Source of the DNA: Chthoniobacterales bacterium
Lineage (GTDB): Bacteria; Verrucomicrobiota; Verrucomicrobiia; Chthoniobacterales; UBA10450
Direction: 5' to 3'
Assembly (NCBI GenBank): GCA_013821455.1
Contig: JACDGS010000044.1
Location: 1 to 33,091, forward strand
Length of the DNA stretch: 33,091 nt
Shown here: piece by piece, positions 1 to 33,091 of the stretch
Position numbering within the stretch: the stretch's first letter is position 1
Layout: each line of letters opens with the position of its first letter
Program-made: the position numbers and the translations under genes
The notes under the pieces: generated by a model
The model's input: only the letters and a program-made list of their open reading frames with translations
Database searches by the model: none
What the model was told of the DNA's origin: nothing

Positions 1-133
1 GCGCAACTCGTGGCGCGTACTTTTCGCGAAATAGAATGCCGTTCGAAGTTCGGCGGAGACTCCGCCGAACGACGGGTTAACAACCCGTCCTCCCCGGAGC
101 TGCTTGCATCCGCGCTGCCTTTACTCGTTAGGC
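1..133 (+). repeat. Intergenic interspersed repeat, copy A
   Basis: This stretch matches 4389-4529: both begin GCGCAACTCGTGG, run through a CTTTTCGCG segment and a CCGAACGACGGGTT segment, continue GTCCTCCCCGGA, and close with TTTACTCGTTAGGC. The central part contains a palindrome (GACGGGTTAACAACCCGTC). The window may start inside the element. It lies just downstream of the stop of the phospholipase D gene on the opposite strand. No coding potential is evident. The shared closing motif ties it to the dispersed TCGTTAGG motif. Confidence 0.75.
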
Positions 134-148
134 AAGCCAATACCCGCG

Positions 149-1567
149 TTATTGGATCGGCGCGAGCAAACGCGCGGCGCGCGTGGCGAAGCGGAACCAG
201 AAGCCGCGGTTTCGGACGGCCTCGGCGCTGACTTCCTCCGACCGGGCAAAGTCGTTCTCCAGCATCTGCCGGACGCGGCCGGCGAAATCTTCGTCCGCGA
301 CTGCGATGGTGATCTCGAAATTCAGGCGAAAAGACCGGTTGTCGAAATTCGCCGTGCCAACTGTCGCGTAGTCGTCGTCCACGAGGACGACCTTCTGGTG
401 GGCGAACCCGGCCTGATAGCGAAAGACCTTCACACCTACACTCGTTAGGCTGCTCGTGCAGCACCAGTTGGAGAGAGCAACGAGCGGGCCGTCGGATTTG
501 TCCGGAATCAAGAGCCGCACTTCGACACCGCGCAAAGCCGCCAGTTGCAGCGCGCTGATGAATTGTTCGTCGGGAATAAAGTAGGGAGACGAAATCCAAA
601 GGCGTTTCTCGGCGCGGTTGACCACGTGCAGGAAAAAGAGAGTGCAGGTCTCGAGCGGGTCGGAGGGTGCAGAGGGGAGACAGAGGACATCGCGCCGTGC
701 CCCGGATGGCGCTACCTCGATTTTCCAGTCGAGGTCGAGGAATTGTTGCGTGGCCCAATGCCAGTCTTCGTAAAAAACGAACTGCACGCCGGGCACGACC
801 GGGCCGGTTACTTTTACATGCGTATCGCGCCAGGGATGAAGTTTTACCCCTTTGCCGAGATACTCGTCGCCGACATTGAGGCCGCCGACCCATGCTGCCT
901 TCCCATCGACCACGACGATCTTGCGATGGTTACGAAAGTTCAGCTGCCACCAATTCGACCGTCCATGCCTTGTATTAAAAGGGCGAATCTCGACGCCATT
1001 TGCGATCAGCTCTTCCTGATACTTGGCGGACAAGTGTTTGCTTCCGATCTCATCGAACAAGACCCGGACGCGCACACCTTCCCGAGCCTTGGCGATAAGA
1101 CAGCGCTGGAACTTTCGACCGAGCTCGTCGTCGCGCAGAATGTAAAACTCAACCAGCACATAACTGCGCGCCGCCTCGATCCCAGAAAAGATGGAAGCGA
1201 AAGTCGCGTCGCCATCGATGAGCAGATCGACATCGTTGCCCTTGGTGAAAGGGAGTTTCGCCAGGTGCTCGATGAGCGCGGCGTGTTCGCGCCCGGGGTG
1301 CGCGAGAAGATCGCGCTCGATCAATTCCCCGAGAAACCTTTGTGCGACCTCGTTGGTTTTTTGCAACTCATCTCGCCGCTTCGAGATGTAGCCGTGAAAT
1401 TTTGTGCGACCGAAAATCCAATAAGCCGGCACACTCACATACGGGAACGCGACCAGGACGACCGCCCACGCGATCGCGCCCTGCGCCGTGCGCACATCCA
1501 TGATCGCACGCACCGCCGTGAGCACGCCTAACGAGTGGGCCAGAAGCACAAAGATCGCCCAGAACAT
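149..1567 (-). CDS. cls: Cardiolipin synthase-like phospholipase D family protein
   Basis: This 472-residue protein has the full architecture of bacterial cardiolipin synthases, which join two phosphatidylglycerol molecules at the inner membrane. Two N-terminal hydrophobic segments (about residues 2-22 and 30-52) would anchor it. Two HKD motifs follow: HRKIVVVDG (H214, K216, D221) and HQKVVLVDD (H390, K392, D397), each followed by a G-N type motif. The length fits the family (about 470-500). The start is the ATG at 1567 opening MFWAIF; a partial copy of this 5' end lies further upstream (1711-1762). The gene contains two copies of the CCTAACGA motif. One is encoded with TTA and the other with CTA leucine codons, both unusual in this GC-rich gene. 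The family assignment is secure; the substrate is inferred. Confidence 0.93.
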   Translation of the reverse strand: MFWAIFVLLAHSLGVLTAVRAIMDVRTAQGAIAWAVVLVAFPYVSVPAYWIFGRTKFHGYISKRRDELQKTNEVAQRFLGELIERDLLAHPGREHAALIEHLAKLPFTKGNDVDLLIDGDATFASIFSGIEAARSYVLVEFYILRDDELGRKFQRCLIAKAREGVRVRVLFDEIGSKHLSAKYQEELIANGVEIRPFNTRHGRSNWWQLNFRNHRKIVVVDGKAAWVGGLNVGDEYLGKGVKLHPWRDTHVKVTGPVVPGVQFVFYEDWHWATQQFLDLDWKIEVAPSGARRDVLCLPSAPSDPLETCTLFFLHVVNRAEKRLWISSPYFIPDEQFISALQLAALRGVEVRLLIPDKSDGPLVALSNWCCTSSLTSVGVKVFRYQAGFAHQKVVLVDDDYATVGTANFDNRSFRLNFEITIAVADEDFAGRVRQMLENDFARSEEVSAEAVRNRGFWFRFATRAARLLAPIQ

Positions 1568-1762
1568 CCCGGATGGTTACGCGGAACTCGCGTCGGCAGG
1601 AAGGAAAAGGGAGGGAAATCCTCCACAGATTACGCAGATGACACAGATTAAGCAGAAACCCACTCCGGAATAATCTGTGAAAATCTGTGTCATCTGTGGA
1701 CGAATCCTCCGTGGGCCAGCAGGATGAAGATCGCCCAAAACATTCCGGATGGTTACGCGAAA
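1535..1762. repeat. Partial duplication of the cls 5' end
   Basis: The segments 1535-1586 and 1711-1762 are imperfect direct copies of about 52 bp covering the first codons of the phospholipase D gene and its immediate upstream sequence. On the minus strand the second copy starts at an ATG ending at 1743 and reads MFWAIFILLAH before it runs into unrelated sequence. A CACAGATT-type palindromic repeat lies between the two copies. The second copy is a dead gene start, left by duplication or recombination. Confidence 0.75.
1623..1700. repeat. CACAGATT-type palindromic intergenic repeat, copy 1
   Basis: The left arm (CCACAGATTACGCAGATGAC) and right arm (AATCTGTGTCATCTGTGG) are inverted copies, so the element can fold into a long imperfect hairpin. 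A diverged second copy lies at 2121-2200. From memory, repeats of this type recur in the intergenic DNA of environmental bacteria. Confidence 0.8.
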
Positions 1763-2008
1763 TCGGATGGCTCTGCACGAAAGGAAAACGTCGCGGGGTG
1801 GGGCCGAGGTCCCGCGCTTTGCGCGAATGGAAGCATTCCGCTGAGCAGGCAGCTTTAGGACTTTGGATGACGGCAGTCTAACGTCTTGAGGTGTGTCACG
1901 ACCGCAGGGACCGGTCGATATATTGTCTTACGTTACTCGGGCTGCGGGATCTAATTCGTCTAAGGGTGGTGATCAAACACAGATGGAATTTGTCCTGGGA
2001 CTTGGACA

Positions 2009-2078
2009 CGATTAACAGGATTTACTGGATGGAAAGAGGGCAGACGGTCTATCTTCGCATCCCGCTTAATCCTGTGAA
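2009..2078. repeat. GATTAACAGGATT-type palindromic repeat
   Basis: ATTAACAGGATTTAC on the left is matched by an inverted, imperfect copy on the right (TTAATCCTGTGAAAC). This is a second family of hairpin-forming intergenic repeat, next to the CACAGATT copies. Confidence 0.6.
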
Positions 2079-2120
2079 ACCCATTCTGAAACTCCGACGG
2101 ATGGAAGGAGAGAATCTTAA

Positions 2121-2200
2121 ACCACAGATTGCGCGGATGACGCAGATTGAGCAGAAACCAACTGTCTGAATAATCTGTGTAAATCGGTGGAATCTGTGGA
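2121..2200. repeat. CACAGATT-type palindromic intergenic repeat, copy 2
   Basis: The order of blocks is the same as at 1623-1700: CCACAGATT, a GATGACGCAGATT block, GAGCAGAAACC, AATAATCTGTGT, GAATCTGTGG, with several substitutions. It lies about 90 bp upstream of the transketolase start. Confidence 0.8.
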
Positions 2201-2293
2201 CAGATCTCCCCTCGACGTTAATTCCGCTCCACCGCAACCCTCCCAAAAAACTCGCATTTCCAATCGCGCGCGTTTTGCATGTAGAGTGGCCGC

Positions 2294-4279
2294 ATGAGTT
2301 TGAATCTTGAAGTCCTTTCCCGCGCCGCGAACGAAGCGCGCGGCCTCGCTATCGATGCCGTCCATGCCTCGCAATCGGGTCATCTCGGTTTGCCCTTAGG
2401 CTGCGCGGAGATGGGCGCGGTCCTCTACGGCAACGCGTTGAAATATAATCCCGACGAACCGCGCTGGATGAATCGCGATTACCTCATCCTCTCGGCCGGA
2501 CACGGCTCGATGTTCCTCTACGCCTGGCTGCATATGAGTGGTTTCGATTTGCCGATGTCGGAGCTAAAAAACTTCCGCCAACTGCACAGCAAGACGCCGG
2601 GACATCCGGAGTTCTTCGAAACGCCGGGAGTCGAATGCACCACGGGTCCGTTAGGCCAGGGCGTGGGCAACGCGGTCGGCGTGGCGATGGCGGCGAAAAT
2701 GGCCGCGGCGCATTTCAACACGGATGCGCATAAGATTTTCGACCAGCACATCATCTGCCTCGCGGGCGATGGCTGTTTGCAGGAAGGCGTGAGTGCGGAA
2801 GCGAGCGCGTTCGCGGGACATTTCGGGCTCGATAATTTGATCCTGATTTACGATTCAAACGCGGTCACGCTCGATGCCATGGCGAAGGCCACCCAGAGCG
2901 AAGACACCGCGATGCGCTTTCGCGCCTATGGCTTCGATGTTCAGGAAATCCAGGGCGAAGACATGCAGGCCTTTCTCGACGCGCTTAATACGGCGAAGGC
3001 GAGTGACAATGGGAAGCCGAAGTTCATCGTAGCTCATACTCTGATCGGGAAAGGCATTCCCGAAGTTGCCGGGACGAGTAAGGCGCACGGAGAAGGAGGC
3101 GCGAAATACGCCGATGAAGCGCGGAAGGGTCTGGGTTTGCCTAACGAACATTACTATGTCTCGCAAGAGACCTATGACTACTTCGCCGGACATAAGAAGG
3201 AGTTATTGGCCGATTACGATAAGTGGGAGAAGACCTACGAGGCCTGGCGGAAGGAAAATGGCGAGAAGGCAAAGTTGCTCGACGATGCGATCGATAAAAA
3301 AGTGCCGGACGATCTCTTCGAGAAGATCGCGCAATTCCCTAACGACACTAAGATCGCGACGCGCAAAGCTGGGAGCGAAGTGCTGCAACCACTCGCGCAG
3401 GCGATGCCGTTTCTCATTAGCGGCAGTGCCGATCTGCACGGCTCGACTCTGAATTACATCAAGGATGGCGGCGATTTTACGCGCGATAACTCAAGCGGCC
3501 GCAACATCCATTTCGGCATTCGCGAGCATGGCATGTGCGCGATCATGAATGGCGTGGCTTACCATGGGATCTTCCGCGCTTCGGGCGCGACGTTCCTGGT
3601 TTTTGCCGATTACTGCCGCGCGTCAATCCGCTTGGCAGCTTTGGCCAAACTGCCGAACATCTACATCTTCACTCATGACTCCATCGCGGTCGGCGAAGAC
3701 GGTCCGACTCACGAGCCAGTCGAGACCGTGGCGAGCCTCCGGGTGATAAAACAGCTCGATGTCATTCGCCCGGCTGATCCGGAAGAGACTGCCGGCGCCT
3801 TCGTCGCCGCAGCGGAGCGCAATGACGGACCGACCCTGCTTGCCCTAACGAGACAAGGAGTGCCGCTCCTAAGTGAGATCGATGTGAAGGTGCGGCGAGA
3901 AGGTGTCCTCAAGGGCGGCTACATCGCGAAGAAGGAGAAAGGGAAACTGGAACTGATCCTGTTATCTTGCGGCAGCGAGTTGCAACACGCGCTCGCGGCC
4001 GCGAAGGAGCTGGGCGAGGGGACGCGGGTGGTTTCGATGCCGTGCTTCGAGCGGTTCGAGCGGCAAAAGGAGAGTTACCGCGAGGAAGTGTTGCCTAACG
4101 AGTGTAGGAAGCGCGTCGCCATCGAAGCGGGGGTGCCGGAGATTTGGTCGCAATACGTTGGGCTCGATGGGAAGATCATCGGCTTGCATCGTTTCGGCCT
4201 GAGCGCGCCCGGAGACAAAGTGATGAAGGAATTTGGCATCGACGCGCAGCATGTGATTGACGCGGCGAAGTCGTTGTAG
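2294..4279 (+). CDS. tkt: Transketolase
   Basis: This 661-residue transketolase transfers two-carbon units between sugar phosphates in the non-oxidative pentose phosphate pathway, using thiamine diphosphate. The full family layout is visible: substrate and cofactor histidines in SGHLGLPLG (H30) and [11 protein letters not shown] (H70), GPLGQG, the metal/ThDP motif beginning GDGCLQEG (158-165) and ending at N189, then the pyrimidine domain with [12 protein letters not shown] carrying the catalytic glutamate, and a C-terminal domain. The length is normal. The ATG at 2294 directly precedes a typical transketolase N-terminus. The gene contains five copies of CCTAACG/CGTTAGG, several spelled with PN or LG codon pairs, which is far above chance. 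Confidence 0.97.
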
Positions 4280-4388
4280 CTCAGCCGTCGGGCTTTCAGT
4301 TGGGTTTTGGCGCGCAGGATGGGAGCTGGGGAAGACGGGTTGTTAACCCGTCGTCCCGGGCAGTTTTGCGCGGGACAATTTGCGCGCA

Positions 4389-4529
4389 GCGCAACTCGTG
4401 GGGCGTTCTTTTCGCGCGATGGCACGCCCCGCGCAGTTCGGCGCAGACTCCACCGAACGACGGGTTGGCAAGCCGTCCTCCCCGGAGGATGAAGCCGACT
4501 GTTGTGACATGGTCCTTTACTCGTTAGGC
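4389..4529 (+). repeat. Intergenic interspersed repeat, copy B
   Basis: This is the second copy of the element at 1-133, with the same order of blocks and the same closing TTTACTCGTTAGGC. Just upstream, at about 4337-4355, is a GACGGGTTGTTAACCCGTC palindrome, which is the reverse complement of the palindrome inside copy A. No gene is seen. Confidence 0.75.
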
Positions 4530-4563
4530 ACAGTGAACCCGGATGTTGAGGTATCTTGACTCA

Positions 4564-4614
4564 GGCAACGGGAGTTGCCGGAGCAAGTGCGTTACCAAAC
4601 AGAGTTTGGTAACG
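4564..4614. repeat. Paired hairpin repeats
   Basis: Two perfect hairpins sit side by side: GGCAAC-GGGA-GTTGCC at 4564-4579, and CGTTACCAAAC-AGA-GTTTGGTAACG (11-bp stem) at 4590-4614. The same two hairpin families recur near 27890-27935 in the other order, with a compensated A-T to C-G change in the second stem. They could act in transcription termination or be interspersed repeat elements. Confidence 0.7.
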
Positions 4615-4679
4615 AGGAAGGCAGGCAAGCGGCCGCAGCCGCGGCGCTGCTGAGACTCCGTTAAGTCACTGTCACTCGG

Positions 4680-5084
4680 CCCTCCCGGCCGTCAGCTCGC
4701 GCCGGCGCGCGGGACGGGAGCGAGCCATGGGTAGTGCGATAGAGCAAGCCATCACTCCCTTGGACGAGCGCGCACTTCGGGTTTTGGCGTTGGCGCCGGT
4801 GAAGTTAACCCGGACGGTGAAATTACCTTGTCGGCGTAATCCGAAAAACTGTGCCTGAGCCGGCAAAATTGTTCGTGGCGGTCGTGCCGCCAACGGGGGT
4901 CGTGCCGTGAAAGTTACCGGTGCTCGCCTGAACTAAACCGTGATCGGGAGAAGACGTCAGTTCCGTTGAAGTCATGCAGAACGGTCAGGGTCGGAGTTTG
5001 CGCGCGGGCGAGCTGCGGCAGCGCGGCCACCACTGCTGCCAGCGGAAGAACCGCGATGGGGAGGATATTGCGTGATATCTTCAT
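4680..5084 (-). pseudogene. Decayed secreted protein with GloVer-type tandem repeats
   Basis: On the minus strand an ATG at 5084 opens a clear signal peptide (MKISRNILPIAVLPLA... ending ARAQ) followed by TPTLTVLHDFNG, then the frame is lost. Other frames continue with GLVQASTGNFHGTTPVGG, then GTVFRITP, and further on ALVQGSDGLLYRTT. These are the 'GLVQ-DGNFYGTT-GGTVFKI' repeats of GloVer-type extracellular proteins. At least two frameshifts and a truncation separate the pieces, so no intact product is possible. The segment lies downstream of, and on the same strand as, the dockerin-type gene. Confidence 0.7.
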
Positions 5085-5170
5085 TCTTAGTTGGAGTAAA
5101 GTTATTGGCTGTTTTCTGTTCTGGCCGATTAGACTTGTAGGACATGGTAGACGTTGGGAATCGGACTTTA

Positions 5171-5200
5171 GCTCCCGCGAGGACCTCGCCTCGCAGGAGC
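5171..5200. terminator. Hairpin between dockerin-type gene and GloVer pseudogene
   Basis: GCTCCCGCGAGG pairs with CCTCGCAGGAGC with one mismatch, forming a 12-bp stem over a 6-base loop. It lies 18 bp past the stop of the minus-strand dockerin-type gene. No T-run follows, so intrinsic termination is only probable. Confidence 0.45.
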
Positions 5201-5217
5201 TCAGCCCTGCAATCTTG

Positions 5218-6453
5218 TTAGGGTACGGTATGATCCTTATTCACCCGGACCACGTGGCCGTCGGGACGGGCGATCACTCCGTTGACGTTGAGATCAAAGA
5301 GGAAGTTCCCGCTCATCTGGTCGAGCGGTTGGCCGGCGTGCGCTTTCACCGCCGTGAAATCGTTTCCATCCACGATCTGATCCTGGTTCGCGTCGCCCAC
5401 CAAGGCGCGGATGGCGACGTCGTTATCGCCCGTAAGAGGGTTGTTATTGGTATCGTTGATACCGTTTAAAGTCACACTTACGACCGACTGATCGATTGCG
5501 TTACTTAGGTTGAGAGTTAGCTCGTTACCTGAGATGGAAGCGCTGCTGAATGTCGCGTTGACGATCGTGAACTCGTTCGAGCTGATCATGCCGTCGGCGG
5601 CGACGATGTTGTCGCTAAAAGTAAAGACAATCGTGGTCGGACCACCAAGGCGCGGCTCGACCGTGCTGTTTGCAGCCGGATCCAACACCAGGGGTAAGTC
5701 AAAGTCTCCCGCGGCGCCCTGTGTTTTTCTTGAAACGGCACCCGTAAGTTGCAGGGAAGAGGCCGAAGAGACCTCGAGCCTTAGATTGTCAAAATTAATC
5801 TGCCCCGACCCAGTGACTGTCGCCTCAAAAGATAAGGCCCCATTGTTGACGGTCGATCCGGTGGTGACCACCAGGGTGGCGCTACCGGGTTGGGTGAGCG
5901 TCGGCATAACGACCGTCAGCGTACCGCCCAAATCCACTCCACCCGCGAAAAGATGGATCGCAAAGCCGGGGGCAAGCGGCAGGTCAGTCCGCTCGAAAAG
6001 CTGCAGGGTCATCGTGTAGGTGGAGTTCGCGGCGACATTAGTATTAGAGAGAACGTTCGTCGCGCTCGAACTGGTCGAAGGGTTGCCGCTACCGAGCGAA
6101 CCGGTCGGCTGAGTCAGCGGCGCGCCGCCCCCTGTTCCGTAGTAGGTCGCGGGATCGAGAAATTGCACTCCGTCGCCGTTCACGAAACCAAGCACATCCG
6201 CTGTCCCCACGAACCCGTTCGCATCGAACACTCCCACGCCGGTTCCATAACCGGCGGTGTATTGATTAACGCTCAGGTTCCCTCCTCCATTCGAGGTGTT
6301 GTTAGTCGCGTCGAAGGTGCTGTTTGTGATCGGGATCTGCGTTTGCGCGTGCGCGTGCGGAATCCCTGCGATGAGGAGCGCTGCGGCGGTGAGGTGACGA
6401 GCGGACCGAGCCGCGATCTTGGCGAGGATGGTAGTATTGTTGGAGTTTTTCAT
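5218..6453 (-). CDS. Secreted protein with C-terminal dockerin-like calcium-binding repeat
   Basis: This 411-residue protein begins with a long signal peptide (basic start, hydrophobic stretch to about residue 36, ending HAHAQ). The mature part is rich in Ser, Thr, Asn and Gly, as in beta-sandwich extracellular proteins. Near residues 70-100 is a segment with DPATYYGTGGG. The C-terminus carries GDANQDQIVDGNDFTAV, a dockerin type I style calcium loop, followed by a second degenerate one (FDLNVNGVIARPDG). It is likely exported and possibly cell-surface associated. No catalytic domain was recognised. It is followed by a hairpin, and then on the same strand by the GloVer remnant. The start at 6453 is set by the signal peptide. 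Confidence 0.8.
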   Translation of the reverse strand: MKNSNNTTILAKIAARSARHLTAAALLIAGIPHAHAQTQIPITNSTFDATNNTSNGGGNLSVNQYTAGYGTGVGVFDANGFVGTADVLGFVNGDGVQFLDPATYYGTGGGAPLTQPTGSLGSGNPSTSSSATNVLSNTNVAANSTYTMTLQLFERTDLPLAPGFAIHLFAGGVDLGGTLTVVMPTLTQPGSATLVVTTGSTVNNGALSFEATVTGSGQINFDNLRLEVSSASSLQLTGAVSRKTQGAAGDFDLPLVLDPAANSTVEPRLGGPTTIVFTFSDNIVAADGMISSNEFTIVNATFSSASISGNELTLNLSNAIDQSVVSVTLNGINDTNNNPLTGDNDVAIRALVGDANQDQIVDGNDFTAVKAHAGQPLDQMSGNFLFDLNVNGVIARPDGHVVRVNKDHTVP

Positions 6454-6575
6454 TTTTATTTGCTTTCACTTAAGCATGTGAAAAAAAGCCGCCAGAACGG
6501 ACATTGAGTTTTAAAAGATTTTGCTACCGGCTCCCGGCGGAGGGTGTCAGGCTCTGAGACTGATCGAAATCCCGC

Positions 6576-7156
6576 GTGAAATCGGAACCCTCTGAAGATG
6601 TGACCGCGCTCCTGCTGGATTGGCAGCGGCTCGGCGACGAAGAAGCGCCCGCGAAGCTGATGCCGCTGTTTACGAAGAGCTGCGTCGGGTGGCGCGACGC
6701 TATCTGCGGCACGAACGGAGCGATCACACCCTGCAGGCTACGGCGCTCGTCCATGAAGCGTATCTCCAGCTGGTCGATGACACGAAGGTCACTTGGATAG
6801 ATCGAGCGCATTTTTACGGCGTCGCCGCGCGCCTCATGCGTCAAATCCTCATCCAACACGCGCGTGCGCATTCCGCGGCCAAGCGCGGCGGCCCCGAGCA
6901 ACAGAAATTATCCCTCGAGGAAGCGGGCGACCTCGCCAGCGATCGCGCCGTGGAGTTACTGGCCCTCGATGATGCCCTGGAAGATCTGACGAAAATTTAT
7001 CCGCGCAAAAGCAAAGTGGTGGAGCTGAAATTCTTCGGCGGGATGGAGGCGAAGCAAATCTCCGAAGTCCTCCAGGTCTCGGAGAAGACGGTCTTGCGCG
7101 ATTGGAACTTTGCCCGGCTCTGGCTATCCCGGGAGTTGCGCCACGATGCAGCCTGA
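6576..7156 (+). pseudogene. ECF-type RNA polymerase sigma factor, one-base frameshift
   Basis: Two frames together encode one complete ECF sigma factor of the kind paired with Ser/Thr kinases. From GTG 6576 the first frame reads MKSEPSEDVTALLLDWQRLG to AKLMPL. The second frame then carries VYEELRRVARRYLRHER, TLQATALVHEAYLQL (region 2), and KSKVVELKFFGGMEAKQISEVLQVSEKTV (region 4 helix-turn-helix), ending at 7156. The junction is near 6668, where one base is missing. No good start exists in the second frame near the junction. Either the gene is freshly inactivated or this is an assembly error. It overlaps the kinase start by 11 bases, so the two are translationally linked. Confidence 0.85.
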
Positions 7157-9641
7157 GCGGGCCGAACGGATCGCCAACCTGGTCGAGGAGGCTTTCGAAC
7201 TGGAGGGCGCGCACCGGACTGCCTTCCTGAGGCAGGCGTGCGGGAACGATGTGGAATTGCGCGCCGAAGTCGAAGCCCTGCTGCAGGAAAAAGGGCGCGC
7301 CGATAACTTAATGTCTTCGTCAGCCGCTCAGTTTGGAGCGGAGCTCTTGTGCCGCGAGGCTGCTACTGGCGGGCTAAGTCCCAACGAGATGCTGGGTGAC
7401 TACCGAATCGTATCTCTGCTCGGCGAGGGTGGCATGGGTGAGGTGTACCTGGCCGATGACACGCATTTCTGCCGCCAGGTGGCGATCAAGCTGATCAAGC
7501 AAGGCTTCGGGACGAAGGAATTCGTCAGGCATTTTCGGCAGGAGGAGCGCATTCTCGCTGCCCTCAATCATCCTAACATTGCCCGGCTTTACGGCGGCGC
7601 GGTCACTCAGAAAGGCCTGCCCTATTTCGTGATGGAATACGTGGAAGGCATTCCGCTGGAGAACTACTCGTCGGAGCATGCCCTGGACATCCGCGCTCGG
7701 CTGGGTCTGTTCCGCAAGGTCTGTGCGGCGGTTTCCTACGCACATCAAAACCTCGTTATTCACCGTGATCTCAAACCCGCGAATATCCGGGTAACGAAGG
7801 AAGGCGAACCGAAGCTCCTGGATTTCGGGATCGCGCGATTGCTCGACCCGACGACGGCTGAGACGGACAATCTAACGATCGTCGCGACGCGCGCGATGAC
7901 TCCCAACTATGCCAGTCCGGAACAAGTGCGCGGCGACCGCATGACGACCGCCAGCGACGTTTACAGCCTGGGGATCGTCCTTTACGAACTGCTCGCCGGA
8001 AAAAAGCCCGGCCTGAGGAAAGGTGTCGAAGTCGAGTTACAAAGACTGGACGCCGAGCTTGATAACATTGTTCTCAAAGCACTGCGCCCCGAGCCGGAAC
8101 GCCGTTATTCCTCGGTCGGACAATTCTCGGAAGATATCCGGCGCTACCTGGCAGGACTGCCCGTCACCGCACGTAAGGACACCTTCGCCTATCGATCCTC
8201 GAAGTTCGTCGGCCGCCACAAGCTTGGATTGGCTGTCGCAGCATCTGTCGCGCTCCTGCTTATCGGCGCGACTATTGTCGCTTCCTGGGAGGCACATCGC
8301 GCTAACGAACAGCGCATCCTGGCCGAGCGACACTTCGAACAAGTGCGCCGGCTGGCCAATTCCCTCATGTTCGAGATCCACGATTCGGTGAAGGACCTGG
8401 CCGGGTCTACGCCGACGCGGCGCCTGATTGTAAGTCGCGCTCTCGAATATCTCGACGGTCTGGCCCATGACGCCGGCAGTAACTCTGCTCTGCAGCGCGA
8501 GCTCGCCACCGCTTACGAGAAGATCGGCGACATTCAGGGAAATCCTTATTCCGCGAACATCGGCGATACCGACGGCGCCCTCACCAGTTACCGCAAAGCC
8601 CTGCGAATTCGAGAGAGCTTCGGGCCTTCCGCTTTCACCACTGACACGCAAATGGAGTTAGGCCGCACTTATCGCGCTCTCGGCGACATCATGGACCTGA
8701 AAGGAGACGTCGCGCAGATGATTCGTAATTACCGGCACTCGCTGCAAATCTTCGCCCAGCTCGCCCAGCTCGCCCAGAACGAACCCGCGAATCCCGCAGT
8801 CCAGGATGAACTCGCTCGCGCCTACGAGACGCTGGCCGATGGCTTGGGCCGGACGGCGAACTCCGAAGCGGAACTCCTCTCCGATTACAGAAAGTCACTC
8901 GCCATCCGCCAGGAGTTACTCCGGCAGGACGGCTCGAACGCAAAACGGAAGCGGCCAGTGGCGATTAACCTGATGAAAATTGGAGGCGCTCTGGACCCGC
9001 ACCAACCTGAGGCCATCGCCAGCCTCCGCCGGGGAGTCGTCGTGCTCGAGTCGCTCGCCGCCAGTGACCCGACTAACGGACGCGCCCGGCACGAGGTAGG
9101 ATGGGGTTACAAGCAACTCGGCACCGCTCAGTTGGCTGCGGGGGATTGTCCTGGCGCCGTCGAGAGTCTGCAGAAATCGCTCGCGATCAGGGAACGCTCT
9201 GCCGGGGTCGATCCGCAAAATGCCCAAGCGAGTTTCGATCTTGCGAGCGGCGACGGCGATCTCGCAGAAGCGTTAACCGCCAAGGGTGATCCGGCGTCGG
9301 CGGTGGGCCACGCGCGGCAGGGAATCGCGATTTTGACCGCCCTCCTAAGTACTGATCCCACCAACACCATCTGTTCGCGCAACCTCGCCATCCTCGAGGA
9401 AAGGCTAGGCGATGCTTTTGCGCGCTCCGGCGCGAATGCAAGCGCGCCGACTGCAGAACGGATTCACGCCTGGTCGGACGCGCGTGGGACGTATGAAAAA
9501 GCGGGGCAGATTTTTCTCAATCTCCGCGATCACGGGACATTGCCGCCGGCCGATGCGGATCAGCCAAAAAAATTCGCCACACGCGCCATCGATTGTCAGC
9601 GGGCAATCAAAGAACTCACCGCCGCGGACAATTTGCACTAA
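7146..9641 (+). CDS. Membrane-anchored Ser/Thr protein kinase with TPR-like C-terminal region
   Basis: This 831-residue kinase of the bacterial Hanks type has a short N-terminal helical region, then a kinase domain from about residue 86 to 340. Visible motifs are the glycine loop GEGGMGEV (93-100), K115 in VAIKLIK, HRDLKPAN (206-213, catalytic D208), DFG (226-228) and SPEQVRG. A single membrane helix (about 359-381) separates it from a long helical region with tetratricopeptide-like repeats (ELATAYEKIGDI, ELGRTYRALGDI, ELARAYETLADG), probably extracytoplasmic. The ATG at 7146 was chosen over the upstream start at 7110 because it begins right where the family starts and overlaps the sigma gene. 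Kinase and sigma factor probably form one signalling unit. Confidence 0.93.
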   Translation: MQPERAERIANLVEEAFELEGAHRTAFLRQACGNDVELRAEVEALLQEKGRADNLMSSSAAQFGAELLCREAATGGLSPNEMLGDYRIVSLLGEGGMGEVYLADDTHFCRQVAIKLIKQGFGTKEFVRHFRQEERILAALNHPNIARLYGGAVTQKGLPYFVMEYVEGIPLENYSSEHALDIRARLGLFRKVCAAVSYAHQNLVIHRDLKPANIRVTKEGEPKLLDFGIARLLDPTTAETDNLTIVATRAMTPNYASPEQVRGDRMTTASDVYSLGIVLYELLAGKKPGLRKGVEVELQRLDAELDNIVLKALRPEPERRYSSVGQFSEDIRRYLAGLPVTARKDTFAYRSSKFVGRHKLGLAVAASVALLLIGATIVASWEAHRANEQRILAERHFEQVRRLANSLMFEIHDSVKDLAGSTPTRRLIVSRALEYLDGLAHDAGSNSALQRELATAYEKIGDIQGNPYSANIGDTDGALTSYRKALRIRESFGPSAFTTDTQMELGRTYRALGDIMDLKGDVAQMIRNYRHSLQIFAQLAQLAQNEPANPAVQDELARAYETLADGLGRTANSEAELLSDYRKSLAIRQELLRQDGSNAKRKRPVAINLMKIGGALDPHQPEAIASLRRGVVVLESLAASDPTNGRARHEVGWGYKQLGTAQLAAGDCPGAVESLQKSLAIRERSAGVDPQNAQASFDLASGDGDLAEALTAKGDPASAVGHARQGIAILTALLSTDPTNTICSRNLAILEERLGDAFARSGANASAPTAERIHAWSDARGTYEKAGQIFLNLRDHGTLPPADADQPKKFATRAIDCQRAIKELTAADNLH

Positions 9642-9902
9642 ACTACTTCGTTAGGTGGAGTTGTAGATTAGACGGGCGGGGTACCCCAAGCGACGGAAGA
9701 TGCCGCGTGGCGAGATTCCGGGCTACCACTATTTCCCGAAATGTTAGAGCTCGGCGTAACGGAACATGATGACATGGCTGGCATCGTCTCCGAGACGTAC
9801 AGGTGCCGGGTGCACCGCAAGACCAATGGAGTTAGGCGAGAAAATCGCACGTTTGAAAGCGGCATGTGCTCGTCAAAGCACTGAATAGACGCCATGTTTT
9901 AT
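9642..9902. other. Gap before the first attC; possible array boundary
   Basis: The kinase stop is followed 8 bp later by GTTAGGT (9650-9656), which fits an R' core and could mark the left edge of the cassette array (an attI remnant or a degenerate attC). The 246 bp up to the first R'' contain no convincing gene. A plus-strand frame without a start codon reads EDAAWRDSGLPLFPEMLELG and ends near 9883; it may be a gene remnant that I cannot name. Confidence 0.4.
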
Positions 9903-10023
9903 ATCTAACCGAGCGATGGAGCCGACCGCGAGCCGCTCCCTGCCGAGCTACATGATTGCGATCCCGACACTCCGCTGCCACGCGCGCCCTCGCCAGCGGT
10001 GGCTGATCTTGTTCTCGTTAGAC
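9903..10023 (+). other. attC site 1
   Basis: R'' is ATCTAAC (9903-9909) and R' is GTTAGAC (10017-10023). The left arm GAGCCGACCGCGAG is less regular, but the right arm CCAGCGGTGGCTGATCTTG is the array consensus. A frame crossing the site (from 9916) is an artefact of the attC sequence. Confidence 0.88.
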
Positions 10024-10026
10024 CCT

Positions 10027-10509
10027 ATGAAGCTTTCCGTTCAAGTTAACGTCATGTTTCTTGCGGGCATGATCTGCCTATTTGCTAGCCTTTTCCAGAA
10101 GCCGATCGGCCTGCCGAATTCGACCCGTTTTGTAACTCCCTTACTCGGCGCTCTTTTTATTGTGGCTGCCGTCTGGCTGCCGCGCCGCGCCAAAAAGTGC
10201 GGCGATGTCTCTATCATTGTGCCGACGCGACCTCAGTACAACAAGCGCATACGACTTATCTTGATTTGTGGCGTAGTAGGCTCCCTGAGCGCTCCGCTCT
10301 ATCTGCGTTACGGTTGTGTTGTTGAGCGCTCGCCGCAATCGACCGAAGGTCTAACCTGGCGATGCAGGCAACGCCTACCCGATGTACGGCCCAGGTTTCC
10401 AATGACTACAACCTTTAGTTCCGCTTTATGCTCGCTCCCGGTAGGCATGGCTGATCTTGTTCTCGTTAGGCGTTTTATTAAACTCTCCGGTTACTATGAG
10501 CGCTACTGA
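10027..10509 (+). CDS. Cassette-encoded small membrane protein, unknown function
   Basis: This 160-residue product is not recognised. It has three hydrophobic segments: [32 protein letters not shown], and a third starting [10 protein letters not shown], followed by a polar tail. The ATG lies 3 bp after R' of attC 1, the usual position of a cassette gene; an upstream start at 9916 would translate the attC itself and is rejected. The frame has no stop before attC 2, so the last 50 or so residues are encoded by the attC and the next cassette, ending after 14 bases of overlap with the DUF1348 gene. The native C-terminus may have been lost when cassettes were joined. Confidence 0.6.
10349..10471 (+). 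other. attC site 2 (GCCTACC stem class)
   Basis: R'' is GTCTAAC (10349-10355) and R' is GTTAGGC (10465-10471). The inner stem pairs AACGCCTACCCG with a CGGTAGGCATGG arm. This differs from the CCGCTGG/CCAGCGG stem of most sites but keeps the pairing, which is strong support for a folded recombination site. Confidence 0.92.
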
Positions 10510-10975
10510 AACACCAAAACCTCTTTTTCCTCCGTTTGATGCCGAATCCGCTGGCAAGAAGGTCCGCTTGGCGGAGGATGCATGGAATACGCGCGACCCG
10601 GAACGGGTCTCGCTTGCCTACACCCCGGACAGCGTATGGCGTAACCGCTCGGAGTTTCTCTCCGGTCGCGCTGCCATCAGGGAGGTCCTCGTCCGCAAGT
10701 GGAAGAAAGAATTGAATTACCGTCTCATTAAGGAGCTATGGGCCTTCCAGGGCAGCCGCATCTCTGTTCGCTTCGCCTACGAGTGGCATGACGAGTCAGG
10801 CCAATGGTTTCGCTCCTACGGCAACGAAAACTGGGAGTTTGATGAGCAGGGACTTATGCGACGACGCATTGCGAGCATCAACGATCTCCCTATTTATGAC
10901 GCCGACCGGAAGTATCATTGGCCGCTGGGCCGCCGCCCGGATGATCATGCGAGTCTATCGGAACTGAGCTTGTAA
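10496..10975 (+). CDS. DUF1348 family NTF2-like protein
   Basis: This 159-residue soluble protein matches the DUF1348 family, a branch of the NTF2/SnoaL-like fold. Recognisable stretches are [83 protein letters not shown] and [11 protein letters not shown]. The family is small-molecule binding or enzymatic, but no activity is established for this member. The ATG at 10496, 24 bp past R', is chosen because the family begins there; upstream sequence to 10457 is attC. The gene ends 15 bp before an R'' box, as expected for a cassette. Confidence 0.9.
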
Positions 10976-10990
10976 GTCGCTCTCGCCAGC

Positions 10991-11022
10991 GCCTAACCAA
11001 GTGATGGAGCCAACCAAAAGGA
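10991..11022 (+). other. Left half of interrupted attC site 3
   Basis: GCCTAACCAAGTGATGGAGC followed by CAACC is the standard left arm with a perfect R'' (10991-10997). The rest of the site is missing: sequence after about 11018 is unrelated, and the matching right arm reappears only at 12465-12491, beyond the FG-GAP gene. Confidence 0.75.
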
Positions 11023-11197
11023 AAGTAGAAAGGTGAAAGTGGAAAGCAGCCGTAACGGATGCGAAGCAACGGCCGGGCTTTCAAAGAGCTTCTTGCTCGC
11101 TCTCCTTGCTCATCCCATGACTCTTTTCGAAAAGAGCTTGTTATTTCTTAGACTGTTTGCTGAGATTCGGAAAAATCCCTGAAAAAAAGCCACTCCA

Positions 11198-12392
11198 ATG
11201 CAAAGAAATACTCCTCACACCGTCATTCGACTCGTCGTCACAGTTCTCCTGGTTAGCTTCGCCACCAGCGGCGCGCCCGCGGCGCCGCTCAAGACCATCT
11301 ATGAAACACAGAAGCTGACTCCTTCAGATGGCCAAGGCGTGGGAAGTTTTGGACACGCGGTCTCCCATCCTGGGCAACATGGCTATCGTCGGGGCACCTT
11401 ACGACGACGCTAAAGGCGATGCGAGCGGCTCAGCTTACATCTTCGCTTTCGATGGGACGAATTGGACGCAACAAGCCAAACTGACTGGTTCGGACGAAGT
11501 AGCTTTCAATAACTTCGGCACGGGGGTTGCCATCTCGGGAAACATGGCGCTCGTTGGGACCCCGGGTGATGGTCCATCCAATCAATATTTGGGCGCAGTA
11601 TATGTTTTCACCTTCGACGGGACGGCTTGGACGCAGAAGGCGAAGCTGCTTGCCTCGGTCCGGGATTTCAATGCCGAATTTGGCCTCTGCATTTCGCTCT
11701 CAGGCAATACTGCGCTGATTGGGGGCACAAAAGCGGCTTATATTTTCACCTTCAATGGCACCGTGTGGACCCAGCAAGCGAAGCTGACGTCGTCCGATAT
11801 TCAAGACACTGATTATTTTGGCACCGCGGTCTCTCTCTCGGGACAGCGGGCCTTGATTGGCGCTTACAGTGCCGAGTTTCAAGGGGCGGCCTACGTTTTC
11901 GATTTCGATGGAACGTCCTGGAGCCAGGAAGCGAAGCTTGTGTCCCTTGACATTGCCGGGAATGACAACTTTGGAAAGGCAGTTTGGCTTGCGGGCGATC
12001 TTGCGATCGTCGGGGCACCTCTCAAAGATCACAATAAGGGCGCGGCCTATATTTTCTCCTCCGACGGCACGACTTGGAGCCAAACGACCAAACTGACAGC
12101 TCTCGGCGCGCGAAAAGCGGACTTTTTCGGCACTTCTGTGGCGCTTCCCGGCACCGTAGCTCTCGTGGGATCCCAGGTGTCCGGAGGAGTGCCGGGCGTA
12201 ATTTACGAATATGTGTTGCGTCGAAACGTCTGGACGTTGGGATCTCAATTCCTTGCCTCTGGCGGCATGAACGGAGATAACCTGGGGGTTTCTCTGGCCT
12301 TCTCCGGAGCCACACTCCTGGCCGGCGCCGATGCAGCTTCTATCGGTGGGATCGGCCAAGCCTATATTTTCTCCTTAGCCCGCCAGCATTAG
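11198..12392 (+). pseudogene. Secreted FG-GAP repeat protein, frameshifted
   Basis: The ATG at 11198 opens a signal peptide (RLVVTVLLVSFATSGAPAA) and a first repeat, LTPSDGQGVGSFGHAVS. The frame then changes near 11366, and a second frame carries on without stops to 12392 with about seven repeats of the type FGTAVSLSGQRALIGA, YVFDFDGTSWSQEAKL. These are FG-GAP/integrin-alpha style beta-propeller blades of exported proteins. One extra base (or two missing) explains the break, so this is a recent pseudogene or an assembly error. The gene lies between the left and right halves of an attC site, so it probably arrived by insertion rather than as a cassette. Confidence 0.85.
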
Positions 12393-12464
12393 GCCGCGCC
12401 CGGCGATCCGTTGCGAGTTCAGGTCGGCGTTACCGCTCGGAAGAGGGGATTGCCTGCAAATCCG

Positions 12465-12491
12465 TGGTGGCTGATCTTGTTCTCGTTAGGT
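12465..12491 (+). other. Right half of interrupted attC site 3
   Basis: This is GTGGTGGCTGATCTTG followed by TTCTCGTTAGGT, the consensus right arm with R' GTTAGGT (12485-12491). No R'' or left arm is found between it and the FG-GAP stop. A further weak R'-like box, GTTGGAT preceded by TTCTC, lies at 12586-12592, leaving a gene-less stretch of about 100 bp. Confidence 0.75.
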
Positions 12492-12626
12492 CTGATCGTG
12501 AATGAATCGCTGCGCCTACTGCGTGCGCCTGGCTTTGGCCTTTTGTGTTGCGCTATGTCGTGGCAGGCTAGCCGACTCCGTTCTCGTTGGATGTAGCAAC
12601 ATCGCTAAGAACATTGTAGGGAAACT

Positions 12627-13100
12627 ATGAAACAAACACTTCTCGCAGTTCTGTTCGTCGTCGCTTCAACACTTCACGGTAGCGGCCAGCAGGGAGCTCT
12701 CGCTAAGAGCGGCAAGTCGGGCGAATTATTCGACGCGATCAGTCGGATGGACGGTGTAGCGTTTAGCGCGTTCAATGCGCACGAGGCTAAACGTCTCATG
12801 ACGATGTTCACGAACGATCTCGAGTTTTATCACGATAGTGGCGGGCTGACGGATTTCCGACAGACGGGCGACAACTTCACCACGATGTTCGGGCGCACGC
12901 CCGATATTCGGAGAGAGCTCGTCCCCGGAAGCCTGGAGGTGTATCCGATCAAAGATTACGGCGCGATCGAACTCGGGCAGCATCGCTTTTGTCACCAGGA
13001 AAATGGAAAAGAGGAGTGTGGCATTTTCGGGTTTGCGATGGTGTGGCGAAAGTCCGGTGACGTGTGGCAAATCTCACGCGTGCTTAGCTATGGGCATTAG
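12627..13100 (+). CDS. Exported NTF2/SnoaL-like (DUF4440-type) protein
   Basis: This 157-residue protein has an N-terminal signal sequence (MKQTLLAVLFVVASTLHGSG) and an NTF2-like body: FDAISRMDGVAFSAFNAHEA, MTMFTNDLEFYHDSGGLTDF, IKDYGAIELGQHRF and AMVWRKSGDVWQISRVLSY. Such domains bind small molecules or act as simple enzymes; the specific role is unknown. The ATG at 12627 is fixed by the signal peptide. The stop lies 25 bp before the R'' of attC 4, so it fits a cassette gene, though its left boundary is degenerate. It is the second NTF2-fold product in the array. Confidence 0.8.
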   Translation: MKQTLLAVLFVVASTLHGSGQQGALAKSGKSGELFDAISRMDGVAFSAFNAHEAKRLMTMFTNDLEFYHDSGGLTDFRQTGDNFTTMFGRTPDIRRELVPGSLEVYPIKDYGAIELGQHRFCHQENGKEECGIFGFAMVWRKSGDVWQISRVLSYGH

Positions 13101-13125
13101 GAGGCCGATAGTAGGGGGTTTTCGC

Positions 13126-13263
13126 AGCTAACCAGATGCCAACCGCTGGCCCGCGTACGCTCAACCTTTTCATGACTCAAACCTCTTTTCCCGCCGCCCC
13201 GCGCGCCCTCGCCAGTCGAAGACTCGCCGTGGAGAGCGGTGACGGATCTTGTTCTCGTTAGGC
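13126..13263 (+). other. attC site 4
   Basis: R'' is AGCTAAC (13126-13132, one position off consensus) and R' is GTTAGGC (13257-13263). The left arm CCAACCGCTGGCCCGCGTAC is standard. The right arm carries an extra segment, CCAGTCGAAGACTCGC, also present in attC 7, before GGATCTTGTTCTCGTTAGGC. Confidence 0.82.
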
Positions 13264-13265
13264 GT

Positions 13266-13673
13266 ATGGCAAGCACATTCGAGGGCGGGTGTTTATGCGG
13301 AGGCGTCCGCTATCGTCTACACGGCAGGCCAAAGCAGGGGAGTGACTGCCATTGCGAAGATTGCCGGCGGGCGAGTGCTGCTCCGTATGTGACTTGGTGT
13401 AGCGTTCCCAGCAAAGCGGTAGAGGTTCTGCGCGGTGAACTGCGTAGAGTCTTATATGCAGACCGATTACGCTCGTTCGCCTCTTGTTGTGGCACGCCTT
13501 TGTTTATCCAGGACGAAGTCAGTTCTGCACGGATTGACGTGACAGTAGCGTCGCTCGATGATCCTAAGACCCTGCACCCGGAGGCCGCGATATGGACAGA
13601 AGACAAACTCCCGTGGGTCCAGCTCGATCCGAGTCGACCTGCTTTTCGCCAGAACAGAGATGAAAACGCCTAA
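13266..13673 (+). CDS. GFA domain (glutathione-dependent formaldehyde-activating-like) zinc protein
   Basis: This 135-residue protein has the cysteine pattern of the GFA fold: GGCLCGGVRYR near the start, CHCEDCRRASAAPYVTW at about 30-45, and SCCGTPLF near 80, which together bind zinc. Some members act on glutathione adducts; most are uncharacterised. The ATG at 13266 lies 2 bp after R' of attC 4, and the TAA stop lies inside the R'' of the next attC, so the gene fills its cassette completely. Upstream in-frame sequence (ADLVLVR) is translated attC and is excluded. Confidence 0.92.
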   Translation: MASTFEGGCLCGGVRYRLHGRPKQGSDCHCEDCRRASAAPYVTWCSVPSKAVEVLRGELRRVLYADRLRSFASCCGTPLFIQDEVSSARIDVTVASLDDPKTLHPEAAIWTEDKLPWVQLDPSRPAFRQNRDENA

Positions 13674-13885
13674 CCATGCGATGCTGCGAATCGCTGGCCG
13701 GCGTATGCTCACGTTTCCCATGACTCACACCTGTTCTCCCGCCGCCACGCGCGCTTTGATTAGTTCCCTCTGCTCGCTTCCTCTTCGCGCTGTCGTCTAT
13801 ATCACGGCTTAACCCTCCGTTTCGTTCGCCAGCGTGGCGCTGTGTGGTTACCTTACGCTGGTGGCTGATCTTGTTCTCGTTAGGT
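13668..13885 (+). other. attC site 5, composite
   Basis: R'' GCCTAAC (13668-13674) with a standard left arm is followed by a second R''-like box, GCTTAAC (13807-13813), and one R' GTTAGGT (13879-13885). The shorter 79-bp pairing (GCCAGCGTGG with ACGCTGGTGGC) may be the working site. The preceding part could be the left half of an older site. Confidence 0.75.
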
Positions 13886-14004
13886 TCTGTGATGGCCGGC
13901 TTTGCTAATTGGGCCTCTCCGGCGCTCGCCTCCATTTCTCCGAGAGTGTTCGAGGGCCGCGATTCGGCTTGGCGATATTCGCGGCTGGCCTTTAGTCTGA
14001 AGCG

Positions 14005-14991
14005 GTGAAACCGCTGCGCATCGGGATTGTGGGATTCGACCAGGTGGACGCACTCGATCTGGTCGGTCCCGCGGAAGCTTTCGCCAACGCGCAAACCCAG
14101 GATGCCAAGGGCAACGCGGTCGCCGCCTATGAAGTGGTGATCCTTGGACTAACGAACGCGCGTTTCGTGGCCGAGTCGGGGATTGTGCTGCAGCCGCGGA
14201 CGACGCTGCGCGCTGCGCCGAAGCTCGACACCATTATCATCCCGGGAGGCGCAGGATTGCGGCGCGCGGAAACGAATCGAGCCGTGGCGCGCTGGATCGA
14301 AGGGCAGGCGGAGAAGGTCCGCCGCGTCGTCTCGATCTGCACGGGCATCTACGCTGTCGCGGCAACCGGCCTGCTCGATGGCCGGCGCGTGACGACTCAC
14401 TGGCGGTTTGCGGCCGATGTGGCTCGGCGCTTTCCGAATCTGCACGTGGAGCCAAACTCGCTCTTCATTCAGGACGGCCATTTCTACACGTCGGCCGGGG
14501 TGACGGCCGGGATCGATCTCGCGCTGGCTCTGATCGAGGAAGACCTGGGGCGCAAGGCGGCGCTGAGGGTGGCGCGCGACTTAGTCGTCTTTCTGAAACG
14601 GCCGGGGGGGCAGGATCAATATTCGGAACCGTTGCGCTTCCAGACGATGGCGACCGATCGATTGGCGGAGCTGGCCAGTTGGATCGCGGCTAACCTGCAG
14701 CGCGATCTCTCGATCCCGGCGCTGGCTGAGCGCGCCTGTCTTTCCCCGCGGCATTTCGTGCGGCGTTTTGAGGCGGCTTTTAAGCAAACGCCCGGCGTCT
14801 TTGTGCGCGACCGCCGGTTGGATGAAGCGCGGCAGCGTTTGAACACCGAGAATCTCTCGATCGATGCCATCGCCGACTCAGTCGGTTTTCAGAGCACCGA
14901 CGCTTTTTGCCGGGCTTTTCGCCATCGCTTTCACCTTACGCCCACGGACTATCGGCGTAATTTTGGCTTCGATAGTAAGTCAGCCGACTGA
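14005..14991 (+). CDS. GlxA-type AraC family regulator with DJ-1/PfpI domain
   Basis: This 328-residue protein has an N-terminal DJ-1/PfpI-like domain (residues 1-190; LDTIIIPGGAG and SICTGIYAVAATGLLDGRRVTTHW with the nucleophile-position Cys112) and a C-terminal AraC DNA-binding domain from about residue 218 (LQRDLSIPALAERACLSPRHFVRRF, SIDAIADSVGFQSTDAFCRAF). Members are transcription regulators whose first domain probably senses a metabolite. The start is GTG 14005, set by the conserved MKPLRIGIVGFD opening. It lies 120 bp past R' and no R'' follows it, so it does not look like a simple cassette gene. It converges with the HAF gene over a strong hairpin. Confidence 0.92.
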   Translation: MKPLRIGIVGFDQVDALDLVGPAEAFANAQTQDAKGNAVAAYEVVILGLTNARFVAESGIVLQPRTTLRAAPKLDTIIIPGGAGLRRAETNRAVARWIEGQAEKVRRVVSICTGIYAVAATGLLDGRRVTTHWRFAADVARRFPNLHVEPNSLFIQDGHFYTSAGVTAGIDLALALIEEDLGRKAALRVARDLVVFLKRPGGQDQYSEPLRFQTMATDRLAELASWIAANLQRDLSIPALAERACLSPRHFVRRFEAAFKQTPGVFVRDRRLDEARQRLNTENLSIDAIADSVGFQSTDAFCRAFRHRFHLTPTDYRRNFGFDSKSAD

Positions 14992-15085
14992 CTCAAGACA
15001 GCAAGCTGGCCTACGTTCGTTAGTTATATCGTGATCAACTTGTGCGTGTCGCTGAGTCCAGCAACTTGACGATCTCGATGGCTTC

Positions 15086-15109
15086 GCCGGGCGCCGATTG
15101 GCGCCCGGC
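15086..15109. terminator. Strong hairpin between convergent genes
   Basis: GCCGGGCGCC and GGCGCCCGGC form a perfect 10-bp GC stem around a GATT loop, between the AraC/GlxA regulator (+) and the HAF-repeat gene (-). It could terminate from both sides, although neither side has a T-run. Confidence 0.6.
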
Positions 15110-15133
15110 ATTCCTCGAACTACTTAACTACAC

Positions 15134-16129
15134 TTACATGGCCGGCGCCCCGACGCCCGATCCTGCCGGAGACGACCGCGCGGGTTTGATCGCTTTCGCG
15201 GGCACCGCGTTCGTCTTATCCGAGTTACCGCCGAGGTTGACCTTCGCGAGGATGCCGTGTTCGCCGCCATCAGCGTCGACGTAGCGGCCGGTGATATATC
15301 CCTGCGCATTGATCCCGTTAAAGGAGGTAAAGGTCGATCCGGGATAATCGAAACTCACTAACTCATCCGGCGTGACGAAGAAGAGGCCATGAGTGATGCC
15401 ATCGGCGTCGGTGTAGCGTCCTACGACCCAATTGGAATCGTTGTTGCCAAAGAGGGCTGTGGCCGTGGCCCCTTCCGGGCTGATCGGGTAGGTCAAAGTG
15501 CCATCGCTGGCGCGAAGATACCCACGGGGAGTCACGCCGTCCGCATCGATGTAGTAACCCACGCTCTGATTCGAAGCATTGATCTGATAAGCCAGCGTCG
15601 CGGTCGAGTCGGGAACCGCAAAGATAGTAACGGCGCCACCGATGCTGACGAAGCCGCTCTGCGTGACGCCGTCACTGGCCACCACGCTGCCGGCAAAATC
15701 GCCGGCATTGTTGATGCCAAGGGTCAGTGTGCTCGAAGCGTCGGGGAGGTCGAACCCGGTAAAGACGTGACGCGCCAGGAAAAAGCCATGGATAGTGCCA
15801 TCCGTCACGTTAGTGTAGTTGCCGCAGATCGTGCGAGCGTCATTGATCCCGCGGCCTTGGGTCAGCCCAGCGGTGTCGTTAGGCTCCGTGAACGCACCGC
15901 TGAATTGGCCGTTGCGCGCGCGATAGAAGCCTTTGGTGACGCCGGTCGCGGCGTCAACCACCGACCCGACGATGTCGCCCCGATTATTGATCTTCTGTGG
16001 CTCGGTCAATTTTCCTACTCCGGGAAAATCGAACGTTTCGATCACTTCGATCGTTGCCGCCGAGGCAGCGTTGCCGAAAAGCGGCAAGCCCGCCAGGACT
16101 GCCGTGATAATTAGATGTCTTACTCTCAT
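15134..16129 (-). CDS. Secreted HAF-repeat protein
   Basis: This 331-residue protein has a signal peptide (MRVRHLIITAVLAGLPLFGNAASA) followed by tandem HAF-type repeats: INNRGDIVGSVVDAATGVTKGFYRA, INDARTICGNYTNVTDGTIHGFFL, INNAGDFAGSVV, INASNQSVGYYID, and INAQGYITGRYVDADGGEHGIL. Each unit has an 'IN..G.i.G.y.d..g..hGf' core. Function is unknown; such proteins are exported by many environmental bacteria. The C-terminal tail is Ala/Pro/Ser rich with no sorting motif that I recognise. It is the only minus-strand gene within the cassette array, opposite to cassette direction, so it probably arrived by insertion. Confidence 0.85.
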   Translation of the reverse strand: MRVRHLIITAVLAGLPLFGNAASAATIEVIETFDFPGVGKLTEPQKINNRGDIVGSVVDAATGVTKGFYRARNGQFSGAFTEPNDTAGLTQGRGINDARTICGNYTNVTDGTIHGFFLARHVFTGFDLPDASSTLTLGINNAGDFAGSVVASDGVTQSGFVSIGGAVTIFAVPDSTATLAYQINASNQSVGYYIDADGVTPRGYLRASDGTLTYPISPEGATATALFGNNDSNWVVGRYTDADGITHGLFFVTPDELVSFDYPGSTFTSFNGINAQGYITGRYVDADGGEHGILAKVNLGGNSDKTNAVPAKAIKPARSSPAGSGVGAPAM

Positions 16130-16575
16130 AATACTGATTGCCTTTCTGATTGGTTGTTGTCGTTGTTAACTGTCGACGGCGAAGGTGGAACGACATCACC
16201 GCGAACCAAATGACGAAGAACCGACAAGAAATGACACGTCGTGAGACGGGCATCGGGTCGTGACGGTCGAAGGGGATGGTAACGACACTTCGACATTTAG
16301 GTGAAGGATGCGGACACGTGTTAAAAGGAGATCAGGCTCAAGAAACATCAGGTGGCGGCCGTCGCAGTTGTTCTCGCTGAGAGGCGGCGGCGGGGCGACA
16401 GTTTCGCGGGTGGCATGCAAGTCGTCGACAGCGGGAAGAGCTACGAGAATCGCTTGTCGCGAAGACCGCTTCATCTGCGATGCGCGGCCGGCCCGGTATG
16501 AGTTGACTCGTCCGGAAGCGCGACCTTCACCTTCCGGGACCACGTTCTAGCGCTGACCTGTATGCAACGCCAATC
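16130..16575. other. Gene-free stretch upstream of the HAF gene
   Basis: No convincing gene is seen on either strand, and the frames present have no recognisable features. The stretch presumably contains the HAF gene promoter (reading left). The bases just before attC 6 do not show a clear R' or R'' other than that of attC 6. Confidence 0.4.
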
Positions 16576-16697
16576 GTCTAGCCAAGAGATGCTGCAAACC
16601 GCTGGCCGGCTTACGCTCCAGTTTTCCATGACTCAAACCTCTCCTCCGCCGCCACGCGCGCTCTCGCCAGCGGTGGCTGATCTTGTTCTCGTTAGAT
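16576..16697 (+). other. attC site 6
   Basis: R'' is degenerate (GTCTAGC, 16576-16582) and R' is GTTAGAT (16691-16697). The stem CAAACCGCTGGCCGG pairs with the CGCCAGCGGTGGCTG arm. The central CCATGACTCAAACCTC block is shared with neighbouring sites. Confidence 0.88.
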
Positions 16698-17196
16698 GAC
16701 TCCCCGAGCCCCTTCACGACTTCGCTGTGTTCAGCTATTTCTTCTGCTATGCCTTTGGCATCTTTCCGGATGTCTTATCGCGGTCTTGCCCGAGGTTGCA
16801 GAATCGCGAATCATCGTTACGCCGACCACCTTAGAAGACGCCTTCCCTGGAGTGCATGACGCGATGGCCGAGTTCAGTCTGAAATATGGTTATAAGAGCT
16901 CTACGCCCTGGCATTCCCCGCCTGAAATGGCGTTGACAGATTATGGAGTGGGCGGCGGCCTATTTAGACATAGGAGCGACTCTCCCAACGCGGCGGATCG
17001 CCCCGACTCTCTTTCTGTATTCCGTGGTTTCAATCGCACGATTGTCATCACCTACCAAAGCAAAGGGGATGTCCGAGCAAATGACAATCCTGTCGTCAAC
17101 GATCTTAAAGCGATTCTCCACCAACATACTCAAGGACAGCGTATAGCTTACGTCTACACACCGAGTCATTGGGACATTATCGGTCCCGGCGATTAA
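16696..17196 (+). CDS. Cassette-encoded predicted lipoprotein, unknown function
   Basis: This 166-residue product has a lipoprotein signal: arginine-rich start, hydrophobic LFLLLCLWHL, then the lipobox LSGC with Cys26. The rest is not recognised; it contains VTPTTLEDAFPGVHDAMAEF, a Gly-rich VGGGLFRH segment, and ends PSHWDIIGPGD. The ATG overlaps the last two bases of R' of attC 6, so the recombination site itself supplies most of the start codon. The stop lies 15 bp before the R'' of attC 7. It is likely anchored at a cell membrane facing the periplasm. Confidence 0.75.
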   Translation: MTPRAPSRLRCVQLFLLLCLWHLSGCLIAVLPEVAESRIIVTPTTLEDAFPGVHDAMAEFSLKYGYKSSTPWHSPPEMALTDYGVGGGLFRHRSDSPNAADRPDSLSVFRGFNRTIVITYQSKGDVRANDNPVVNDLKAILHQHTQGQRIAYVYTPSHWDIIGPGD

Positions 17197-17211
17197 CGTG
17201 AACTCAAAGTC

Positions 17212-17322
17212 ATCTAACCATGCGATGCAGACAACCGCTGGCCGGCGTACGCCCGAGTTCCATGAGCCAAACCTCATCTCCCGCCCCCACGGACGCCCTC
17301 GCCAGTCGAAGACTCGCTAGGC
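17212..17322 (+). other. attC site 7, degenerate R'
   Basis: R'' is ATCTAAC (17212-17218) with a perfect left arm CAACCGCTGGCCGGCGTACG. The right arm shares CCAGTCGAAGACTCGC with attC 4 but then ends at once in GCTAGGC (17316-17322), apparently through loss of the GGCTGATCTTG block and a T-to-C change in the core. It is probably inactive. Confidence 0.7.
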
Positions 17323-17344
17323 CTTATACCTTGCCCCATCAGCT

Positions 17345-17980
17345 ATGCAAACAGATCCCAATTACGTGTCCGTTTTGTTCGTTAATCTTTTGCAGCCAAT
17401 ATTTGATTTATTTAAGCTGCTGGAGCAATCTGATCCCAAAGGTCCCAACGAGGTACAGGCAGGAATGCTTGAAAACGGCTACGCCGTTTCCATTATTGTT
17501 CTTTCCGCGCTCGTCCTGGATTCGGCCCTGAACCGCACTCGCTACGTCCGCAGCGAGCTAAAGCGCGAGAGCACCGTTGCTACATTAAAAAGACTTGGTG
17601 CCGATCACCTGGCTCAAGACATAGAGGAAATCTTCGCGCTTCGCGACAGTATCGCACACAATCACATTTGGAAGGTCGCCATGCACTGGAACCATAGCAG
17701 TGGAATGGCGCTGGACTCTGCCGAAAAACTTCCGGCTTATGGCGACGAGAAGTTTAATCGCGTTGTCGATTCAAAAACACGCGCAACACATCGCTTGCAC
17801 TTGGACGCGTTTCCAAATCGCATTCACCGTGCTACAGCAATTGCGGTTCTAAAGAAGACTGTTGAAGCCCTAAAGTTTTTGGAAGGGCTCGACCGCAGAT
17901 ATGTTTATCTTAGCCAGCCTTGGCATGTCACAAGAGGCAACGAGCTTGTTCCCTTCTACAAATGGGTCGACGGTTTATGA
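17345..17980 (+). CDS. Cassette-encoded protein, possible HEPN-like domain
   Basis: This 211-residue protein is not assigned to a family with certainty. It is largely helical, with an N-terminal region (VSVLFVNLLQPIFDLFKLLE), a hydrophobic helix (GYAVSIIVLSALVLDSAL), and the segment EIFALRDSIAHNHIWK, where R100 and H105 give the R-X4-H spacing used by HEPN-domain RNases and by related RiboL-PSP/Swt1-like proteins. HEPN proteins are frequent in toxin-antitoxin and defence systems, but that role is only an inference. The ATG at 17345 is the first plausible one, 22 bp after the degenerate R'. A 55-residue membrane protein gene follows 29 bp downstream. Confidence 0.65.
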   Translation: MQTDPNYVSVLFVNLLQPIFDLFKLLEQSDPKGPNEVQAGMLENGYAVSIIVLSALVLDSALNRTRYVRSELKRESTVATLKRLGADHLAQDIEEIFALRDSIAHNHIWKVAMHWNHSSGMALDSAEKLPAYGDEKFNRVVDSKTRATHRLHLDAFPNRIHRATAIAVLKKTVEALKFLEGLDRRYVYLSQPWHVTRGNELVPFYKWVDGL

Positions 17981-18009
17981 TACCCTAAAACCTCACGATC
18001 AATGCCCTA

Positions 18010-18177
18010 ATGAAAAGACTACTCGGAGGAATTTTGGCGTTCGCCCTTATGTCGGAGCTTATTGCCGTATTTTGTTACGGAGGCTGGATTCGCTGGATTT
18101 TAGTGGCTGCGATTCTTATTCCGTGCGGCCTTCTCAACCTTGTAGGAGCTGGGTCGTTTTGGGGAAAGGCACCTTGA
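18010..18177 (+). CDS. Small hydrophobic membrane protein
   Basis: A 55-residue frame reads MKRLLGGILAFALMSELIAVF, then a CYGGWIRW turn, ILVAAILIPCGLLNLVGAG, and the tail SFWGKAP. Two predicted membrane helices joined by a short turn are consistent with a real small membrane protein. It follows the possible HEPN-like gene in the same cassette and orientation, so the two could be a functional pair, for example with the small protein acting as partner or membrane anchor. No strong ribosome binding site is seen. A longer overlapping frame (17901-18263) in another phase is less plausible. Confidence 0.5.
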   Translation: MKRLLGGILAFALMSELIAVFCYGGWIRWILVAAILIPCGLLNLVGAGSFWGKAP

Positions 18178-18213
18178 TTTCATCGACGAAAGCCGAGCAA
18201 GCTTTAGCCATGC

Positions 18214-18238
18214 GGAGGACACATCATTACGGTCCTCC
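18214..18238 (+). terminator. Possible hairpin terminator
   Basis: GGAGGAC pairs with GTCCTCC over an 11-base loop and is followed by TCATTT. It lies 36 bp after the small membrane protein gene. The T-run is weak. Confidence 0.35.
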
Positions 18239-18304
18239 TCATTTGACGGTGAGCACATGTTGAGCGAGCAAATATATTAGGATGTTTCGTGATTTCACGC
18301 CTGA

Positions 18305-18427
18305 GCCTAACCATGCGATGCAGCCAACCGCTGGTCGGTGTACGCTCAAGTTTTCCATGACTCCAGCCTCGCATCCCGCCGCCATACGCGCCTTCGCCAG
18401 CGGTGGCTGATCTTGTTCTCGTTAGGT
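18305..18427 (+). other. attC site 8
   Basis: R'' is GCCTAAC (18305-18311) and R' is GTTAGGT (18421-18427). The left arm CAACCGCTGG and right arm CCAGCGGTGGCTG are complementary, and the terminal arm CTGATCTTGTTCTCGTTAG is intact. It is one of the most complete sites in the array. Confidence 0.93.
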
Positions 18428-19106
18428 GTTTAAGCGCGTGAGCACAACATCACTACTTGGCTATCTGGCGCACGAAATTATCGCACCGGTGACGAGAAAG
18501 GGCCTTTTCGCTGGCCGGTATGTGTCCTTCGCAGAATACCTGTCACACGCTCAGCTTTTGTATGAGTTAACCGCGATATTGGGCTATATGTATCGCGACA
18601 AATTGGAGAAATTCGCGACGCTGTTTAGCGAGCCAGGACGTCAGGCCGACTTGGCCGCGTTTCTCGCCACCGGGAGTTCCGTCGCAGATCGTGTGGCAGG
18701 GCTGGCCGACGAACCGAAGGATGTTTATGACCTGTTCTTCGAGTCCGAGGGAACGAAGTTGATGAAAGCAATGCAAAAGGGTGGTGCCACCCAATTCTCA
18801 GACTGGTCCGATCTTCCCAAAGTTTGGAGGCTTAAGCTGCCCATTAAACTCTATTTTGAACATCTATGTATGACCGCCCTTGAGGGCATTCAGCTTGGGA
18901 GCCAGTACCCCGAAATGACTGAGAGATTGTTTTCATACAGGCGTGACCCAGCCGAATGGAGCGCTGCGTATCAATTCGGTTTGGACATTGGCCCTTCAGC
19001 TCCGGAAACCGTACCACTGCCGGAGCGCCAATCCGAGGCGAAGGCACTGATAAGGCCGTACGTTGAACGAGTCCACCCAAACTTACTCGCCGATTTAGGG
19101 CTGTAA
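18426..19106 (+). CDS. Cassette-encoded protein of unknown function
   Basis: This 226-residue product is not recognised. It appears soluble and alpha-helical, with stretches such as SFAEYLSHAQLLYELTAILG, EPKDVYDLFFESEGTKLMKA and LKLPIKLYFEHLCMTALEG. There is no signal peptide. The first start is GTG 18426, whose G and T belong to the R' box of attC 8; a second GTG (18438) is possible. The stop lies 15 bp before the R'' of attC 9, so the gene fills the cassette. Codon use resembles its neighbours less than the chromosomal genes do, with more AT-ending codons. Confidence 0.7.
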   Translation: MFKRVSTTSLLGYLAHEIIAPVTRKGLFAGRYVSFAEYLSHAQLLYELTAILGYMYRDKLEKFATLFSEPGRQADLAAFLATGSSVADRVAGLADEPKDVYDLFFESEGTKLMKAMQKGGATQFSDWSDLPKVWRLKLPIKLYFEHLCMTALEGIQLGSQYPEMTERLFSYRRDPAEWSAAYQFGLDIGPSAPETVPLPERQSEAKALIRPYVERVHPNLLADLGL

Positions 19107-19121
19107 CCGATGAGAGGAAAA

Positions 19122-19245
19122 GCCTAACCAGGCGATGCAGCTAACGCCTACCCGGCGTACGATCACTTTTAATGATAGCTAGAACTCTTTATCTCCGCGC
19201 CCGGCGCGCTCCCGGTAGGCGTGGCTGATCTTGTTCTCGTTAGGT
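19122..19245 (+). other. attC site 9 (GCCTACC stem class)
   Basis: R'' is GCCTAAC (19122-19128) and R' is GTTAGGT (19239-19245). The inner stem uses CTAACGCCTACCCGG paired with CCCGGTAGGCGTGGCTG, as in attC 2. The 3' arm contains the exact 19-mer shared across the array. Confidence 0.93.
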
Positions 19246-19262
19246 CGTAAGACGCGGCTGAA

Positions 19263-19409
19263 ATGGACGAAGCATCATTTACCCGGGCTTCCGCAAAACG
19301 TGTATTGATGCGCCTATGCCTACGTCATTTCGCCACAATTATGACATTCAACGGCATTGAAGGTATGTTCTCCGGAGAAACAATGTCTAACCGAAGGGGG
19401 CATGCATGA
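19263..19409 (+). CDS. Short reading frame overlapping the methyltransferase start
   Basis: A 48-codon frame (MDEASFTRASAKRVLMRLCL...) begins 18 bp after R' of attC 9 and its TGA overlaps the ATG of the methyltransferase (ATGA arrangement). It could couple translation or be chance. A GTCTAAC box (19385-19391) inside it resembles an R''. No family is recognised. Confidence 0.3.
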   Translation: MDEASFTRASAKRVLMRLCLRHFATIMTFNGIEGMFSGETMSNRRGHA

Positions 19410-20242
19410 CTGAGATTCCACTACCATCGACCGCATTCGCTGACGCCTGGATACAGGTCGATCGGACAGAAGATCCCCGATTCTTTGTGAATCTTCTCGA
19501 CGCTACTCGTGCTCGCCTTTTGGAACGGGCTCGGGAAGCTCCGGCGCGATTCTTCGCGCCACTTGCACCTCGACCGGGGCTTAACGTGCTCGACGTTGGC
19601 TGCGGAACTGGCGATTTCCTTCGGCTGCTTGCGCCCTTGGTAGATCCTGGAAAGTCGGTTGGCCTCGATCTGAGCGAGACGATGATCGACGAGGCGCGCC
19701 AACGCTCGACTGCCGCTGTTTCCAATCTCATGTTCCGGGTTGGAAGCGTGCTGGAGCTTCCGTTTGAAGCTGGCAGCTTTGATCGAGTTATTGCGACGCA
19801 AGTGCTCCTTCACGTTCCCGATCCATGGAAGGGGCTAGCTGAGATGTGCCGCGTCCTTGCGCCTGGTGGGATGATCTCTGTGGCGGAGATTGACTGGGGC
19901 ACGCTGGTCGTGGAATGCACGAATCGCGAACTTAGTCGGCGCTTTACCGACCTCGCCTGCAAAGAGCTGCGGAATGGGCTAATCGTGCGGGAACTTCCAG
20001 GCCGCCTTCGCCATCTTGGATGCGAGCGAATAACAATTATGCCGGAGGTCGAGGTTGCTCAGGACATCGATGCTTTCCATCGCTGGTTTGTTGAACCATC
20101 GCTCTCGCATTTCAGGAGAATAGGAGCGTTCTCTCAGGCTGAGGGCGATTTCTTCCTTAACGATCTGCAGGAACGTGCGCGCCACGGACAGTATTTTTCG
20201 TCTCGGACTCACTATTCGATAATAGGGTACCGACCCGTTTAA
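19406..20242 (+). CDS. Class I SAM-dependent methyltransferase
   Basis: This 278-residue protein has the Rossmann-type methyltransferase core: motif I VLDVGCGTGDF (about 61-71), acidic motif SVGLDLSETMIDEA, a motif reading GSVLELPFEAGSFDRVIA, and LLHVPDPWKGLAEMCRVLAPGG. The C-terminal half (residues 175-278) is the usual substrate-specificity region, and its target is unknown. The ATG at 19406 is chosen for the ATGA overlap and the match in length. The gene shares a cassette with an MFS transporter 61 bp downstream. The pair could modify and export, or import, one small molecule; that link is inference. Confidence 0.9.
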   Translation: MTEIPLPSTAFADAWIQVDRTEDPRFFVNLLDATRARLLERAREAPARFFAPLAPRPGLNVLDVGCGTGDFLRLLAPLVDPGKSVGLDLSETMIDEARQRSTAAVSNLMFRVGSVLELPFEAGSFDRVIATQVLLHVPDPWKGLAEMCRVLAPGGMISVAEIDWGTLVVECTNRELSRRFTDLACKELRNGLIVRELPGRLRHLGCERITIMPEVEVAQDIDAFHRWFVEPSLSHFRRIGAFSQAEGDFFLNDLQERARHGQYFSSRTHYSIIGYRPV

Positions 20243-20303
20243 GGCGCTGTCGTCGTCCGCGCGTCCGATCAGCAATCAGCCATTGCAACTACTGGAATGA
20301 TTG

Positions 20304-21683
20304 ATGGAACTCACGCTTGAGCAACTTTCGGATCGACTCGATCGACTCCCTACCTCGCGTTACCATGCCAGGATCTTGATCATCGCAGCTTTGTCGCTGC
20401 TGTTTGATACGTTAGACCATGTCATTACCGGCTTCGTCCTTGCTAGCCTCCGCACGACATGGGACTTCGAACTTAAGACTGTCGGGTTGATCTCGGCCAT
20501 AGGCCTGTGTGGCTATCTCCTGGGTTCGTTCTTTTGCGGTTTCGTCGCGGATCGCATTGGAAGAAAAAAGACCATTCTTTTCACTCTGATTTTTTATTCG
20601 TTCTTCTCCTCAGCCCGTGGCTTCTCGAACACTCTCTCCACCCTGGCAATACTAAACTTCTTCACGCTGATCTTCATCGGCGCTGAGAACTCGACCGTCC
20701 CGCCCTATCTGGTCGAACTGTGGCCTACCCGTTCCCGGGGAAAGTTAGTTGGCTGGATGATGGGTTTCTTCGGGCTGGGCATTGCTCTGTCGCCCATCTG
20801 GGCGCTGCTGATCATACCGACCTGGGGCTGGCGCTGGGCGCTATTTCTCACCGCTCCATTCGCTTTGATCGGAGGCATCATTCGATCAAGCCTGCCGGAA
20901 TCGCCTCGTTGGCTCCTAAAGGTAGGCCGCGTTTCTGAAGCAGAAGGTGTGTTAGCGCGCATCGAAGCCGAGGTTGAAAAGTTAACCGGAACGCCGCTTC
21001 CACTTGTCACGATCAAACAACCCAGTCTAGACCGCTTACAGCCATTGCTACGCCCACGGGATTTACTCGGTGCTTCCTATCGGCGCATCACATTGATGCT
21101 CTGGGCTGCCTGGTTTGCGGAATACGGAGTGCTCTACTCGTATCAGACGTTTGTCCCGACCCTTCTGTCTGCCGAGGGCTATTCAATCGTGAAGTCCTTC
21201 CAATACGCAGTAGTGATCTACGGATCCGGCATACCGGGTTACATCTTAGGCGGCCAGTTAGTGGAATGGCTCGACCGGAAATATGCAATTCTACTTTCCT
21301 TCGCGGTCACGGGGCTTTTCGGAACTATGTTCGGGCTCTCGAAGACCCCTCTCGAAATCATGCTCTTTGGCGGTTTGACGGTGTTCTCTCTCGCTCTCGG
21401 CTCAACCTCCATCTACACCTACACGCCGGAGCTGTATCCCACAGAGATCCGTGCAACAGGCATGGGTATAGCATCCGCCTGGGGCCGGGCAGGCGCGGTG
21501 ACGTTGCTTTTGAGTTTCGGTTACTTCTTTGCGGTGCAGGGTAAGTCCCTGCTGTTTATCATCAGCGACTCGGTCCTACTCGTCGCCTCAGTGGCAGTAT
21601 TCTGTTTTGGCCCCTCGACTCGCGGTCGAAAGCTGGAAGATACGTCGCAAGGAGTGATAATTGAAGAAGTCCCGAAACTCTAA
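20304..21683 (+). CDS. MFS transporter, sugar-porter-like
   Basis: This 459-residue protein has about 12 membrane helices and the marks of the sugar porter/aromatic acid branch of the major facilitator superfamily: GFVADRIGRKK between helices 2 and 3, WPTRSRGKLVGWMMG, PESPRWLLKVGRVSEAEGVL after helix 6, and ELYPTEIRATGMGIASAWGR in the second half. It would be a proton-coupled carrier of a small organic solute in the inner membrane; the substrate is not predictable. ATG 20304 is preferred over the adjacent TTG. No attC separates it from the methyltransferase, so both move as one large cassette of about 2.6 kb. Confidence 0.92.
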   Translation: MELTLEQLSDRLDRLPTSRYHARILIIAALSLLFDTLDHVITGFVLASLRTTWDFELKTVGLISAIGLCGYLLGSFFCGFVADRIGRKKTILFTLIFYSFFSSARGFSNTLSTLAILNFFTLIFIGAENSTVPPYLVELWPTRSRGKLVGWMMGFFGLGIALSPIWALLIIPTWGWRWALFLTAPFALIGGIIRSSLPESPRWLLKVGRVSEAEGVLARIEAEVEKLTGTPLPLVTIKQPSLDRLQPLLRPRDLLGASYRRITLMLWAAWFAEYGVLYSYQTFVPTLLSAEGYSIVKSFQYAVVIYGSGIPGYILGGQLVEWLDRKYAILLSFAVTGLFGTMFGLSKTPLEIMLFGGLTVFSLALGSTSIYTYTPELYPTEIRATGMGIASAWGRAGAVTLLLSFGYFFAVQGKSLLFIISDSVLLVASVAVFCFGPSTRGRKLEDTSQGVIIEEVPKL

Positions 21684-21759
21684 AGTGAACAGAGCACGAG
21701 TCTCGTCATTCGAACGCTTGCAGTTTCTACTGAGCGATCTTTGGGGGAGGTACGAAAGG

Positions 21760-21884
21760 ACCTAACCGAGTCGATAGAGCCGACCGCGAGGCGGTGTTAT
21801 ATCTAGTTTTGTGATGACTTCGTTTCCGTATCCCGCAGCGACGCGCGCTCCAGCTCGGGGCAGCTCATCTTTGTCTCGTTAGAT
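21760..21884 (+). other. attC site 10, divergent
   Basis: R'' is ACCTAAC (21760-21766) and R' is GTTAGAT (21878-21884). The left arm resembles attC 1 (GAGCCGACCGCGAG), but the right arm (GCTCATCTTTGTCTCGTTAG) deviates from the array consensus, suggesting an older or different origin. Confidence 0.75.
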
Positions 21885-22178
21885 CCAAAGCACGTTTTCC
21901 AATCACCCATAATGTCTCTGAACCGAGGATCAATCGAATGACTCGCAGCTCGTTCCTGAAAGTCTGTGATGACCGGAAGGACCTGATCTCTCAACTTTCC
22001 GTGACAACAACGAGACCTGCATCACGATGGTCGTGAAACCCTGCGTAAGGCTAGATTTAGCGAGAGGCGCGGGGACGCGAGCCAAGTCTTAGCACGAGTG
22101 ACTTGCCGGAAGGCGCTTGGTGGAGTCTATTATCTCGTGCGCTGCCAGCAACTCGGCCCCACGACCGGCCTTATTCTC
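21885..22178. other. Gene-free cassette-like interval ending in degenerate attC 11
   Basis: This is about 290 bp with no credible gene; the best frame is 32 codons from 21938. The right end carries TTATTCTCGTTAGGC, whose GTTAGGC (22179-22185) is a good R', but the left part of that site (near GTCTTAGC, about 22086) is degenerate. It may be a regulatory or decayed cassette. Confidence 0.45.
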
Positions 22179-22206
22179 GTTAGGCAATCTTTCCTTGCCC
22201 CGGCCC

Positions 22207-22602
22207 ATGACAATTGAGCTTCGATTCCTGGCGGCCAGCATTATCCTCGGTCTCATCCATCTTATCGCGGATTCTCATCTCATTAGTTTCCAATACAGCT
22301 ATCGCTGGACGGCCAGCAACCGCGAAGAGCCGAGACCGCCCCTGCGCGGTGTGGCTAACCGTGTGGATCAGGCTTACACCAACTTCATGGAGACCTTTCC
22401 CTTCTTTGCCGCCCTCGTGCTGGCGACGCATCTGGCGGATCGCGACGGGGTCCTCACGCTGTGGGGAGCGCAACTCTACTTTTGGGGAAGGTTAGGTTAC
22501 GTCCTGGCTGCGGCGGCTGGCTTCGGACTGGTAAGGTCGATCGTTTTTTTCAACACCGCGACAGTCGGAATCGTTCTCTTCCTGGTCGCTTTGTTGCGCT
22601 GA
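22207..22602 (+). CDS. MAPEG family membrane protein
   Basis: This 131-residue protein has four predicted membrane helices and family hallmarks: helix 1 (LRFLAASIILGLIHLIA), a RGVANRVDQAYTNFMETFPFFAAL motif (the ER..N..E..P form of MAPEG proteins), and a last helix pair (LGYVLAAAAGFGLV, TATVGIVLFLVALL). MAPEG proteins act in glutathione and eicosanoid-type metabolism; many bacterial members have no known substrate. The ATG at 22207 matches the family start; the longer frame from 22117 would begin in attC sequence. It lies 21 bp after the last clear R' of the array, so it is the last apparent cassette gene. Confidence 0.9.
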   Translation: MTIELRFLAASIILGLIHLIADSHLISFQYSYRWTASNREEPRPPLRGVANRVDQAYTNFMETFPFFAALVLATHLADRDGVLTLWGAQLYFWGRLGYVLAAAAGFGLVRSIVFFNTATVGIVLFLVALLR

Positions 22603-22995
22603 AGTAGTGTGAAATAAAGAAACTAAGCTCCTCTCTGCGCAGGGAGTATCTGCCAAAGCCCTAGATGCTCACTACGAACGATGAAATCGATAGATGTACG
22701 AATTAGAACAAAGCCGAAATTTGCGGCATTGTCCTTCGTCCCGGCCTGTTGGCCATTGTCGCGCCTTTCCGGATTGCCCAGTTCTAGTTAGACCGAAGGC
22801 ACCTGAAAAGCGTCCGCGCTCAGGGCTGACCACTCCGGCCAGCCGAGCCGTAGACCTGTCCGTTGGCATAGCTGGCGTCACTCGCGGCGAGCTGGACGTA
22901 GATCGAGCTAACGACACTTAGCCGCAGCTAAATCTCGTTAGAGCCCGGGTTGGATGTAAGTGCCCTTAGACGGATACTTATCTCGCCTCTACGTG
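22603..22995. other. Transition from cassette array to chromosomal genes
   Basis: Apart from the SDR remnant at 22820-22906, no gene is evident. A weak R'-like box (GTTAGAC, 22787-22793, preceded by CAGTTCTA) may close the MAPEG cassette, but no matching R'' was convincing. GTTAGAG at about 22938 is off consensus. Confidence 0.4.
22820..22906 (-). pseudogene. Remnant of a short-chain dehydrogenase C-terminus
   Basis: On the minus strand this 28-codon piece reads SIYVQLAASDASYANGQVYG and ends SAGRSGQP with a stop. This is the characteristic C-terminal end of short-chain dehydrogenase/reductases (LASD.SYA.GQ.Y...G). Everything upstream of it is lost; the break falls directly at a GCTAACGA sequence (22907-22914). 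It is too short to function. Confidence 0.75.
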
Positions 22996-23481
22996 CTATT
23001 CCGCCTCAACATTAATCTTCTCGGCCAACTTAGTAAGTTTCTTGTCGGTCGCGCCTTCTTCATCCAGCGTCTGCTGCAAAAGCTGCTGCCCCTTGGAGTC
23101 GCGGAGAAGTTTCGCATAGGTGCGAGCGGTGCCGTAGCCGGCCATCTCGTAGTGCTCCACCCGCTGGGCGGCACTGATGAGCCCGGCGTCGCGCACTTCA
23201 TCGGTCGCGTCCTCCGCGATCATCTCGGCGCCCTCTTTGATGACGCCTTCCATGCCTTTGCACTTGGGGCCGCGGGTGCTCTCATCGTGGCTCTGGAGAA
23301 TCTGTTCGAGGCGAGCAGCGTGCTCCCTGGTCTCTGCCAGATGAGTCTTAAACCCGTCGATCAGTTTCGGGTGGGTCGCTGCCTTCGCCATTTTGGGAAG
23401 CGCCTTGATGATCTGATTCTCCGCGCTGTAGAGATCTTTGAGTTCGTGAATGTAGAGGTCTTTTAATGTTTTGAGTTCCAT
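22996..23481 (-). CDS. DUF892 ferritin-like protein (YciE/YciF family)
   Basis: This 161-residue protein is all-helical with the family pattern: LKDLYIHELKDLYSAENQIIKALPKMAKAA at the start, HLAETREHAARLEQIL, KGMEGVIKEGAEMI, AQRVEHYEMAGYGTARTYAKLL and LLQQTLDEEGATDKKLTKLAE. The acidic and histidine residues (E..H, EH.E) suggest a ferritin-like di-metal site. Members are tied to general stress responses. The ATG ending at 23481 is chosen because the upstream extension (to 23781) has no family match. It lies about 120 bp downstream of dnaB on the same strand but is probably a separate unit. Confidence 0.93.
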   Translation of the reverse strand: MELKTLKDLYIHELKDLYSAENQIIKALPKMAKAATHPKLIDGFKTHLAETREHAARLEQILQSHDESTRGPKCKGMEGVIKEGAEMIAEDATDEVRDAGLISAAQRVEHYEMAGYGTARTYAKLLRDSKGQQLLQQTLDEEGATDKKLTKLAEKINVEAE

Positions 23482-23599
23482 ACAACGCTTAGATCGCAGC
23501 CGTCCGCGCAATCGTCTGTAAAAAAATTCCAAAAGTCGCGATTTTATTGCATTCCACAATCCCAGGTCGATGTCCCCGGGGGTGGGCTGGATGCCTGCG

Positions 23600-25090
23600 T
23601 TACGGCTCGCGCTCTTCGCGGGCGCGATCCTCGAAACGGGTGAATTCTTTGCGGAAGGTGAGGGGAACGTCACCGGTCGGGCCGTTGCGCTGTTTCGCGA
23701 TAATGAGCTCGGCTTTGCCTTCGGTCTCGTCTTTTTCTTCCTCGGTGTCGGCGTAGTATTCTTGCCTAACGAGTAAAGCAACGAGGTCGGCGTCCTGCTC
23801 GATGCTGCCGGATTCGCGCAGGTCGGCCAGACGCGGCCGGCCTTTGCTGTCGCCGGTGCGATTTTCCGGATTTCGATTGAGCTGCGCCGCGACGATGATT
23901 GGGATCTTCAGCTCTTTGGCTAATCCCTTAATGCCGGCGGAAATTTCGGAGATTTCTATCTGGCGGTTTTCCTGGCCGCGGCGCGAAGTGGAACGAAGGA
24001 GCTGCAGGTAGTCGATCACAATTAGCTCGATCTTGTGTTGCGCGGAGAGCCGGCGCGCTTTCGCGCGTAACTCGAGAATCGTTAGGCCGGCGGTGTCGTC
24101 GATGTAAATCTCCGACTCGGCTAGTTTGGCTGCCGCGGTGGTGAGTTTCTCGAAATCACTCTCGGCCAGAAAGCCGTCACGCGCGCGCTTGAGGTTAACG
24201 CGGGCGCGCGAACAAAGCATGCGCTGCACGAGTTGCTGGCTGCTCATCTCCAAGCTGAAGACTGCGACCGGCCGCTTTTCGTGGACGGCCACGTGCTCGA
24301 CGATGTTCATCGCCAGCGCGGTCTTGCCCATGCTCGGGCGTGCGGCGATGACAATCATTTCCGCGGGGTGCAAGCCGCTGGTCATTTTATCCAGCTCGAT
24401 GAAGCCGGTAGCCAACCCGGTGAGGCTGCCTTTATTCTCCCAAAGCTTTTCGATCGCCTCGATCGCTTCCATGACCTGGTCCTTCATGGTGAGGCTCTGG
24501 CCTTTGAAGCGATCTTCGCCGACCGCGTAGATTTTCTGTTCCACCTCATCGAGCAAGTTATCGACTTGATCCTGCTCTTCGTAGGAACGACGCGCGCCCT
24601 CGGTGCAGGCGCTAATGATTTCGCGCAGGATATATTTATCGCGGACGATCTCGAGGTAGTAGCCAACATTCGCCGCCGTCGGCACGAAGGTGAACAGGCT
24701 GGTGACGAAAGCCGCGCCACCGACGGAGTCGAGCAGGTTCCGGTCGCGCAAGACCTGGGTGAAAGTGATGAGATCGATTCCTGCACCGGCGTTCCACAAA
24801 TCGACCAGGACACCGTAGATCGTTTGGTGGGCGGGGATGTAGAAGTAGGCGTCGTTAATCTTCTCGACTACTTCCGCGATCGTCTCGCGCGGAGAGATGA
24901 GCATGGAACCGAGCACGCCCTGCTCGGCTTCGACGCTGTGTGGCAGCGCGCGGTGAATATCTATCGAAGAACTTGGGGAGAACTCGCGTTTGGTCTGTCC
25001 GCCGTTCCGTTCAGCCGAGCCTCGGCCAGCACCATTTGGGGCTGTCTGGCGAGGCCCCCCGGGTTCATTCCCTTGGGGACTTCTCGGCAT
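23600..25090 (-). CDS. dnaB: Replicative DNA helicase DnaB
   Basis: This 496-residue hexameric helicase unwinds DNA at the replication fork. The N-terminal primase-interacting domain (HSVEAEQGVLGSML) starts at about residue 51, after a 45-residue polar tail that is probably disordered. The RecA-like domain has Walker A ARPSMGKTA (250-258), SLEMS, Walker B IELIVIDYLQLL, and LRESGSIEQDADLV. It ends near the usual length. The start 4 bases after the rplI stop makes a tight rplI-dnaB pair, a common arrangement. Two CCTAACGA motifs lie inside; one is spelled with TTA and the rare AGG arginine codon (LLVRQ) and matches the 14-mer TTTACTCGTTAGGC of the intergenic repeats. Confidence 0.97.
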   Translation of the reverse strand: MPRSPQGNEPGGPRQTAPNGAGRGSAERNGGQTKREFSPSSSIDIHRALPHSVEAEQGVLGSMLISPRETIAEVVEKINDAYFYIPAHQTIYGVLVDLWNAGAGIDLITFTQVLRDRNLLDSVGGAAFVTSLFTFVPTAANVGYYLEIVRDKYILREIISACTEGARRSYEEQDQVDNLLDEVEQKIYAVGEDRFKGQSLTMKDQVMEAIEAIEKLWENKGSLTGLATGFIELDKMTSGLHPAEMIVIAARPSMGKTALAMNIVEHVAVHEKRPVAVFSLEMSSQQLVQRMLCSRARVNLKRARDGFLAESDFEKLTTAAAKLAESEIYIDDTAGLTILELRAKARRLSAQHKIELIVIDYLQLLRSTSRRGQENRQIEISEISAGIKGLAKELKIPIIVAAQLNRNPENRTGDSKGRPRLADLRESGSIEQDADLVALLVRQEYYADTEEEKDETEGKAELIIAKQRNGPTGDVPLTFRKEFTRFEDRAREEREP

Positions 25091-25094
25091 TTAG

Positions 25095-25628
25095 TTATTT
25101 CGTGCGTTTGCGGGGACCGCGAGATTTTTCTGTGTGCGGCAGTTCTTCGGCCGCTGCTTCCGGTTTGGGTTCTTCGGAGGACTTAACGTTAAATTTGAAT
25201 TTCGCCGTGACGTCTGGGTGCAACTTAATCGAGACTTCCTGTTCGCCGGTCGTCTTGATCGGATGTTCCAGCACCAAAAGGTGACGATCGATGTCGCGCC
25301 CGATTTCCTGCTTCAGCCGCTCCGCCAAATCCTGCGCCGTAATAGAGCCAAAGGCTTTGCCGGTCTCGCCCGTCTGGAGAATAAAGGTGACCTTGAGCTT
25401 GCCGATGCGGCGCGCCAATTCCTCTGCTTCATTTAACTCGCGTCCTTCACGTTCGGCACGTTTCGCTTTGAGATTATCGAGCTGGCGCATCGAACGTGGC
25501 GTGACTTCGTAAGCCTTTCCGTTAGGCAAAAGAAAATTGCGCGCATAACCGCGGCGGACTTTTACGACATCGGCTTCGGCGCCGAGGCCGGGGACGTTCT
25601 CGGTCAGGATGATTTGGGTCGAAGACAT
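25095..25628 (-). CDS. rplI: 50S ribosomal protein L9
   Basis: This 177-residue protein shows the bL9 signature early: ILTENVPGLGAEADVVKVRRGYARNFLLPNGKA, binding 23S rRNA near the L1 stalk. A long connecting helix follows (LKAKRAEREGRELNEAEELARRIGKL), then the C-terminal domain (GKAFGSITAQDLAERL). It is longer than the common 148-150 residues because of a charged tail (EEPKPEAAAEELPHTEKSRG). The ATG is at 25628. It is transcribed with dnaB, whose start is 4 bases after its stop. A CGTTAGG copy is encoded at LLPNG. Confidence 0.97.
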   Translation of the reverse strand: MSSTQIILTENVPGLGAEADVVKVRRGYARNFLLPNGKAYEVTPRSMRQLDNLKAKRAEREGRELNEAEELARRIGKLKVTFILQTGETGKAFGSITAQDLAERLKQEIGRDIDRHLLVLEHPIKTTGEQEVSIKLHPDVTAKFKFNVKSSEEPKPEAAAEELPHTEKSRGPRKRTK

Positions 25629-25706
25629 GGGCTTTAGAAGATTATTTCGTGCGGAGCGAGGTGGGGGGAGCGCGGGGAAGGGATTATAGGGCGCGAAGTG
25701 GGACTG

Positions 25707-25983
25707 TCAACGAGGGCCCGCGCAGACGCAGTGCGCATGGGTTTCGCACTGCGCCGCCTCACGGTCAACGACCTGGTTGATGTCGTAAACTTCAACCTAA
25801 GCGGTGCCAGAACCTCCAGGGGAAACACGCACGATGGCCGTGTAAGTGCCCGCAGGCAGATGAAGGATAAATGGCGCGAGTGGTGGCGACTATCGCGCCC
25901 TCGGTCGCCCCTTCTTTGATGTAGAATATCTTGTTATCCGCCGTGTCCAGACCCAGGAGTTGAGCCTGCCGCGCTAAGGCCAT
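25707..25983 (-). pseudogene. Broken C-terminus of a secreted beta-domain protein
   Basis: One minus-strand frame gives MALARQAQLLGLDTADNK then IFYIKEGATEGAIVATT; another gives LHLPAGTYTAIVRVSPGGSGTA, an in-frame TAG, then VEVYDINQVVD. The second part matches the common 'PGAYTAIVSG..GTTGVALVEVYDL' ending of exported proteins. A frameshift and a nonsense codon show decay. No start or upstream body is found. Confidence 0.55.
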
Positions 25984-26197
25984 AAAGCCACCGACGAAAG
26001 CACAATCTACAATATAGTTATGGGGCTACCCCTTATAGACGCTGCCGCAAATCGGACTAACGATGGTCTGTCCCATTTCGTAGCTATAGACTTCAGTCTT
26101 TCGCGACGAACCGGCCACCGCGCGCACTAACCAGGAGTGCGCGCGATGCCGGACGATCGATGTTACTAAGCCGCTAACTGCGCGGTGATACTACGAC
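25984..26197. other. Short intergenic stretch, no gene
   Basis: No coding feature or clear repeat is recognised between the broken secreted-protein fragment and the galactose-oxidase-like gene. Several CTAAC/GTTAG boxes occur (for example 26057 and 26127) but no arm pairing was found. Confidence 0.35.
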
Positions 26198-27715
26198 CTA
26201 CTGCACGGTGATGCGCCTGGCTCCCGAGGCAATGCCATTTGCCACCACCTCGATGGTGCTCCGGCCGGTCTCCACATTCGCGGGCAGGTCAACCATGGTG
26301 GAGACAATAGTGCTACCCGTAGCTATACCCATGCTGCTATGATCGTGCGTCCGGGCATAAAAGACGTGCCCGGATGCTTGGTTCGTTAGGCGCACGATCG
26401 GATAGTTAGTCGCGTTCGTCGCGTCATCACCGTAATCGCTGCCGTCGGAGAGCCCGTTAAACTGCGTGCCCGAGATCTGAAAGGTCGTCCCGCGCGTGAT
26501 CGTCCTTGGCACTCGCCGGATGGTCGGCGCCCAGGCCGGATTAGCGGTGCCTGTGGAAGTGAAGAGCTCCGCGTCAATCGTTCTGCCCTCCGCTGCCACC
26601 CAGAGTACCTGGCCCGTGGGCAATACCAGTTGCCGACCTTGATAGGAAGTAAGGTTGCCCGAGCTTTGGGTGGGAGGAGCCGGGGTAAAGGTGATGCCGT
26701 CGAAGAAATAGAAGGTGCCCGGCGGGTTAAAAACTCCGGGGCTGGTAAAAACTAGGATATTCCCATCGGGCAAAATCGCCGCGGGCGCATCGGCCATATC
26801 GTTCCCGCCGGGGAAGTCAGGCCCGACCGTCCAGGTCGAGGTGGTGGTGTTATAGATAGAGTTATGAACTGTTCCTCCAAAGGCGACGACAGTTCCATCC
26901 GGCCGCTGAATCTTAGGGCCTATCTCCTCGCTCGACGCGTCGGTGAGCTTGACGATCGTGCTGCCGGCCGTGCTCCAGAGTTGGGTGGTAGGGTTATAGC
27001 GTTCCGAGTTAGTCCCATTTGTCGTATCGATGAGCAGGACAGTGCCATCGGGCAGAATGGTCAGGCCTTCCTCGCTGAAGGCATCTGCTTTGCCGGTGCC
27101 CACGGGCGTCCAAGTCAAGGTCGCAGCATTAAAGAGCGCCTGCTTGGTCGATGGAAAACCGCCCTGACCCATCATAAAAGTCCCATCCTTTAGCACCACA
27201 CAGGGTGAGTCTCCGATGGTGGACCAGCCAGCCGGCGGATTCACCGTCGTCCAAGTGTTAACCACGGGGTCATAAATCGCGCCCATGTTTGTCTCGGTCT
27301 GGGCGCCCTTGTTATATTCGCCACCCTCCACCAGCACACGGCCATCGGGGAGGACAGCGGAGGCAAAGTAGAGCGGCCCATAAGTCGATACCATCGAAGC
27401 GAGCTGGGACCAGGTGCCATTGAGATAACTGCCAGAGCTATCCGGAGTCAGCCGCCACCAGTTGGCGCTGCTATATTGATGCATCATGACGGTTCCATCG
27501 GTCAGCAGCAGCCCGGTATCGGTCTGGAACGGAGGCTGATTAGTCAGCTTGGTCCAGCTGCCGGTCTCAGCCTCCTTTTGGCCGGGCAAACCCAGGCGTT
27601 GCGCGGAAGCGGATTGCGTGATGACCAGTGTGGCCGCCAAGGCGGCAACACCCGAGAAGAGGGGCAGAAGACGGCGCCGGAATGCGGCGCGAATAAGTGC
27701 AGGTTGATCTGTCAT
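26198..27715 (-). CDS. Secreted galactose-oxidase/kelch-like protein
   Basis: This 505-residue protein has a signal peptide (MTDQPALIRAAFRRRLLPLF... to SASAQ) and a beta-propeller body with kelch-like units: LLLTDGTVMMHQ, FASAVLPDGRVLVEGGEYN, VVLKDGTFMMGQGG, LTILPDGTVLLIDT, AAILPDGNILVFTSPGVF, LVLPTGQVLWVAAEG. The C-terminal domain has FQISGTQFNGLSDGSDYGDD and ends VEVVANGIASGARRITVQ, as in the DUF1929/E-set domain of galactose-oxidase-like proteins. Whether copper-radical catalysis occurs is not established. The start is ATG 27715; the frame extends to 28027, but the extra residues lack any signal feature. It is a paralogue of the large plus-strand gene at 29050. Confidence 0.88.
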   Translation of the reverse strand: MTDQPALIRAAFRRRLLPLFSGVAALAATLVITQSASAQRLGLPGQKEAETGSWTKLTNQPPFQTDTGLLLTDGTVMMHQYSSANWWRLTPDSSGSYLNGTWSQLASMVSTYGPLYFASAVLPDGRVLVEGGEYNKGAQTETNMGAIYDPVVNTWTTVNPPAGWSTIGDSPCVVLKDGTFMMGQGGFPSTKQALFNAATLTWTPVGTGKADAFSEEGLTILPDGTVLLIDTTNGTNSERYNPTTQLWSTAGSTIVKLTDASSEEIGPKIQRPDGTVVAFGGTVHNSIYNTTTSTWTVGPDFPGGNDMADAPAAILPDGNILVFTSPGVFNPPGTFYFFDGITFTPAPPTQSSGNLTSYQGRQLVLPTGQVLWVAAEGRTIDAELFTSTGTANPAWAPTIRRVPRTITRGTTFQISGTQFNGLSDGSDYGDDATNATNYPIVRLTNQASGHVFYARTHDHSSMGIATGSTIVSTMVDLPANVETGRSTIEVVANGIASGARRITVQ

Positions 27716-27889
27716 TATTGCAAGGTTAGGCGTACCGCGCCTCGCGACACAAGACAATTTGTCGGAAACTGCTTTTTGGCGACACTCGGCCGGTGCCTCC
27801 GCCACGCCCAAGGCTACGAAAAAAATGCGCGCAATCTCCCGCTCAGGTCGTTCCCAAACGCGCCTCATCACCTCGTCTCCCAAATCCCT

Positions 27890-27935
27890 CGTTCCCAAAC
27901 ACCGTTTGGGAACGCACATGTCCCGGCAACTCTGG
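27890..27935. repeat. Paired hairpin repeats, second copy
   Basis: CGTTCCCAAAC-ACC-GTTTGGGAACG (27890-27914, 11-bp stem) is followed within 10 bp by GGCAAC-TCTG-GTTGCC. The same two elements lie at 4564-4614 in the opposite order. The stem change from A-T to C-G keeps pairing. A partial extra CGTTCCCAAAC occurs near 27849. Confidence 0.7.
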
Positions 27936-28103
27936 TTGCCTCGCTCGCGAGCCGCTCTTTCTCCCATTTTACGACGCCTAACGAGTAAAGCCCGGTGCGT
28001 CGCGGCCGAGGCAGCAGGTCTTTCCAAAGTAAAAGTAACTAACGAATCGGTGCGGTCGTCGCGCGGCTAAGCGCCCTCCCCGCGTTCCACGAACGGGCCA
28101 AAA

Positions 28104-28131
28104 CCGCGAGCCGCTTTTCGCGCGCTCGCGG
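28104..28131. repeat. GC-rich hairpin
   Basis: CCGCGAGC and GCTCGCGG flank a 12-base loop. The hairpin lies in the intergenic region upstream of the minus-strand galactose-oxidase-like gene. Role unknown; it may be a terminator for whatever lay here earlier. Confidence 0.4.
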
Positions 28132-28185
28132 CTGGCTGTTCCTCTTGGTTAACTGGGAAACTCGTTCGTATTTGAGCGCTGGTAA

Positions 28186-28455
28186 CCGGCTGCCATTGGC
28201 CAGGCCGTTGCTGTCGTTATAGGCGTCAATAAGACCATTGCTTTTAGCGGCGCGAATTACCACAGCAGCGCAAATGGAAGATTGTATACTGGCGGAGCTT
28301 TCACCATTTCAAGTATTAACCCATTCACCGGGACACCATATGTCAATCTTGACTCAAATGGTTTCGGCGACTGGAAAACAATTACCTTCGGGCCATTATC
28401 TTGGGGGCCGCAGCCAGGGAAGGGAACCCAAGTGGTGCTATACGACAAATTGTAA
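28186..28455 (+). pseudogene. Orphan C-terminal fragment of a secreted protein
   Basis: An 89-residue open stretch without a credible start codon reads NKTIAFSGANYHSSANGR, then LYTGGAFTISSINPFTGTPY, VNLDSNGFGDWKTITF and GPLSWGPQPGKGTQVVLYDKL before a TAA. The composition is protein-like and differs from the surrounding repeat DNA. It looks like the end of an exported protein whose 5' part is gone. I cannot name the family. Confidence 0.5.
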
Positions 28456-28675
28456 ATTCTAGACGATCACATCTGGTGGGGGAGAGGCGGGCAGGAAAGC
28501 AGGGTCACGTCTAAAGGGCGTGTTGCCCAAATCGGATTGGTCTGCTGTCAGGTTCCCGAACAACCTTCCGCCATACTTTGCAAAGTGTGACAAACGAGGG
28601 GAGAGGGTGCGGAAGCCTCTTCGACTTGATTGCGCTTGGGTGCGATTTTGAAACGAAGCCTCTTTGGGCAACACT

Positions 28676-28706
28676 CCCTAAACACTTTGACAATTTGAAT
28701 TCGGAC
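28676..28706 (+). repeat. 31-bp repeat, left copy (inverted with 32755-32785)
   Basis: This segment begins CCCTAAACACTTTGACAA. It matches the reverse complement of 32755-32785 at 29 of 31 positions. The two copies lie outside the large galactose-oxidase-like gene, one on each side. Confidence 0.75.
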
Positions 28707-28943
28707 GAACCTTTCTGCACTGGCGCAACTCCTCTTGGAATGCTTCTTTCAAGAAATGTCGAAGAGGTTAGACGTGACCCTGCCTGCTCCTCTCCTAACG
28801 AATAAAGGACGCGGAGCCGGATGAGTTCCTCAAGCGCGGGGACTGGCCCGCGCCATGACGAGACCGGTGGTCGCGCGCAATTGCTTCCACTTTCCAAGTA
28901 AGATGATGGCCGGAAAAAATTCGCGCTGTCATGCATTTTTTTC

Positions 28944-28971
28944 TTGGCATGACTCTTCGCGCCGTTAATTT
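28944..28971 (+). promoter_or_regulatory. Possible sigma-70-type promoter for the large gene
   Basis: TTGGCA and TAATTT are separated by 16 bp, about 80 bp before the start at 29050. The match is moderate and unsupported by other evidence. Confidence 0.3.
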
Positions 28972-29033
28972 AAGTGCGGTTTCGGGTTCCCTGCCATGAG
29001 GCGCACGTCCTGGCCGGCAGGCGGGCCGTGCTA

Positions 29034-29040
29034 CAAGGAG
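29034..29040 (+). promoter_or_regulatory. Strong Shine-Dalgarno deciding the start at 29050
   Basis: AAGGAGG lies 9 bases before ATG 29050. The upstream in-frame ATG at 28996 has no such site, and the extra 18 residues match nothing in the paralogue. Confidence 0.75.
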
Positions 29041-29049
29041 GAAAAGTAT

Positions 29050-32000
29050 ATGGGCTCGTGGAATGGTTTAGCGAATCAACCTTCGTTCAACGCCGATACG
29101 ATGTTACTGCTGACCGATGGCACGGTCATGTGTCATGAGACTAGCAGTAAGAACTGGCATAAGCTGACACCCGACGCGAATGGCAGTTATCGCAATGGCA
29201 CCTGGTCGAATCTCGCGTCGCTCCCGGATAACTCAAACATTCCGGCCTCGAGTGGCGGCCCTACGCAGGCGCCTCTCTATTTCGCCTCGGCTGTCCTGCG
29301 CGATGGGACAGTGATCACGGGCGGCGGCGAGTATAACTCTGGAAATGCGAATGCTGACATCCTAACGATGCAAATCTACGATCCGTTAGCCGATGCCTGG
29401 ACCGCGGTAGCGCCGCCTTCCGGCTGGGGCGGCATAGGGGACGCCGCTTCCTGTGTCCTGCCTGACGGCACATTTTTGCTCGCGAGTTTTAATTCCTCCA
29501 ACGCGGCCCTCTTCGATCCTATGACTCGCATCTGGCAGCCGACAGGCGCGAAGGGCGATAGTTGTAGCGAAGAGACTTTCACTCTCCTGCCCAATGGCAA
29601 TGTGCTGACGGTGCAGTGCTCGAACGCGCCGAAAGCCGAGCAATACATCCCTAGCAGTAACACTTGGATTGCGGCGGGCAGCACACCTTCCACCTTACCC
29701 CAGGCGTGTCCCGGCTTTGTCGCGGAGATTGGGCCGGCGCTCTTACTAACGAACGGCAAGGTCTTGGCCGTGGGTGCGACCGGTAACACAGCTATCTATA
29801 CGCCCAAGGCCGACCCGACTCAGGCTGGCACATGGTCAGCCGGACCTACTCTGAAGGATTCTAGTAATAACACTCAGTTTCCCATGGACGCGCCCGGTGT
29901 TCTCCTGCCGAATGGTAAGGTATTGTTGGTCGGCAGTCCCGCGCCGGCTTGTAGCTATCCGTCGCCGGAGACTTTCTTTGAGTACGATCCTTCTAATAAC
30001 ACTGCGCCAGTTATCTCAGGTCCATCGAACAACGGCGGCCCGGCCTACACCAGCCGGCTGCTATTGTTACCTACGGGCGAGGTCCTGCATTCCAACGGCT
30101 CGAATGACATAGAGGTTTACACGCCTGACGCCGGCGGGCAGGCCTCGTGGAAGCCGACACTTACCAATGTGCCGTCGGCCATGATCGTAGGACATCATTA
30201 CCAAATTTTTGGCACGCAGTTCAACGGCTTGTCTCAGGCGTGTAGTTATGGCGACGATGCGCAATGCGCCACTAACTATCCTATCGTGCGCCTCTCGAAT
30301 AACTCGGGACAAGTAAGGTATCTGCGGACGCGCGATCACTCTACCATGGGTGTGGCAACGGGAAGCGCTACCGTCAACACAATCGTAGAAGTACCGTCGG
30401 ACCTCACGACAGGTCAGTGGAATCTCGTCGTGGTTGCGAATGGCATCGCCTCTGACTCACAAGCCGTCACGATAGGGACGCGCGATTGCTTCTTCCTTGT
30501 CGATCGCAGCACTTATGCGCAGGGCGAGGTCCAGGCTAAGATCAACCTAAGTGGCGCGCCGGCCATTTTCGAAGATGCCCTATGGGTCGTAGTGGAAGGT
30601 TTCAGCAAGGACCAGTTAGGCACGACCGCGCCCGCTATTCCCGATCCGATCGGCGGCATGTCTTATGTCTCGACTGGGGCGCCTATCCCGCAGGATCCTT
30701 CGCTCCCATCATCGGCCGTGCAACGATGGACCTTCCCTTTCCAAGCCAGATTTAGTGGGACGGGAATGTTCACCAACAACCCGCAAATACTGGTCGTCAG
30801 CACCAGCCTGACGGCGGACGGGGCGCATGTGTCCGCCGGGGCGGAGATCGAGCTGCTGAATACGCCAAATCCTTTCATCCTGCACGGCGACATCGCGCAT
30901 AATAAACCCTGGTATCTCAGTGTGGATTTGCGCGTCTTTCAGATGACGGCGGGAGATACGAAGTTTGCCGTCCACCTTAATGGCACGCCTAACGACTGGA
31001 TTGGCAGCGCGATCGCTAACCTGAATACCGATCCGGGGCCGTTAGGCGCAGTCTTCGACGCTCTTCCGCAGGACGACGAAGACGCCGCTGCCCTGACTCT
31101 GGCCCCGACCGATGGCAGCGGCCACGCGGTATACAACTTCGCCCTTGCGCGCGTGCGTTACCAGGATGTGCAGGTCGCCTCGAAGGTTCGCGTTTTCTTC
31201 CGGCTTTGGCCGGCGCAACAGACTAATGCGACCTATGACAGTAACACCACTTACCGGAGTGCGACCTCCGCCGGTAAGAAGATCCCCCTCCTGGGAGTGA
31301 TCGGCGATGAGATCATTACGATTCCCTTCTTCGCCGGACCGCGGGTCGCGACTTCCCAGAAGATGACGACGCAAACCGATCCTAAGAACGTGCGCGACAT
31401 TCATCCCGACCCGCTTGGCGCCGAGGTCGATTCCTACTTTGGTTGCTGGCTGGATATCAACCAGCCTAACGACAACCGCTTTCCGCCGCGGCTGGTCGGC
31501 GCGCCGACGCCGTCGGACATTCCCGATGGTCCCTTTAACGGCTTCGCGCAATTAGTCTCCATCCAGCAACTGGTACGCAGCGAGCACCAATGTCTGCTCG
31601 CGGAGGTATCCTTCGATCCCGATCCGATCCCGGCGAGCGCCGACCCGTCGATCTCGGATAAGCTGGCGCAAAGGAACCTCGCCTTTGTCAACGTGCCCAA
31701 CCCAGGAATCGAAGCCTCGCGCATCGCTCCACAGACCTTTGAGATCAGGCCCACTCTCGGGCTGAAGATGGATAACCGGCCCGATGAACTAATGATCCTC
31801 TGGGGAAATACGCCTAACGAGTCTAAGGCTAACATTTATCTCCCGGGCGCGAATGCGGCCGAGATACTCGATTGGGCGAACAATATCTACACCGCGCATC
31901 GGTTAACGATGTTGGATGCGCACACGATCGAGACCGTGACCGGCGGGGTGACTTATCTCCCCGTGCCGCAGGGTTCGGGCGCGAACTTTGCGGGACTTAT

Positions 32001-32676
32001 GTCGATCGCGCTGCCGGCTACGGTACAGAAAGGGCATAAGTATGAGATCACCGTCCGCCAGGTCACCAGCATGCAGTTCGGTCGCGGCGGGAATGACCAA
32101 ACAAAATCCGAGCTCTTCGTCTCGCGCACTGGATTTACCTGGCGGCGGACGCTGGGGATTTTCCAATTGAACATACCAGTTGGGACAAAGAAAGAGTTAC
32201 TCGAACCGGCGGAGCGACTCTATGCCATCCTACTTTGGATCAAGAAAGCAATCCCATCGCAAAGCCGATGGTATCCCGTCTTCGAACGCTACCTCAAGCT
32301 CATGGCCGGCCGCGTCGAAGGGATGGGCGGCGATCCGACTAAGATCAAACCCTCAGGATGGGGCGTCGTCCCCGGGAAGAAGGGCCATGGGCAGGACGAC
32401 GATGGAGATGACGAGGGCTTAGGGCAACGGGGTGAGGAAGAAATCTGTGGGAAGGTAGTCGGACTGGTCTATAACCACTTTGGCGACTTCGAGGCGTTCC
32501 TGGTTGAGATCGGGTGCGGCGCGCGCCGGAAATTTGTCAGCAAAGAAGTGAGAGTCGAGCGGCTTGCTCGCGAGGCGTGGGAAAGCCGCTGCACGGTCGC
32601 TGTGATTGTGAGTGAGAAGCACCCGGAATGTCCGGTGCGAATCATCCTCGGCGGGACGACGAGATGTGAGTGCTAG
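29050..32676 (+). CDS. Large galactose-oxidase/kelch-like protein with long C-terminal extension
   Basis: This 1208-residue protein begins with a beta-propeller homologous to the minus-strand gene at 26198 (LLLTDGTVMCHETSSKNW, FASAVLRDGTVITGGGEYN, VLLPNGKVLLVGS, FGTQFNGLSQACSYGDDAQC). The propeller plus E-set part takes about 480 residues. A further 730 follow: beta-rich segments, a helical piece near ELLEPAERLYAILLWIKKAI, an acidic DDDGDDEG linker, and a compact end domain (VVGLVYNHFGDFEAFLVEIG ... AREAWESRC). No signal peptide is seen, unlike the paralogue. The start is set by a strong AAGGAGG. Five CCTAACG/CGTTAGG motifs lie within. Function unknown; enzymatic activity is not implied. Confidence 0.88.
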   Translation: MGSWNGLANQPSFNADTMLLLTDGTVMCHETSSKNWHKLTPDANGSYRNGTWSNLASLPDNSNIPASSGGPTQAPLYFASAVLRDGTVITGGGEYNSGNANADILTMQIYDPLADAWTAVAPPSGWGGIGDAASCVLPDGTFLLASFNSSNAALFDPMTRIWQPTGAKGDSCSEETFTLLPNGNVLTVQCSNAPKAEQYIPSSNTWIAAGSTPSTLPQACPGFVAEIGPALLLTNGKVLAVGATGNTAIYTPKADPTQAGTWSAGPTLKDSSNNTQFPMDAPGVLLPNGKVLLVGSPAPACSYPSPETFFEYDPSNNTAPVISGPSNNGGPAYTSRLLLLPTGEVLHSNGSNDIEVYTPDAGGQASWKPTLTNVPSAMIVGHHYQIFGTQFNGLSQACSYGDDAQCATNYPIVRLSNNSGQVRYLRTRDHSTMGVATGSATVNTIVEVPSDLTTGQWNLVVVANGIASDSQAVTIGTRDCFFLVDRSTYAQGEVQAKINLSGAPAIFEDALWVVVEGFSKDQLGTTAPAIPDPIGGMSYVSTGAPIPQDPSLPSSAVQRWTFPFQARFSGTGMFTNNPQILVVSTSLTADGAHVSAGAEIELLNTPNPFILHGDIAHNKPWYLSVDLRVFQMTAGDTKFAVHLNGTPNDWIGSAIANLNTDPGPLGAVFDALPQDDEDAAALTLAPTDGSGHAVYNFALARVRYQDVQVASKVRVFFRLWPAQQTNATYDSNTTYRSATSAGKKIPLLGVIGDEIITIPFFAGPRVATSQKMTTQTDPKNVRDIHPDPLGAEVDSYFGCWLDINQPNDNRFPPRLVGAPTPSDIPDGPFNGFAQLVSIQQLVRSEHQCLLAEVSFDPDPIPASADPSISDKLAQRNLAFVNVPNPGIEASRIAPQTFEIRPTLGLKMDNRPDELMILWGNTPNESKANIYLPGANAAEILDWANNIYTAHRLTMLDAHTIETVTGGVTYLPVPQGSGANFAGLMSIALPATVQKGHKYEITVRQVTSMQFGRGGNDQTKSELFVSRTGFTWRRTLGIFQLNIPVGTKKELLEPAERLYAILLWIKKAIPSQSRWYPVFERYLKLMAGRVEGMGGDPTKIKPSGWGVVPGKKGHGQDDDGDDEGLGQRGEEEICGKVVGLVYNHFGDFEAFLVEIGCGARRKFVSKEVRVERLAREAWESRCTVAVIVSEKHPECPVRIILGGTTRCEC
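32372..32475 (+). repeat. 104-bp direct repeat, copy 1
   Basis: This stretch is identical to the last 104 bases of the window (32988-33091). It lies in the coding region of the acidic linker and the start of the terminal domain of the large gene. Confidence 0.95.
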
Positions 32677-32754
32677 TGAACGTGGCGAAAGTCCATGCTG
32701 CGCTGCGTGGCGAGGATCGTCGCGGAGACCGCCAAGGGGGGCGCGGAAAGCGTT

Positions 32755-32785
32755 GTCTGAATTCGAATTGTCAAAGTGTTTAGGG
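32755..32785 (-). repeat. 31-bp repeat, right copy (inverted with 28676-28706)
   Basis: This segment ends TCAAAGTGTTTAGGG and matches the reverse complement of 28676-28706 except at two positions. It lies 79 bp after the stop of the large gene. A partial relative (CCAAATTGTCAAGATTTG) lies at about 32944. Confidence 0.75.
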
Positions 32786-32987
32786 CGTGTCCCCGCATCT
32801 CTGCGGGAGCGATCCGAGGAAGGTCGCTTTGGCCCGACTCTTGTGGCGCGGCACGACATTGCGGCGTCTGGGAACGGAACGGATCAAAGGGAATGTGCCC
32901 AAGAGTTTGGCGTCTTTCCTGGAGCGCGCCATGGGTCATAACTCCAAATTGTCAAGATTTGCACACTGACCCCCATTCCCCTTAACT

Positions 32988-33091
32988 CCGGGAAGAAGGG
33001 CCATGGGCAGGACGACGATGGAGATGACGAGGGCTTAGGGCAACGGGGTGAGGAAGAAATCTGTGGGAAGGTAGTCGGACTGGTCTATAAC
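32988..33091 (+). repeat. 104-bp direct repeat, copy 2 at window end
   Basis: This is an exact copy of 32372-32475, and the window stops within the copied sequence. It may be the start of a second, similar gene copy or an assembly overlap at a contig end. Confidence 0.95.

What the first reader, a model, noticed from the sequence alone, without database searches (positions are those of the whole stretch)
26198..32676. Divergent galactose-oxidase-like paralogues, one with a 730-residue extension and no signal peptide
Two clear paralogues face away from each other. The minus-strand copy is a normal secreted form. The plus-strand copy has lost the signal peptide and gained a long extension ending in an acidic linker and a compact terminal domain (VVGLVYNHFGDFEAFL). 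The change of compartment and architecture suggests a new role.
Basis: partly seen in the sequence, partly recalled or inferred. Interest (0 to 1): 0.5.

Follow-up and report, generated by a model that had tools for sequence, protein, structure and literature searches.

The report
Swappable enzymes on one conserved chassis
The odd extension on this galactose-oxidase-like protein is a large unnamed protein module that bacteria from many phyla, and one archaeon, carry joined to many unrelated enzyme-like domains without an export signal, which suggests a shared and so far unrecognised way of holding or delivering such proteins.

Summary
In detail: two divergent kelch/E-set paralogues (45% identical); the minus copy has a signal peptide, the plus copy (likely start 29050, 1208 aa) has none and carries a 733-aa extension. 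But "lost" and "gained" here is wrong. The same fusion occurs in 14 other genomes, signal-less in the 13 with a visible N-terminus, and the extension is a C-terminal chassis in 80 further loci kept of 90 found (15 named phyla, one archaeon). Its N-terminal partner varies: glutaminase, S53 and M35 peptidases, phosphoesterase, BNR and Vps10 propellers, others unnamed. No library named the chassis above cut-off. AlphaFold (pLDDT 89) shows Ig-like sandwiches, a helical hairpin and an OB fold; in 16 of 82 loci a membrane tail replaces the OB fold, with charges placing the enzyme in the cytoplasm. Both paralogues lack the copper-radical cofactor. A contractile-injection tube gene occurs in 30 of 81 carriers, against 3 of 193 and 18 of 198 genomes in two phylum samples; but 51 carriers lack it and no tube gene lies near the 80 loci. 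Best reading: cytoplasm-held modular effectors released by lysis or contractile injection. Modularity is shown; delivery is inferred.

The parts
26198..27715 (-). kelch/E-set paralogue without extension (505 aa, signal peptide)
29035..29041 (+). AAGGAGG ribosome-binding site, 8 nt before the ATG at 29050
   Evidence: sequence
29050..32676 (+). whole signal-less fusion gene, 1208 aa
29050..30474 (+). N-terminal kelch-type propeller plus E-set domain (residues 1-475); copper-radical cofactor absent
   Evidence: (kelch hits below cut-off)
30475..30861 (+). chassis part 1: Ig/cadherin-like beta-sandwich (extension residues 1-129)
   Evidence: model m2e93b12d8c4f
30862..32187 (+). chassis part 2: further beta-rich domains, with conserved SDKLAQRN and PDELMI motifs (extension residues 130-571)
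   Evidence: the two motifs were also the scan patterns
32188..32322 (+). chassis part 3: two helices (extension residues 572-616)
32323..32430 (+). linker, acidic and of low confidence in its second half
   Evidence: pLDDT under 50 at 638-652
32431..32655 (+). terminal OB-fold domain, replaced by a membrane tail in 16 of 82 loci

Best explanation
The plus-strand gene belongs to an unnamed, horizontally spread family of two-part proteins: a swappable N-terminal enzyme or binding domain of a kind usually exported, and a conserved C-terminal chassis of Ig-like domains, a helical hairpin and either an OB fold or a membrane tail. Shown computationally: the modularity, the absence of a recognisable signal peptide, and the cytoplasm-side charge pattern of the membrane-tailed members. 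Inferred: the proteins are made and held inside the cell, soluble or at the inner face of the membrane, as latent effectors, and act outside only when the cell lyses or when a contractile injection system delivers them; the chassis is the holding or delivery part and the N-terminal domain the payload. In the window the payload is a kelch-type propeller without the copper-radical cofactor, so it more likely binds a glycan or protein than oxidises a sugar.
For: Chassis in 80 kept loci of 90 found, 15 named phyla, on N-termini that form 16 BLAST clusters, one of them a short fragment; six clusters carry Pfam-named domains above cut-off among 20 representatives scanned. Active-site motifs are seen in several glutaminase, M35, S53 and zincin-like members. 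Domain swapping: 19 changes for 15 N-terminal classes on the chassis tree; 34 phylum changes. No canonical signal peptide seen. Charge pattern: in the 15 tails with 3-4 predicted segments the central inner loop has 2-6 Lys/Arg and the outer loops 0-1. Contractile tube family PF06841 in 19 of 50 plus 10 of 30 carriers, and in the window's genome, against 3 of 193 and 18 of 198; within Acidobacteriota 5 of 17 carriers, Fisher p 0.023; within the window's phylum 2 of 2 carriers, p 0.0005. G000:C38 holds sheath, tubes, spike, baseplate-like and ATPase genes. A survey describes eCIS particles as released following cell lysis (PMC8213781, passage).
Against: 51 of 80 carriers have no PF06841 match, isolates such as Reyranella soli, Bradyrhizobium Ec3.3 and Paraburkholderia oxyphila, elongata and lacunae among them. 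The cap family PF14065 was found in 17 of the 50 carriers tested. No tube gene and no BLAST match to the window genome's eCIS proteins in the 80 module loci (952 kb), and no module in the short tube/cap loci fetched. No neighbour family recurs in more than 5 loci. PF06841 also occurs in T4-like phages. Ig-like stalks and AB5-like OB folds are more typical of extracellular proteins. Matched backgrounds exist for two phyla only. The signal-peptide test is a hydropathy scan, not a trained predictor.
Confidence: 0.45

Rival explanations
1. Surface or secreted adhesin-enzymes exported by an unrecognised, signal-independent route: the Ig-like domains form a stalk and the OB fold binds a glycan, much as in AB5 B subunits.
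For: Ig/cadherin/integrin-type matches for the sandwiches; AB5 B subunits dominate the Foldseek list for the OB domain; partner domains are of exported kinds (exported nature recalled, shown here only for the kelch paralogues).
Against: No signal peptide seen; charge pattern of the membrane tails puts the N-terminal part inside; OB is a generic fold: SilF (Z 10.0) and the protein-glutaminase prodomain (Z 8.7) score as high.
Confidence: 0.2
2. Purely intracellular proteins: stress or self-destruct hydrolases, or scaffolds, that work in the cytoplasm and have nothing to do with contractile systems; the co-occurrence reflects environmental lifestyle and large genomes.
For: 51 of 80 carriers lack the tube marker; no linkage; inner-face charge pattern.
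Against: Enrichment also within two phyla (Mantel-Haenszel p 0.0002); such a range of secretory-type domains is odd for housekeeping; no match in the PADLOC defence library for the 6 members scanned.
Confidence: 0.25
3. The missing signal peptide is an artefact of a frameshift, a wrong start or contig ends.
For: The contig ends 415 bases after the gene, in a 104-bp repeat of it.
Against: Strong ribosome-binding site at the internal start; 13 homologous N-termini begin at the same place without a signal.
Confidence: 0.03

Closest known systems
Galactose oxidase / GlxA copper radical oxidases
   Same: kelch-type propeller followed by an E-set domain; the subfamily profile finds galactose oxidase among other kelch chains in the PDB
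   Different: cofactor Cys and Tyr and the His after the second Tyr not conserved; GlxA model 23.4 bits against a cut-off of 800; no signal peptide; 733-aa extension
Contractile-injection effectors (eCIS-associated toxins, e.g. with DUF4157; PMC8213781, passages)
   Same: enzymes with varied domains, enriched in genomes that carry such systems, wide horizontal spread
   Different: variable part N-terminal, shared part C-terminal; no tube gene near the 80 loci; no DUF4157 hit in the proteins scanned; 51 of 80 carriers lack the tube marker
Polymorphic toxins
   Same: one conserved part, many exchangeable effector domains
   Different: order reversed; no recurring neighbour of immunity type; no Pfam-named trafficking domain above cut-off
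CisA, the Streptomyces membrane adaptor of a cytoplasmic contractile system (PMC12237407, passages, some from the abstract)
   Same: cytoplasmic N-terminus tied to the membrane in an organism with a cytoplasmic contractile system
   Different: CisA is bitopic with a largely unstructured N-terminus; no direct comparison was run
B subunits of AB5 toxins (OB fold)
   Same: fold of the terminal domain (1cqf, Shiga-type B: Z 8.5, rmsd 2.0, 66 residues)
   Different: no sequence match in the PDB set; similar or higher Z for unrelated OB folds such as SilF (Z 10.0); one domain at the end of a signal-less protein

Membership tests
Copper radical oxidase (galactose oxidase / GlxA) | Cys-Tyr cofactor and Tyr/His/His copper ligands | tested here: not met
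   columns placed by recalled motifs in two other genes of the genome (L099, L100, which keep them by construction): Cys 0 of 16 rows; cofactor Tyr 1 of 16 (L027); second Tyr 3 of 17; His after it 0 of 17; last His 0 of 16 in the column itself, but a His lies 4 columns on in 8 rows and 6 columns on in 6 rows, window included, so that ligand is unsure. Rows: window, two paralogues, 14 homologues.
Copper radical oxidase (galactose oxidase / GlxA) | kelch propeller with C-terminal E-set domain | tested here: inconclusive
   profile search finds kelch and galactose oxidase chains over parts of the propeller; no structure of this domain was predicted
Copper radical oxidase (galactose oxidase / GlxA) | NCBIfam GlxA curated cut-off (800 bits) | tested here: not met
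   23.4 and 14.3 bits
eCIS effector | carrier genome encodes a contractile injection system | tested here: inconclusive
   PF06841 in 30 of 81 carriers; drafts may miss it, and T4-like phages also carry it
eCIS effector | encoded in or next to the system's locus | tested here: not met
   no tube-HMM match in 80 module loci, 952 kb; no BLAST match of the 11 C38 proteins. For the window itself open: its contig ends 415 bases after the gene and C38 begins inside the sheath gene
eCIS effector | loaded into and ejected by the particle | not testable with these tools
   needs experiment
Polymorphic toxin | constant delivery part with exchangeable effector domain | tested here: inconclusive
   constant and exchangeable parts shown, in reversed order; that the constant part delivers is not shown
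Polymorphic toxin | adjacent immunity gene | tested here: inconclusive
   no shared neighbour family beyond 5 loci; locus-specific immunity genes not tested
AB5-type B subunit | OB fold | tested here: met
   a generic fold
AB5-type B subunit | secreted by signal peptide | tested here: not met
AB5-type B subunit | pentamer that binds glycans | not testable with these tools
   no oligomer prediction available

The most novel reading that the evidence does not exclude
The chassis is a general cargo adaptor: a C-terminal, fully folded module by which bacteria and some archaea keep many kinds of secretory-type enzyme inside the cell and send them out through contractile injection or programmed lysis, with the OB tail and the membrane tail as two alternative docking ends.
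Probability: 0.25. Interest if true: 0.85.

Novelty: new variant of a known kind. Interest (0 to 1): 0.62.

Why it matters
A 730-residue module spread over 15 named phyla and joined to many unrelated enzyme-type domains has no name above cut-off in Pfam (11 members scanned), NCBIfam, PHROGs or the PDB sequence set. If it is a holding or delivery chassis, it would let payloads be predicted from sequence alone, including in genomes with contractile systems of unknown cargo, and it would explain signal-less copies of usually exported enzymes.

Tried and rejected
Rejected: recent local loss of a signal peptide (13 homologues share the start); a working galactose oxidase; a phage or viral origin of the module (no relative in the scans of viral contigs and phage records; in the viral structure library the 50 rows shown have query-normalised TM-scores of 0.14 or less); an anti-phage system by PADLOC for 6 members; obligatory dependence on a contractile system (51 of 80 carriers lack the tube marker); a general mobile cassette with terminal inverted repeats (of 69 loci only the window and L028 exceed the highest of 150 control pairs, 29.7 bits, while L092 equals it; L028 has its repeat in both orientations).

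Led nowhere: first genome-contig scan with the single protein (nothing); phylum search with the 3-row profile (1 of 387, the window's own genome); 69-row profile in 199 genomes of the phylum of L017's genome (only that genome itself), so the family is rare; PDB sequence searches with the chassis (best E 0.91), the OB domain (none), ThuA-like N-termini (two antibody chains, E 0.045), zincin-like and C10 N-termini (none). Sub-cut-off Pfam matches of the chassis: TrAA12 in L060 (E 0.0017, 17.2 of 30.9 bits) and a holin family in L041 (E 0.033); for the OB domain three families in 1 of 42 members each (best E 0.0017). In the VIA-align list for the chassis only residues 1-129 and 388-569 are well covered; lack of matches elsewhere shows nothing. 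ThuA-like, zincin-like, G1-like and PQQ-like are labels given by eye, with no library hit. My first tail classification by a pattern missed OB tails; the HMM count (64 OB, 16 membrane, 2 neither, of 82) replaces it. L013 and L089 are the same contig, so 82 loci are 81 distinct places. Tree: quick method, two long branches (L056, L057) of unsure place; L024 (no OB tail) was labelled OB in it; rows L053 and L076 had no N-terminal class and were not counted.

Papers: PMC8213781, PMC11297309 (the only passages shown were from its reference list) and PMC12237407 were seen as passages; all others as search listings. Nothing was found for contractile injection system plus galactose oxidase, the motif SDKLAQRN or the Paraburkholderia accession; two searches gave no papers; some searches gave listings in whose titles and abstract starts I saw no such family. 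8 of 10 paper searches used; no supplements read.
Full report
Observation. The window is a whole contig (C78) of a 4.3-Mb, 117-contig genome. The two paralogues are as described: minus CDS 26198-27715 with a signal peptide, plus frame 28996-32676 without. The plus gene most likely starts at 29050: AAGGAGG lies 8 nt upstream, and 13 homologous frames begin, signal-less, directly at the propeller (a 14th, L020, is cut by its contig end). The two share 45% identity over 481 positions. A third paralogue on contig C2 has a signal-like N-terminus and no extension.

The extension is a module. The 733-residue extension has no Pfam hit and no PDB sequence relative (best E 1.4, best E 0.91). It is found almost whole (98%, 38.5% identity) in a Paraburkholderia sprentiae plasmid protein whose N-terminus is not kelch but zincin-like by motif, and in G080, a genome of the same order. 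A three-row profile scan of genome contigs gave 126 candidates, 90 confirmed, 80 kept. These come from 15 named phyla, with one archaeon; 5 loci have no phylum name. Extension-bearing frames were found in 82 loci (the 80 plus L012 and L013; L013 equals L089). N-terminal regions over 60 residues fall into 16 BLAST clusters; some may share a fold, and one is a short fragment. Among 20 representatives Pfam names six clusters above cut-off: Gln_deamidase_2, Pro-kuma_activ (with Peptidase_S8), BNR_2, Aspzincin_M35, Phosphoesterase and Sortilin-Vps10. The kelch cluster has 14 loci plus the window; the window's own kelch hits are below Pfam's cut-off. Active-site motifs are seen in several members: DDGC and HVAP in glutaminases, HExSHA in M35, ExTQD and GTSxxAP in S53 (residue roles recalled; not all members matched my patterns).

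Evolution. On a chassis tree of 69 rows built without the tail columns, N-terminal class changes at least 19 times for 15 classes, tail type 3 times, phylum 34 times. S53, ThuA-like and zincin-like classes each occur in separated parts. So payloads appear to have been exchanged and the genes to have moved between phyla. Yet the family is rare: 2 of 98 relatives, the window's own genome being one, 1 of 387 in the phylum, again the window's own, 1 of 199 in another phylum, its own centre. No neighbour family recurs in more than 5 loci. The scan used two conserved motifs as patterns, so counts are lower bounds and the invariance of those motifs is biased.

Structure. AlphaFold on a 69-row alignment gave pLDDT 89.2, pTM 0.82: an Ig/cadherin-like sandwich (1-129), further beta-rich domains, two helices (572-616), a linker and a terminal OB fold (653-727). 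Foldseek hits are mostly multi-Ig proteins with low TM-scores. The OB domain alone (pLDDT 90.6) matches SilF (Z 10.0), AB5 B subunits (Z up to 8.8) and the protein-glutaminase prodomain (Z 8.7); Foldseek's best E is 0.013. This is a shared fold; homology is not shown. By HMM, 64 of 82 loci end in the OB domain, 16 in a membrane tail, 2 (L024, L025) in neither.

Compartment. Among 75 N-terminal regions, scanned from up to four possible starts each, 8 reach hydropathy 2.2: L038, L091 and L092 in the first strand of the ThuA-like domain, L028, L037 and L078 from starts inside the domain, L018 upstream of the conserved start, and L048 only just. L041 has a hydrophobic stretch upstream of the start that its homologues L043 and L081 use. 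I saw no canonical signal peptide. In 15 of the 16 membrane tails (3-4 predicted segments), the loops expected outside have 0-1 Lys/Arg and the central inner loop 2-6; the sixteenth (L078) has two segments. By the positive-inside rule the large N-terminal part lies in the cytoplasm. This is the strongest evidence for the change of compartment, though it comes from the membrane-tailed branches, not from the window's.

Chemistry. Two other genes of this genome (L099, L100) carry the Cys, Tyr, Tyr-His and His motifs of copper radical oxidases (motifs recalled). In the columns so placed, the window's paralogues and the kelch relatives lack the Cys (0 of 16), the cofactor Tyr (1 of 16) and the His after the second Tyr (0 of 17). 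The last His is unsure: a His lies 4 or 6 columns on in many rows, the window's included. The propeller is therefore probably a binding domain.

Link to contractile systems. The window's genome encodes a sheath (cut by the contig start, below the Pfam cut-off), two tubes, and LysM, spike, gp25-like, baseplate-like and AAA ATPase genes at C38:1-16216 (components other than sheath and tubes named by eye). The tube family PF06841 occurs in 19 of 50 and 10 of 30 carriers, and the cap family PF14065 in 17 of the 50 tested. Backgrounds: 3 of 193 (window's phylum, window's genome excluded) and 18 of 198 (Acidobacteriota, centre excluded, one sub-cut-off match not counted). Within Acidobacteriota 5 of 17 carriers have it (p 0.023); within the window's phylum 2 of 2 (p 0.0005), pooled p 0.0002. 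The window's phylum is taken as Verrucomicrobiota because G080, of the same order, has the contig of the MAG so titled. Kelch-type carriers: 9 of 14 plus the window. Against the link: 51 of 80 carriers lack the marker, and neither the window genome's eCIS proteins nor a tube HMM built from 48 frames of 34 loci match anything in the 80 module loci. A published survey gives 1.9% of bacterial genomes with eCIS (PMC8213781, passage).

Conclusion. A modular family with exchangeable signal-less payloads is well supported. Cytoplasmic holding is supported for the membrane-tailed members and inferred for the OB-tailed ones, the window's included. Delivery by contractile injection or lysis is a hypothesis backed by partial co-occurrence only.

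Noticed in passing
window 32372-32475 and 32988-33091: Perfect 104-bp direct repeat: the contig's last bases repeat the linker/terminal-domain coding stretch; no other copy found in the genome. Either a partial duplication or an assembly overlap.
   Followed up: partly
window 28671-28718 and 32743-32790: 48-bp inverted repeat (85%) flanking the plus-strand gene, well above control pairs; not general in the family.
   Followed up: partly
L108 (G000:C38) 1-16216: Contractile injection system cluster in the window's genome, sheath gene cut at the contig start.
   Followed up: partly
L099, L100 (G000 C105, C62): Two copper-radical-oxidase-like genes with the ligand motifs and, by eye, extra C-terminal Ig-like domains.
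   Followed up: no
window 9970-19246: About ten copies of an interspersed repeat family (pairwise matches of 24-127 bp, 69-100% alike).
   Followed up: no
L022, L023, L045, L059 C-termini: The linker before the OB domain is very rich in His and Asp, as if metal-binding.
   Followed up: no
L041 6010-8163: The membrane tail resembles a phage holin family weakly (PF16083, E 0.033, below cut-off).
   Followed up: no
L039 C-terminus: About 127 further residues follow the OB fold.
   Followed up: no
window 29050-30474: PHROG family phrog_16216 (unknown function) matches the propeller, E 1.4e-9.
   Followed up: no
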